From positions 1-43,174 of IMG/VR virus record IMGVR_UViG_3300022074_000103: a stretch of DNA of 43,174 bases. One strand, written 5' to 3'. Both the position numbers and the translations under genes were made by a program. Each line of letters opens with the position of its first letter. Positions within the stretch are counted from its first letter, which is position 1. The DNA is from a virus. Below are positions 1 to 43,174 of this stretch, piece after piece. The notes under the pieces are model-generated. The model saw only the letters and a list, made by a program, of their open reading frames with translations, searched no databases and was not told the DNA's origin.

Positions 1-1
1 T

Positions 2-127
2 TGGATTCACGAGGAATTTCACATCATAGATGACATTGACAATGCCCTGACCTGCTGTTCGGGCTTTGATGAGGTATACCGATACACGGTGGAAGCCATT
101 ATGAATTACAACGAATACAAGTCGTGA
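2..127 (+). CDS. Hypothetical protein, 5' end cut by window
   Basis: An open frame runs in from the left edge and ends at a TGA at 125-127. The 41 visible residues include the stretch HIIDDIDNALTCCSGFDEVY and end NEYKS. There is no start codon before an internal ATG at 101, so the gene begins outside the window. The next gene starts at ATG 127, overlapping the stop as TGATG, a common sign of coupled translation in phage operons. I do not recognise the family; the visible part is acidic, has a Cys-Cys pair and no membrane segment. Confidence 0.55.
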   Translation, partial: WIHEEFHIIDDIDNALTCCSGFDEVYRYTVEAIMNYNEYKS

Positions 128-306
128 TGATCACATACTCACTCACCGCAGAATTCCTCCTATCGATGCACTACCTCACGTCATACCACAGCCAAGAGTT
201 TGTGCAGTATATGATAGACATCATAGAAGGTGAAGACGCACCGTTCGAAGTACGGAACAAGATTCTCGAACAAGAATTGGATCGAAGATCCGCTCATCTA
301 AACTGA
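127..306 (+). CDS. Small hypothetical phage protein (59 aa)
   Basis: This frame opens at ATG 127, overlapping the previous stop (TGATG); a GTG at 124 is in frame but less likely. The product is 59 residues. Its first half is rich in aromatic and hydroxyl residues (ITYSLTAEFLLSMHYLTSYH) and its C-terminal half is charged and probably helical. No known domain, signal peptide or metal site is visible. It lies five bases before the next gene in a run of small same-strand ORFs typical of the accessory early region of tailed phages. Function unknown; the gene call rests on tight packing and coupled start/stop. Confidence 0.55.
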   Translation: MITYSLTAEFLLSMHYLTSYHSQEFVQYMIDIIEGEDAPFEVRNKILEQELDRRSAHLN

Positions 307-311
307 TCATC

Positions 312-689
312 ATGTACAAAGTACGATTCCACCTTGCCAAAGGCAAGTTCTACAAGTGCTGGCAAGTCACCTCACCTAACGGTGACAAAGACTACTACGA
401 TCCCGAGACCCACAACCTGTTCATGTGGGGATGCAAGCTTCGTAATCAGCGGAAGACCGCTGAGAAGATTCACTCAGGAGAACACAAGGCTGTGTGTGCT
501 TGGGTTGAGTGCGACACCTTCGGTGCGACAACTAAGTACCAAGGCAGCCAGCCGGACGATGCAGTCAAGGTATCATACAACCCACGAAAGAAACCCTATT
601 GGGTTGACAGTCAAGGAGTTGACGTGGATGACATGAAGTATAACTTCATCTACTCAGTAAACACAGATCTGTTTACAACAGATCACTAA
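312..689 (+). CDS. Hypothetical phage protein (125 aa)
   Basis: A 125-residue frame starting at ATG 312, six bases after the previous stop. The N-terminal half contains HLAKGKFYKCWQVTSPNGDK and DPETHNLFMWGCKLRNQRKT, with several Cys and Trp residues. A central CAWVECDTF segment follows, and the C-terminus is soluble. The two well-separated Cys-containing segments could be a small metal site, but no CxxC pair is present, so I do not call one. The overlapping +2 frame at 334-636 is a shadow. Function is unknown; context is the early accessory block. Confidence 0.6.
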   Translation: MYKVRFHLAKGKFYKCWQVTSPNGDKDYYDPETHNLFMWGCKLRNQRKTAEKIHSGEHKAVCAWVECDTFGATTKYQGSQPDDAVKVSYNPRKKPYWVDSQGVDVDDMKYNFIYSVNTDLFTTDH

Positions 690-699
690 ACGAAAAGAT

Positions 700-1005
700 A
701 TGAAGACGTTTAAAGACTTAACATTCGAGCCGCATTCGATGCCTATCGGAGACAGACAAGCATTCATCAAATTTGACAACGGGCGAGCCATGTCAGTTGT
801 CACAGGTGCAGACTGGTTCTATACCTCAGATGACAAACCCTACGAGGTTGCGTTCATCAAACAGAACGGAAGGTTGGGCTGCGTATACCTTGACAGGGAC
901 AGCATGTCTGTTGCTCTTGCAGAAGACGCAGACCACAACGATGTCGAAGGGTACTGCACCGAAGAAGATGTGACCCTGATTATGAAAGCAATTCAAATAC
1001 TATAA
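700..1005 (+). CDS. Hypothetical phage protein (101 aa)
   Basis: A 101-residue frame with an ATG start ten bases after the previous stop. The protein is mixed alpha/beta in appearance, acidic in its C-terminal half (ALAEDADHNDVEGYCTEEDV) and ends in a short hydrophobic helix (TLIMKAIQIL). There are no motifs that I recognise and no membrane segment. The next ORF starts two bases after its stop, so it is part of the same transcript. Function unknown. Confidence 0.6.
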   Translation: MKTFKDLTFEPHSMPIGDRQAFIKFDNGRAMSVVTGADWFYTSDDKPYEVAFIKQNGRLGCVYLDRDSMSVALAEDADHNDVEGYCTEEDVTLIMKAIQIL

Positions 1006-1006
1006 C

Positions 1007-1279
1007 ATGGGACGTACTAAAGACCTACGGGATATTATCCCCTTCACCCCCGGACACTTCGAGTCAATCGAGGAGTTCGCATCAGCTATTGGCTGGAACT
1101 TATCAACAAAAGAGCCATCACGTTCAAGTGTTGATTCAAGTCACATGTGGCAAAAGGCTGACTATCAGGCGCTTGTGTATGACCTAGTGCAGTCCGTCTA
1201 CTACTCTCGAAGGAATTGGGAAACTATTGAGAGTCATGTAGATAGAGTCCTGAGTCAGTACATTGAGGTTGATAAGTAG
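1007..1279 (+). CDS. Hypothetical phage protein (90 aa)
   Basis: A 90-residue frame whose ATG lies one base after the preceding TAA. The sequence (beginning MGRTKDLRDIIPFTPGHFES) is soluble and mostly helical, with two hydrophobic/aromatic helices near the C-terminus (ALVYDLVQSVYYSRRNWETI). No recognised domain. It is the last gene of the first cluster; about 210 bases without a convincing gene follow, holding hairpins and a promoter. Function unknown. Confidence 0.6.
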   Translation: MGRTKDLRDIIPFTPGHFESIEEFASAIGWNLSTKEPSRSSVDSSHMWQKADYQALVYDLVQSVYYSRRNWETIESHVDRVLSQYIEVDK

Positions 1280-1410
1280 GGTGACGCTCATTTGCAGATG
1301 TCACATTCACCCACTACCTTTGCCAAGTATGCGGCGGTTGCCCACCAAGGCACACCAGAGCACCACTGTTCAAGCCGCTGCTTTGTCTGATCCCTTCGGG
1401 GTAAAATAAA
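1280..1410 (+). other. Non-coding stretch with hairpins between two gene clusters
   Basis: No convincing gene lies here. I see a 5-bp inverted repeat (GTGAC at 1281, GTCAC near 1300) and a longer bulged stem (GCGGC..TTG at 1331-1340 with CAAGCCGC at 1371-1378). A small CCC-TTCG-GGG hairpin near 1392-1401 is followed by AAAATAAA. Together these could terminate the upstream transcript or form a structured leader, but none has a clear T-run. Fragments of a Cys-rich reading frame occur in two different frames (see findings). Confidence 0.35.
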
Positions 1411-1442
1411 TTTGGAAATACGGAAACTGTTCCTTATCTTTG
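1411..1442 (+). promoter_or_regulatory. Bacteroidota-type promoter (TTTG-N20-TAnnTTTG)
   Basis: TTTG at 1411-1414, a 20-nt spacer, then TATCTTTG at 1435-1442. This matches the Bacteroidota primary sigma consensus (TTG near -33, TAnnTTTG near -7). Transcription would start about 1446-1449, giving a leader of roughly 45 nt to the ATG at 1493. The promoter at 4151 has the same spacing and an almost identical 5' half (TTTGGAA.TACG.AAAC). Confidence 0.75.
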
Positions 1443-1492
1443 TAGGGCCGATTCCGGTAAATCATAACTCACATTCATTCAAAAACAATCAC

Positions 1493-1984
1493 ATGGAAAG
1501 TACACCACAAAACACCCAACCGCAAGGCCAAGACAAACTGGTTCTCAAGTCTACCTTTGGATCCGAACCGCAAGAGCCAAACCCAGTAGCACCACAGCTC
1601 AGCCTGCCTAGTGAGGGTGCAATCTCAGACCTGCTCTCGCATCTCGGACAGGTATTCGGTAACACCGACCTGATCTCAGCAGCTAAGATTGAGCTGGCTT
1701 GTATTCAGGATGAACTGCTTAGAAAGCATCAAGAGGTACAGCCTCAGCTGGACTTCAATGACGTAGAACTTAGAACAGATATCCAAGAGATACTTGAGTC
1801 TGACCACTGGTTCGAGGAAGTACACATCGGTTTCCCAACAGACATGGAGGTAGATTGCAGCGGCTGTGACATTACTGTTTCAGACGTAGAGGGTGAGGTT
1901 GAGGTTAGCATGAGCCAAGGCCAAGCCGAAGTGATGGCAGAGAAGATCATGGACTTTCTCGAAAAAAGAACTAAACATGCTTAA
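1493..1984 (+). CDS. Hypothetical early protein (163 aa), first gene after promoter
   Basis: The frame is open from 1412, but that start lies inside the promoter, so ATG 1493 is the supportable start, giving 163 residues. The N-terminal 45 residues are Gln/Pro/Ser-rich and probably disordered. Helices follow (IELACIQDELLRKHQEV), and the C-terminal half is acidic with a Cys pair (VDCSGCDI) and a beta-like DVEGEVEVSM segment. Its stop overlaps the start of the zinc-ribbon gene. Being promoter-proximal it is probably made early and abundantly. I do not recognise the family; DNA mimicry by the acidic half is conceivable but unsupported. Confidence 0.65.
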   Translation: MESTPQNTQPQGQDKLVLKSTFGSEPQEPNPVAPQLSLPSEGAISDLLSHLGQVFGNTDLISAAKIELACIQDELLRKHQEVQPQLDFNDVELRTDIQEILESDHWFEEVHIGFPTDMEVDCSGCDITVSDVEGEVEVSMSQGQAEVMAEKIMDFLEKRTKHA

Positions 1985-2141
1985 GATTGCAGACCACTAT
2001 TGCCCAGCATGTGGTGAGCGCAGGGAGGATCTCGTCAGAGATGATGAGGTCATTCCCTGCCCATCCTGCGGCAAGCCAATGCACCGAGGCTTAGCCTCAC
2101 CAACTCTCTCAGGTATGAACAAGTACGGACAATCACGATGA
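1977..2141 (+). CDS. Zinc-ribbon microprotein (54 aa)
   Basis: ATG 1977 overlaps the end of the upstream gene by eight bases, and the frame ends at TGA 2139-2141. The 54-residue product carries two knuckles, CPAC (Cys9, Cys12) and CPSC (Cys28, Cys31), 15 residues apart. That is the four-cysteine layout of a zinc ribbon or rubredoxin-like site; DDEVIPCPSCGKPM resembles zinc ribbons found in many small regulatory proteins. The next gene starts within its stop codon (ATGA), indicating translational coupling. It probably binds zinc and contacts nucleic acid or protein; the target is unknown. Confidence 0.65.
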   Translation: MLKIADHYCPACGERREDLVRDDEVIPCPSCGKPMHRGLASPTLSGMNKYGQSR

Positions 2142-2239
2142 AGGACAAGTATAAACATGCAGCAGCAGGTGCTGCCCTACTTGCACTCTACGGAGTAGCT
2201 ATCTCAATCATTTCATTTTTAGTTGGACTGGTAATATGA
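2138..2239 (+). CDS. Single-span membrane microprotein (33 aa)
   Basis: ATG 2138 overlaps the previous TGA (ATGA) and the frame ends at 2239. The 33-residue product has a short basic N-terminus (MKDKYKH) followed by an uninterrupted hydrophobic helix from about residue 8 to 33 (GVAISIISFLVGLVI at the end). This predicts an inner-membrane protein with the N-terminus in the cytoplasm. Its start and stop are both coupled to neighbours, which supports it as a real gene despite its size. Possible roles include superinfection exclusion or membrane signalling; there is no direct evidence. Confidence 0.5.
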   Translation: MKDKYKHAAAGAALLALYGVAISIISFLVGLVI

Positions 2240-2367
2240 ACGAAGAAACACAACACCTCTACTTCTACACAGCACCCAGCGGTGAACACTGTGTAACCTC
2301 AAACGAAATGCTTGCTCACGCAAGATCTATCGAAGGCAGCAGCATAATTGTAAAACAGATAAATTAA
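2236..2367 (+). CDS. Hypothetical microprotein (43 aa)
   Basis: ATG 2236 overlaps the previous stop (ATGA) and the frame ends at TAA 2365-2367, giving 43 residues. It begins MNEETQHLYFYTAPSGEH and ends SSIIVKQIN. The pattern suggests a small beta-alpha fold; there is no membrane segment and one Cys. It lies six bases before the HTH gene. Function unknown; support is the chain of overlapping starts and stops. Confidence 0.5.
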   Translation: MNEETQHLYFYTAPSGEHCVTSNEMLAHARSIEGSSIIVKQIN

Positions 2368-2373
2368 AAGGAC

Positions 2374-2904
2374 ATGCAAAGCCAAATTGAATTTTACACC
2401 CCGAAAGAGATTTCTAAAATCCTAAAAGTCACCACCGCAACCATCAGGAATATGATAAAGCGAGGAGACTTGAGGGCAGTCCAGCTGAAAGGAGGTCGTG
2501 GCATTTACCGCATCCCAACCTCAGAGCTCGACAGAATTATGGTAGATACCTCGACACCCGAGGAACAAGTCAGTTCAAAATCTGTGTTTGCGTCTCACAA
2601 CTTCCCGCCTAGACCCCGTCTAGAGGAGCTTCTTTCGGTTTACATGAAGGGAATACCAACATCTCCAGTTCATGTGACTAAGGAAAGCAAGCTTCGAGAT
2701 GTGTTCTTTGGTAGCGATAATTCTCGCCGCTCAAAGATTCTCAACAAAAGAATCCACGGAGTTTTCTTCAAATGCGGAATGCACAACATGACCGTGCTTG
2801 CGTTTACCCAGACCTACAGGGCGATGGATCTGTCAAAATTCCGCAGTTTCGGAGCCAACTCTGTCGAAGCTGTATACGATGCAATCTACACACTGGATGA
2901 CTAA
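2374..2904 (+). CDS. Excisionase-type helix-turn-helix DNA-binding protein (176 aa)
   Basis: Residues about 5-50 form a MerR/excisionase-like winged HTH: FYTPKEISKILKVTTATIRN is the helix-turn-helix, and the following wing RGIYRIPTSELDRIM is the classic end of HTH_17/excisionase domains. The remaining roughly 120 residues are unfamiliar and contain a basic segment (SDNSRRSKILNKRIHGVFF). That makes it longer than a typical 60-80 aa excisionase and more like a phage transcription regulator. ATG 2374 follows the upstream stop by six bases. No integrase is seen nearby, so a role in lysogeny is not shown; regulation of phage transcription is equally likely. Confidence 0.7.
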   Translation: MQSQIEFYTPKEISKILKVTTATIRNMIKRGDLRAVQLKGGRGIYRIPTSELDRIMVDTSTPEEQVSSKSVFASHNFPPRPRLEELLSVYMKGIPTSPVHVTKESKLRDVFFGSDNSRRSKILNKRIHGVFFKCGMHNMTVLAFTQTYRAMDLSKFRSFGANSVEAVYDAIYTLDD

Positions 2905-3229
2905 CGAACAAGCACACAGGATTATTGAAGAACGGCATGGCGATTCTGACAGCAAGTCAGCGCAGCTTGCCTACATCTTTGCGATGGAAGACCTTATCTC
3001 ACTCGACGTATCCGAGTGGGTGGAGACAGAACCGGAAGCCCTCATGGGAGACTTCCTGAAACACGCAAGGAAAGTAATGTCAGCTTACATCGAGGACAGG
3101 CACGGTGATGACCCCAAGACTGTTGAGGCACTCGATGACCTAAAGAACAGAATGCTCAGCACTGCTGAAGCAATGGTCACATACATGGACTATTGGTGGG
3201 CAGTAAAAAAGCAGGTCGGCAACGGCTGA
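2897..3229 (+). CDS. Hypothetical helical phage protein (110 aa)
   Basis: The frame is open from 2798, but the upstream 33 codons lie within the HTH gene. ATG 2897 overlaps that gene's end by eight bases and is the likely start. The 110-residue product is acidic and helical (MTNEQAHRIIEERHGDSDSK at the N-terminus, repeated RHGD elements) and ends in an aromatic helix (TYMDYWWAVKKQVGNG). No domain is recognised. It is the last gene before the tRNA region. Confidence 0.6.
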   Translation: MTNEQAHRIIEERHGDSDSKSAQLAYIFAMEDLISLDVSEWVETEPEALMGDFLKHARKVMSAYIEDRHGDDPKTVEALDDLKNRMLSTAEAMVTYMDYWWAVKKQVGNG

Positions 3230-3316
3230 CCACTGAAGGGCGCATGGTGTGCAGGGAGATCCTGCAACAGGTTCTTCTCTTCGATGTGAGACCTTGAGAA
3301 ACAAAGCCCTTCTTCT

Positions 3317-3390
3317 GCTCCCTTAGCTCAGCTGGATAGAGCAACGCACTTCTAATGCGTAGGTCATAGGTTCGAATCCTATAGGGAGTA
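3317..3390 (+). tRNA. tRNA-Arg (anticodon TCT)
   Basis: A complete 74-nt cloverleaf. The 7-bp acceptor stem is GCTCCCT with AGGGAGT (first pair G-T), with discriminator A3390. The D arm is TAGCTCAGCTGGATAGAGC. The anticodon stem is ACGCA/TGCGT with loop CTTCTAA (anticodon TCT), and the T arm is ATAGG-TTCGAAT-CCTAT. CCA is not encoded. It would read AGA codons and may help translate late phage mRNA in a host poor in this tRNA. Confidence 0.95.
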
Positions 3391-3598
3391 CTAACTCTTT
3401 GCTTGAAGATAAACAGTAACAAAAGTAAGTGGGACATAAGTGCATGGTAACTGATGCTGTTACCCTCCAGAATGTTACAAACTACATTTCAGAGTAGTTG
3501 TTGTTTATTGGATGATGTATTAAGAAATAATCCCTTGAAGAGGTGTAAATATTAAACTTATACATTCCACAAGACTGAAGGTGGAGCAAAGAGTTTTT
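3391..3598 (+). other. AT-rich spacer with two hairpins between tRNA genes
   Basis: No gene is apparent. Two clear inverted repeats are present: GGTAAC-(7 nt)-GTTACC at 3446-3464 and AACTAC-(8 nt)-GTAGTT at 3480-3499. The second is followed by a T-rich stretch (GTTGTTTATT) and could be a weak terminator or a processing site between the tRNAs. The segment is visibly richer in A and T than the flanking genes, a feature that continues through the small ORF at 3734. Confidence 0.4.
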
Positions 3599-3714
3599 GT
3601 CAAGGTGGCGGAATTGGTAGACGCACGTAGGCATACGATTAGCGGTTGGAGTCCGCAAAGTAGGAGGCATCCGAAAAAAATGATCTAATGCAGGTTCGAA
3701 TCCTGCCCTTGACA
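3599..3714 (+). tRNA. Atypical class II tRNA-like gene, leucine-type D arm, 116 nt
   Basis: The outer parts are perfect: acceptor GTCAAGG (3599-3605) with CCTTGAC (3707-3713), discriminator A3714, a D arm GGCGGAATTGGTAGACGC typical of tRNA-Leu, and a T arm GCAGG-TTCGAAT-CCTGC. The 64 nt between D and T arms are about 30 nt longer than in normal leucine or serine tRNAs. They contain a CGTA-GGCA-TACG hairpin right after the D arm, then GCGG-TTGGAGT-CCGC, whose 7-nt loop would give anticodon GGA (Ser). A long AT-rich variable region follows, with GGA-GGCA-TCC. No standard leucine anticodon arm can be drawn. It may be a tRNA with an insertion, a decayed copy, or a tRNA mimic. Confidence 0.55.
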
Positions 3715-3719
3715 CAATT

Positions 3720-3737
3720 AAACCAATAGAGAGATGA
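3720..3737 (+). repeat. 18-nt duplicated translation leader, copy 1
   Basis: AAACCAATAGAGAGATGA is identical to 3964-3981. In both copies the ATG inside it starts a reading frame. This copy gives the start of the 69-aa ORF (ATG 3734). Confidence 0.8.
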
Positions 3738-3943
3738 GTAAAGAACAAGAAATTTTAGAAAAGTATAAGGCATTACATATAGGTGGTGTTAGCGTTTCGT
3801 TACCATCAGTTGATGGTGCTGGAATTATAGCAGTAGATATTGCTGAAACATTTACAATAATGACAGCACAAGAACAATCCTTTTTTATAGCTGGGTTCTC
3901 TGAATGTATAAAGTATTTAGAAATGCAGAGTAATGAACGCTAA
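3734..3943 (+). CDS. Small AT-rich hypothetical protein (69 aa), likely insert
   Basis: ATG 3734 lies at the end of an 18-nt leader that recurs before the next gene. The 69-residue product begins MSKEQEILEKYKALHIGGVS and has a mixed hydrophobic core (AGIIAVDIAETFTIMTAQEQ) and an aromatic helix (SFFIAGFSECIKYLEM). Codon choice is AT-rich (many TTA, ATA, AAA) compared with the GC-richer genes on both sides. The duplicated leader plus composition suggest that this ORF arrived recently and split an existing leader from its gene. No family is recognised. Confidence 0.6.
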   Translation: MSKEQEILEKYKALHIGGVSVSLPSVDGAGIIAVDIAETFTIMTAQEQSFFIAGFSECIKYLEMQSNER

Positions 3944-3963
3944 CCACCCAACAACGACAACCC

Positions 3964-3981
3964 AAACCAATAGAGAGATGA
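3964..3981 (+). repeat. 18-nt duplicated translation leader, copy 2
   Basis: An exact repeat of 3720-3737. The ATG within it (3978) is in frame with the downstream membrane protein and is the best start for that gene. Confidence 0.8.
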
Positions 3982-4148
3982 TTGACTCACTGAACTTTAC
4001 TGAAGATCAAGTCCACATTGTATCACGCATCCAGAAGCAGTCCTTTGAGAGTGGGCTGGTCTGGGGTGTGGTGTACAGCATAGCCGGGATCATTGGGATA
4101 ATTGGAGCCGTCTGTGCTGCCACCCGATGGGGACATTTGCTCTTCTAA
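3978..4148 (+). CDS. Small single-span membrane protein (56 aa)
   Basis: The frame is open from ATG 3933, overlapping the previous stop. The ATG at 3978, embedded in the duplicated 18-nt leader, is preferred and gives 56 residues. After a charged N-terminal helix (DSLNFTEDQVHIVSRIQKQS) comes a strong hydrophobic helix, about residues 24-46 (VYSIAGIIGIIGAVCAA), then TRWGHLLF. An inner-membrane protein of unknown role. It ends just before the promoter at 4151. Confidence 0.55.
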   Translation: MIDSLNFTEDQVHIVSRIQKQSFESGLVWGVVYSIAGIIGIIGAVCAATRWGHLLF

Positions 4149-4150
4149 AA

Positions 4151-4182
4151 TTTGGAATTACGTAAACACTTTAATACATTTG
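4151..4182 (+). promoter_or_regulatory. Bacteroidota-type promoter (TTTG-N20-TAnnTTTG)
   Basis: TTTG at 4151-4154, a 20-nt spacer, TACATTTG at 4175-4182. The 5' half (TTTGGAATTACGTAAAC) is nearly the same as the promoter at 1411. The ATG of the DnaA-like gene is only nine bases after the -7 element, so the mRNA would have a leader of about 2-5 nt or none. Confidence 0.75.
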
Positions 4183-4191
4183 CATCGGCAC

Positions 4192-4620
4192 ATGAAAGAA
4201 GCAAGACAGGACATCCTAGATGCCATCAAAATCTACTACAAGGAGCTCGGATTCAGACGAGATAACTCCAGAGTTACACATCAGGCTCAGGCCCGAACCG
4301 CACTATCCAACGTCATGCGAGAGTATGGTATGACATACGAAGAGATAGGGGTTTATGTGAACAGAGATCACTCCACTGTTGTCCACCACTGTAGGCACCA
4401 CGCTGATGAGCTCAGGACGTGGAGCGGATACAAGAGTGCCTACGAAAAGTGCAAGGCTATCGTTGGGTCAGCACTGGTGGGTGACCTCGATGATATAATC
4501 GCCTATCTGAAGGAGAAGCAAGATGCTTTGCAAGTACAGATTGACGAATACCTCAAGAAGAAACAAGAAAATGATGCGAGGATTAAAGAGTTGGCTGCGG
4601 ACGGCGTTGAGATTGGATGA
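4192..4620 (+). CDS. Stand-alone DnaA domain IV (DNA-binding) protein, 142 aa
   Basis: The frame extends back to 4102, but a promoter occupies 4151-4182, so ATG 4192 is the start. Residues 8-78 match DnaA domain IV: helix ILDAIKIYYKELG, a basic segment with QAQARTALSNVM, then the signature HTH MTYEEIGVYVNRDHSTVVHH with RDHSTV at 58-63 (RDH[ST]TV in host DnaA). The AAA+ domain of full-length DnaA (about 450 aa) is absent. The C-terminal 50 residues are a charged coiled coil. It could bind DnaA boxes on phage or host DNA, acting as an origin-binding protein or as a competitor of host replication initiation. It is the first gene of the replication operon. Confidence 0.82.
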   Translation: MKEARQDILDAIKIYYKELGFRRDNSRVTHQAQARTALSNVMREYGMTYEEIGVYVNRDHSTVVHHCRHHADELRTWSGYKSAYEKCKAIVGSALVGDLDDIIAYLKEKQDALQVQIDEYLKKKQENDARIKELAADGVEIG

Positions 4621-4789
4621 CGTATACGTTGTCCACCTAGACCGTAGAACAGAGCACAACCAAGTACCAGCAGAAGTCGCTGGCGTTTTCACCTACGAGT
4701 CTGATGCGATTGAGTTCGCAGAACACTATAACAAGTACCTCACAGATGGTCTGATGCAGGCACATGTAACAAAGCAAATCACAATTTAA
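4613..4789 (+). CDS. Small hypothetical protein (58 aa); start uncertain
   Basis: The frame is open from 4523. TTG 4613 overlaps the DnaA-like gene by eight bases and gives a natural start of a beta-like segment (DDVYVVHLDRRTEHNQ); ATGs at 4571 and 4574 would give a longer overlap of about 50 bases. The remainder, YESDAIEFAEHYNKYLTDGL, looks like a single helix. The stop TAA shares a base with the ATG of the annealing protein (TAATG). No family recognised; small beta-alpha proteins of this type are common beside phage recombination genes. Confidence 0.5.
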   Translation: MDDVYVVHLDRRTEHNQVPAEVAGVFTYESDAIEFAEHYNKYLTDGLMQAHVTKQITI

Positions 4790-5349
4790 TGAGTACCTAC
4801 AAGTTCAAGACCACCAAGATCAAAGGCAAGGACTACGTCGAAGTAAACGAGCGTATCAAGTTCTTCCGTCAAGAGGATCAGTACAAGAACTGGTCTATCC
4901 AAACAGAGTTCCCTATGATCACCGAAGATGAGGCGCTCTGTCGATGCACCATCACCAACGATGCAGGCATGCCCATAGCACAGGGACACGCTCACGAGCT
5001 CAAGGCTAACGGCATGATCAACAAGACCTCCTTCGTGGAGAACTGTGAGACATCAGCAGTGGGTCGTGCGCTGGCTATGCTCGGTATCGGCATCGACATC
5101 AGCATTGCTTCGGCCAACGAAGTTGAGACGGCTATCGCTCAGCAGGATGCCAAGCCCGCAGCCAAGAAATCTATCGGCAAGCAGATCCAAGAGACTGCTG
5201 ACGATCTCCGCGAGAACATCATGGATAAGGCAGTTGCGTACATCAAGTCGCAGACTAACAAGCAGAAAGCATTCGATGCTATCGTCGAGAAGTACGGTGA
5301 TGCTCTTACTGCTAAGCAGAAGACTGGGCTGCAAAAGTTTGTGCGATGA
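4789..5349 (+). CDS. Single-strand annealing protein, ERF/Rad52-like (186 aa)
   Basis: The region from about residue 17 to 110 has the hallmarks of phage ERF-type annealing proteins. VEVNERIKFFRQ and WSIQTE are followed by a beta-rich stretch with AQGHAHE, then the conserved INKTSFVENCETSAVGRALAMLGIG (split here as INKTSFVENC and ETSAVGRALAMLGIG) and SIASANEVETA. The C-terminal 70 residues are Lys-rich and helical. Such proteins form rings that anneal complementary single strands. The next gene, an exonuclease overlapping it by four bases (ATGA), completes a two-component recombination pair as in lambda Bet/Exo or RecT/RecE. Start ATG 4789 is coupled to the previous stop. Confidence 0.8.
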   Translation: MSTYKFKTTKIKGKDYVEVNERIKFFRQEDQYKNWSIQTEFPMITEDEALCRCTITNDAGMPIAQGHAHELKANGMINKTSFVENCETSAVGRALAMLGIGIDISIASANEVETAIAQQDAKPAAKKSIGKQIQETADDLRENIMDKAVAYIKSQTNKQKAFDAIVEKYGDALTAKQKTGLQKFVR

Positions 5350-6140
5350 TCCTGTCAGCACAGCTGCACGAGAGGTACGATAAGGCTCACTTGTCGTACT
5401 CCTCTATCAAACAGGCTCTGGCAGACATGGCTCAGTTTGACCGCTACATGAAGGGCGAGCTACGCTACACGTCAGATGCTCTGAACTTCGGGACACTGTA
5501 TGACATGCTCTTGTTTGAGCGTGACAAAGCAATGGATATGTACATCGTCATGTCTAATGATAAGATCCTCGATGCTTGCAGCGAGAAGACACGCAACTCA
5601 AAGCGTCCTCAGATGACCAATGAGTTCAGGGATCGCAAGGCGTTTATGGCTGAGCAAGCTTCAGCCTCAGACAAGATCCTGTGTAGCACAGATGACTGGA
5701 AGATGGCGAACGAAATGATCGAGCGCCTTCACGAGTGCGGCCTGATCCGATCCCACATGACGGGTGATTATCAGGTGGAGTTCAACGAAGACATCCAGAC
5801 ATCTGTCGGACCTGTTCGGGTCAAGGGATTCCTCGACTGCCTTGGTGATGGGTACATCACTGACTCCAAGTCAACAAAGTCTGTCAGTAAGTTTCGGTAT
5901 AGTGTCCGTGACTTTGGGTATGACATCCAAGCGTACATCTACTCGACTGTCTTTGGTATCAAGGACTTCTACTGGGTGGCGCAAGAGAAGACCTACCCCT
6001 ACCTACCTGCTCTCATCAAGTGTACAGAGAACACCCTGTTCACTGGTGAGATGAAGTTTCAAGATGCGGTCAAGCGCATCCATAAGTTCCTGAATGAAGA
6101 TGAGAAACCAACCATCTTCTTCGAGGAGTTCGAAGTGTAA
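5346..6140 (+). CDS. PD-(D/E)XK exonuclease, RecE/RecB-like (264 aa)
   Basis: The protein looks like the DUF3799/exodeoxyribonuclease VIII-type phage nucleases. An N-terminal LSYSSIKQAL and ALNFGTLYDMLLFE segment (family GT..H.LLE) is followed by a candidate acidic residue Glu145 (YQVEF). The core motif is Asp164 in KGFLDCL with Asp173-Ser-Lys175 in ITDSKSTKS, and the RecB-family Q..Y motif is in DIQAYIYS (Gln195, Tyr197). It would resect double-stranded DNA to give the substrate of the annealing protein encoded just upstream, used in recombination or concatemer processing. ATG 5346 overlaps the upstream stop (ATGA). Confidence 0.82.
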   Translation: MILSAQLHERYDKAHLSYSSIKQALADMAQFDRYMKGELRYTSDALNFGTLYDMLLFERDKAMDMYIVMSNDKILDACSEKTRNSKRPQMTNEFRDRKAFMAEQASASDKILCSTDDWKMANEMIERLHECGLIRSHMTGDYQVEFNEDIQTSVGPVRVKGFLDCLGDGYITDSKSTKSVSKFRYSVRDFGYDIQAYIYSTVFGIKDFYWVAQEKTYPYLPALIKCTENTLFTGEMKFQDAVKRIHKFLNEDEKPTIFFEEFEV

Positions 6141-6161
6141 ATTTTTAAATTCCCCAATAAG

Positions 6162-6470
6162 ATGAGCGACAAAAAGTACGACTCGGAATTGATCGGATGG
6201 GTTGATGATCCCGTCTACAACGAACAAGGTGAACTGATCAGCTGGACTATCAAGCTGAAAGATCACGAATTGAAAGACATCATGGACAACTACGTCACAC
6301 CTCGTGACGAGAAAGGTCAGGGCGGTAACGCTCGTATCAAGTTGTTCATGAGCAAGAACGGCAAAGCCTGTGGCTCTGTCTACAACTTCAACAGCGAAGC
6401 TGCGAAGGAGAGACGAGCGGCTGCAATGGCTCGCCAGAACGAGCAGTCGGACGGAGATCTTCCGTTCTGA
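6162..6470 (+). CDS. Putative single-stranded DNA-binding protein (102 aa)
   Basis: A 102-residue acidic protein with a beta-rich body (SELIGWVDDPVYNEQGELIS, ARIKLFMSKNGKACGSVYNF), a Lys/Arg-Ala linker and the C-terminal tail QSDGDLPF. Acidic tips ending in a hydrophobic Phe are the hallmark of SSB proteins (DDDIPF in bacteria) and of T7 gp2.5, where they recruit replication partners. Together with its place after the annealing protein and exonuclease and before the primase-helicase, this suggests a small SSB. I cannot prove an OB fold by eye. A strong terminator follows 23 bases after the stop. Confidence 0.6.
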   Translation: MSDKKYDSELIGWVDDPVYNEQGELISWTIKLKDHELKDIMDNYVTPRDEKGQGGNARIKLFMSKNGKACGSVYNFNSEAAKERRAAAMARQNEQSDGDLPF

Positions 6471-6493
6471 TTTTGGTTTATGTTAGGTATGAG

Positions 6494-6518
6494 ACCCCGC
6501 TTCGGCGGGGTTTCTTTT
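6494..6518 (+). terminator. Rho-independent terminator
   Basis: A perfect 7-bp stem ACCCCGC (6494-6500) with GCGGGGT (6505-6511) closed by a TTCG tetraloop, followed by TTCTTTT. It lies after the SSB-like gene, so the replication genes downstream rely on read-through or another promoter that I could not identify. Confidence 0.9.
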
Positions 6519-6528
6519 CCCCTATATT

Positions 6529-6786
6529 ATGGATGAGTCACCGATGATATACTACATGATCGTGCAGCTCTCGTACAAGAAGAACCGCAGCACCTTCAGC
6601 GCAAAGGAATGGGTGGTCAGTATCCACGATACACCCGGAGGCATCATGAACAACGACAAGAAGATGATGCGTATGCTAGAGGAGAGACTGTACGGTAAGA
6701 AGTACAAGAGCAAGAAGCAGATCATGATCAAGAAGATCTTAGAGAAGACACCCCTAACACGTCAAAGTAAACAAGCATTGAAATGA
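6529..6786 (+). CDS. Small basic hypothetical protein (85 aa)
   Basis: ATG 6529 is the first start after the terminator. The product has a beta-like N-terminus (MIYYMIVQLSYKKNRSTF, AKEWVVSIHD) and a very Lys/Met-rich C-terminal half (KKMMRMLEERLYGKKYKSKK), so it is strongly basic and may bind nucleic acid. Its stop overlaps the start of the DUF3310 gene (ATGA). No family recognised. Confidence 0.55.
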   Translation: MDESPMIYYMIVQLSYKKNRSTFSAKEWVVSIHDTPGGIMNNDKKMMRMLEERLYGKKYKSKKQIMIKKILEKTPLTRQSKQALK

Positions 6787-7004
6787 GTTACGATAACATA
6801 AACCCTGATCACTACAAGCAAGGAGATAAAGAAGTCTGGCAGATGATGATAGACTGCTTTGGAGAAGAAGCATACATCAGTTTCTGTCGCCTGAATGCAT
6901 TCAAGTACCGGATGAGAGCGGGTAGAAAGCCCGACTCGAATGCCCACGACGACTTTCATAAAGCGCTTTGGTATGAGAAACAAATCGAAGAGCTATGCAA
7001 GTAA
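6783..7004 (+). CDS. DUF3310 family protein (73 aa)
   Basis: The whole protein fits the DUF3310 family, found in many phages including T7-like and cyanophages. NPDHYKQGDKEVWQMMID is the family's N-terminal signature. It is followed by CRLNAFKYRMRAGRK with the conserved N..KY..R...K, and then by the D..KA.WY motif in HDDFHKALWYEKQIEEL. In some phages the domain is fused to, or annotated as, a nucleotide kinase, but its activity is unproven. It sits between a basic ORF and the primase-helicase, overlapping the latter by ten bases, in keeping with a nucleotide or replication role. Confidence 0.8.
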   Translation: MSYDNINPDHYKQGDKEVWQMMIDCFGEEAYISFCRLNAFKYRMRAGRKPDSNAHDDFHKALWYEKQIEELCK

Positions 7005-8797
7005 CATTCTTCAAAGACATTAAAGCGCCTGACGAGCCACACCATGTTGATGTGACCACGGCGCTCAACCGTATACGTGATGGCAAGAGCAGACATCAGA
7101 TCGAAGAGTACAGAACTTCGGGGGACAAGTCCCTCAAGAACAGCCTCCCGCTCGTATGCTTCAGCGGTGAGTTCACTCGCAGAGCAGATGATGCATTGTT
7201 CGAACACTCTGGACTCATCGTCTTGGACTTCGATCATGTGGACGTTAACGAGAGCAAGGGCTTTGTCGGTGCTGACGATCACGTCTACGCTTGCTGGACT
7301 TCACCATCTGGTGACGGACTCAAGGCACTCGTCAGAGTCACCAACCCAGAGCGGCACCGTGATCACTTCCGAGCGCTCCGCACATACTTCGAGAAGCAGT
7401 ACAACCTAGAGGTTGATGAGTCAGGCATCAATGAGTCTCGTGCATGCTTCGAGAGCTATGACCCTGAGATCATTGTCAACCCATCGAGCCGACCCTTCGG
7501 TGCCTTTGCATCTGAGAAATCAGAGAAGCAAGTAGTCGAGGTTACTGGTGAGTACACAGACTATATGAAGCTCAACCTCGCTGCACGTATGATACGTCAG
7601 GCAGAGGACGGGCAGAAGCACGCAACACTTCTTGCAGCCGCGAGACTGTGTGGTGGATTTGTTGCTGCCGGACGCATGGAGGAAGAGGAAGTTATCAGAG
7701 TTCTATTCCGTGAGATAACCAAGCGTGACGTTGATGACGAGCAGCATGCCAGAAGAACGATCATCGAAGGGATTGAGAGGGGTAAGCTGGACCCCCTGCG
7801 TGACACCATCGACGCAGAGCAGGACGCAAAGCGTGATCTCCTGATCAATGACGGTGACATGTCGTTTGTCTCATCAGATGATGAGGACTTCCGTTGGATC
7901 GACGACTACGCACAAGGCAAGATCGAGGTAGGGCTGGACACTGGTGACGAGAACTTCGACCAGTACTTCCGCTACAAGAAAGAGTTCCTAGTGATGAACG
8001 GGCATAGCAACGTGGGCAAGACTACAGTCGCCCTGTACCTGATGGTCAACGCAGCCATTCGTCACGACTGGAGATGGGTGGTGTACTCATCAGAGAACAA
8101 GACTGCCTCCATCAAGATGAAGCTCATGGAGTTTGCTTGCAACAAGAAAGCCGGTATGATGTCATACGCCGAGCGTAAGTTCGCATACAAGTGGGTGCAG
8201 CAACACTTCACTGTCATCAGCAACCGTGAGACCTACACCTACACAGACATCATGGTTTTCTTGGAGAAGATCCTACGTCAACAGGATGCAGATGCTGTAT
8301 TCATTGACCCTTACAACTCACTCAAGGTTGACCCCGGCAAGGTGAGTGAGCACCAGTATCACTACGAAGCAGCGTCAGAGTTCTTGACATTCAGCAACAA
8401 GCATGACGTTGCAGTGTGGCTCAATGCCCACGCAGTGACCGAGGCTCAGCGCCGCAAGGGTGATGACGGGTTGCCAGTAGCGCCATTCGCTGAGGACACT
8501 GAAGGCGGTGGTAAGTTTGTTAACAGGGCAGACTGCTTCATCACTATCCACCGTAAGGTCCAAGCTCCTGACAATGACATGAAGCGCACCGCAGAGATCC
8601 ACGTTCGCAAGGTGCGTGAGACGGAGACCGGAGGTCAGCCTACACCGTGGGATGATCCTGTTCGATTCCGCTTCAATACACAAGGCACAGGCTACCGCTT
8701 GACCAGCACGTTCAAGGAATTGTACGATCCAATCGAGCACATTCCAGATGAGCAGATGAGAATTACTATGGAAATGGAGAACTTTTTCATTGATTAA
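6995..8797 (+). CDS. Primase-helicase with BT4734/VirE-N-type primase and RecA-like helicase (600 aa)
   Basis: Residues 1-170 resemble the BT4734-like/VirE N-terminal domain, a primase-polymerase fold frequent in Bacteroidota. Visible elements are LVCFSGEF, an acidic pair in LIVLDFDHVD (Asp78, Asp80), CWTSPSGDGLKALVRV and SGINESRACFESYDP. A helical linker domain follows (about 190-265). The C-terminal half is a DnaB/RecA-type ATPase with Walker A GHSNVGKT at 336-343 (Lys342) and Walker B AVFIDP ending at Asp438; WLNAHAVTEAQRRK and FVNRADCFITIHRK are the sensor-like later motifs. It probably replaces T7 gp4: primer synthesis and fork unwinding. The zinc-finger/TOPRIM primase of T7 gp4 is not present. 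The start at 6995 overlaps DUF3310 by ten bases. Confidence 0.85.
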   Translation: MQVTFFKDIKAPDEPHHVDVTTALNRIRDGKSRHQIEEYRTSGDKSLKNSLPLVCFSGEFTRRADDALFEHSGLIVLDFDHVDVNESKGFVGADDHVYACWTSPSGDGLKALVRVTNPERHRDHFRALRTYFEKQYNLEVDESGINESRACFESYDPEIIVNPSSRPFGAFASEKSEKQVVEVTGEYTDYMKLNLAARMIRQAEDGQKHATLLAAARLCGGFVAAGRMEEEEVIRVLFREITKRDVDDEQHARRTIIEGIERGKLDPLRDTIDAEQDAKRDLLINDGDMSFVSSDDEDFRWIDDYAQGKIEVGLDTGDENFDQYFRYKKEFLVMNGHSNVGKTTVALYLMVNAAIRHDWRWVVYSSENKTASIKMKLMEFACNKKAGMMSYAERKFAYKWVQQHFTVISNRETYTYTDIMVFLEKILRQQDADAVFIDPYNSLKVDPGKVSEHQYHYEAASEFLTFSNKHDVAVWLNAHAVTEAQRRKGDDGLPVAPFAEDTEGGGKFVNRADCFITIHRKVQAPDNDMKRTAEIHVRKVRETETGGQPTPWDDPVRFRFNTQGTGYRLTSTFKELYDPIEHIPDEQMRITMEMENFFID

Positions 8798-8814
8798 ACC
8801 GTACCTTTCCATGC

Positions 8815-9270
8815 ATGAAAAGACGAAAGGCGGGAACGACCCGACGAAAGTCTGCTAAAAAGCGACAGCTAGGAAAGTACAAGAGCGGATTAGAGAAGAG
8901 TTGTGCGGACTTGCTTAGAGAATCTAAGCTCCCATTCAACTACGAAGAGAAGGAATATGTTCTCGTAGACAAGTTTAGGTTTGAAGGCGTGTACCACAAG
9001 ATGACCGCCAAGAAGAAAACTCTTACCGACCGAAGCAACAGCATGGTGCTACCCATCAGGTATACACCTGACTTCGTAGCCAAGGATGGGAGCTGGATCA
9101 TTGAGACCAAAGGGTACACACCTTCACACCACGACTTTCCTATGAGATGGAAGCTGTTCTTGAAACACCTTGTTGAGCTAGACGAACCACTACCAATGCT
9201 GTTTATCTGTAAGAACACGCAGCAAGTTGTCGAAGCAATAGAAATAATCAAGAATGAACGATCTAAGTGA
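8815..9270 (+). CDS. T7 endonuclease I-like Holliday-junction resolvase (151 aa)
   Basis: The pattern is close to T7 gp3. A basic N-terminus (first 22 residues) is followed by KSGLEKSCADLL with Glu27 (T7 Glu20), FNYEEKEYVL, then YTPDFV with Asp86 (T7 Asp55) and WIIETKGY with Glu97 and Lys99 (T7 Glu65, Lys67). Relative to T7 there is an insert of about 20 residues before YTPDFV. The enzyme would resolve branched DNA and, in T7, also helps to degrade host DNA. The phage's two other nuclease-fold genes are nearby. Its last 17 bases overlap the next small ORF. Confidence 0.85.
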   Translation: MKRRKAGTTRRKSAKKRQLGKYKSGLEKSCADLLRESKLPFNYEEKEYVLVDKFRFEGVYHKMTAKKKTLTDRSNSMVLPIRYTPDFVAKDGSWIIETKGYTPSHHDFPMRWKLFLKHLVELDEPLPMLFICKNTQQVVEAIEIIKNERSK

Positions 9271-9460
9271 GAGACTGTTCGCTGCATGCAACCGCATGGG
9301 GCAAGCAGTTACAGAGTTCTATGATGAGATCCACCCTGAAGGGGAGCCGGATGTCAGCATGGAAGATCTCGGTCACCTCATACACGACCTGAAGTATTAC
9401 ATCAGGCTGGAGCTGGACCTAGTTAAAGAACTGTTCAAAGAGAAGGATGAACTGGGTTGA
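9254..9460 (+). CDS. Small acidic helical protein (68 aa)
   Basis: ATG 9254 lies within the end of the resolvase gene, and the frame ends at 9460, overlapping the next start by 14 bases. The 68-residue protein is acidic and helical: MNDLSERLFAACNRMGQAVT at the start, then HLIHDLKYYIRLELDLVKEL, which is amphipathic and could dimerise. No catalytic motif is visible. Its position between two nuclease genes suggests a partner or accessory role, but this is only context. Confidence 0.55.
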   Translation: MNDLSERLFAACNRMGQAVTEFYDEIHPEGEPDVSMEDLGHLIHDLKYYIRLELDLVKELFKEKDELG

Positions 9461-9971
9461 GGTAAAAGTCACCGATGAAATCCTAGAACAAGCACAAGTA
9501 ATGGCTGACCGTATGGGTGCTATCAAGAATAGCATTCGCAAAGGTCAGGGCAATCTTGCTGGGTTCATTGGTGAGCTGATCGTTGAGCACTACATCGGAG
9601 ATGTTCAACTTCATTCTACGAAGGACCACGACATGTGGTTGTTTCCCCTGTCTAATGATCCGCTTTCTGTAGACGTTAAGACTAAGCAGAGAACGGTGAA
9701 ACCCCGTGGCGAATACACCTGCCACATCGCTGCTACTAGCGAGCACCAGAGGTGTGACATCTATATCTTCTGTCAGGTAAACCTGAAGCCAAAGCTACGA
9801 GCTTGGATACTCGGGTGGATGCCCAAGGAGGACTTCATGGAGAGGTCTGTTGCACTTAAAAAAGGTCAGTCTTTGAAGGACGTTGGGTACAACGATGACG
9901 ACTTCAAACAAAAGGCTGACGGTAATGTATTGTTAATTAGCGACTTGCGAGATATCAAAGATATACCGTAA
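9447..9971 (+). CDS. PD-(D/E)XK nuclease-like protein (174 aa)
   Basis: The layout suggests a restriction-endonuclease-like fold: a helix with NLAGFIGELIVEHYIGD (Glu43), then DHDMWL (Asp60/Asp62), a strand SVDVKTKQR with Asp76-Val-Lys78, and a later strand CDIYIFCQV. GE..V..Y....D....D..V..V.VK is the common core of several phage and restriction nucleases with this fold. The substrate is unknown; roles in DNA processing or in host DNA degradation are plausible beside the resolvase and the RNR. The C-terminal 60 residues (LRAWILGWMPKEDFMERS) are also typical of such phage proteins. Confidence 0.6.
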   Translation: MNWVEVKVTDEILEQAQVMADRMGAIKNSIRKGQGNLAGFIGELIVEHYIGDVQLHSTKDHDMWLFPLSNDPLSVDVKTKQRTVKPRGEYTCHIAATSEHQRCDIYIFCQVNLKPKLRAWILGWMPKEDFMERSVALKKGQSLKDVGYNDDDFKQKADGNVLLISDLRDIKDIP

Positions 9972-9999
9972 ATTAGTCGTCCCTTTTTTCACAAAACTT

Positions 10000-11892
10000 A
10001 TGACTCAGAAACAAACTATCCCTTGGGGAGAGGTGGGCTACCCTACCTTCAAACGCACCTACTCTCGACCGTTGAAGAACGGCAAGACAGAAGAGTGGGG
10101 AGACACTGTAGAACGTGTAATCGAAGCTTGCAACAAGCAGCTCAAGTGTGGATTCAGTACGCAAGAACAGGACGGCATCCGTGAGATGATGCTCAACCTG
10201 AAGGGTACTGTAGCTGGCCGCTTCCTGTGGCAGCTTGGCACCAAGACTGTTGATAGGCTTGGCCTACCGTCATTGCAGAACTGTGCCTTCACTGTAGTGG
10301 ACAATCCGGTTCGTCCATTTACTTGGGCCTTCGAGATGCTGATGCTTGGATCCGGCGTAGGATTCAACATCCAACGTGAGCACGTATACCAGCTACCCAA
10401 GGTGAAGCGTAAAGTGAAGGTCACTCGTCTGGATGAGAATGACGCTGACTTCATCGTGCCTGATTCTCGTGAGGGATGGGTGGAGCTTCTGGATCGTGTA
10501 CTCAGAGCAAGCTTCGAGACTGGTAACAACTTCACCTTCGCAACTCACCTCATTCGTGGTAAGGGATCTGCGATCAAAGGATTTGGAGGGACAGCCTCTG
10601 GACCAGAAGATTTGGTGTGGGGAATGCTGGAGATCAACCGCATCCTCAACGAGCGATCAGGGAAGCGTCTGCGCCCTATTGATTGCCTCGACATCATGAA
10701 CATCATCGGGAAGATTGTAGTGGCAGGAAACGTCCGCAGATCAGCTCAGATTGCTATCGGTGACCACGATGACTTGGAGTACCTGAGAGCTAAGCGCTGG
10801 GACTTGGGTGGTATCCCAAACTGGAGAGCCATGAGCAACAACTCTGTTGCCTGTGAGGACATCACCACTCTGCCCGATGAGTTCTGGGAAGGTTACAAAG
10901 GTAACGGTGAGCCATACGGTTTGATCAACCTCGCCTCTTCACGTATTCAAGGACGTACAGGTGAGACCCAGTACCCTGATCCTGATGTGATGGGGTATAA
11001 CCCTTGTGCTGAGCAATCACTTGCTAACTTCGAGACCTGCTGTCTGGCTGAGATCTACTTGCCAAACATCGAGAGCAAAGAAGAACTCAAGAAAGTTGCT
11101 ACCTTATTGTACAGAATCAACAAGCATAGCCTCGCTATCCCATGTGCTGTCAAGGAGACCGAGGATATTGTACACGCTAACATGCGTATGGGCATTGGTG
11201 TGACAGGATACCTGCAAGCTACAGATGAGCAACGTAGCTGGTTGTCAGATGTATACGTCCACCTTCGTGCATACGATAAAGAATACTCTTCTCACCATGA
11301 TTTTCCTGAATCAATTAAGATCACTACAGTCAAGCCAAGTGGAACGCTGTCTCTACTTGCTGGTGTTACTCCCGGAGCTCACCCCGGATACAGTCAGTAC
11401 TACATTAGACGAATCCGAATGGCGGCAGATAGTGAACTTGCATCGGTGGCTAGGAACAATGGGTATTTCGTAGAGTATGTAAGAAACTTTGACGGCACAG
11501 AGGATCACTCTACTGTCGTTGTCGAGTTCCCCTGCCAGTTCCCTGCTGGAACTATGTTCGCTGATGACATGACTGCCATCGACCAGCTGAACGTAATCCG
11601 CAAACTGCAAGCAGAATGGAGCGACAACTCAGTATCGGTGACCATCTACTACCGAAAGGAAGAGCTCGACGCAATCAAGGCATGGTTGGTTGTCAACTAC
11701 GTGAACACGAAGTCTGTCTCCTTCCTCCTACACAGCGACCACGGGTTTGATCAGGCTCCTTTGGAGGAGATCACCGAGGCTCGCTACTTGGAGATGAAAG
11801 AGAGCGTGACTCCGATCACGTCACTTGACAACCTTAACATGGATGACATTGACATCGCCGATTGCGATACAGGAGCATGCCCAGTAAGGTAG
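10000..11892 (+). CDS. nrdJ: Adenosylcobalamin-dependent ribonucleoside-triphosphate reductase, class II (630 aa)
   Basis: Reduces ribonucleoside triphosphates to deoxyribonucleotides using vitamin B12 coenzyme, without oxygen dependence or a small subunit. Catalytic residues line up with Lactobacillus leichmannii RTPR. Cys95 (NCAFTVVDNP) corresponds to Cys119. Cys336 and Glu338 (YNPCAEQSL) correspond to Cys408 and Glu410, and Cys347 (FETCCLAE) to Cys419, with the same spacing of 11. The C-terminal shuttle pair Cys622/Cys627 (DCDTGACPVR) corresponds to Cys731/736. Other family blocks are SGVGFNIQREHV, GNVRRSAQIAIGD and TTVKPSGTLSLLAGVTPGAH. At 630 aa it is shorter than RTPR (739), as phage versions often are. 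It supplies dNTPs for phage replication; a 39-aa zinc protein overlaps its 3' end. Confidence 0.95.
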   Translation: MTQKQTIPWGEVGYPTFKRTYSRPLKNGKTEEWGDTVERVIEACNKQLKCGFSTQEQDGIREMMLNLKGTVAGRFLWQLGTKTVDRLGLPSLQNCAFTVVDNPVRPFTWAFEMLMLGSGVGFNIQREHVYQLPKVKRKVKVTRLDENDADFIVPDSREGWVELLDRVLRASFETGNNFTFATHLIRGKGSAIKGFGGTASGPEDLVWGMLEINRILNERSGKRLRPIDCLDIMNIIGKIVVAGNVRRSAQIAIGDHDDLEYLRAKRWDLGGIPNWRAMSNNSVACEDITTLPDEFWEGYKGNGEPYGLINLASSRIQGRTGETQYPDPDVMGYNPCAEQSLANFETCCLAEIYLPNIESKEELKKVATLLYRINKHSLAIPCAVKETEDIVHANMRMGIGVTGYLQATDEQRSWLSDVYVHLRAYDKEYSSHHDFPESIKITTVKPSGTLSLLAGVTPGAHPGYSQYYIRRIRMAADSELASVARNNGYFVEYVRNFDGTEDHSTVVVEFPCQFPAGTMFADDMTAIDQLNVIRKLQAEWSDNSVSVTIYYRKEELDAIKAWLVVNYVNTKSVSFLLHSDHGFDQAPLEEITEARYLEMKESVTPITSLDNLNMDDIDIADCDTGACPVR

Positions 11893-11996
11893 AGCAAATG
11901 GAGCTGTTCGCAGAGCATGAGTGCTACTATTGTGGTACTCATTGTTCTGCGAGCTACTGCTCCGAAGAATGTTTAGATAAAGACCTACCGTTTTGA
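11877..11996 (+). CDS. Zinc-knuckle microprotein with SSB-like acidic tip (39 aa)
   Basis: ATG 11877 lies 16 bases inside the end of nrdJ and the frame ends at TGA 11994-11996. The 39-residue product contains CYYCGTHC (Cys16, Cys19, Cys23) and YCSEECLDKDLPF (Cys28, Cys32), enough cysteines for one treble-clef-type zinc site. It ends DKDLPF, almost the same tail as the SSB-like protein at 6162 (DGDLPF). It is probably translated by coupling to nrdJ and may bind replication proteins or act with the reductase; both are inference. Short ORFs of this kind are normally missed by gene callers. Confidence 0.6.
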   Translation: MPSKVEQMELFAEHECYYCGTHCSASYCSEECLDKDLPF

Positions 11997-12011
11997 AACG
12001 GATAGATCAGT

Positions 12012-12032
12012 GCTGGATTAGCCAGCTTTTTT
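12012..12032 (+). terminator. Rho-independent terminator at the convergent junction
   Basis: GCTGG (12012-12016), loop ATTAG, CCAGC (12022-12026) followed by six T (12027-12032). It ends plus-strand transcription just where the minus-strand late operon finishes; the last T residues overlap the stop codon of the opposing gene. On the minus strand no T-run follows the hairpin, so it probably works in one direction only. Confidence 0.85.
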
Positions 12033-12423
12033 ACTTTGATCCCTTACGGGTTGAGCCTTGGCGCTTTCCTGAAGGTGACGATCCTGAACCAGACTTTGGG
12101 GTCACTACATTACCGGAAGCTCTCAACTGTCTATCTTGCTCAGCCTTTAGATCCCTAAAAAGTTGATCCATCCCAGATCCAGTTCTTGCTCTCGCTTTAG
12201 CGTTTGCGGCCTCCCGCCTCTGCTGCTCTGCGGTAAAATCAGCAACCCTCTTACTTCTTGCGTCTAAGCGCTTCTCAATCTTGTCAGCTTTAGCGGCTAA
12301 CTCTTTAGCCGCTTCCATATCACCAGCTTCGAATGCTTTCTCCGCTCTTCTTTTAATGGACTCAACTCTTTTTCTATTGAGAGGAAGCTCACCGCCCTCA
12401 TCGTATTTCTTTACTGGTTTCAT
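12031..12423 (-). CDS. Basic, helical, disorder-tailed protein (130 aa)
   Basis: Last gene of the late arm. The protein is highly charged: a long Ala/Lys/Glu helix (residues about 15-75, such as KAFEAGDMEAAKELAAKADK), then an Arg/Ala-rich region and a Gly/Ser/Lys-rich C-terminus (SGSGSSPSGKRQGSTRKGSK). No membrane segment and no enzyme motif. It overlaps the holin-like gene by four bases, so it could be an accessory of lysis or a DNA-associated virion protein; neither is shown. I do not recognise the family. Confidence 0.6.
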   Translation of the reverse strand: MKPVKKYDEGGELPLNRKRVESIKRRAEKAFEAGDMEAAKELAAKADKIEKRLDARSKRVADFTAEQQRREAANAKARARTGSGMDQLFRDLKAEQDRQLRASGNVVTPKSGSGSSPSGKRQGSTRKGSK

Positions 12424-12875
12424 TTGTCTTTCTTTACAGATGCGCCATAATAGTACGCAAAGATATTCCCAATCACAACGCCTTCAATCATACCCATCAG
12501 GTGGATGAATAGCTCATTCTCTCGCACAGATTCGATGTATACGACAGCGTAGATTGTGAACACGAACGACAGCAATCCTACCATTCCAGTAACCATCATC
12601 ATCCAGTCTACCTTTCCGGTAGCCTTCACCACCTCTATCTCACGCTGACGAGCAGACGCACGGTCAGCAGACTCCAATTCAAATGCCATCCTAGCAAACT
12701 CAGCCTTCTGTGATGGCTCCAAGTCTGGATCACCTTGAATCAGGTTCTTCACCACACCAAGAGCGCCTTGATCTGGCAGCAGATCTCCCACTACATCAAG
12801 CACCTTGGGAGCGTTGGTTCCTAACCACGCCCCCAGCTTAGTGTCTTTGAACTTCTTCTTATTCTTCTCTGCCAT
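12420..12875 (-). CDS. Holin-like membrane protein (151 aa)
   Basis: The first 90 residues are charged and include KNLIQGDPDLEPSQKAEFAR and ESADRASARQREIEVVKATG, a pattern common in phage holin-family proteins with an N-terminal soluble part. Two transmembrane helices follow at about 92-113 (MMMVTGMVGLLSFVFTIYAV) and 123-143 (IHLMGMIEGVVIGNIFAYYY), with a short basic tail. This fits a holin that would open the inner membrane for the amidase encoded at 38797. It is next to the giant protein gene, overlapping it by 17 bases; T7 also places its holin (17.5) after the ejection and tail genes. A structural membrane protein is an alternative. Confidence 0.65.
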   Translation of the reverse strand: MAEKNKKKFKDTKLGAWLGTNAPKVLDVVGDLLPDQGALGVVKNLIQGDPDLEPSQKAEFARMAFELESADRASARQREIEVVKATGKVDWMMMVTGMVGLLSFVFTIYAVVYIESVRENELFIHLMGMIEGVVIGNIFAYYYGASVKKDK

Positions 12876-15800
12876 CGTAGATCTCTTGCATGATTCTAAC
12901 TAGCTCGATAGAGTGAGGTCTCAACTTGCCTCTTTCTATTTCTATCTGGCTGTTGTAATTCTGGTTCAACTCATTGAGAGCTTCCAGTTTTTCCTGATCG
13001 CTCAGTCTAAAGTACTTTTCACTGGTGATCAACTCCTCTATCTCTGCGTATCTATCTTTTCCTGACACGGCCATGAGTCTGTTCAGTTGCTCAGTGTTGA
13101 GGTACACCTTCTCATCCAAGAACGCTCCGTCCTTCAGGAAGTTCAGATCGTCAAGGCCAGCACGCTTCAGAGCCATCTTAGCTTTTCTGGTCGTCATGTT
13201 TGGCACATTGATCTTTCTCTTCTGAGCATAGCCCGGAGTACCAACCACATCAGGTACAGCCTCGAGTTGCTCGAACAGTCTGAACATCTCCTGTGACACA
13301 TGATCGTCTTCACCCTTTCTCAGCTTAGTGATATCGAACAGCTGGTAAGTCCAACCCATGTTTCCTCTTGGGTTCTGCTCGATTGGTTGGCCCTTCCAGT
13401 TCACTCTTACAGGGATGTCTGTTGCACCGAAGGTTCTGTCCTTCACGATGTACTCCAGTCTCTTGTACAGTCTCTCGCCGTAGCTCATATCCTTGGTGAT
13501 ACGAGTGTCAGGAAGGTACTCTCTCTCAGCTCTGTGCAGAGCGCTCAAGGTATTCGGGAGCGGGATGGCAGATACAGACTTGAATGTACTAGCCAACCAT
13601 CTTTCAGATGCGCTAGAGAAGTCATCAGGATCTGTCGAGGTCAGGATCTCCATGAAGTTGTTTACACCTTGCAGGAACGACTGATCCATCATGTGTGAGA
13701 TTGAGCTGAATGGTCCCAATCCAAATGAATCTGTAACTGCGTGGTGCAAGAAGCCAAAGTCCTCGTACTCTCTGCTTCTGATCTCGTCTCTGTCTGCACC
13801 CTTTATCATGGCACCCATAATGGTACCCGGAATACCCAGCTTGTTGTAGCTAATGAACTGATCGTCAGGTCTTTTCTCTGTGCTCTCACCGTTTATCCAT
13901 CTTCTCAATCCTGAGATGTTGATAGAGTTTGGTGGGAACTGATCGTATGCCAAGTTCTTCTCCTCATCCTCATTCCACTCTACGGCACCTGATATCAATC
14001 CTTCTTTGATCAGGACCATTGCGGTCTGAGTAACCATACTTCCTACTACGATCTTTCCGAAGTTCTGGGCTGCTGATCTAGCATCCTTCTTCTTCAGGTC
14101 GCTCATGATCCTCACGCCTGCAACGTATGGTGACACGAATGTCAGCGTATCCATCAGGATGTTGGCTGGGGTACGAACGTATGGTACAGATGATCTTACG
14201 AGGAACTTACCTACAGCCTCACCGTTTACTCCCGGCAGCACACCGAATCCTTTCGCAAGCATTCTTTGCAGAAAGTTTATTGACTGCTCTGCAATCTCAG
14301 AACCTGTTGTTCTTTCTTGGTAGGTCAGCTTTCTACCTTCACGCTCAGCCAGCTCTCGGGCTCTCTTGTCTGGATACTTAATAAAGTTCTTAAGTGCTTG
14401 ACCTTCAAGACCTTGAGCTAGGCCAGCTTGGTACAGCTCGATCCCTTCTACGCCCCTGCGGAATGGTGTATCACCGAGGGACAGGAATCGGAACATTGTC
14501 TCAGCTGGAATACCAAGCGTACCTTGTACGAACAGCTTGACTCGTTGGCTTAGGTTTGACCTACCGTCAAGACCCATAGGCAGGTCTCCCTTACCCATCG
14601 CAGCTTTCAGTGATCGGAATGGAGCAAAGCCACGCTCTACTCTCCACTCAGTTACGTCTTTAGTCTGTCCAGTATAGATCTCATCGAGCGCCTCTACGAA
14701 TCCAGAACCGAACTTACGTATGCCATACATGTAAGCATTGAGCGAATAGTTTCTCTTGATCGGAGAGTCAATGCCAAACAGGTTGATCAATCTCTCTACA
14801 GGAAGCGCTATCGCATCCACAACACCTTTACCAAGTGCGTTGATCATGTTAGCACCCACGTTGGTGATCTGTGACATTGGGGTCAGCAGGTTACCTTGGA
14901 TGAGCTGCGTGAGCAGGTCGCCCCAGCCTTTCTCGATCACTGCGTTCGCAAACGTATTCAGATCTCTCTCAGCCTTGAGAGCCTGATCAGTAATGCTCTT
15001 CAACTCAGTCTCTACATCCTCACCAGCGATAGCTCGCTTCATAAGATCTTCGTGCTTCTGGTGAAGATCAAACAAAGTGGTAGTCATCTGGGTCAGTCTT
15101 TTCTTCTGATCGTCTGACAAAGTGTTACCTCTTCGCTCAACTTCTTTCATGAAGATCTGGTACATGCCCTGAGGGGTCGAGCTCTTGATCTCTCTGAAGT
15201 GTCTCAGCAGTCGTCCAGCAGTTGTCCCAATCTTGGCGGCTTCTTCTATGAGGCCGGGGATTCTGTCGAGATCACCGTCAGCTACCGCCCTTGAGATCAG
15301 CTCGTTAACTGCAAGCACACCCAAGTCATCGTTTCTGTTCTGAAGTCTACCGAGAGCATCATTAGTCATGATGTCCACGAGCTCCTGAACACTCATTGAC
15401 TCGAGCTTAGCTCTCGCATCCTTGAGGTTTTGCTTTGAGATGTAGTTCTCTGGGTTATCCAAGATGGCTTTCCTTACACCTCCTTCGTATGTTCTAGCGG
15501 CTCTACCAGCAGTCTTTCTGAGTCTTCTAGAGGCTTTCATTCGAACCTCATTGTCTTGCAGGTTCTTAGCGTACTCACTCTTGTCCAGAGCTACTTGAGA
15601 TTGTACAGGCAGATTGTCGTATGCAGTCTCGAGTTCGGCTCTGGTCTCGTAGGTTACACCTAGAACTCTCTCGCTAAACCCTTTGAATCTGTTTACAGCC
15701 TTGTTGTACTTCTCTCCTCTGGTGGTTCTCTTAGCCTTGCCTTTCTCTGACTCTGCTCTACCAGCGGTTACTACTGGATCTGCGAAGTCATAGTACTCGA

Positions 15801-18800
15801 TCTCACCCCTGAGGAACACATCGTTACCGATGATGGTAGCCTCGCTTGCTGACTTGATGGGACGACCAGCTACATCCATAAAGACGTTTGTCTTGAAAGG
15901 ATTGAATACAGCTTTGACCCCATCGAAGTTTGCTTCGTCAATGCTTGCGCTAACGAACTCGCCGTTTACACTAGCCATTGGGAACTTGTTTTCTTGGAAG
16001 GTTGCGATCTTCTCTCTAGCCCCTTGGTTAACGAAAAGCGTTGGGTTCTTTATGGTTACAGCGGTTGCGTACTTCAACGCTTTACCTGATGCACTCTTCT
16101 GGTGCAGAGTCTGTACTGGTACGCCAGTGTTCTTAAGCACGTTGAGGTTTAGCCTCACACCCACCATGTCACCTACGTTAACCTCATTGTTCTCGTTGAT
16201 GATTCGAACCGAGTTCTTGTCAGTGTTAAGTGCTTGACGCTCAGTCTCATTGGTAAGCATCTTACCTCTGTAGCTCAAGGCTTCTTCTCGCGGTCTGTTT
16301 CTAAACAGGTCAGAATCCTCTGCCATTTGCTTGGCCGGAACATCATCCATTGGGATGGTGTCAAACATAGAGAGCTGATGCTCTTGAATCCTGCTCAGTC
16401 TTCTAGACAACTTAGTCTGGTCATTGCTCTCCGTATATCTCGGTGGATCGTTTGCATCGAGCTCAGCCTGATCAGATACGCTCATAGCGTTCTCAGACAT
16501 CCTCTCGTACATAGGTCTTCCATCTGGACCTTCAGCCATAAGCTTGTCCATGATGCGAGCATTTGGTGTATACTCAACCCCAAACGTAGCCTGACTGGTT
16601 GCGTAGATAGCCTGTCCAACCTCAGCTGGTGAGACACCGAGCTCTTTAGCAGCAGCCTGCATTACCTCTGCGTTGAACTTGCGAATACGAACAGTGTCTT
16701 CGTGAGTCTTCGGTGTAATGAGTTTGCTGTAGATTCTGCTTGCCTTCTTGCGTACCTCGAGCGGTTTGCTCTGGTCGTTTCTAAGATCTACCAGCGCACT
16801 CATCAATCTTTTTGCACCCATTCTCTTAGTGTTGACACCAAGCGCCTCAAGGTCAGCTCTAAGCTTGTCAATGTTCCCTTTACCAAACTGTCTGTAGTCT
16901 GGCATCCTTCCAGTGAGCACGCCGAAGTACGAGAATACGTGGGAGTCTTGAGTGGGTACGCTCAGGTCTCCAGCCAAGTTCAGCCCGTAAGCCCCAAGCT
17001 TTTGTCCAAACTGAGTCTGAGCAAACACATCAAACTTTTTACCCACAGGCTCACCCATCCTCTTAATGAACGCCTGAGGTCTGAACTTACCGTCAGCGTT
17101 GGCAAAGCCTTTTGACAGTTCGTTAAGGATTTCCAGCTGACTAGATATTCTAACCATTCTGTCTCCTCTGACATACCCATACTCCAAGTCGTAATCACTT
17201 TGTTTTTGGATGAGATCTATCACCTTTTTAGGGATGACACCAGTTGTGGCTATGTCTGTATTACCGCTCTGGTATTCCTTGGCAATGACTCTAAACAAAT
17301 CCATAGATACCCCAAGGTTAGGAGTAGCTCTCGATCCATTCGAAGTGATGGCAACAACAAAGTCAAAGATTGGCTCTAGCTCCTTCATGACTTGCTCGTC
17401 AATACCGTCCCTCCTGCTAAGGGTTTCAAAGTATCTTGCCTTTGCTTCCTTGTGATCCTTGAAGAAAGTCATTGGGTCAATACCCTTGAGATCTTCTTTA
17501 ATCACATTAGCATCTTGAAGCAACTTAACTTCTCTAGAAAGAATCTCAACAATTCTGGCCTGAGCTTCCTTTGGGTTGTCTCTGAACAACTCGTATGTGA
17601 GTCCATATCTTTCTCTGAGCGCGTGGCTGAAGAACTGTCTAAGCGTAGTGTCTGTCGCAGCAGAGCACAACTTCTTGAGTCCCATCTTGTTACACAGGTA
17701 CTCGTTTTTCAGCTTTGAAAACCTAGCGTAGTTTATTTCTAACTTGGAAATAGGTCTTTCAATAAACTCTTTCTTCAGAAGCAGAGAAGCTTTAGTCGAT
17801 GGGTCGTCTTCGGGAAAGTGGAAGTTTCTGTTTTGTCGCTTCGCCTCTTTTGCAATGAAGGCAACCTGCTTCTCTTCAATGTCTTGAGCACGCTGAACAA
17901 GCCTGTCATAGTAGTCCTTACCCGTGAACTCTTTGTCGCTGTCAGACATTCCCTCATAGGTTCTGATCTTGTTCTTGATGACTCTCATCTGATTAGCCAT
18001 AGCACCAGCGATAGCAGGATTGACGATACCCTGCGAAACAGCATCGGCATTTCTTCTCGTGAACCTGTTGGTTACTTCAGACCCTTCGCCTCCGTATCGG
18101 CTAAGTCTGGTAGAGTATCTAGGCTTGTCTTTGAACTTTGCATTTACCAGCTGGTTTACGTCGATGCTTCTGCCATCAACCTCAAAGTCAAAGACCTCTT
18201 CGTTCTTACCGAAGTCTGTAGATTTTTTCCACCAGTTAATGAAGTGCCACTTACCGTTGAAGGTCATCGAGTCCTCGTAGCTCCCGATGTCTTTTCTAGA
18301 TCCGTCTCGGTAGTACTTGTAATTTGTTCTGTGGAACTTTACCTCGATAGGGCCGTCCTCCTTGAGTGCAAAAGCAGACAGTCTTTGAGATTTCTTGGCT
18401 TGGTCTTTTGCTTTTTGTTCTACTTGAATCCTGAGATCTGCACCATCTTGGAATCTCTTAATAGCGGCCACCATGTCTAACACAGAAGAGTCTGACTTGA
18501 TAGTCAGGTCTTTCATACCAGCAGCATTCAGGATGTTGTTGATGATTACTCTAACCTTAGATGCCAGTCCTGTTTTGACGCTCAAGTCTTCAGCGGCTAC
18601 CGCTGAAAGGAACTCAACCAGAACTTCTTCATCAACCAGACCAGCATCCGCTCCTGTTTCTTTGTATGTCTTTGCTTTTGATTTAAGTCTCTCGGCAAGG
18701 GCGGGATCTGATTTGACGAGTCTGTCGATCTCTCGCCTCATTTTCTTGCGCTGGGCTGGAGTCATATTCTCTACCGCAGGCCCAATCAATGCGTGGAAAG

Positions 18801-21800
18801 ACTCCTCTAGAATTGTTTCGCTAAGAGTTTTCGGTCTAGTTATGCCAGCCTGAGCTTCGAGTGTAGCATTTAGCGCAACAACTTCGGGGTTGATGTACAG
18901 GGTGTTCCCACGCCACATACCTCCAACTGTAGAAAAATCTACACCTTTTTCGCCAATCTGTTTTCCAATTGCAACAGCACTATCAAAGTCGTGAGCGATC
19001 ACAACCCTGAGGTTCGGATACATTTTCTTGATGCGAGCCAAGTACCTGTTCAGGAACTTTCTATCCTTTTGAGTCAAGTGAGGTACATCTTCAGGAACTC
19101 TATAGGAGCCATCCTCCATTGAGTTGAGCTCAGTAGATTTTATCTCTGTAGTGTCGGTCTCTTCAGAGAATACGTCAGCCTCTGCTTCTGCATCCGTTTC
19201 AACAGCAGCTTCTGGTTGGACTTTTTCTGAGAGATTAGTCTCAGCCTCAACAGTCTCTACCACATTGCCATCAGCATCCCTCTGCTCAAACACTACCGCA
19301 CCAGTAGGAACTTCTCCTTCTACGTTTACGTCCTTAATCTCTTTGACTGTAACGCTGCCGCCCTCTTGGGTTGGCTCTGGCATCTGATCTTCAGGAACCT
19401 CGAATCTGTCTGCTTCAGTTTGTGCTGGCGGTTCGTCTATATCTTTTACTGCTTCATTCTCTGGGTTGAGGCCGAGATATTCAAAAAGGTTTTGTTGGGC
19501 ATCAACTACTTCCTCTCTCGCTGCTTCTTTGAGTCTTTGTGTCTCAGCCTGCCCGGTTGGAGTAAACGGTGATGGATCTTTACCTTCCTCTAAGTCCTGA
19601 AGCTTCTTTTTAGCATCGAAGTATTCCTGCTTAAGTCTTTGAGCTTCAGCAAGATCGCTCTCAGTCTTCTTCAGTATTCTTTCACCTTGCTCTCTGGTGG
19701 TTTCGCTGACACCGTCAGGGCCAGCTTCAGCACGCTCTTTGGCTGCTAGTCTTTGTACCTCAAGCTCTTTAGCAATGAATTGAATTTTTTCATCAATCTT
19801 CGTTTCAGCAATAGACTGTCTCTCCTGTACCGTAAGGGGAGTCTCCTTGAGCTCCGACTTATACTTGGAAGTGATTTGATTTCTTTGATCGACTAACGCC
19901 TTGAGCTCCCCTCGGATTTGCCCCTGCTGCTCGGGAGCAGCTTTTTTCATTTCGACACTCTTCTTGTAGATCTCAATATCAAGCTTGTTGATAGAGTCTA
20001 ATTCTTTAGGGTGCCTCACGGACATCATGTTAAACAGAGGAGCTTGAGAGTTGTTAATCTCTCTTACCTTCTTGTCTATGTCCTCAATATTGGCTGTGAG
20101 GACTGCTTTCTTTTTATCGCTGCTAGTGTTATCGAGCAGATCGACAAGCGCTGCTCTGTCAGCCGCAAGAACTTGCAGGGCTGAGGTCAGATCAACATCA
20201 TATTTGCCGCCTACTATTGCTGATTTAACTTTACCGACAGCACCACCAGTTGCGTCAAAAACACTACCAATTGCAGCACCCATGATCGCACCCTCAAGCG
20301 CTTGATCAAACATTTCACTCATTGAGACTTCCTCTCCTTTTGAGTTAGCCTCAATCATGTACTGCATAGCGCTGGTGGTTGCTTCAGACAAGGCTTCACC
20401 ACCAATGGACAAGCCACGGGCAGTAGCGTAACCCTTAAGCATCTGCTGGTTCAACAGTTTACCACTCTCCTTAGAGATAATCCTCCCAGCTCTGAATGAC
20501 TTCTCAGCGGTCTGCATAGCAGCATTGGTCTTAAATCCATATCGACCAATTCTACCTAAGGCATAATCCCCCAAACCTGTTACGATAGAGTAGCCGATCT
20601 TGTCTGCGGTACCGAGAGCTCCTTCGCCCCAGCCCTCTTGATCTGCAATCTCCATGTAAGTGGCACTACCTGTACCGAACCCGTATAGCAGCTGTGACCC
20701 AGATCCTTTGATGAGACCTTTGTAAGCGGCCTTCCCAATCTTTGATGCTCTTGAAAAGCGTGCTGCTGTCATTCCAGCCCTAGCTGCGAGCGCCCCAAAC
20801 TTTGCGAAAGAAGCACCACTAGCGATAGAAGCACCGCCTGTTACAAAACCTTCGACAGCAGTCATTGCAATGAGCGGAGCCATAGCACCTACACCATTGC
20901 CGATGTGAGTAAACCCAGCAATGATATCGCCATCACTGAATGATTCAGTCATGCTTTTTGTAAGGATAGTTGCGTCAGCATACTCAGCCTCTAACCTTCT
21001 ATTGAATAAGTCTCTTCTTGCCTTGGCCTCTTCATCAGTTTCAAGGTCACCACCAAACGCTTCAGCAATACTGTCTCCTGCGCTCATAAAGAAGCCTCCA
21101 ATACCATTGATCATTCTGAACAGCTCGGCATCTGCTGACGCTGCTAGAGACCCAAAGATACCTTGGCTATTGTACTGCCCGTCATTGTCAAGATCTGTGT
21201 CCAGACCATACTCAAAGTACATCTTGTCTGAGAAGTTCTCCAAGAAGTCTTCGTCATCCTTCATCTCTTCAGGGAAGGCGTTCCTCACAATAGCAGCACC
21301 CTTCTCCTCCATAAAAGTTTGGAAGGAAGACTGAATACCCTGTTGTCGGATTTCCTCCAAAGCAAGGTGATAGTCTGATTCGCTGATCTCGCCAGCATCT
21401 AACTGATCCGCAAGGGCATCTTGAGCGGGCTTGTTGTGGTTCCTGATGTTATCCATCAAACCTTCTTGCTCACGGAATCTGTCTGAAATGTTTTTATAGA
21501 GGTCTTCTGCAAGCTGCTCCTGATCCTCCGTAAACTCGTACTCCAAGTAATCGGGAGGTGCGGGCAGATCGTCTTGCAAGTGAGAGGGCAGGCTCTCGTA
21601 GTACTGTTTGTATGCAGGGGTTCCCTTCGGAGGGATGGGCATGTCGTTTCTTACCTGCTGATCGTCGTCATCAAACAAGCTTGAAGATATAGCTGAAGGT
21701 GTCGCGCCAACAAGACCAAGGACTCCCAGTGCCGGACCAACACTTGCTTGTGTTAGAGCGTCACCCGTGCTCGACACACCAAAGCCCATGTAGTCTGAGG

Positions 21801-22173
21801 CGTACTCAAATCCTTCTTCAGGCTCGCCTTGCTTCAATGCGTTACTCAACCACGAAGAGTACGCATCACCAATCTCAGTCTGTGCTTTGTTTACTAGATC
21901 AACTTGACCCTCTTGCAAGGAAGATCCCAAATCTGGTTCTTCCAAATCTGAGATAAACGGCTGATCCGGAGCTGTGTTTTGAACGTCCTGCCCCGACAAA
22001 TCTTCGGCTGGTTGGGGCGCTTCCGATCCTTTTTTTTTTGAGATAATGTCTGTGATCAACTGGTTTCTGCTTCCAGTAAAACCCTCCGATGAAGTAATAG
22101 ACTTGTAGACCTCCATCTCAGTCATACCCTGAGATAGTAACTCATCAATCTGGTTGAAGTACTCTTCGTTCAT
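12859..22173 (-). CDS. Giant polyvalent/ejection-type virion protein (3104 aa)
   Basis: At 9.3 kb this takes up more than a fifth of the window and holds the place of T7 gp16. Visible regions: a charged N-terminus; a Gly/Ala hydrophobic zone at about 425-470 and again near 630-650; Glu/Gln-rich coiled coil at about 690-900; an acidic linker at about 900-1050. A protease-like block with LEESFHALIG near 1124 follows. Blocks near 1600 (AITSNGSRATPN), 1735 (GLNLAGDLSVPTQDSH) and 1855 (LGVSPAEVGQAIYATSQ) resemble domains of phage polyvalent proteins. The C-terminal 700 residues have hydrophobic helices (LLTPMSQITNVGANMINALG near 2430; VVGSMVTQTAMVLI near 2715). No transglycosylase motif was found. 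It is probably packaged and ejected with the genome. Many plus-strand frames inside are shadows. Confidence 0.75.
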   Translation of the reverse strand: MNEEYFNQIDELLSQGMTEMEVYKSITSSEGFTGSRNQLITDIISKKKGSEAPQPAEDLSGQDVQNTAPDQPFISDLEEPDLGSSLQEGQVDLVNKAQTEIGDAYSSWLSNALKQGEPEEGFEYASDYMGFGVSSTGDALTQASVGPALGVLGLVGATPSAISSSLFDDDDQQVRNDMPIPPKGTPAYKQYYESLPSHLQDDLPAPPDYLEYEFTEDQEQLAEDLYKNISDRFREQEGLMDNIRNHNKPAQDALADQLDAGEISESDYHLALEEIRQQGIQSSFQTFMEEKGAAIVRNAFPEEMKDDEDFLENFSDKMYFEYGLDTDLDNDGQYNSQGIFGSLAASADAELFRMINGIGGFFMSAGDSIAEAFGGDLETDEEAKARRDLFNRRLEAEYADATILTKSMTESFSDGDIIAGFTHIGNGVGAMAPLIAMTAVEGFVTGGASIASGASFAKFGALAARAGMTAARFSRASKIGKAAYKGLIKGSGSQLLYGFGTGSATYMEIADQEGWGEGALGTADKIGYSIVTGLGDYALGRIGRYGFKTNAAMQTAEKSFRAGRIISKESGKLLNQQMLKGYATARGLSIGGEALSEATTSAMQYMIEANSKGEEVSMSEMFDQALEGAIMGAAIGSVFDATGGAVGKVKSAIVGGKYDVDLTSALQVLAADRAALVDLLDNTSSDKKKAVLTANIEDIDKKVREINNSQAPLFNMMSVRHPKELDSINKLDIEIYKKSVEMKKAAPEQQGQIRGELKALVDQRNQITSKYKSELKETPLTVQERQSIAETKIDEKIQFIAKELEVQRLAAKERAEAGPDGVSETTREQGERILKKTESDLAEAQRLKQEYFDAKKKLQDLEEGKDPSPFTPTGQAETQRLKEAAREEVVDAQQNLFEYLGLNPENEAVKDIDEPPAQTEADRFEVPEDQMPEPTQEGGSVTVKEIKDVNVEGEVPTGAVVFEQRDADGNVVETVEAETNLSEKVQPEAAVETDAEAEADVFSEETDTTEIKSTELNSMEDGSYRVPEDVPHLTQKDRKFLNRYLARIKKMYPNLRVVIAHDFDSAVAIGKQIGEKGVDFSTVGGMWRGNTLYINPEVVALNATLEAQAGITRPKTLSETILEESFHALIGPAVENMTPAQRKKMRREIDRLVKSDPALAERLKSKAKTYKETGADAGLVDEEVLVEFLSAVAAEDLSVKTGLASKVRVIINNILNAAGMKDLTIKSDSSVLDMVAAIKRFQDGADLRIQVEQKAKDQAKKSQRLSAFALKEDGPIEVKFHRTNYKYYRDGSRKDIGSYEDSMTFNGKWHFINWWKKSTDFGKNEEVFDFEVDGRSIDVNQLVNAKFKDKPRYSTRLSRYGGEGSEVTNRFTRRNADAVSQGIVNPAIAGAMANQMRVIKNKIRTYEGMSDSDKEFTGKDYYDRLVQRAQDIEEKQVAFIAKEAKRQNRNFHFPEDDPSTKASLLLKKEFIERPISKLEINYARFSKLKNEYLCNKMGLKKLCSAATDTTLRQFFSHALRERYGLTYELFRDNPKEAQARIVEILSREVKLLQDANVIKEDLKGIDPMTFFKDHKEAKARYFETLSRRDGIDEQVMKELEPIFDFVVAITSNGSRATPNLGVSMDLFRVIAKEYQSGNTDIATTGVIPKKVIDLIQKQSDYDLEYGYVRGDRMVRISSQLEILNELSKGFANADGKFRPQAFIKRMGEPVGKKFDVFAQTQFGQKLGAYGLNLAGDLSVPTQDSHVFSYFGVLTGRMPDYRQFGKGNIDKLRADLEALGVNTKRMGAKRLMSALVDLRNDQSKPLEVRKKASRIYSKLITPKTHEDTVRIRKFNAEVMQAAAKELGVSPAEVGQAIYATSQATFGVEYTPNARIMDKLMAEGPDGRPMYERMSENAMSVSDQAELDANDPPRYTESNDQTKLSRRLSRIQEHQLSMFDTIPMDDVPAKQMAEDSDLFRNRPREEALSYRGKMLTNETERQALNTDKNSVRIINENNEVNVGDMVGVRLNLNVLKNTGVPVQTLHQKSASGKALKYATAVTIKNPTLFVNQGAREKIATFQENKFPMASVNGEFVSASIDEANFDGVKAVFNPFKTNVFMDVAGRPIKSASEATIIGNDVFLRGEIEYYDFADPVVTAGRAESEKGKAKRTTRGEKYNKAVNRFKGFSERVLGVTYETRAELETAYDNLPVQSQVALDKSEYAKNLQDNEVRMKASRRLRKTAGRAARTYEGGVRKAILDNPENYISKQNLKDARAKLESMSVQELVDIMTNDALGRLQNRNDDLGVLAVNELISRAVADGDLDRIPGLIEEAAKIGTTAGRLLRHFREIKSSTPQGMYQIFMKEVERRGNTLSDDQKKRLTQMTTTLFDLHQKHEDLMKRAIAGEDVETELKSITDQALKAERDLNTFANAVIEKGWGDLLTQLIQGNLLTPMSQITNVGANMINALGKGVVDAIALPVERLINLFGIDSPIKRNYSLNAYMYGIRKFGSGFVEALDEIYTGQTKDVTEWRVERGFAPFRSLKAAMGKGDLPMGLDGRSNLSQRVKLFVQGTLGIPAETMFRFLSLGDTPFRRGVEGIELYQAGLAQGLEGQALKNFIKYPDKRARELAEREGRKLTYQERTTGSEIAEQSINFLQRMLAKGFGVLPGVNGEAVGKFLVRSSVPYVRTPANILMDTLTFVSPYVAGVRIMSDLKKKDARSAAQNFGKIVVGSMVTQTAMVLIKEGLISGAVEWNEDEEKNLAYDQFPPNSINISGLRRWINGESTEKRPDDQFISYNKLGIPGTIMGAMIKGADRDEIRSREYEDFGFLHHAVTDSFGLGPFSSISHMMDQSFLQGVNNFMEILTSTDPDDFSSASERWLASTFKSVSAIPLPNTLSALHRAEREYLPDTRITKDMSYGERLYKRLEYIVKDRTFGATDIPVRVNWKGQPIEQNPRGNMGWTYQLFDITKLRKGEDDHVSQEMFRLFEQLEAVPDVVGTPGYAQKRKINVPNMTTRKAKMALKRAGLDDLNFLKDGAFLDEKVYLNTEQLNRLMAVSGKDRYAEIEELITSEKYFRLSDQEKLEALNELNQNYNSQIEIERGKLRPHSIELVRIMQEIYDGREE

Positions 22174-22176
22174 ATC

Positions 22177-23850
22177 TTATCTATCGTAAATCTGTGGGTT
22201 CATAAATCTAAAGATAGCGTTAGCTATACCCTGTCTTTTCTTAGGGTCAGATTCATCTTGACCGATCTCCAAAGGGGCTCTGTCTGGGTTGTTGTTGTCT
22301 ATAATGCGGATGTTGTCTCCCGCACCGAACTCTTCAAACGTGTAACGGTCGTCTTTATACCTATCGTTGTAGGCTCGAGCGCTCTCCGTTTTTCCTGCCT
22401 GATTTTGAAGCCATGTCAGCTCGTCAACCATTGTCAACGCTGCACCATCAGCACCAGCTGTAGAAGGGTCTAAGTTTACAGACCTAGTATTCCCAAGACC
22501 GTCCTTCATACTCTTGAACCACGACTGCTCTCCTTGGGCATCACCACCGTCTGGCGATGTGTTGATTGGTGCGTCTGATGGCTGGACATTTCCGAGCTCG
22601 AATCTTATCCGAGCATATTCGTCATTACCAATAGCCTTCTGAATTTGATCCGCAATAGTGTCGTCAACGGGGATCTCATTACCCCTGCCGTCAATTGCAA
22701 CAAATGCACCATCTTCGTTTACACCTAAGTTCTGAATCTTCACAGTGCCAGTCTGAGGCAACCCTGTGTCTGGGTTTATCGCTGTAACTGTAAGCTTAAG
22801 AGGCGCTTGTGTATTGACTACTCCGGAATACAGCTCGGTATTGAAAACGTCTCCGAAGGATGGTTTTGGAGTGCTGGATCTACGGTCACTACCACCAGAC
22901 GATCTTCTCGATTGCCTTGCATTGGACTCCATAAAATCATAAGTCTCATCCGCAAAGTCCTCGTATGCATCTTGGAATCTAACCTCATCATTCATGACAT
23001 CGTCAATAGTCAATCCTGCGTCTGGGTTAGCGTTAATGTAGTTCTGCGCTACAGCTCTTCTGAATGAGTCCTTGCCCATCTCGCTCTGTAGTCGTTGGTC
23101 AAACTGAGTTCTATCACCAGTAACTTTAGACAGCTTGGGGTCTGCTGCGTAATCAGATGGAGTAGCAAAAGCTGTCTGGGTGAGGCTGTAAGAGAAAAGT
23201 TCGTTTGCGGTTTGTGGGTTCACGTTGAATACATCCACATTGCTCTCTAGTGTGTCGTAATCAAACTGACCAGTCTCAAGATTTAATTTAAGACCAGTAT
23301 GCTGGCGAGAATCAACAGTCTTCATGACTTCATTTAACTCGCTAGTTCTGTCTGCTTCTACACCTTGTTCAGACCAGAAGCCTTGCTCACCACCTTGGCT
23401 CTTTGCCCTCAAAGTATGATCAGCCCAAGTATTGCCCAAGCCGTTTGCTTTTGATGGGTCTCCAAAAGAATCTTGATAATACCCTTCATATCCAGCAATC
23501 TCTTGGTTCAAGGCATCCACCATCTGAGCCCACTGCATCATGGATCTTTTATCCTTTGCAAAGTGGTTCAGGGTCTCGTCAGAGAACAAAGCTTCAGCCT
23601 TGTCTTTTGCTAACTGGTAGTGAGCCTCGTAAAGGTTTGTGTTAGATGGGGTTATCTGTAGGCCAAGAGCACCTTCAGTAAATGCTTCAGATTGCTTTTC
23701 AGCTTTCTGAGATTCAGTAAGTGAAGACTTGACACTATAGTTTACCGGAGCGTACTTCTCGAACTCATCCAACCTTGAGCGCAACGGCGCTGCTTTAGCG
23801 GAGTTAAATATTTGCAAGCCTGCGGATACTCCTGCTGTAAGATCTGACAT
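22177..23850 (-). CDS. Internal virion/ejection-like protein (557 aa)
   Basis: A 557-residue soluble protein just upstream of the giant gene (gap of three bases), in the place of T7 gp15. It begins MSDLTAGVSAGLQIFNSAKA and has a helical Ala/Glu/Gln-rich first third. The rest is Asp/Asn-rich, with a Ser/Arg linker near residue 315 (RQSRRSSGGSDRRSS) and a beta-like region with NPDTGLPQTGTVKIQNLGVN. There is no enzyme motif or membrane segment. Position and composition support an ejected internal protein or tail-associated protein; no family is recognised with certainty. Confidence 0.65.
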   Translation of the reverse strand: MSDLTAGVSAGLQIFNSAKAAPLRSRLDEFEKYAPVNYSVKSSLTESQKAEKQSEAFTEGALGLQITPSNTNLYEAHYQLAKDKAEALFSDETLNHFAKDKRSMMQWAQMVDALNQEIAGYEGYYQDSFGDPSKANGLGNTWADHTLRAKSQGGEQGFWSEQGVEADRTSELNEVMKTVDSRQHTGLKLNLETGQFDYDTLESNVDVFNVNPQTANELFSYSLTQTAFATPSDYAADPKLSKVTGDRTQFDQRLQSEMGKDSFRRAVAQNYINANPDAGLTIDDVMNDEVRFQDAYEDFADETYDFMESNARQSRRSSGGSDRRSSTPKPSFGDVFNTELYSGVVNTQAPLKLTVTAINPDTGLPQTGTVKIQNLGVNEDGAFVAIDGRGNEIPVDDTIADQIQKAIGNDEYARIRFELGNVQPSDAPINTSPDGGDAQGEQSWFKSMKDGLGNTRSVNLDPSTAGADGAALTMVDELTWLQNQAGKTESARAYNDRYKDDRYTFEEFGAGDNIRIIDNNNPDRAPLEIGQDESDPKKRQGIANAIFRFMNPQIYDR

Positions 23851-23853
23851 GGC

Positions 23854-24717
23854 TTAGGACTTTTTGTTGAATTTCTTAAACAGTCCTCTCAGATACTTGT
23901 GGAGTTCAGTGTCACCCTCAGTAGCAAGGGTCTCAAGTTTCCCCGACTGTTCTGGGTTAAAGATAAGCTCTCCACCCGTAGCCTCACCTACCTTAACTCC
24001 ATTTCTTACAAGGTGGATTGGGTTGGATGCGTGAGAAAACTCTCCGGGTGTTTCTTTGATTTTAGCGCCATCTTTCATCTGGCTCTGAGCGATGGCACCA
24101 CCAATGTCTCCAGTCGCCTGACCGAGAATGCTAAATGCATCACTAGCCAGCTGCTGCTTCATTAGCCGCTTCTCATCTTCCATAGACTGTACATCTCGCT
24201 CAGCCTCAAGCCCTCTAGCTTGCGCGAGCGCCATGTCTTGGAAGGCAAGTTGATTTCGCATGCCTCGAGTCTTATCCAGTTGAGCTTGCTCTTGAGTTGC
24301 AAATCTGTCTGCGCCTTGCTTTCTCCTTGCGTCAGAAGAAGCAGCAGCTTGTTCAGCAGCCCTAGCTGCACCAGAAGCCATAGCTCCAGCGCCTCCGATA
24401 AGAGCACGAGCCCCACCTGCCTGCAATGCACCAAGGCCAGCTCCAGACTGTCTTTGTATTTCTCTTTGAGCGATGTCACCAGCACGATCTTGCTGACTCA
24501 TCATAAACGCCTGACGCGCACCTCTACCTACTTGGTAGTCTTGGATAGCACCCCTTGCTTTCTTAGCAGCTTCCTCTTGTTCCCTTTGAATTTGTTGAGC
24601 CCTAGATTGTTGCCTTTCAAGTTCTCTCTTTCTAGAACCGTAGGTAATAACACCCCCGATGCCTCCTACGATGCCTTGGGCTGCACCTGCTAACGCGCTA
24701 ATAGTAGCTGGATCCAT
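23854..24717 (-). CDS. Internal virion protein, T7 gp14-like by position (287 aa)
   Basis: The first 25 residues form a Gly/Ala hydrophobic helix (ISALAGAAQGIVGGIGGVIT). A long Gln/Arg/Ala-rich helix follows (RKRELERQQSRAQQIQREQE and onward), then an Ala/Gly segment (GAGAMASGAARAAEQAAASS). The C-terminus contains ATGGELIFNPEQSGKLETLA, which resembles a short motif often seen in phage structural proteins. This is the usual appearance of the small ejection protein that precedes gp15/gp16 homologues. A TATTTTTG element four bases before its ATG could start its own transcript. Confidence 0.65.
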   Translation of the reverse strand: MDPATISALAGAAQGIVGGIGGVITYGSRKRELERQQSRAQQIQREQEEAAKKARGAIQDYQVGRGARQAFMMSQQDRAGDIAQREIQRQSGAGLGALQAGGARALIGGAGAMASGAARAAEQAAASSDARRKQGADRFATQEQAQLDKTRGMRNQLAFQDMALAQARGLEAERDVQSMEDEKRLMKQQLASDAFSILGQATGDIGGAIAQSQMKDGAKIKETPGEFSHASNPIHLVRNGVKVGEATGGELIFNPEQSGKLETLATEGDTELHKYLRGLFKKFNKKS

Positions 24718-24721
24718 ATCG

Positions 24722-24729
24722 CAAAAATA
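24722..24729 (-). promoter_or_regulatory. Candidate -7 promoter element TATTTTTG
   Basis: On the minus strand TATTTTTGCGAT runs directly into the ATG at 24717. It fits TAnnTTTG, but I find no TTTG 17-23 nt upstream, so the promoter is only a candidate. The same arrangement is found at 31723 and 37643. Confidence 0.45.
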
Positions 24730-24739
24730 ATCTTTTTAG

Positions 24740-27700
24740 TTAAACGTGATTGAGGTTAGACGGCGTGTAGTGGGCGTTTACGCAGAACAGCTCGTACTTG
24801 TTGTTGTTGGTTGAGCTCATCTTGATCTTAGTGAAGTGACCTCTGACTGAATCTCCATTCAGGTCTTTTGGTAAGTCCATCACTACAGCTTGCCCTGCAA
24901 GAGGGACTGTATTGCCAGAGATCTTTACGAGCGGACCTTGAGGGTCAGATAAAACAGAATTGCCAACAGTAACGATTGTATCTCCAGATCCAATATTCTG
25001 TAAGCTGCCATCGACAAATCGCCTCAGTTCAGCACCCTCCATTATCCCGTTGGGAAAGTCACTCAACCTCAAGAAGAAGTCACCCCCAATCTGTACTGTT
25101 TCGCTGACCAGCCCTAAGAGTCTGATGTGAGATGTGCTGTTAGGGCTAATGTCTCTACCTACCTGTGCGTAGAATGTACCTTCTCTTTCGGAGAACTTTT
25201 GTACACCAATGATAGACCTAGACCCATCGCTAGACTCAATTGAGCAGTTCATTACGCCATTCGTAACCTCTTGAGAGACAGCGTCATAGACTTTTGATGT
25301 GCTTGGCTGCGTGTTTGAAATAACCTCAATAAATGACTGGCTTGTGTTCTGATTGTAGAACTGACACCTGTTGTTCTCTTCATCGTTGTCAGCATGCTTG
25401 TGCATCAACAGCGGGAAGCCAATGGGTAGATCCGTGAAGGTATCATCGTTTACGTACTTGACAGTGTACATGGAGTTGTCTTGATTCGCATACACGTCTG
25501 GGTAGAACGAGTTTCTTGATTGCCAGAATCCACCACCAGAATTGTAGGATATGGTGAACCCAACGTACCCTTCTTCGGCTAAGAACTCTATTGCATCAGC
25601 AGCTAGATCATCTCCAAGCAGGTTGAGGTTTCTTAGCGCATCACCTGTGCTCTCTTCGGTCAGGAATGATCCAGAGCCATTTACAGGAGTGCCATCCTCA
25701 AACACAACAACTTGATTCTCAATATCAAAGAACAAAGGCTGTCCGTTAAAATTAAGTTCGCCTAATCCCTTTGCGGTGTATGTGTCCCCATCAACAGTCT
25801 CTTGGAATGTGTTTACGGCAGAACCAAAAGCTCCCAACAGAAGAAGCACATCTGGCACGTTTACAACCCCATCAAAATTAAAGTCTGGTGATGAAAGCAA
25901 GGTTTGAGTAAAGTTGCCGTTGCCATCAGATTCATACGCTGGGAAACTAGACTCGACATTGGTGCCAAAAAACCCAAGAAGACCCAGTATGTCGTTTGTA
26001 CCGATAACCCCATCCCCATTTAAGTCAGGATTGAAGTATAGAGGCACAAGCACTGGAAGGTTATCCGTTGCACCGCCACCAGCGTCCTCATCACCACCAC
26101 CCTGATCATCTTCTATCACTGCACCGCTTTGATACCCTAGCTGCTGTGCAGGAACGAATGTGATGTAATAAACCTGATCGTCTGGATCATATCCAGAAAC
26201 AATCCTTCCGCTATTCCTGTCGTAGATCTTATTGAACAACTCGATAGCATCGTCAACCAAGCTGGATACTCCTTGATCTGATATGGCGGTAAGCTGTCCA
26301 CCAGCAAACCTGAGAACCTTGTGCCTGCTTCTATCGAAGAAGTAAACGTCATTATCCTGCACCAGAACAGACTCAGGGTGATTACCACACCCGTAGTCCC
26401 CTGCGTAGTAAGTTGTCGTTCTAAGTACGTCAGTAGACAGCGCCACGTTTGTGCTACCCGCAGCATCAGTGATAATACTCTTGTTTACTGGGGTCTTTGA
26501 GAACTTATTCTCTTGGATCGCCACAAGCTCATCATAACCCTGACGCTCAGTTCCGTAGTTAGAGATGTAGTTGCAGGCACCGTACTGGCTGTCAAGGCTG
26601 TAGAAGTTGGCTGTTCCCGGATTAAATGAAGTGAGGGACAGTCTCGATACATCCTCTGCGTATGCATCGCTGTAAGTAACCCCGTTAAATCTACGGAAGG
26701 TAGCTGCGTTCTCAAACTTTACGTGGGGTCGCCCTTGACTCCACATCTTGTCACCCAGCTTTTCAGATACAGTGAAACTCTCTAACGCTTGAGTCCTGTA
26801 CTTGTATAGATCAAAGTCAGACTTGAACACATTGAAAGCATCACCACCCTCATTGAACTTTGGGCTTTTACATGGCACAGCCCTGTAGTTGATGTCCCCT
26901 GAGTCTATTACAAACGCTGGGCCGTGAGGGTTAGCCCCATCCTGTCTTGGTTGTATTCTTTTGGGCTCACCGATCTCGTAGTAAAACTGATTTTCTACAC
27001 TCTTCTTAGGTGTAAGTATTTCGACTACGCATTGGTTTCTCCACCCATTGCTTGCTGATGGAATCTCTCCAGATACATTGACATAGTCAAAGTCGTTTTC
27101 GTTTGACTGCCCTGAGGCTTGCGTTGCAGTTGTGTCCCTGTAGTATCTTGAAACGTGGTTCCAGTCAAACCCTTGGTACTTTAAGATGTTGCCATCCTCA
27201 CCAAACGCACCACCAGCTATTGCGCTGGCTTCCAGCACCAGAAACTTCCCAGTCATAAACTCGGGGATGTCGTTTACGTTAGCAAGCTGTGTGCCTGCTG
27301 GGGAGTGGGCTATCGGATTGTCAACATCACGAACAAGAAGCTCTACTCCGACGACATCGAACTCAATGATAGATCCGTCAGATGCACCTTTGTATTTGTT
27401 TACCAGCTCATCTTCTACTGTACTAGAGTCTACGCCCCCGTTAGTCTCAGCTCTAAAGCTGATAACTCTTAGCTTATCGCCTTCAGTAAAGGTGTAATCT
27501 CTAAAAGTATTACGCTCATCTCTGTACTGATCAAGCGTCTCAAGGCTGACATACAGTCTCCTAGACTCACCGTCAATATCCCTTTTAGGAAGTGCGGCAT
27601 CACCGAGCTCCCCATCAGTTTCTGAATGTTTTACTCTAGCAGGAAAGGCACCACCTACACTGTATTGAGTAAACTCAGACACAGTGGAGTTACCCGGATA

Positions 27701-30112
27701 CACGATCTGATATGTCTCAGCCCACTCGGGCGGCTGATTGGTAATCTGAATTTCAACAGCAGCTGGGCCGTCCTTGTACGTTTCTGGGTCAAGCTGGCTT
27801 CCTCTAAACTGACTTCCTTCTTTGTTAAACCACTCAACGTAGAACGAACCTAGCTCATTTACAAATCCAGACCTGTTGAATCTGTCGTAGTAAACAACAC
27901 CGAGGTTATGGAAAGCGCCAGCTTTAAATCCTGATACTTGAGAATTTACCGTTACTTGGAATGACTGATTAGTCAAATAACTATCTGCTGGAACAAAAAG
28001 CTCTGACTCTTGATCGAATCGTGTTCCACCAGTAATTAACAGGTTTGACTCTTCGGTTATTTCTGCCTCAAGTAATTGACCTGTATTAGGGTTTCTCAAC
28101 GCTCTAAGAAAGAAGTCTGATAACCCAAAATCAACCGGATGAAACACCGGAGTAAGACCCTCAATATTTAAAGGCTTAAAATTAGTAGGCTGAATACCGA
28201 AGTTTAAAGTATTTAAGTTGTTGATTACATTCTTAATACCGAGTGTAACCCTTGTTGCGCCAAGCACTACAGAGCTTTGCCTTAGTATATCGTTTGAAAA
28301 TAAAGTACTTTCAGAGTAACTAATCGGGTTGTTAAACTCAATCGGATCACCATTACCTACGGTAAATGAGCCCCCTATAGTTGCGTGGTATATGACTTCA
28401 AAAGTTGAGTCCTCAAGAGTGTTAGCTAACAGCGTCATGAAACTTTCACTACCTCCGCTAAATGGCATGTCGAAGGGAACAACCAGACTAATGGCAAACT
28501 CTGGCAGCTGACCGATTCCTCCAGTTAAAGCGCCAAGCTCCTCGGGTGTAGATATTCCGTTTGGAGAAGATATGGTAAAATGGGTGTCAAGGGAGTTTTG
28601 ATCTGTAGCGACCAATCCTCCAGCAAGCACACCATCAGCAATTATTTGAGCACCAGTTGAAGGATCAAAAATAGACTGAGGCTCAAATGTTATAGAATCT
28701 ACTGAGACCTCTATATCAAGATCTGAACCTTCGAGGTTAGACAAATAAGTAAGGCTAGACTCAAACTCTTGTGGCTGAGACAGAAGAGCGCCAAAATCAA
28801 AAGAAAGATTTACAATCGTTCCAGTAGGCACTATGGTTGACTCAGCATCCTCATTAGCAATGCCCATGATTTCAGCTACGTCTATGGTCCCCGAAGTTTG
28901 CCCGCCAAAGCCTTGAAAATGATCCGCTACACGGACGAGACCTACAAGCTCATTTTTACCAACATCAGAAGTTCTGTAAACAACATCAATGTTACCCCTG
29001 ACATCTACATTAGGTCTCCCTTCAGTGTAGTTTGAGAACATGAGTCTGTTGCCTACCACTGCTTGGCCTGTGGCTTCAAAAGGAACATTGTCGTACAGCT
29101 TGTTGACCTCTAAGTCAGATACAAATGTTGATAGTCGATCATTGAAAAACCTGTACTCATTAGATCCGTTGTAGACCTGTATGTCTACGCCATTGATGTT
29201 TCTAGTCAGAGACTCGTTGACTCGAACTTCGTCTACAACTCTAAATGGGCCTGTGTTTCCGGCTCTCGCAAGTATCCTAAGCTTGGAGATGTCGAAAGAA
29301 TTTTTTAATCCAAGTGCGCTAATGTTTGGATTGATCACGCACACGTTATCTACGCTTGGACGAATACCTGAGCCCACCTCGTTCACGTTGAACAGGGTGA
29401 GCTGTGTTGGTATGGTCAAGGGAGAGTATGGCGATATGGCAGACTCTTCTCCGTCCTTGTAGATCAGCTGAGTAGCAAACTGAAATGCTTCATCCCTAAA
29501 TGAATTGCTGTCAATGTTTGGATCCGTAGTGAAAGACGCTTCAGGCGCAAACACCGATGGGGCTTTGATGCAATTGAATGTATACTCAAAGTTCCTATCA
29601 GATGCGACAGCTGAATACTCACCGTTGAGAGCCCTGTCTACATTTACCTTTCTTGGTGGGTTGACACCATCGGTAAAAAACAAGATGGTTTGGAGACCAC
29701 CGCTCCTAGCAAAGTCTCCGTTTACCACGTCTAGTTTTACAAACCCTCGAGGATCAAAGTTAAACCTTGAGTCCTTGACCACGACTCTGTACTTATCTGT
29801 GCTGCTGTTGTACTGGTAGATAGCGTGCTCTTCGCCTGATTCGTCATTGTCAGCAACCACGAAGTACACAAAGCCTCTCTGGGGGTCGCTTGCTGATCCG
29901 ATACCTCGGACCCTTCTATTGTTGACAGGATTGTCGGAGTCGTTGAGCGGGTCTGCCTTGACAGTACCCTTCATATTTTTTGCAATAGAAGCAGTACCCT
30001 TCCCATCTTCTGAGAGGGTGATGTTCATTGCATCGCTCATGAACCCGTTCTCGAGCAGTCTCTCATCAGAATCTGCATTGAGACGGCCCGGTAAAATCTT
30101 GTCAATAGCCAT
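24740..30112 (-). CDS. Large tail (nozzle/tubular B-like) protein with dockerin-type insert (1790 aa)
   Basis: The N-terminus (ILPGRLNADSDERLLENG, then MNITLSEDGKGTASIAKNMKG) and the repeated beta-propeller-like segments (GFVYFVVADNDESGEEHAIY; SGYDPDDQVYYITFVPAQQ near 1325) are typical of podovirus tail-tube B/nozzle proteins such as T7 gp12, but at 1790 aa it is over twice that size. Near residues 1358-1430 two EF-hand-like repeats appear, DLNGDGVIGTNDILGLLGFF and DFNFDGVVNVPDVLLLLGAF. Each has Asp/Asn at loop positions 1, 3, 5 and 12, as in type I dockerins. An acidic Gly-rich linker precedes them. It lies directly after two adaptor-like genes, with which it should form the tail. ATG 30112 overlaps the upstream stop by one base. 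Confidence 0.75.
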   Translation of the reverse strand: MAIDKILPGRLNADSDERLLENGFMSDAMNITLSEDGKGTASIAKNMKGTVKADPLNDSDNPVNNRRVRGIGSASDPQRGFVYFVVADNDESGEEHAIYQYNSSTDKYRVVVKDSRFNFDPRGFVKLDVVNGDFARSGGLQTILFFTDGVNPPRKVNVDRALNGEYSAVASDRNFEYTFNCIKAPSVFAPEASFTTDPNIDSNSFRDEAFQFATQLIYKDGEESAISPYSPLTIPTQLTLFNVNEVGSGIRPSVDNVCVINPNISALGLKNSFDISKLRILARAGNTGPFRVVDEVRVNESLTRNINGVDIQVYNGSNEYRFFNDRLSTFVSDLEVNKLYDNVPFEATGQAVVGNRLMFSNYTEGRPNVDVRGNIDVVYRTSDVGKNELVGLVRVADHFQGFGGQTSGTIDVAEIMGIANEDAESTIVPTGTIVNLSFDFGALLSQPQEFESSLTYLSNLEGSDLDIEVSVDSITFEPQSIFDPSTGAQIIADGVLAGGLVATDQNSLDTHFTISSPNGISTPEELGALTGGIGQLPEFAISLVVPFDMPFSGGSESFMTLLANTLEDSTFEVIYHATIGGSFTVGNGDPIEFNNPISYSESTLFSNDILRQSSVVLGATRVTLGIKNVINNLNTLNFGIQPTNFKPLNIEGLTPVFHPVDFGLSDFFLRALRNPNTGQLLEAEITEESNLLITGGTRFDQESELFVPADSYLTNQSFQVTVNSQVSGFKAGAFHNLGVVYYDRFNRSGFVNELGSFYVEWFNKEGSQFRGSQLDPETYKDGPAAVEIQITNQPPEWAETYQIVYPGNSTVSEFTQYSVGGAFPARVKHSETDGELGDAALPKRDIDGESRRLYVSLETLDQYRDERNTFRDYTFTEGDKLRVISFRAETNGGVDSSTVEDELVNKYKGASDGSIIEFDVVGVELLVRDVDNPIAHSPAGTQLANVNDIPEFMTGKFLVLEASAIAGGAFGEDGNILKYQGFDWNHVSRYYRDTTATQASGQSNENDFDYVNVSGEIPSASNGWRNQCVVEILTPKKSVENQFYYEIGEPKRIQPRQDGANPHGPAFVIDSGDINYRAVPCKSPKFNEGGDAFNVFKSDFDLYKYRTQALESFTVSEKLGDKMWSQGRPHVKFENAATFRRFNGVTYSDAYAEDVSRLSLTSFNPGTANFYSLDSQYGACNYISNYGTERQGYDELVAIQENKFSKTPVNKSIITDAAGSTNVALSTDVLRTTTYYAGDYGCGNHPESVLVQDNDVYFFDRSRHKVLRFAGGQLTAISDQGVSSLVDDAIELFNKIYDRNSGRIVSGYDPDDQVYYITFVPAQQLGYQSGAVIEDDQGGGDEDAGGGATDNLPVLVPLYFNPDLNGDGVIGTNDILGLLGFFGTNVESSFPAYESDGNGNFTQTLLSSPDFNFDGVVNVPDVLLLLGAFGSAVNTFQETVDGDTYTAKGLGELNFNGQPLFFDIENQVVVFEDGTPVNGSGSFLTEESTGDALRNLNLLGDDLAADAIEFLAEEGYVGFTISYNSGGGFWQSRNSFYPDVYANQDNSMYTVKYVNDDTFTDLPIGFPLLMHKHADNDEENNRCQFYNQNTSQSFIEVISNTQPSTSKVYDAVSQEVTNGVMNCSIESSDGSRSIIGVQKFSEREGTFYAQVGRDISPNSTSHIRLLGLVSETVQIGGDFFLRLSDFPNGIMEGAELRRFVDGSLQNIGSGDTIVTVGNSVLSDPQGPLVKISGNTVPLAGQAVVMDLPKDLNGDSVRGHFTKIKMSSTNNNKYELFCVNAHYTPSNLNHV

Positions 30113-30954
30113 TACCTCTTAGGTGCTTGCTTGAAGTTCTTTCTAATTGTCTTCAGGATCTCTTCCTTAGTGACAGACTTGAGTCTGGAGTTTGCCTTGC
30201 GGCGCTCATTGTAGTACTCTGATCTCGCTCTTGCTTTCTCACCAGCAGGGACAGATGACTTTCTTTCAATGAGTCTGTAGTAAATGTACGACCTCAGAGC
30301 TTCTTCTGCGTAGATGTGTACTTGAGTATCCCTAGTTCTTGCATTGCGTCTAGCCTCATCAGCGATGTACTCAATCACAATCTCATTCATAGAGTTGTTG
30401 CCTGCCAATTCGATTCTGTTCTGATCGAGGTTTACACGGAACTGCCCGTAGTAGTGACCACCTCCAGCGCCATACAATCTACCTTGATTGTTATCGTAGA
30501 CGTAGTTTCTAAATACAAAAGAGTCCGTACCGTCTGAAATATCAGCACCTACGGATGGAGATCCACTATTGGTTGCAGACTTAGAATCCTCTCTTTCAAG
30601 CAATCCATCACCGTCACTATCGAAGTTGTTGCCAGCAGCGTTGGTAGAATATTTTTGAGAGTAGTTGAGATTCTTGTTTTCTCCCAGCACATACACCAAT
30701 CCATCACTTGCAACTACTCCAATCTTAGTCCAATCGACATAATCATCTGGCAGTTCAACGGTGTTAGTTGTTTGATTTACTGGCAGCTTGAGAGACCGAA
30801 TAATTCTTGACATATCAAAACCCATCTCTCGAATACCTCGGAGTGCGTATGTCCTAATCAAAGTATCTGAAGCTGAGTTGGCGTAGTCGTCGCTCTCAAT
30901 GGACAGGATGTAATCGTCCACCACTTCACTCAATGGTATGAAGTTCCTAGCCAT
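30112..30954 (-). CDS. Tail adaptor/tubular A-like protein (280 aa)
   Basis: The first 100 residues (FIPLSEVVDDYILSIESDDY, ALRGIREMGFDMSRIIRSLK, TVELPDDYVDWTKIGV) and the C-terminal helices (HIYAEEALRSYIYYRLIERK, KARARSEYYNERRKANSRLK) match the pattern of phage head-tail adaptor/tail tubular A proteins (T7 gp11 type). Near residue 115 there is an EF-hand-like loop DSDGDGLLERED, which would bind calcium. Followed at once by the nozzle-like gene, as gp11 is followed by gp12 in T7. Start ATG 30954 shares one base with the previous stop. Confidence 0.68.
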   Translation of the reverse strand: MARNFIPLSEVVDDYILSIESDDYANSASDTLIRTYALRGIREMGFDMSRIIRSLKLPVNQTTNTVELPDDYVDWTKIGVVASDGLVYVLGENKNLNYSQKYSTNAAGNNFDSDGDGLLEREDSKSATNSGSPSVGADISDGTDSFVFRNYVYDNNQGRLYGAGGGHYYGQFRVNLDQNRIELAGNNSMNEIVIEYIADEARRNARTRDTQVHIYAEEALRSYIYYRLIERKSSVPAGEKARARSEYYNERRKANSRLKSVTKEEILKTIRKNFKQAPKR

Positions 30955-31718
30955 TAGCTAAATGATTGTTGCAGGTTATTTGATTGTTGCTCGGACGATC
31001 CAAACACTTGAACGATTTGATCTCTTAGGTTGATCCCGATCATCTCTCCAATCTCAATAACAAGCTGTGATTCGTAATGTCTTGGCAGCTCAAAGTCAAA
31101 GCTGTTTTGTGGGTCAGGGATCTCTACGCCGCCGAACTCTTGCACGCTCATCGAAGGAGATGTAGCTTGAGGTTGCCCCAAGTAATTTACTGCTTGAGGA
31201 AACTTGTAATACGTCAACTCGAGAAAAGCTGGATCTGCGTTTGATGGGAATATCTCTATGTCTCTAGATACCAAGGCAATAGGGAAATCAGTACTTGGTG
31301 CGCTAAGAGTGCTCCTAAGTATTCTATTCATTTTTTCCTCATCGTATACAATCTCTGCAACCTCAGGTACTTTGTCGCCTTGGCTATTTATCGACTCACC
31401 CACCTTGATCGAGATTATTCTAGCTAAGTCGTCTGGCTTTTTGTATGAAAAGCCGTCTGGGTTCTCTTGCAGCTCTTCGCGCTTAACAAAGAAAGCGAGA
31501 TCCTCTTGCATCTGCTTAAGTAGTGACTTATCTCTTCCCGGATCGAAACTAGCCCTCCTGTTTCTGTGAGCGTCCTTGATGTCATCAAAGAGCCTGTTGA
31601 ATATGTTGAGTTGGGCTACTCCGGCAAGGCTGTTAAAAACGCTTGGGGTAACGAATCCCTTCTGATCTTTATTGACCAGATCTCTGAGGGTCTCGTATAC
31701 TACTCTAACTCTTGCCAT
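30954..31718 (-). CDS. Adaptor-like structural protein (254 aa)
   Basis: A soluble 254-residue protein that begins MARVRVVYETLRDLVNKDQK and contains VFNSLAGVAQLNIFNRLFDD, an Arg-rich helix (DAHRNRRASFDPGRDKSLLK) and several beta segments (ALVSRDIEIFPSNADPAFLE, LTYYKFPQAV). The N-terminal pattern is seen in phage head-completion or adaptor proteins. It is directly coupled to the tubular A-like gene. A -7 element lies four bases upstream of its ATG and a terminator just before that, so it may begin a separate late transcript for tail genes. The exact role is unsure. Confidence 0.6.
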   Translation of the reverse strand: MARVRVVYETLRDLVNKDQKGFVTPSVFNSLAGVAQLNIFNRLFDDIKDAHRNRRASFDPGRDKSLLKQMQEDLAFFVKREELQENPDGFSYKKPDDLARIISIKVGESINSQGDKVPEVAEIVYDEEKMNRILRSTLSAPSTDFPIALVSRDIEIFPSNADPAFLELTYYKFPQAVNYLGQPQATSPSMSVQEFGGVEIPDPQNSFDFELPRHYESQLVIEIGEMIGINLRDQIVQVFGSSEQQSNNLQQSFS

Positions 31719-31722
31719 ACGG

Positions 31723-31730
31723 CAAATATA
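31723..31730 (-). promoter_or_regulatory. Candidate -7 promoter element TATATTTG
   Basis: On the minus strand TATATTTGCCGT is followed directly by ATG 31718, leaving four bases between element and start codon. No TTTG is seen at the -33 position, where the upstream terminator hairpin lies. If used, it would give a leaderless tail-gene mRNA. Confidence 0.5.
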
Positions 31731-31732
31731 CG

Positions 31733-31760
31733 AAAAGAAAAAGCCGTCATTTAGACGGCT
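31733..31760 (-). terminator. Rho-independent terminator (late arm)
   Basis: A perfect 7-bp inverted repeat AGCCGTC/GACGGCT (31742-31760, loop of five) followed on the minus strand by TTTTTCTTTT. It ends transcripts coming from the capsid-side genes about 20 bases after the stop at 31783. Confidence 0.88.
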
Positions 31761-31782
31761 CTTCCTGTAGCGTTAGTTGAGG

Positions 31783-32622
31783 TTACCCTAGCTGGCGCTC
31801 AATCTCAGCAACAGTGGGTGCTGCTGCCTCAGTCATGCAGTGTCTAACAAACACATCCATTGCATCTTTACCAGCAGGTACAGCTATGATAAGCTTGTTA
31901 GTGTCGTACCAGAAAATGCCGTCCTCTCTAACCTTAATTACTTGATACTTTTTAGCTTGAGTCATCTTAGACTTCATCTCAACAATAGGGTTGTCGAAGG
32001 CGCTAATAAATTTAGAGGGGTTCTTTTTCGCAGCAACCATGAGGTCATGCTTGATCTCATTAACTGGTCTGTCGATATTGATTGAGAACGAAATCGCAAC
32101 AGACAAAAGATCATCAAGATCCTTAGATCTGATCAGGCTAATTGCATCATGAACCTCAAACTCTTTCTCAAGCTTCTGCTCACTTACCTTCTCTTCTTGA
32201 TAAAGGTAGAATCTATCGCCTCCGTTCTTTCTGTTCTCGGGGTGCGCTTGCAGATATTCAGCAAGGTTCGGTTGATCTGGTCTGACGAATATTGCTCCCT
32301 CCAGAAAGACAACAGGCTTTCGAACTGACTTGTCGTCTTGCTCGTCTCTGTAGATAGAAGGTTCGTTGGGACAGTATCTGATCTCTCTAAGCTTGCCATC
32401 CTCTACGACAGTGACATTCTTTTGAGACATCAAGAAAACAGCACCTGATTTTTTCAGGAGTCTGTACTCTAGGATTTCGTTTGGTTTCTCCTCTCTTTTG
32501 ATCTTAGGTCGAGAAGGGGGAGGGGTTTGTTTCTTAGCTGCTGGCTTAGGAGTAGCGGCAGCGGTTTCTTTAGCCTTTGCAGGCCGACCACGCTTAGTCG
32601 TGGGGGTAGTTGTTTCAGACAT
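31783..32622 (-). CDS. Structural protein with AT-hook-like basic N-terminus (279 aa)
   Basis: The N-terminal 45 residues are Lys/Pro/Ala-rich, with an AT-hook-like KRGRPAKAK and repeated basic-proline segments, and are probably disordered and DNA-binding. The rest is a soluble mixed fold (EYRLLKKSGAVFLMSQKNVT, SIYRDEQDDKSVRKPVVFLE) with long charged helices. It sits between two terminators, after the capsid gene and before the adaptor genes. A DNA-contacting capsid or head-completion role is plausible; no family is recognised. Confidence 0.62.
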   Translation of the reverse strand: MSETTTPTTKRGRPAKAKETAAATPKPAAKKQTPPPSRPKIKREEKPNEILEYRLLKKSGAVFLMSQKNVTVVEDGKLREIRYCPNEPSIYRDEQDDKSVRKPVVFLEGAIFVRPDQPNLAEYLQAHPENRKNGGDRFYLYQEEKVSEQKLEKEFEVHDAISLIRSKDLDDLLSVAISFSINIDRPVNEIKHDLMVAAKKNPSKFISAFDNPIVEMKSKMTQAKKYQVIKVREDGIFWYDTNKLIIAVPAGKDAMDVFVRHCMTEAAAPTVAEIERQLG

Positions 32623-32636
32623 AATTAAATAGAATT

Positions 32637-32667
32637 AAAAAAGAAAGAAGAGGGGCCGAAGCCCCTC
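32637..32667 (-). terminator. Rho-independent terminator after capsid genes
   Basis: Minus strand: GAGGGGC-TTCG-GCCCCTC (32650-32667 in window coordinates) followed by TTCTTTCTTTTTT. It is one gene after the major capsid gene and resembles the T7 Tphi site in placement. Confidence 0.9.
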
Positions 32668-32684
32668 CTCTGTGTTAGTCAAGA

Positions 32685-33041
32685 TTAGTCAACAGCTGTC
32701 ACTGCGATAGCACATCCGGTGATTCGAGAATCAGCGAATACAGAGTTAGAATCATCAGAAACAACAATGGTAGCGCTATTGCCAAAGGCAATCTCGTTAA
32801 CAATCGCTTCGATTACTTCTTTCTGCTTGTTTGCAGTAATGGTCAACGTAACAACATCGTAAGCATCCTCATCCTGTCCGAGAAGACCGGAGAAGTGCAT
32901 TAAGAGTGTAGTAGTAGTTCCACTAGAACCAAACCCTTGAAAAGAGTCAAGTGGGTAGCACACGGCATCCTGAGCAGCATCAAAAGCGCCGTCAGTTTCC
33001 CCCATGAAATACAGGAACTTGTTTGAAGCAGGTACGTTCAT
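32685..33041 (-). CDS. Small capsid-associated protein (118 aa)
   Basis: A 118-residue, beta-rich, acidic protein (SNKFLYFMGETDGAFDAAQD, DVVTLTITANKQKEVIEAIV) ending ITGCAIAVTAVD. It lies 30 bases downstream of the major capsid gene and before a strong terminator, so it should be made at the same high level. That suggests a capsid decoration or minor head protein. The sequence has Ser/Thr-rich loops and no enzyme motif. The family is not recognised by name. Confidence 0.6.
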   Translation of the reverse strand: MNVPASNKFLYFMGETDGAFDAAQDAVCYPLDSFQGFGSSGTTTTLLMHFSGLLGQDEDAYDVVTLTITANKQKEVIEAIVNEIAFGNSATIVVSDDSNSVFADSRITGCAIAVTAVD

Positions 33042-33071
33042 CGTATCTAGTTTTTATCAGTTAAACAATTA

Positions 33072-34436
33072 TTACGACTTCAAGATTACGTGCTTGTTAG
33101 CTGCGCGGGTGATCAGGTTACACTCTGAGCGGTAGTGGAACTTAGCCACGTCATCACCGTCAGTGTTGAAACCAAGAACACCACCACCAGTCACCCAGTG
33201 CTCGAGCTCACGATTGTAGCCATTTGCAGACTTGAAGTTCATCTCCAGTGCAGGAGCTTTCTTACCAGTCTTGGCATCAGCAACTTGAGTCATAGGAACC
33301 ATAGCACCTTTGAACAGCGGGGTAGCGTAAGCACCCAACAAGGTAGGATCGTTCAGCAACTTCCAATCATGCTTGTGGAAGGTGTAACCACCACGAGTGA
33401 ATGATTTGAAGCCAAGCTTCACAGCCATGTCAGCGTCATTGTTGAATGAGCCGAATTGACCAGCCAAGCCAGCAGTAGTAGCGGTAGCGATACCTGAAGC
33501 AACCATGTCGTCCATGTTCAGAGAGGTCTGAGTGTTCACGTACATAGCGTACTCAGAAGGAGCGCCTTCTTTGTCCAACAGCAGAATGATCTGATCAATG
33601 TCCTGCAAAGAGTCGAAGTCACCAGTGGTGCTGATACCTCTTTTCTCAACAGCAGTGAAGTAACCTTCAGAACCAGTTACAGTTCCACTAGCCAAAGCAA
33701 CACCCTCGTTGTCAGTGTTCTCATCCTCAGAGAAGAGCATCATCATCTCACGCTGATTCAGGAAACGCTTGCGGGTATCCATCTCACCTTTCACATACCA
33801 GCGGTAATCACCTTGACCGTTAGCGTCGATCCAGCCAATGTTGGTGGCTTGTGAACCGTTCACTTGGTAGGTCTCCTTGGTGATGAAGAAAGGATTGATT
33901 CTCTTCTGAACGTCAGTCTGGTAGAAAGTGCTAGGCTGTGAAGTACCTTGAGCATAGATGTTACCAATGATCACGAACTTCTTACCAGTAGTAGTTTCTG
34001 CGGTAGTGTCTTCACCATCGAGTCTCTTAACCAGCACTTCATTGTTAGTTGCATCAAAGCCAGTAACAACCAAACGCTGACCTCCGGGAGAGAGCAGTAC
34101 GTCATTCAGACGGCATGGCTCTGAGCCAGTAGAGAAAGAGCCTACGTGAAGCTCAGCCTCAGTAGCAGCGGTAAGGCCACCAGCAGCAGTGGTAAGAACT
34201 TTGTGAAGGCGACCTTCTTCCCAGTATTGTACGTGGTCAGCAGTACCGGCGTTCTTAACAGCGCCAGTAAGTTCGAGGAAGCCAGTGATACCCTGATCAC
34301 CGTAGGTCTCAATCAAGAGATCTCGGTTGTCAGGCTTATTATAAGACAGCAACGTGCCTAAGGCAACGTATGAGTCTGGACTCGTCTTCAGCAGGGTTGC
34401 CAAATCAGTCGAGCCTTGAGAAGCGGAAATCGCCAT
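33072..34436 (-). CDS. Major capsid protein (454 aa)
   Basis: A 454-residue protein encoded right after the scaffold-like gene, as T7 gene 10 follows gene 9. It begins MAISASQGSTDLATLLKTSP and has alternating strands and loops (FSTGSEPCRLNDVLLSPGGQ, RLVVTGFDATNNEVLVKRLD). A long central helix-loop region (DTRKRFLNQREMMMLFSEDE) and a C-terminal domain with FKSFTRGGYTFHKHDWKLLN follow, a pattern often seen in phage capsid subunits. Length, position, balanced composition and the terminator downstream support the call; the HK97 fold itself cannot be verified by eye. Confidence 0.78.
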   Translation of the reverse strand: MAISASQGSTDLATLLKTSPDSYVALGTLLSYNKPDNRDLLIETYGDQGITGFLELTGAVKNAGTADHVQYWEEGRLHKVLTTAAGGLTAATEAELHVGSFSTGSEPCRLNDVLLSPGGQRLVVTGFDATNNEVLVKRLDGEDTTAETTTGKKFVIIGNIYAQGTSQPSTFYQTDVQKRINPFFITKETYQVNGSQATNIGWIDANGQGDYRWYVKGEMDTRKRFLNQREMMMLFSEDENTDNEGVALASGTVTGSEGYFTAVEKRGISTTGDFDSLQDIDQIILLLDKEGAPSEYAMYVNTQTSLNMDDMVASGIATATTAGLAGQFGSFNNDADMAVKLGFKSFTRGGYTFHKHDWKLLNDPTLLGAYATPLFKGAMVPMTQVADAKTGKKAPALEMNFKSANGYNRELEHWVTGGGVLGFNTDGDDVAKFHYRSECNLITRAANKHVILKS

Positions 34437-34461
34437 TTATTCTCAGTTTTTGTTTGTTATT

Positions 34462-35532
34462 CTATAAAAAAGTTAGCCTGTCTCCACCGCCAAGAGCTTG
34501 ACGTAAGTTAGCTGCGGCAGGGTTGACAGTTGTGCGTACATTTCCTTGATTCGGGCTTCTGGCATCAATGTTAGCTGCTCGATCCACAATGTTTCGTTGA
34601 CCGTCAGACTGTCCTTGTCGGTAGACTGACTGGAGAATCGTTTCGATATTATCAACGACCGCTCTGTGCATGTTCAGCTTGTCGTAATCCCATGACCCAT
34701 CCTCATGTACGTAAGGATCAAAGTACTCGTCAAGGCGAGTGTTTTTGTCATGCAACTGACCCTTGTAGTCATCATTAAGTCCGAAGGTGAAAGACTCTCC
34801 GTTACCGAGATCAAATTCGATCCCATCCAAAGAGTCCAGCTCCGCAGACATAGAGTTGATCCACTCGTCGTCAATTGGTGACTGGATTTCATCAGAACTA
34901 TTAGGAGCAGCATACTGAGATCTAATCTCTTCGATACCACGTCTTGCTTGTTCTGAATCCATCTTAAGTTGAAGCTGAGACAATTTAATCTCTTCCTCAG
35001 AGTGCAAGTCAGCATTCAGCTTGTACTTGCTGCCCATCAGAGTGTTAAGTTCATCTTGAGACAGGTTCGGGTAGTCAGCGGCCATCTTTACTTGTACGGC
35101 TGTGAGATCATCCATTTCGGATGGATTCAACTGCTGATAGGCAAACCAGTCTTGGGGAGCTCGTCCAGTCTCTTGCACGAATTGTGCAATCGCTTGGACA
35201 CGCTCATCAATTTCAGATTCAACGGTATTAGGTAGGAGGTCGTCAAACGAGCTAAAGTCTCTACCCAGCTTTTCGCTTAAGTATGAGAGCACCTCGTCAT
35301 CCAAACTTCCTTCATAATCTTCTTGAGGTTCTTGATAGCTCTCTTCAGTGCCACCCCCCTCATCATAAACAGTTTCTTCGGTTTGAATCTGTTCTGCTGG
35401 CTCTTCCGTGGGTAAATCAACACCCATGTCCATCGCTCTTGATGCAGCAACTTCCTCCTCCGATACAAACGACCAAGACGGAGTGGTGTCCTCCGTCTGG
35501 TTAGTAACTTCTTGATTCTCAGTATTTTCCAT
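34462..35532 (-). CDS. Scaffold protein (356 aa)
   Basis: A very acidic N-terminal half (many Glu/Gln/Thr, such as EEPAEQIQTEETVYDEGGGT), a central helical region (LTAVQVKMAADYPNLSQDEL, EEEIKLSQLQLKMDSEQARR) and an Arg/Asn-rich C-terminus (IDARSPNQGNVRTTVNPAAA). This is the usual make-up of podovirus scaffolding proteins, and it lies directly upstream of the capsid gene. It would guide procapsid assembly and leave before or during packaging. Confidence 0.75.
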   Translation of the reverse strand: MENTENQEVTNQTEDTTPSWSFVSEEEVAASRAMDMGVDLPTEEPAEQIQTEETVYDEGGGTEESYQEPQEDYEGSLDDEVLSYLSEKLGRDFSSFDDLLPNTVESEIDERVQAIAQFVQETGRAPQDWFAYQQLNPSEMDDLTAVQVKMAADYPNLSQDELNTLMGSKYKLNADLHSEEEIKLSQLQLKMDSEQARRGIEEIRSQYAAPNSSDEIQSPIDDEWINSMSAELDSLDGIEFDLGNGESFTFGLNDDYKGQLHDKNTRLDEYFDPYVHEDGSWDYDKLNMHRAVVDNIETILQSVYRQGQSDGQRNIVDRAANIDARSPNQGNVRTTVNPAAANLRQALGGGDRLTFL

Positions 35533-35552
35533 TTAAATTAAATTTTCACATA

Positions 35553-36065
35553 TCAGTACTCTACGTGGAGATGGAGCTTCAAAGTAGAGGTTCCATCAAA
35601 GTCTGGAGTGCCAGCGTGAATCACGCCAGCAATAAAGCACTCTCTATCAAACTCTGCCTTCAGGACAACAGGATCAAATGAGGTGACTCGTGCGTTACTA
35701 GCTGAGGTACCAAATGCTCCACCATAATAAAGAGCCACGTTGTCGAGGAGATCTAGATCCACATCAGTCCCATCGCTCAGCTGGAGAAAGCTCGCCCCGA
35801 TAAATCTATTGTCATCGAAGTTAGCGGCACTAATGTCAGCCGTTGCGTTCAGGGTACCAAGACTTGCTGTGTCATTCTTCTGGAAGAACAACAGCCCAAT
35901 CTTAGTGTCGTCTTCACCGCCGCCGCTGCGCACCTGAGCAAATACATTGACTAGCTTACAGTTTTTTGCAGGAAGGGTGAATGAGGTGAGGTTAAACACA
36001 ACGTCACCAGCAGCGTGGGCTCCATCTGAAATGGTTGGCCGGACAGTGATAATATCAAAAGCCAT
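35553..36065 (-). CDS. Beta-rich virion protein (170 aa)
   Basis: A 170-residue protein of alternating strands (FDIITVRPTISDGAHAAGDV, LTSFTLPAKNCKLVNVFAQV) without membrane segments, ending in a beta hairpin (STLKLHLHVEY). Gly/Asp-rich loops include RSGGGEDDTK. It is similar in style to the next gene upstream (36068), and both precede the scaffold, where some phages encode head-fibre or decoration proteins. Function is inferred only from position and composition. Confidence 0.58.
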   Translation of the reverse strand: MAFDIITVRPTISDGAHAAGDVVFNLTSFTLPAKNCKLVNVFAQVRSGGGEDDTKIGLLFFQKNDTASLGTLNATADISAANFDDNRFIGASFLQLSDGTDVDLDLLDNVALYYGGAFGTSASNARVTSFDPVVLKAEFDRECFIAGVIHAGTPDFDGTSTLKLHLHVEY

Positions 36066-36067
36066 GC

Positions 36068-36493
36068 TTAGACGCTTGCTTGAGAAAAGATTGCGTACTC
36101 AACAGTCAGAGATGAGCTAACGCTAGGAGTGATCTTGATATCGTTGGTATCTGCTGTAGCGCCGTAAGGCATCAACAAAAAGTCTCCAGCATACAGTCTG
36201 CCGATACCTTCAGAGTTCATCTCTACAGTCACATACTCTGTATCGGTAGTGCTTGCGTTTCTAATGTACACCTTGTGAGCCCCATTAGCAACATAGTCAG
36301 CTCCATCGAAGAGAGTATACTGAGAGGTTGCTGTAGTTGTTTTTCTTCCGATACCAGAGGTCTGATCCAAAGCTACTGACGTACCAGCTTTCTTAAACTG
36401 AGTGCTAGAGGTAAGCGCCAAGGAATCATTCGTCAAGTTCGGGCTTGAAATCGTAAGTGTGGCTTGAAGCCTTGGTACGTCTGCGAATGCCAT
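36068..36493 (-). CDS. Beta-rich virion protein (141 aa)
   Basis: A 141-residue Ser/Thr-rich protein with repeated short strands (VPRLQATLTISSPNLTNDSL, GAHKVYIRNASTTDTEYVTV). KVYIRN..TT.TE.VTV followed by GRLYAGDFLLMPY is typical of phage decoration or fibre-type proteins that build beta sandwiches. Only two bases separate it from the next gene. A TATATTTG element lies 20 bases before its ATG. Confidence 0.6.
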   Translation of the reverse strand: MAFADVPRLQATLTISSPNLTNDSLALTSSTQFKKAGTSVALDQTSGIGRKTTTATSQYTLFDGADYVANGAHKVYIRNASTTDTEYVTVEMNSEGIGRLYAGDFLLMPYGATADTNDIKITPSVSSSLTVEYAIFSQASV

Positions 36494-36513
36494 TTTTTCT
36501 TAGTTGGTTAGTG

Positions 36514-36521
36514 CAAATATA
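36514..36521 (-). promoter_or_regulatory. Candidate -7 promoter element TATATTTG
   Basis: Minus-strand TATATTTGCAC with about 20 bases to the ATG at 36493; it partly fills the only gap between the basic-protein cluster and the head genes. No clear TTTG upstream at 17-23 nt. Confidence 0.4.
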
Positions 36522-36524
36522 AGT

Positions 36525-36884
36525 TTATTTCTTCTTTCCCTTTTTGGCTCGGATCTTAGCGGCTTCCTTCTTTCCGAAGGCGCTTTTTACTCTAGCCATC
36601 GCCCAAGCGTGTTGAGATACTCTTGGTCTGTTGCCAGAAGACATGTATGCAGCAAGACCTCGACGGTATACTTCTTTTTGTGCGGCACTAAGTCCAGCCA
36701 TACCGCCTCCCTTGTACTTTACAATTCTGCCGCCTTCAGCCATTGAGTCTCTCTCTTTCATCAGCTTGTCTAGGTTCTTTGGATAAGGCTTGCCCTTCTC
36801 GTAGATCTTAGCAATCTTTTTTATGAGCTCCGCTCGCCTCCCTCTGTTTGAGCTGCCCTTAAGGTACTTCTCATTAATCTTCAT
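36525..36884 (-). CDS. Small basic Lys-rich protein (119 aa)
   Basis: A basic protein with helices (RRAELIKKIAKIYEKGKPYP, KNLDKLMKERDS), a Gly-rich loop (AEGGRIVKYKGGGMAGL) and a C-terminal RVSQHAWAMARVKSAFGKKE followed by a Lys/Ala tail. Proteins of this make-up, ending in W..ARV.SF, are repeatedly found near structural genes of aquatic phages, but their role is unknown. The C-terminal stretch of Lys residues could contact packaged DNA. It overlaps the next gene upstream by four bases. Confidence 0.6.
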   Translation of the reverse strand: MKINEKYLKGSSNRGRRAELIKKIAKIYEKGKPYPKNLDKLMKERDSMAEGGRIVKYKGGGMAGLSAAQKEVYRRGLAAYMSSGNRPRVSQHAWAMARVKSAFGKKEAAKIRAKKGKKK

Positions 36885-37147
36885 GACTTAGGGTGATCTA
36901 CCAGCTTGAACTTAGCTTTCTTTACAGCACCGGGGTGCGGCTTGTAATCACCTTTCATCAGGTAGTATCTACCCTGTTCTTCCATCCAGTGGTGACCAGC
37001 AGGGGGATCAATACTTACAGACTTGTTGGAGATGCTGAGCTTACCGCCCTTCTTGAATCCGGGTACACCCCGTCCTTTCAGTATGTCTTTCTGATCTACC
37101 TTCCCGTCTTTATTTAGATCAGGGAAACCTTTTTTCTTAGCTCTCAT
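36881..37147 (-). CDS. Small basic protein with EF-hand-like loop (88 aa)
   Basis: Residues about 9-22 read DLNKDGKVDQKDIL, an EF-hand/dockerin-type calcium loop with Asp/Asn at positions 1, 3, 5 and Asp at 12. A Gly/Lys segment (RGVPGFKKGGKLSISNKSVS) and an aromatic part (AGHHWMEEQGRYYLMKGDY) follow. It is strongly basic, and overlaps both neighbours by four bases. Function unknown; probably a minor virion or assembly protein. Confidence 0.6.
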   Translation of the reverse strand: MRAKKKGFPDLNKDGKVDQKDILKGRGVPGFKKGGKLSISNKSVSIDPPAGHHWMEEQGRYYLMKGDYKPHPGAVKKAKFKLVDHPKS

Positions 37148-37353
37148 TGTACTTGGTTTTTAGCTAGAAGCAGCTTGATCTCTTGTACTGCCTCAATCAA
37201 TGTCTTCAAGTCTTTCTTGAACTCAGCGTTATCGCTTTCAAGAACCGTGACTTTAGCTTCAAGCTTTGAGTAGTCTACTTTGTGCTTCACCCAAGTCGCC
37301 ACCAGCGCAGCGATGATTGCAAAGATTTCGTACTGAGTCAGATCCATTACCAC
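37144..37353 (-). CDS. Membrane-anchored coiled-coil protein (69 aa)
   Basis: After a short N-terminus a hydrophobic helix runs from about residue 8 to 23 (YEIFAIIAALVATWVK), followed by a heptad-patterned coiled coil (LEAKVTVLESDNAEFKKDLK). It might be a small holin/antiholin-like or spanin-related protein, as the lysis genes lie just upstream in the operon. The topology would place the coiled coil outside or inside depending on orientation; this cannot be decided here. Confidence 0.55.
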   Translation of the reverse strand: MVMDLTQYEIFAIIAALVATWVKHKVDYSKLEAKVTVLESDNAEFKKDLKTLIEAVQEIKLLLAKNQVQ

Positions 37354-37637
37354 TTTACTTTATTCGCCCAGTATGCAGCCGACATTGGCCCCTTGGCGAT
37401 GTTCTTTCTATGTCTTGCTTTGAAGGACTTTCTTTTTGCTTTCATCCTTTTGGATTCCCCAGCTTTAGGTTTGCCAGCAGTACTCGCACCTTTCTCTCCA
37501 AATCGAATAGTCTTGACCTTATCACCAACCTTTGCGACCACGATGTGAGACTTCTTGGGGTGATCTGGTGTACGCTTCGGTTTGTTGAAACCAGAAACAC
37601 CAGCACGCTTCAGCCTAGAGTCCTTCTTCGCCTTCAT
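37347..37637 (-). CDS. Conserved small Lys-rich phage protein (96 aa)
   Basis: A very basic protein with a pattern I associate with a conserved family in aquatic phages: SGFNKPKRTPDHPKKSH, VVAKVGDKVKTIRFGEKGAS, AGKPKAGESKRMKAKRKSFK, ARHRKNIAKGPMSAAYWANK and VKW at the end. The role is not established; basic charge suggests DNA or RNA contact. A TATCTTTG element lies five bases before its ATG, and it overlaps the downstream gene by seven bases. Confidence 0.68.
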   Translation of the reverse strand: MKAKKDSRLKRAGVSGFNKPKRTPDHPKKSHIVVAKVGDKVKTIRFGEKGASTAGKPKAGESKRMKAKRKSFKARHRKNIAKGPMSAAYWANKVKW

Positions 37638-37642
37638 TCTCG

Positions 37643-37650
37643 CAAAGATA
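37643..37650 (-). promoter_or_regulatory. Candidate -7 promoter element TATCTTTG
   Basis: Minus-strand TATCTTTGCGAGA precedes ATG 37637 with only five bases between. The same eight bases form the -7 element of the plus-strand promoter at 1435. A TTTC lies at about the -33 spacing; the match is partial. Confidence 0.5.
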
Positions 37651-37679
37651 AAATCTATACCGATACGAAATAATTGCTC

Positions 37680-38165
37680 TCATTTCATTATGTACTTCTG
37701 TGCGTAGTGTCTGTACACTGTGCTGCTTTGAACAGTATCCCTAGCACTCTTGACTACCTTCCCATCGAAGGTTTCGTACTCCCACACGTTGTAGATCGTA
37801 ACGCTGTCCGGCTGTATAGGAACATACACTCTTACGGTATCGTACACGGTGATGTTAGTCACCTGCTCTAGCTCTACGATCCTAACCACCATGCTATCTC
37901 TTTCCCTCACCACCTCTTTCACGATGGTCTCAGTCTTGTCCATGATGTTGTTGATTGTCTCCTCAATCTCTATGACTATGGTGTCAATCTTAGTCTGAGT
38001 AACAACGGTGGTGACTGTATCCCTGACCGTTTCGTACTCGTACTGTAGAGCAGGATCATAGGTGAACTCAACTGTACTGACCTCGTTGTTGCAGTTTCGA
38101 ATAAACAGTGTGCATAGGATAACCACTGCTGCTATGGCTAGTATGTACTTATTCTTTATTCGCAA
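37680..38165 (-). CDS. Membrane-anchored periplasmic coiled-coil protein, Rz/i-spanin candidate (161 aa)
   Basis: A basic start (MRIKNK) leads into one transmembrane helix (about 7-22, YILAIAAVVILCTLFI). A long hydrophilic domain follows with many repeats of V.TxxDT and charged heptads (IVIEIEETINNIMDKTETIV, KEVVRERDSMVVRIVELEQV). This is the topology of an inner-membrane spanin subunit (Rz): N-in, periplasmic coiled coil. It is encoded next to two small lipoproteins and the amidase, which supports a role in the last step of lysis. A tail-anchoring or superinfection protein is an alternative. Confidence 0.58.
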   Translation of the reverse strand: MRIKNKYILAIAAVVILCTLFIRNCNNEVSTVEFTYDPALQYEYETVRDTVTTVVTQTKIDTIVIEIEETINNIMDKTETIVKEVVRERDSMVVRIVELEQVTNITVYDTVRVYVPIQPDSVTIYNVWEYETFDGKVVKSARDTVQSSTVYRHYAQKYIMK

Positions 38166-38409
38166 GTTCGTTGAGTATTTCTAGTCGAGCCGCAGTACGG
38201 GCCAGAATGCTATCACTTCTGTGCAGCCTTATGGATAGCTGCTCTACCTTACCTTCGAGGTAAACTGTACGCTCAGAACATTTTTCAATCTGATCCGTAT
38301 AGTTCATTCTATTGTCCACATAAAGATACCCCACCGCCAGAGTCACAAGGAAGAACACTGCCATAGTGGGGTTTTTTACGAACTGCTCAAATGTCAGTGG
38401 AGCTTTCAT
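38149..38409 (-). CDS. Single-span membrane protein with coiled coil, lysis-cassette member (86 aa)
   Basis: A hydrophobic helix lies at about 16-31 (MAVFFLVTLAVGYLYV), then a charged helix (CSERTVYLEGKVEQLSIRLH, RSDSILARTAARLEILNELA) with heptad spacing. Its end overlaps the Rz-like gene by 17 bases, and its start overlaps the small lipoprotein gene (ATGA). It could be a second i-spanin-type partner or a pinholin-like regulator. The family is unrecognised. Confidence 0.58.
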   Translation of the reverse strand: MKAPLTFEQFVKNPTMAVFFLVTLAVGYLYVDNRMNYTDQIEKCSERTVYLEGKVEQLSIRLHRSDSILARTAARLEILNELANKE

Positions 38410-38555
38410 TTACCTCTTCTGCACTTGTATTTAGTTAGATCACCTCTGTATTTTACGGACTCACCCTTCTTTGCGTGAGCCTTGTAGTCGTATCCTTTCT
38501 TAGGTGCTGCACATCCCACAGCGAGGATTAACGCAGCTACAATGAGCTTTTTCAA
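38406..38555 (-). CDS. Small lipoprotein, Rz1/o-spanin candidate (49 aa), TTG start
   Basis: The frame starts at TTG 38555, overlapping the stop of the upstream gene as TTGA, and ends by overlapping the next start as ATGA; no ATG or GTG start is available. The product has a lipoprotein signal, KKLIVAALILAVGC, with Cys15 as the probable lipidated residue. A short Lys/Tyr/Gly-rich mature part follows (APKKGYDYKAHAKKGESVKY), and the end is basic. Size and signal resemble Rz1-type outer-membrane spanins, though Pro content is low. Confidence 0.6.
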   Translation of the reverse strand: MKKLIVAALILAVGCAAPKKGYDYKAHAKKGESVKYRGDLTKYKCRRGK

Positions 38556-38794
38556 TCTTTGTCAGATCTCACCACAAGGTTAACGTCACCGAACTCTCCC
38601 CTCTCTATGGTAATAAAAATGGTCTCGCAGTAGAACGCCATCTGAACAGTTCCACCAAAATCCATATCCCACTCTACCTCTGTGGTAAATGGTGTGGCGT
38701 GATAATCAATTGGCTCGTAGTGGCGTGGAGTGTACGCTTGTTTAGGGGCGCATGCAGCCAAGAATACAAGTAGGAGTAGAGCAATGTTTTTCAT
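38552..38794 (-). CDS. Small lipoprotein (80 aa)
   Basis: The N-terminus MKNIALLLLVFLAACAPKQ is a clear lipoprotein signal with lipobox LAAC (Cys15). The mature 65 residues are Tyr/Pro-rich at first (YTPRHYEPIDYHATPF) and then beta-like (TVQMAFYCETIFITIERGEF). It starts two bases after the amidase stop and overlaps the next lipoprotein by four bases. It probably sits in the outer membrane (or inner leaflet) and takes part in lysis, or in superinfection exclusion as small phage lipoproteins sometimes do. Confidence 0.65.
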   Translation of the reverse strand: MKNIALLLLVFLAACAPKQAYTPRHYEPIDYHATPFTTEVEWDMDFGGTVQMAFYCETIFITIERGEFGDVNLVVRSDKD

Positions 38795-38796
38795 GA

Positions 38797-39213
38797 CTAA
38801 TACATATCAGCAAACTTCTCCTTAACAGTAAAGCTAGGACAAGCTTTATTAGCAAATTCGTTATGACCATGTATAGTCATGTGGTTACCATACAGAGTGC
38901 GTAGAGAAAGAACAATCATTCTCCAAGCTTTTTCTTGTTCTGGATTCATGGTATCCTTTGGCTTGCTGTCTTCGTCAAGGCCTCCGATATAGCATACCCC
39001 GACTGAGTCTTTATTGTGACCCTTTGTATGAGCGCCAGACCTCTCTAGTGGACGACCTAGCTCGATGCTACCGTCAAGACGGATAACCCAATGGTACCCG
39101 ATATCCGACCAGCCTCTACCGTTTACGTGCCATCCACGAATAGTAGCCGCACTAAAATCTTGCCCCTCTTTAGTTGCGGAGCAGTGTAATATAATTCTGT
39201 TTAGATCTCTCAT
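38797..39213 (-). CDS. T7-lysozyme-type N-acetylmuramoyl-L-alanine amidase, endolysin (138 aa)
   Basis: Cuts the bond between N-acetylmuramic acid and L-alanine in peptidoglycan. It aligns closely with T7 gp3.5 (151 aa): IILHCSATKEGQDF, IRGWHVNGRGWSDIGYHWVI, GAHTKGHNKDSVGVCYIGGL and GHNEFANKACPSF. Zinc ligands are His10, His117 and Cys125 (T7 His17, His122, Cys130), and Tyr40 and Lys123 match the T7 catalytic Tyr46 and Lys128. It has no signal peptide, so it needs a holin for release. In T7 the enzyme also inhibits the phage RNA polymerase; whether this holds here is unknown. It heads the lysis gene group. Confidence 0.92.
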   Translation of the reverse strand: MRDLNRIILHCSATKEGQDFSAATIRGWHVNGRGWSDIGYHWVIRLDGSIELGRPLERSGAHTKGHNKDSVGVCYIGGLDEDSKPKDTMNPEQEKAWRMIVLSLRTLYGNHMTIHGHNEFANKACPSFTVKEKFADMY

Positions 39214-39219
39214 TGCTTT

Positions 39220-39549
39220 TTATTCTTCGGGTTCGGGTGGATCATACTCTTTCAACTCAGCTTCTGTTAAAGTTACGATCTCTAATACCTCTCTGTTTAC
39301 TACTGGGTTTCCTGTTGGAGCATACGTACCAAGAATGAAGTCCATAATCTGAGACCCAATCTCACCCATGTGATCTGCGATATCGCTGTAATAGAAGAAC
39401 CAGATATCTTGAGTTGGATGCTTCTTGTAGTTGGCTACGTTAGATGTGACCTGTCCATCATCATAGCGCTGCTCTACAGTGCTGATCCAGTTGGCAAGTT
39501 GCTGTATGTGTTGAGCAGAAAGCTCTTGATATAGGCGTATAATTCTCAT
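39220..39549 (-). CDS. Hypothetical protein (109 aa)
   Basis: A soluble, acidic protein (QELSAQHIQQLANWISTVEQ, KKHPTQDIWFFYYSDIADHM) ending in Pro/Glu-rich DPPEPEE. It lies between the ConA-like virion protein and the amidase, six bases before the latter and sharing one base with the former. No motif, signal or membrane helix is visible. It could be a tail-fibre chaperone or assembly protein by position, without direct support. Confidence 0.58.
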   Translation of the reverse strand: MRIIRLYQELSAQHIQQLANWISTVEQRYDDGQVTSNVANYKKHPTQDIWFFYYSDIADHMGEIGSQIMDFILGTYAPTGNPVVNREVLEIVTLTEAELKEYDPPEPEE

Positions 39550-40403
39550 CAGGTATATAGACTGTATTGTGAGTTCATGTCATCACGGATAGCATCACTG
39601 TTCGTTGTAGACTGAGAGCTGTCAAAAATAATTAGCTCGTAAGTATATCCGTCCCATTCGTGATTTGTAGCATCAGCCCCTAAGTTAAAGGAGTCAGCCC
39701 CAGAGTGAGCGGTCGTGGTGTTGGATGTAGAGCCTATCTCCGAGCCGTTTACGTCTATACGAAGGTTAGAACCGTCATGATGATAGTAGTTGTATTCATT
39801 ACCAGAAGTACTAGCGGGGCTTGTTGCAAACTGAACGCCTCTCCAAACAAATCGATTGACATTAGAATACCTGTTGGTTCTAAAGTAAGTAATACCTCCA
39901 TTAGCATGTGGTGCTGTTGATAGGGACATGTTGGTACAAAAACCGGTGTCATTGTTATCTGTAGCATGGTGTATACTTACCGCAGGACCAGAGCTAAGAA
40001 AACCACCTGATACCTGAGCTACGCTTGACAAGTGAACGTCTGATGCACCGCTAAACTTTACTGCCCGACCTGTAGTTGCACCATCATCAAATGTTGGTTG
40101 ACGACTAGAAGTGGCTTGCTGGAGGTCTCGACCAGCACCACTTTGATCGTACCACTTCACTACGTGGGCAGTATCACTACCAAGGAACGTGTCAATAGCT
40201 GAGTAGTCTACAGTCTCACCCATACCAAGGCCAGAACCAAAGTCTTGCTCAGTGTTGTCTGAGCTTCTACGCAAACGTATCAGAGGCCCAGTATACCCAC
40301 TGTTAATCCGTCTAGTGCTGAGTGCTAATACAGGGCTGTCAGACGAAAAGTTCGCTAGATCCAATCCACTAAATGAATATACATATGAGTTTATCAGGAA
40401 CAT
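39549..40403 (-). CDS. Arabinofuranosidase-B/ConA-like receptor-binding or tail-spike protein (284 aa)
   Basis: Residues about 25-115 carry the hallmark of the alpha-L-arabinofuranosidase B catalytic/ConA-like family: ALSTRRINSGYTGPLIRLRR, SSDNTEQDFG, VVKWYDQSGAGRDLQQATSS and RQPTFDDGATTGRAVKFSGA. The rest is a jelly-roll-like sequence with NYYHHDGSNLRIDVNGSEIG and a closing NHEWDGYTYELIIFDSSQ. In phages such domains bind or cleave surface glycans at the tail or fibre tip. Whether catalytic residues are kept is unclear. The neighbour upstream encodes the collagen-like fibre protein, so the two may work together in host recognition. Confidence 0.72.
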   Translation of the reverse strand: MFLINSYVYSFSGLDLANFSSDSPVLALSTRRINSGYTGPLIRLRRSSDNTEQDFGSGLGMGETVDYSAIDTFLGSDTAHVVKWYDQSGAGRDLQQATSSRQPTFDDGATTGRAVKFSGASDVHLSSVAQVSGGFLSSGPAVSIHHATDNNDTGFCTNMSLSTAPHANGGITYFRTNRYSNVNRFVWRGVQFATSPASTSGNEYNYYHHDGSNLRIDVNGSEIGSTSNTTTAHSGADSFNLGADATNHEWDGYTYELIIFDSSQSTTNSDAIRDDMNSQYSLYT

Positions 40404-41215
40404 TAGGCAGGGTTGTAGTAAATAGTAACCTTGAGTCCTGCACCTGCGGTTGACGATCCAATACCATCAATGTCAATAGTCATCTCTGCATCATCAGCAA
40501 TAGAAGCGTCTGATATGACAGCAGCTGTTGCCGCTGTTGTGGAGGTTTTCTCCCCAGCATCTATGGTCAGCTTAGTAGAAAGAATAGTTGATCCAGACTC
40601 ATTGATATCAACAGTAAGCGCAGATCCAGCGGGAGCTGTTGTAACGGATGCCCTTACCGCAGTGATGGTAGCAGCCTGTGGCATACGGAACGTAGCCTTG
40701 GCAGCACCTGTAGTCAGTGCCGTTGTTTCGTCAGAGCAAGCAACAGTAAGACTGCGAGCAGTTGAGTTCATGTCGTCAACCACAAGATCTATCGTGCCAT
40801 CAGAATCTTCGTATGTGGCAGATATACGTGTCTCGCTATTGCTGCTGAACATTGCACCAACAATATCCTGCACCTGCTCAGTGCTTAGCTGAGTGTTAGT
40901 GTCTGTTACAGTGTTAGTAAAAGTAATCTTGTCGCCAGATCTAGCGATGGACATTCCTGTACCAGCCTCAAGAACTACATCATCCGTGGTTCCGTCACTG
41001 TCAGTGAGCCTAATCTTTTCTTCATCAGAGTTGTCGCCATCCACGCATGAGACGGTGTAGGTTTTACCATCAGCACCAGCAGCACCAGTGGCCCCCGTTG
41101 CACCTGTAGCTCCGGCGGGGCCAGTAGCACCTACTATGCTTACGCTTATGGGGGATACCGATTGCTTACTAATAGTGATCGGCGTACCTCCGTTTACGGT
41201 AACTGTGATTGCCAT
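40403..41215 (-). CDS. Collagen-like fibre protein (270 aa)
   Basis: Residues 29-50 are a run of about seven Gly-X-Y triplets (GATGPAGATGATGATGAAG), a short collagen helix that trimerises fibres. Downstream, TNTQLSTEQVQDIVGAMF and ATYEDSDGTIDLVVDDM are segments often repeated in tail-fibre proteins of aquatic phages. A Thr/Ala-rich beta domain (ATITAVRASVTTAPAGSALT onward) forms the C-terminus. It is thus a trimeric tail or head fibre, probably taking part in adsorption together with the downstream ConA-like protein. Confidence 0.78.
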   Translation of the reverse strand: MAITVTVNGGTPITISKQSVSPISVSIVGATGPAGATGATGATGAAGADGKTYTVSCVDGDNSDEEKIRLTDSDGTTDDVVLEAGTGMSIARSGDKITFTNTVTDTNTQLSTEQVQDIVGAMFSSNSETRISATYEDSDGTIDLVVDDMNSTARSLTVACSDETTALTTGAAKATFRMPQAATITAVRASVTTAPAGSALTVDINESGSTILSTKLTIDAGEKTSTTAATAAVISDASIADDAEMTIDIDGIGSSTAGAGLKVTIYYNPA

Positions 41216-41595
41216 TATACGTCAGCGTTTACTTTGAATGAACCAAACAGATGGGTTTTGACAACACCATCGCTAGTATTCTGGAAGTCGTAAGAGTATG
41301 TCCCCGGAAGAATCTCAGCCATAATGGAGGCATCAATAGTAATAGTAGCTTTTGCGTTTGCAATAGATCCAGCTCCAGTGCCGATAGAAATACCGCCATC
41401 ATCAACGGCAATCACCGATCCTGCGGGCTTTCTCTCAGCGCTTCGCGCAGCAGTAACTTGCTCTCTATTCTTGACAGTTAACTGCCAACCGCTAGTAGCA
41501 ACAGCCTCACCAAAGTCCAGCTCGAGTGAGAACGTATCTCCTCGTCTACAAGTGATGTTCAGGCGGGTGGCGGTATCTAGATTTACTGATGACAT
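41215..41595 (-). CDS. Beta-rich structural protein (126 aa)
   Basis: A 126-residue beta-rich protein (TRLNITCRRGDTFSLELDFG, GWQLTVKNREQVTAARSAER, TYSYDFQNTSDGVVKTHLFG) in the style of fibre-associated or BppU-like N-terminal domains, where RRGDTF is a common motif. It overlaps the portal-like gene and the fibre gene by one base each, suggesting that it works with the fibre. The call is by pattern and place. Confidence 0.58.
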   Translation of the reverse strand: MSSVNLDTATRLNITCRRGDTFSLELDFGEAVATSGWQLTVKNREQVTAARSAERKPAGSVIAVDDGGISIGTGAGSIANAKATITIDASIMAEILPGTYSYDFQNTSDGVVKTHLFGSFKVNADV

Positions 41596-43174
41596 TACTG
41601 GTTAATTATCTGGTCAATGATTTGGTCAACTTGATCTTTTGCTTCAGCGGGTTCGGCACCAGCTTGCTCAAGGGTTTCAGTAAGCTCTTCTCTCAGCCCT
41701 TGTCTTTGTGAGATGAGTTGAGACTGTTTGACTGCTTGCTTTTCTACGCGCTCATTCTTTTGCTCCTCCTTGAAGACTTCAATCTTCTCTTTGAACTCTT
41801 GCTCTTCTGTCTTAAATCCAAGGGTAGCCTGAGCTCTGATCATTTCAATCTCTCTCCTATGCTCATGCTTCATCTGCTCCATTTGCGTCTCAAGCTGATT
41901 CTTGAGCTGCATCATCTGAGCTTCGGTTTGATTCTGCATTTGAAGCTCCTGCATGCGAGACTGTGATGCTTGCTGTGCAGCTTGCGCTTGCATCTGTGCT
42001 TGCATCTGAGAGTTCTGCTGGGCCATCCGTTGAGCTTGAGCCTGACGCTTTTTACGTCTGACAATCAACAGACGCTCTGCTTGATTGATGTCTTTGAGCT
42101 GTCTGATGGCAATAGCATCCTCGATGTCAATCTCTTTCTGAGACAGAGAGATCTGAATGTTTTGCTCCAGATACTGCTTCTCCATCTCCTCCATTTCTTT
42201 CTGTACGGTTACACCGAAGTTGTACATCGGCATGTTTGCAAACGTAGAGAGCAGAGAGATGTTCTCGTTCCCAATAGCGTTAGCGTACATCTTGTACAGA
42301 ATGGATTCGTTAGGGATCACCTGAATACACTTCACGATGTCTGCACAGACTTTTCTGAACAGCATCATTGAAGCATTTGTGATATCATAAATGGCGTTGT
42401 TTCCAGCAGCAAGAGCCATCTGCTGTACTCCCACAAGAGCATCACCCTTCGGAGTAGAAGCGTCCATAGCTTCGTTAATACCAGTAGTATCTCTAATGAG
42501 ACGCAGGTAATGATTGTACAAACCGATGAACTCGTTGATGTTTCTGATCGAGTTGCCAATCTCACGAATCGGAGGATTCTGGAAGCCACCTTCTGGGTTT
42601 TTAGATCTATAGTAGAAGACACCAGTCTGCTCGTAGATGTCGTGCAGATCTAGAGGTTGAAGCTCACCACCCTTACCGAGCTGGACGTTCTCCAGACCTT
42701 CGATATCAATGATGATACCGTCAGGCTTAGCCTTAGCGATTGCCTGCTGGATCTTCAAGTGAGTGAGTTGCAATTGATCAGCAAACCCAATGCAGCTATC
42801 CACCATAGACTTTGGAATCATATCCAAGAAGTTGGCCGCTACTACCGAGTAAGAAAGATTTGCTCTAGAGAGGTCGTGCAGGTTTTTAGGAATGTTGGTC
42901 TTGAGGCCGTAATTGAAGATGTAATTACATCCTACAACGTAGCAACCGCCATAGATGGTTTCGTTCTCCATCCTAGTAACCTCTCTCTTGTATACAGAGT
43001 TTGTAGGTTCTTTATAGCTGTTTCCCTTGAAGTAGAATCCAGTATTTCCGTGACGACTTTCTTTGGACTCGAAGAACATGCAATCGACAGACTTGAACTC
43101 AAAGTCCATAACGTCAATCATGTACTCATCATAACCAAACTTATATTTTTTCAGATGCTCATCGTATGAGCTCT
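41595..43174 (-). CDS. Portal protein, N-terminal part cut by window edge
   Basis: The frame is open to the right edge, so the start lies outside (an internal ATG at 43121 is not the start). The visible 526 residues include FIGLYNHYLRLIRDTTGINE, AMDASTPKGDALVGVQQMAL and a following helix SMMLFRKVCADIVKCIQVIP, the usual pattern of the C-terminal half of podovirus-type portal proteins. A long Gln/Glu/Met-rich coiled coil (QAQRMAQQNSQMQAQMQAQA and on to residue 508) forms the end, which is common in portals of this group. It is the first seen gene of the late arm; terminase would be expected beyond the edge. Confidence 0.72.
   Translation of the reverse strand, partial: SSYDEHLKKYKFGYDEYMIDVMDFEFKSVDCMFFESKESRHGNTGFYFKGNSYKEPTNSVYKREVTRMENETIYGGCYVVGCNYIFNYGLKTNIPKNLHDLSRANLSYSVVAANFLDMIPKSMVDSCIGFADQLQLTHLKIQQAIAKAKPDGIIIDIEGLENVQLGKGGELQPLDLHDIYEQTGVFYYRSKNPEGGFQNPPIREIGNSIRNINEFIGLYNHYLRLIRDTTGINEAMDASTPKGDALVGVQQMALAAGNNAIYDITNASMMLFRKVCADIVKCIQVIPNESILYKMYANAIGNENISLLSTFANMPMYNFGVTVQKEMEEMEKQYLEQNIQISLSQKEIDIEDAIAIRQLKDINQAERLLIVRRKKRQAQAQRMAQQNSQMQAQMQAQAAQQASQSRMQELQMQNQTEAQMMQLKNQLETQMEQMKHEHRREIEMIRAQATLGFKTEEQEFKEKIEVFKEEQKNERVEKQAVKQSQLISQRQGLREELTETLEQAGAEPAEAKDQVDQIIDQIINQ

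Follow-up and report, generated by a model that had tools for sequence, protein, structure and literature searches.

The window, i.e. the whole 43,174-nt stretch of phage DNA analyzed here, has two closely similar sequences on its plus strand that are predicted early promoters. P1 is located at positions 1411–1442 and consists of a -33 TTTG (1411–1414), a 20-nt spacer and the -7 box TATCTTTG (1435–1442). P2 is located at positions 4151–4182 and has a -33 TTTG, a 20-nt spacer and the -7 box TACATTTG (4175–4182). A preliminary description gave TTTG, exactly 20 nt and TAnnTTTG for both sites, and this is exact; its figure of about 24 agreeing positions out of 32 becomes 23 when counted by hand.

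An A-rich block, TAAAATAAA (1402–1410, plus strand), lies directly upstream of the P1 -33 in a UP-like position. A short hairpin of four pairs with the loop ATTC lies at 1447–1458 of the plus strand, close to where the P1 transcript is predicted to begin. Taken alone its z is -0.86; relatives carry hairpins of differing sequence at the same place. The stretch 1270–1500 has no Rfam match up to an E-value of 1. The first gene downstream of P1 (1493–1984, plus strand) encodes a 163 amino acid protein without a family match. The gene after P2 (4192–4620, plus strand) encodes a DnaA C-terminal-like DNA-binding domain (Bac_DnaA_C, E-value = 6.9e-8). Its ATG is 10 nt past the P2 -7 box, thus the predicted leader is only about 4–5 nt.

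Two further exact -33/-7 matches beside P1, both on the plus strand, were passed over in the preliminary description. P1a, TTTG-N20-TACCTTTG at 1291–1322, is upstream of a conserved non-coding stretch and is kept in the relatives L005, L010 and L018. The other, TTTG-N21-TAAATTTG at 1382–1414, overlaps the P1 -33 and is the weakest candidate; its exact match is lost in L018. P1 itself is invariant in the same three relatives, even where the left flank has diverged (L010 and L018). At P2 the TTTG, AAAC and TACATTTG are invariant across nine sequences and the spacer differs in some. Two overlapping relatives carry a third promoter copy beyond the left end of the window, so that both of the copies first described stand but the number is at least three.

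The pattern TTTG-N{17,23}-TANNTTTG has four exact matches in the window, all on the plus strand (1291–1322, 1382–1414, 1411–1442 and 4151–4182), compared with 0.76 in whole-window shuffles; four were reached by one shuffle in 100. Fixing the spacer at N20 and excluding G from the two free positions gives three matches against 0.06 in shuffles within 200-nt blocks (three reached by 0 of 300), and with TTTGGAA added there are two against 0.00 in local shuffles. The shared motif TTTGGAANTACGNAAAC, proposed earlier for a genome search, is exact only at P1 and P2 within the window. Allowing up to three mismatches adds one minus-strand match with three, i.e. three matches compared with a shuffle mean of 0.79. 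Fuzzy matching of the N20 pattern (up to two mismatches) is at chance level, 49 found and 46.5 expected, and was dropped; the information is thus only in exact matches.

The early-strand promoter form

The published consensus of the Bacteroidota primary sigma factor is TTTG / TAnnTTTG (PMC6847099; PMC7366714). The -7 boxes of P1 and P2, TATCTTTG and TACATTTG, are TAnnTTTG without G at the two free positions (consensus from PMC6847099), and the -33 TTTG is exactly 20 nt upstream in both, where about 20 nt is expected. Both sites therefore match the consensus, in agreement with the preliminary description, and resemble the sigma-ABfr promoter as given in these two papers in both elements, in the spacing and in the lack of G. 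An E. coli-type sigma-70 promoter (TTGACA, 16–18 nt, TATAAT), which had been discounted from the start, has no match overlapping P1 or P2; 13 are found in the region and 14.3 in shuffles. The phage early copies differ from the sigma-ABfr promoter by the A-rich block, the G(AA) that follows TTTG and a non-random spacer.

In relatives the common early-strand promoter is roughly AAAATAAA-TTTGGAA-...-TATCTTTG. Counted over the window and 20 of the 40 relative records, a -33 TTTG accompanies 37 of 373 early-strand -7 boxes and 5 of 562 late-strand boxes; “early” and “late” refer here to strand only, and G004, G006, G009, G012, G015, G020, G024 and G028 were each counted minus a part. Where the box is no more than 60 nt from a start, the figures are 28 of 78 and 2 of 203. 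The name early promoter, as first proposed, agrees with the strand and with the replication genes that follow; in relatives the form is largely confined to that strand. P1 fits it in every part: A-rich block, TTTGG, spacer, a TATCTTTG-like box and a strand opposite to the capsid gene. P2 fits as well, but its A-rich block (CTTCTAAAA) is weaker and its -7 box is TACATTTG.

Twenty-two early promoters remain after removal of near-duplicates. G follows TTTG in 18 of these 22, a set chosen on A-richness, and their spacers hold 6.84 bits of information compared with 2.16 ± 0.36 in 2000 shuffles (maximum 3.76). Conversely, the position of the 1402–1410 block is A-rich in most of 33 early-strand promoter rows (31 distinct); A-richness was no criterion there, the rows having been chosen for TTTGG or TTTGC within 45 nt upstream, and the G count in that set is biased. 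The information is about equal whichever end is used for the alignment (6.84 and 6.99 bits), and no claim is made that the conserved spacer belongs with the -33 rather than the -7. A GGAA direct repeat, considered as an operator, is imperfect in the 22 promoters and is not claimed either. ATGs located 9 nt past the box in G007 and G012 are probably not true starts, judging from related proteins in other records. The exact early pattern has no match in 14 of the 40 relative records. Its matches number 55 in total, compared with 25 for the reversed control, so that a good part of the matches are due to chance; the related records are also non-independent.

The sequence TTTGGAA-N5-GAA may in addition bind a regulator, of the phage or of the host, at a site overlapping the -33; the early promoters would then depend on that factor. 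The spacer is indeed far from random, and the window encodes both an HTH_17/MerR-like protein (2374–2904) and the DnaA_C-like protein. The exact form also does not appear to be used by hosts: AAATTTGG-N19-TATCTTTG has eight matches, in 4 of the 40 phage records, and none in 134.6 Mb of sequence from 40 genomes that belong to the same class as a genome bin with the label Ekhidna. However, zero is also about the chance expectation for so long a pattern, and the core TTTG-N20-TATCTTTG is enriched in the same 40 genomes (86 compared with 39 for the reversed control), which argues that it is used by the host polymerase. A-rich stretches near -28 and -18 are moreover described for the host promoter itself (PMC6847099). 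A regulator site is considered unlikely.

The late -7 box and its distance from the start codon

The late genes, on the opposite strand, display a -7 box that is mostly TATATTTG and has no -33, which is a further difference from the sigma-ABfr promoter. This late-strand class was also passed over in the preliminary description. Four boxes on the minus strand of the window illustrate it, all without a -33. TATATTTG at 31723–31730 is 5 nt before the ATG at 31718 (gene 30954–31718); TATCTTTG at 37643–37650 is 6 nt before the ATG at 37637 (gene 37347–37637); TATTTTTG at 24722–24729 is 5 nt before the ATG at 24717 (gene 23854–24717). These three are probable leaderless promoters, and the short distance is conserved in relatives. 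The fourth, TATATTTG at 36514–36521, is 21 nt before the ATG at 36493 (gene 36068–36493) and appears to be a late promoter with a short leader. An intrinsic terminator-like hairpin at 31736–31766 (minus strand) has a T-tract that runs into the box of gene 30954–31718, and the same layout is seen in many relatives.

Among 320 late sites the box is 5 nt from the ATG in 105 and 6 nt in 17 (122 in total). Distances of 7–13 nt are avoided, with 12 sites, and 14–30 nt is common. Eleven altered box patterns used as controls give 0–10 sites at 5–6 nt. In Flavobacterium the RNA starts at 5–6 nt from the box, thus late mRNAs with the 5–6 nt spacing are probably leaderless. At 87% of the 105 sites with a 5-nt distance, C or T precedes the ATG. 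Of the 143 leadered sites, 47% have A at that position, and 95 and 108 have A as the fifth and sixth base past the box, respectively. Such a composition is expected if the RNA starts 5–6 nt after the box.

Box placement is gene-specific, with misses counted for each orthologue set. Of the orthologues of gene 30954–31718, 57 of 66 have the box at 5–6 nt, as do 30 of 44 for gene 37347–37637 and 11 of 20 for gene 23854–24717; for gene 36068–36493 it is at 14–30 nt in 33 of 39 orthologues. Capsid genes have no box at any of 81 loci, and none is found within the 75 nt searched in 54 of 81 scaffold genes and 58 of 73 genes like 31783–32622. These counts cover 81 loci, including the near-duplicates L055 and L056; 5–6 nt was given priority where several ATGs fitted, at least one 5-nt case was missed (L048, gene 23854), and start codons are our own calls except in isolated phages.

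A phage RNA polymerase or sigma-like factor might instead read the late TATATTTG boxes, their resemblance to the host -7 being coincidental. This would account for the scarcity of the -33 (TTTG is 17–23 nt away in 5 of 122 and 6 of 151 late boxes) and for a stricter box: of the 122 sites at 5–6 nt, 95% have T at -10 and 81% have A at -9. Yet promoters of F. johnsoniae also show little -33 according to PMC6847099, so none is needed. The proteins tested (10 + 9) contain no Pfam polymerase or sigma family, within a window that is a fragment, so that such a gene could lie outside it. The three largest late proteins tested have no DxDGD motif and show no sign of a phage RNA polymerase. This reading is thought improbable.

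The 5–6 nt spacing could also serve translation, as a signal ahead of the start codon, rather than mark a promoter at the end of the mRNA, since the box is near the ATG in all these genes and Bacteroidota rely on start-codon context and not on Shine-Dalgarno sites (PMC6847099). However the box is a full host -7 element, which in many relatives directly follows the terminator T-tract, the A-rich context of leadered starts is missing at the 5-nt sites, and a translation signal does not fit avoidance of 7–13 nt beside frequent use of 14–30 nt. We judge it very improbable. That P1 and P2 are alike by recent duplication or by chance, without promoter function, is hardly credible: there are just two copies within the window, but the exact sites are far above local shuffles, relatives' copies vary in the spacer yet keep TTTG and TAnnTTTG, and many related records have a comparable form on their early strand.

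Proposed mode of expression

It is likely that P1 and P2 are host-read early promoters of a group-wide form and that the late class, without the -33, is partly leaderless. Host RNA polymerase carrying the primary sigma factor (sigma-ABfr type) would read P1 and P2 once phage DNA enters. The early form, with its A-rich block, -33 TTTGGAA, non-random spacer and -7 TATCTTTG, would act mainly on the strand of the replication genes and give mRNA leaders mostly of about 15–50 nt. Virion genes on the opposite strand would use the second form, in which the -7 box is of the same type (mostly TATATTTG). In several late gene families the mRNA would start at or beside the start codon, the box being 5–6 nt from the ATG; in other families the box is at 14–30 nt. 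The sequence itself shows the sites, their conservation, the strand bias and the spacing, from which the use of the sites, the polymerase, the timing and the lack of leaders on late mRNAs are deduced. The 10-nt distance between P2 and its ATG falls within the rarely used 7–13 nt gap and is a point against the model.

A stronger version, that a fixed set of virion genes is expressed from leaderless mRNAs as a conserved gene-by-gene program while early genes are leadered, often with a 5′ hairpin, is possible but somewhat doubtful. If true, the mode of translation would change during infection, in a phylum with rare leaderless mRNAs and without use of Shine-Dalgarno sites. The conserved set of probably leaderless genes would offer a handle on how Bacteroidota ribosomes initiate without Shine-Dalgarno pairing. 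The sites also provide exact early and late promoter positions for an abundant, mostly uncultured group of Bacteroidota phages, and the early form may be used to locate early arms in related metagenomic phages. Neither promoter class is described in any title or opening abstract found among the open-licence PMC papers searched.

Host and comparison with known systems

The promoter match had been taken as direct evidence of the host phylum. The phylum is supported, but the match is indirect evidence of it. Independently of promoters, the window encodes a BT4734-like primase domain, and relatives of its capsid are present in 85 phage records, 84 of which are named for Flavobacterium, Cellulophaga or Maribacter. 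One capsid relative is in the bin labelled Ekhidna, a Bacteroidota genus. This evidence, also indirect, supports a Bacteroidota host for this marine phage. When the first 12 kb of the window was compared with isolated phages, no identical DNA was found.

Leaderless mRNAs are reported to be rare in Bacteroidota. One of 37 Bacteroidetes/Chlorobi genomes is listed with leaderless genes in PMC3160421, and about 3.7% of 5′ UTRs in B. thetaiotaomicron are given as shorter than 10 nt (PMC7366714). In Actinobacteria and Deinococcus-Thermus a fixed short distance between box and start codon is likewise read as a sign of leaderless genes (PMC3160421); there the box is -10-like, whereas the present one is the -7 element of Bacteroidota and precedes phage virion genes. 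A leaderless habit throughout Bacteroidota was considered and set aside, the 40 genomes showing only a mild excess: TATATTTG-N4-ATG is found 267 times (reversed control 94) and TATATTTG-N9-ATG 173 times (control 111).

The isolated relatives, i.e. Flavobacterium elemo phages, Maribacter phage Panino and Cellulophaga phages, have a homologous capsid, with less than 60% identity in all 85 records. Few sites at 5–6 nt are present in elemoA, Panino and the 50 kb of phi38:1 examined. In Panino and elemoA the annotated start of the gene 30954–31718 orthologue follows the box by 20 and 17 nt, so that this gene looks leadered in both, which is a point against generality of the leaderless class. A -33 TTTG is found on both strands of Panino (6 of 40 and 6 of 45 boxes) and is infrequent in elemoA (2 of 63 and 1 of 49). 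Both phages share the opposed replication and virion arms, and Panino also displays TTTGG with the 20-nt spacing.

Promoter pairs of the plus-strand arm

The window, a virus record of 43,174 bases, starts and ends within genes and the portal at its right end aligns only with positions 303–818 of an 827-position family; the window is thus a fragment. Its plus-strand arm (about 1–12,000) encodes a DnaA_C-like protein, an exonuclease, a primase/helicase and ribonucleotide reductase (here the early strand), and the minus-strand arm encodes the portal, capsid and other virion proteins (the late strand).

P1 (1411–1442, +) and P2 (4151–4182, +) each consist of TTTG (the −33 element), 20 nt and TAnnTTTG (the −7 box). 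The preliminary description located both 32-mers correctly, and the high identity it reported between them holds, with a count by hand of 23 of 32 positions rather than about 24. No other match to their shared 17-mer run with fewer than three mismatches is found in the window. As had been proposed, both sites are probably genuine Bacteroidota-type promoters: three exact N20 pairs are found versus 0.06 in shuffles that keep local composition, a number that none of 300 shuffles attains. With spacing of 17–23 nt there are four exact pairs (0.76 expected), all of them plus-strand sites within 1291–4182, and relaxed (mismatched) matches in the window are at chance level only. P2 is 10 nt from its ATG, within the rarely used 7–13 nt gap, which counts against it. 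The finding of P1 and P2 is ordinary in principle, since they are probably genuine promoters of this type; in context it is more than ordinary, because promoters of this phage group come in two forms that separate by strand, and a conserved group of its late genes is probably leaderless.

The stretch 1291–1442 is nearly unchanged in three close relatives (L005, L010 and L018; identical to the window in L005), with a left flank that differs in two. L005 and L010 overlap the window and continue beyond its left end; there both have a third promoter copy, about 1.2–1.4 kb before the window start, which reads TTTGGAAAATTGAAAACTTATCCCTATCTTTG in L005. Around P2, nine sequences keep TTTG, AAAC and TACATTTG constant, and the spacer varies in some.

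Two forms divided by strand

The pattern TTTG-N{19,21}-TAnnTTTG has 55 matches versus 25 in a reversed control, thus many single matches are due to chance. It is present in 26 of 40 related records, and the absence of the exact pattern from the other 14 counts against it. Strand and form, not single matches, separate signal from noise. In 20 records and the window, the −33 element is present at 37/373 early-strand versus 5/562 late-strand boxes; for boxes at most 60 nt from a start the values are 28/78 and 2/203. Early-strand rows (33, 31 of them distinct) display AAAATAAA ahead of TTTG and a usual box of TATCTTTG. With near-duplicates removed, G follows TTTG in 18 of 22 early promoters, and the spacers carry 6.84 bits of information versus 2.16 ± 0.36 when shuffled. 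A more distant group (L025–L032), with a primase about 62% identical, carries −33/−7 pairs of its own that have CAACGA in the spacer, e.g. L031:5907 and L031:10845; one pair is directly after the primase gene, 5 nt before ATG in three loci.

The exact form AAATTTGG-N19-TATCTTTG has eight matches, spread over 4 of 40 phage records. None of 40 genomes (134.6 Mb) from the class to which the Ekhidna bin described below belongs has it, although the core TTTG-N20-TATCTTTG is enriched there (86 versus 39 in the reversed control). As a pattern of this length is expected close to zero times by chance, the hosts are shown only not to use the exact form in numbers.

Folding of 38 nt starting 2 nt after the box gives a mean z of −1.07 in the early leaders (n = 33, 45% below −1) versus +0.10 in the late ones (n = 65, 12%); both sets contain related records, thus the contrast is only a lead. 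Early leaders in G004, G005, G006, G009, G012, G014, G018, G020, G022 and G024 have short hairpins close to where the transcript is predicted to begin; their sequences differ, e.g. GGC-AATTCA-GCC and GAC-AACAAC-GTC at the equivalent position in different records.

The non-coding stretch 1291–1412 (+), nearly invariant in L005, L010 and L018 with a left flank that diverges in two, is a candidate small RNA. It has its own promoter pair, TTTG-N20-TACCTTTG at 1291–1322 (+), and a stable fold at 1327–1412 (z −2.13); a search of Rfam up to E 1 gave no match.

Late genes and the leaderless reading

The window has four intergenic minus-strand boxes, all lacking a −33 element, at distances of 5, 5, 6 and 21 nt from the start codon that follows. 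In the window and loci L005–L123, 320 TAnnTTTG sites have an ATG within 60 nt that opens at least 70 codons: 105 are at 5 nt, 17 at 6 nt and 12 at 7–13 nt, with a second, broad group at 14–30 nt. Eleven altered patterns give 0–10 sites at 5–6 nt, and the two of these with most sites end in TTTC or TTTT and differ from the real box by one base. The 122 sites at 5–6 nt belong to 14 protein families and have the consensus TATATTTG (95% with T at −10 and 81% with A at −9), with TTTG at 17–23 nt in only five.

Placement was counted for all orthologues in 81 loci, misses included. Boxes are at 5–6 nt in 57/66 for 30954–31718 (−) (seven at 14–30, two at 7–13), 30/44 for 37347–37637 (−) (13 none, one farther) and 11/20 for 23854–24717 (−) (five none, four other). 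They are at 14–30 nt in 33/39 for 36068–36493 (−) (three none, three farther), 26/81 for the scaffold gene 34462–35532 (54 none, one farther) and 15/73 for 31783–32622 (58 none). The capsid gene 33072–34436 (0/81) and 30112–30954 (0/63), both inside operons, served as internal control.

Where the box is at 5 nt (105 sites), the base ahead of ATG is C or T in 87%, as is the case ahead of an RNA start, and this independently supports the leaderless reading. At leadered sites (n = 143) A precedes ATG in 47%, and A stands at the fifth position after the box in 95 and at the sixth in 108. A terminator T-tract is directly upstream of many 5-nt boxes. A conserved set of late genes is probably leaderless. 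The literature describes such mRNAs as uncommon in this phylum (PMC6847099, PMC7366714, PMC3160421): the figures reported are leaders longer than 10 nt in 87% for F. johnsoniae (PMC6847099), about 3.7% of 5′ UTRs shorter than 10 nt for B. thetaiotaomicron (PMC7366714) and, in an older survey, leaderless genes in 1/37 Bacteroidetes/Chlorobi genomes (PMC3160421).

Isolated relatives give a less clear picture, which counts against this reading. Their late-strand boxes at 5 nt number two in elemoA (Flavobacterium) and one in Panino (Maribacter), with none in the 50 of 72.5 kb examined of phi38:1 (Cellulophaga); on the early strand each of the three has a single box 5 or 6 nt from a start. Panino has the −33 element on both strands. 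The box of the 30954 orthologue is 20 nt from the annotated start in elemoA and 17 nt in Panino, thus leaderlessness would be confined to the nearer relatives of the window.

Host and other features

Host evidence independent of the promoters comes from the window primase, which has a BT4734-like domain, and from the capsid. Phage records with a capsid match number 85 (68 Flavobacterium, 15 Cellulophaga, one Maribacter, one without a name), all below 60% identity. A capsid profile search of 84,980 species genomes gave one relative, in a bin labelled Ekhidna sp. (a Bacteroidota genus); a genome bin can include phage contigs that do not belong to it. Results of the primase search are less clear-cut: a few of 60 records are phages of cyanobacteria or Bradyrhizobium. 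In L184, from the Ekhidna sp. bin, the 30954 orthologue (at 14505) likewise has a terminator and the box TATCTTTG, which is 5 nt from its ATG.

The 1790-aa late protein at 24740–30112 (−) matches the crAss muzzle C-terminal domain weakly and below the cut-off, a hint of a crAss-like tail. The 3104-aa protein at 12859–22173 (−) shows a single short match (residues 2017–2119) to the mycobacteriophage L5 gp82 family; a polymerase motif was looked for in it and not found. Positions 3599–3714 (+) give an Rfam tRNA match of 40.6 bits with a middle part of 55 nt versus 17 in the model, and ARAGORN does not call a tRNA here; this is an odd tRNA gene, possibly insertion-bearing or decayed. A normal tRNA-Arg is located nearby, at 3317–3391.

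Follow-up and report, generated by a model that had tools for sequence, protein, structure and literature searches.

How does a calcium-binding module of a kind found in secreted bacterial proteins come to sit inside a phage tail protein, and what might it do there? The question is raised by a viral DNA stretch of 43,174 nucleotides (IMG/VR record IMGVR_UViG_3300022074_000103), itself a fragment and called the window below. A sequence-only reading of this stretch had described a dockerin-type calcium-binding pair inserted in a tail nozzle-like protein and had suggested that the phage might have taken it from its host and used it either to attach to a cohesin-like partner or to fix tail structure in calcium-rich water. 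The two repeats are indeed found at the place described, on the minus strand, in an open reading frame (24740..30112) encoding a protein of 1790 aa that holds both calcium loops.

This protein matches the virion structural protein family phrog_14478 (E=2e-83) and, in a full Pfam scan, the family crAss_MUZ_C (PF25729) with E=5.4e-5 and 24 bits, just below the cut-off of 27, which the muzzle of the related locus L004 exceeds. The PF25729 match delimits a muzzle C-terminal domain at residues 1581-1654 (25151..25372, minus strand). Its named relatives come from Flavobacterium, Cellulophaga, Maribacter and Tenacibaculum phages of Pervagoviridae, Pachyviridae and Elemovirus, in which they are structural proteins, and a profile of the C-terminal blades of the relatives, from strand C onward, matches residues 1202-1292 of crAss001 gp44 (41.6 bits). 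On account of these matches, and with homology spanning both the body and the C-terminal blades, the window protein is identified by sequence as a crassvirus-type muzzle, the tail-tip gate protein. As with gp44, the C-terminal propeller strands and C-terminal domain align and the position among the tail genes is identical. There is a resemblance between the muzzle propeller and the T7 nozzle. The crAss001 muzzle forms a hexamer at the tip of the tail, and its 7-bladed propeller is gated by a loop of blade 4; two Ig domains lie beneath the propeller, the crass domain likely touches the cell and exposed loops make cell contact (PMC10172136). By analogy with gp44, the window protein would adopt the same hexameric tail-tip assembly, 7-bladed propeller and gate loop. 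Elsewhere in the window, also on the minus strand, a 3104-aa protein (12859..22173) carries a Phage_L5_gp82 domain at residues 2017-2119 and no further Pfam match, and a lectin/glucanase-like protein of 284 aa (39549..40403) that matches ArabFuran-catal (9e-10) lies in the structural gene block.

The dockerin-type pair belongs to an insertion of ~199 aa (residues 1320-1518; 25559..26155, minus strand) in a propeller hairpin, bounded by the strand IVSGYDPDDQVYYITF upstream and the strand FTISYNSGGGFWQSRNSFYP downstream. The last conserved strand before it, in the PDDQVYYITF region, is the end of strands A/B as placed by alignments (residues 1310-1319; 26156..26185, minus strand), these strand letters being set by analogy to the propeller repeats. 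It is followed by propeller strands C and D (residues 1519-1538; 25499..25558, minus strand), equivalent to the first residues of the second protein of the split muzzles described below. Within the insertion, an acidic Gly-rich linker (residues 1333-1351; 26060..26116, minus strand) precedes the pair, and a post-dockerin part (residues 1434-1518; 25559..25813, minus strand) follows it with a conserved NGQPxFxD...VVFxDGxPVNG stretch. Two other loci share the insertion, L003 (80% identity) and L004 (56% identity); the post-dockerin part is conserved in both, and the linker differs in length in L003 and is missing in L004. At the hairpin there are only 3-26 aa in eight relatives that are 34-40% identical over 1360-1420 residues, 4-26 aa in some 50 more distant muzzles and a short turn in crAss001, so the insertion is lineage-specific and not an integral part of the tail proteins homologous to this one. 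The corresponding hairpin of gp44 differs from that of the window protein in being just a short turn (DVYFTY-KD-HCLCYSEL). Length variation has been described in the crass and IG2 domains of muzzles, not at this hairpin (PMC10172136). Compared between the window and L003, the dockerin pair is under purifying selection, with a dN/dS of ~0.12; the flanks give 0.05-0.11 and the post-dockerin part ~0.30. A tblastn search of the insertion against named phage records returned no match, and AF2, given three sequences, did not yield a usable model of the full insertion (pLDDT 35.7).

The pair itself (residues 1363-1433; 25814..26026, minus strand) is a tandem of two 12-residue calcium loops, with a helix after each one according to the sequence and the AF2 model. 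Loop 1, DLNGDGVIGTND, covers residues 1363-1374 (25991..26026, minus strand) and loop 2, DFNFDGVVNVPD, residues 1410-1421 (25850..25885, minus strand); both carry D, N, D and D at ligand positions 1, 3, 5 and 12, the pattern from which a dockerin had originally been proposed. The ligand positions of L003 are all D or N (DLDGNGVVGTSD and DLNFDGSVGTSD), and the second loop of L004 is degenerate. A chance origin of the loop pair was ruled out by shuffling the protein: two such loops 24-60 aa apart appeared in 0 of 20,000 shuffles, and the expectation for one loop alone is 0.0074. The profile search suggested by the sequence-only reading was answered in part, as Dockerin_1 (PF00404) matches residues 1363-1425 with 19.8 bits and E=3.5e-5 when searched within this record, a score below the curated cut-off of 22.9, and with 16.0 bits (E=0.014) in the all-Pfam scan of the window muzzle. 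The L003 match is likewise under the cut-off; the muzzle of L098, one of the split muzzles, exceeds it with 23.9 bits counting neighbouring hits.

The assignment is strengthened by profile and fold comparisons. A profile built from phage sequences only (two of them) finds the dockerin 2y3n_B as its best PDB match (E=3.7e-6), with calmodulins behind at 0.015. For residues 1350-1435, AF2 was run on 24 aligned sequences from phages, other viruses and bacteria, dockerins included, and returned a model with a pLDDT of 79.5 overall and 88-95 across most of the repeats; it places helices at 1372-1379 and 1419-1427 and predicts that the spacer forms a hairpin. All 30 Foldseek matches of this model in the PDB are dockerins, a result to be read in the light of an input alignment rich in bacterial dockerins; the best, again 2y3n_B, has a TM-score of 0.84 by target and an rmsd of 2.7, and the small size of the domain keeps the E-values weak (best 0.0066). 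Taken with the predicted model, a dockerin fold rather than a generic EF-hand is well supported and very probable. The pair thus resembles the type I/II dockerins of cellulosomes (PF00404; 2y3n) in its two 12-residue calcium loops with helices and in a predicted fold that retrieves dockerins only, but departs from them in its longer spacer (the loops start 47 residues apart, with the predicted hairpin), its Pfam score below the cut-off, its lack of a detected cohesin and its location inside a virion protein rather than at a chain end. A separate 88-aa open reading frame of the window (36881..37147, minus strand) opens with one loop resembling half a dockerin, PDLNKDGKVDQKDILKGRGVPGFKKGG, and the L005 record contains a similar one (locus L095).

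Judged from alignments, the inserted hairpin is a recurrent site of module insertion and gene splitting across the muzzle family, an aspect missed by the sequence-only reading. Among 58 muzzle loci chosen by their conserved body only, without reference to dockerins, the gene is split at this hairpin in 28, the second protein beginning at the next strand. In all 28 the ATG of the second gene falls at strand C, -8 to +14 nt from the stop with one at +523. At least one EF/dockerin loop was found in 14 of 23 non-redundant first-protein tails, a strict loop being missing in the other nine; the 19 loops of these tails compare with 0.37 in shuffles (maximum 4), which excludes chance. No EF/dockerin loop was found in whole muzzles with a short hairpin. 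Separate split muzzles devoid of dockerin loops bear other modules at the hairpin (Big_9 in L027, Fib_succ_major in L066), and in some split muzzles whole genes lie between the two halves. At least one gene, in gaps of ~0.5-1.2 kb, separates the halves in L009, L044, L055, L066, L075, L087 and L186, and the intervening gene of ctfjg026 is annotated as a putative glycosidase. The whole muzzles L229, L231, L232, L235 and L236 have different insertions of 131-156 aa at the same hairpin, with no EF loop.

A scan of IMG/VR for D.N.DG.[VI]GT.DL retrieved 24 loci, five of which are other muzzles representing four distinct proteins (L096/L103, L098, L102 and L104). In each, the repeat follows strand B, the gene then stops and the next gene starts with Met and strand C. 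The remaining loci include several collagen-like tail fibres and also M43 protease-type proteins. In the collagen-like tail fibre proteins L101, L106, L107/L113/L119 and L115, the same dockerin-type loop lies in the C-terminal part. The 68 kb phage contig that holds L096 encodes, alongside its dockerin-bearing split muzzle, an M43-type metalloprotease-like protein (L173) with a terminal dockerin pair scoring 24.1 bits, above the Pfam cut-off; the Flavobacteriales genomes described below possess similar proteases with the same ending.

The split is also seen in a cultured phage. In Cellulophaga phage phi13:2, the break at the hairpin yields gp120 (1613 aa) and gp121 (241 aa), each of which is annotated as a structural protein; like the window muzzle, this one is extended at the same place, here by some 500 aa that are Big_9-like by eye, but it differs in its gene split and in that no dockerin loop was seen in the gp120 tail. 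The muzzle of Gundel_1, of the same family as phi13:2, is whole. An assembly error or frameshift behind the splits was ruled out by the ATG at strand C in 28 loci, by the genes lying between halves and by the finished phi13:2 and ctfjg026 records, which are also split. The muzzle of Maribacter phage Panino (L008, 3468..7381) is annotated as two CDS but is broken elsewhere, before a YGIGLHPES motif, with an intron, a frameshift or an error as candidates. The literature searched, which included few subscription papers and is no proof of absence, held no description of a dockerin in a muzzle or of a split muzzle; a similarity to dockerin was noted earlier in Vibrio phage VvAW1, for its gene 40 (PMC3558961).

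Whether these modules share one origin was addressed with a tree of 80 muzzles sampled by the muzzle body and built without the insertion. The lineage of the window, L003 and L004 is placed within the whole muzzles (SH-aLRT 97-99), and the loop-bearing split muzzles fall in a clade of 27 rows apart from the window lineage. Splitting accounts for at least five changes on this tree, a count that is only indicative because of long branches and a short tree search. An earlier tree covered 84 muzzles, its dockerin carriers having been chosen with a dockerin motif, and united the window lineage and the split dockerin muzzles in one clade; a single dockerin origin was rejected in favour of separate gains because the body-sampled tree, which supersedes that motif-biased one, nests the window lineage among whole muzzles. 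The best tree, with its long branches, is therefore indicative of a gain of the module in the window lineage separate from that of the split clade.

The presence of the same dockerin type in marine bacteria, also anticipated by the sequence-only reading, was borne out in metagenome-assembled genomes (MAGs) of marine Flavobacteriales. A strict dockerin motif had no match in the bacterial genomes; a looser one, D.NGDG.VGT.DLL, scanned across 84,980 prokaryote genomes, matched 35 loci, nearly all in MAGs of Flavobacteriales/Crocinitomicaceae or Phycisphaerales/Planctomycetota. These repeats mostly lie 22-26 aa from the protein C-terminus, and several of the genomes have PF00404 matches above the cut-off. 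Large proteins of marine Flavobacteriales MAGs (L137, L141, L143, L151-L154, L158, L159, L167, L169 and L170) end in a near-identical half-dockerin, CPGDLNGDGQVGTPDLLxFLSxFGTxCE, which lies 25-26 aa from the stop and looks like a C-terminal tag. The phage pair shares with the dockerins of marine Flavobacteriales secreted proteins the signature D.NGDG.VGT.DLL.LL..FG, but it is internal whereas the bacterial repeats end large, apparently secreted proteins and M43-type proteases. The tail of the split muzzle L104 bears GCxDPxAxNYDP-type repeats also found in Flavobacteriales proteins. Uptake of the module from a Flavobacteriales-type host is likely rather than proved. The cohesin-like partner is the part of the original proposal that gained no support: cohesin (PF00963) has no match in the window, in eight virus records, which are fragments, or in eight Flavobacteriales genomes carrying this dockerin, and a classical dockerin-cohesin pair is consequently unsupported.

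The placement of the module offers a clue to its role. By analogy with propeller repeats, GYDP...YYITF would form strands A-B and TISY...FWQSRNSF strands C-D of one blade, so that the insertion would occupy a B-C loop. In propellers, B-C loops share a face with the inter-blade connections. In crAss001, the domain IG1 sits in such a connection, beneath the propeller (PMC10172136). Because the face of the B-C loop also carries the Ig domains, the module would lie on the distal side, and a cell-facing position, argued from propeller topology, is probable. We favour, at somewhat better than even odds, a host-type, Ca2+-folded module that serves display or adhesion from the side of the gate facing the cell. 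The hairpin lies in the C-terminal half of the muzzle propeller; the module would be held off the gate by the acidic Gly-rich linker, and the pair would fold on seawater Ca2+. A module of the secreted-protein type of marine Flavobacteriales, probably acquired from such a host, may then dock to a surface protein or glycan of that type of host, or to another virion appendage, and thereby help adsorption or hold the gate. We infer the adhesive role tentatively, at slightly under an even chance.

The main rival is a structural clamp, in which the Ca2+-dependent pair rigidifies the insertion and holds two muzzle strands or polypeptides together without an outside partner. Dockerin repeats fold on Ca2+; this property, the need of split muzzles for a means of holding their first and second proteins together, the enrichment of EF/dockerin loops in first-protein tails and the lack of a detected cohesin all speak for the clamp. 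However, the module is dispensable for the split form, since nine of the 23 split tails have no strict loop and the tails of further split loci are Ig-like or unrelated, and whole muzzles manage without it; we consider the clamp rather unlikely. A related possibility, which seems distinctly unlikely, is that one gate blade is naturally built from two polypeptides meeting at the hairpin and that the independently gained Ca2+ modules serve as a latch or trigger responding to the ion, so that Ca2+ would open or lock the gate when the tail meets the cell. The insertion could also be a neutral passenger, host-derived or acidic and of low complexity, with EF-like loops retained by chance. Its lineage specificity, its quicker evolution than the flanks and the degenerate second loop of L004 agree with this, but the dN/dS across the pair and the D or N at every ligand position in L003 point the other way, as does the fact that such loops recur at this one hairpin in clades that are separate, and a passenger is highly unlikely. 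Least likely is classical docking of the module to a cohesin carried by the host surface or by a different phage protein: the fold search does return cellulosomal dockerins, the best (2y3n_B) from a cohesin-dockerin complex, but the cohesin searches described above are negative and the repeats differ at loop positions 10-11 (T-N and V-P), unlike those of a symmetric type I dockerin.

Dockerin modules are here encountered in virions, outside the cellulosome context and with no cohesin partner found, and the split muzzles represent a natural split beta-propeller inside a virion. In crassvirus-type phages the muzzle is the gate that lets out DNA and cargo, and a single, exact hairpin of the propeller is used repeatedly for host-type surface modules or gene breaks. 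This hairpin is a concrete location at which host contact or gate control may be examined in culturable phages, such as phi13:2 and the unsplit Gundel_1.
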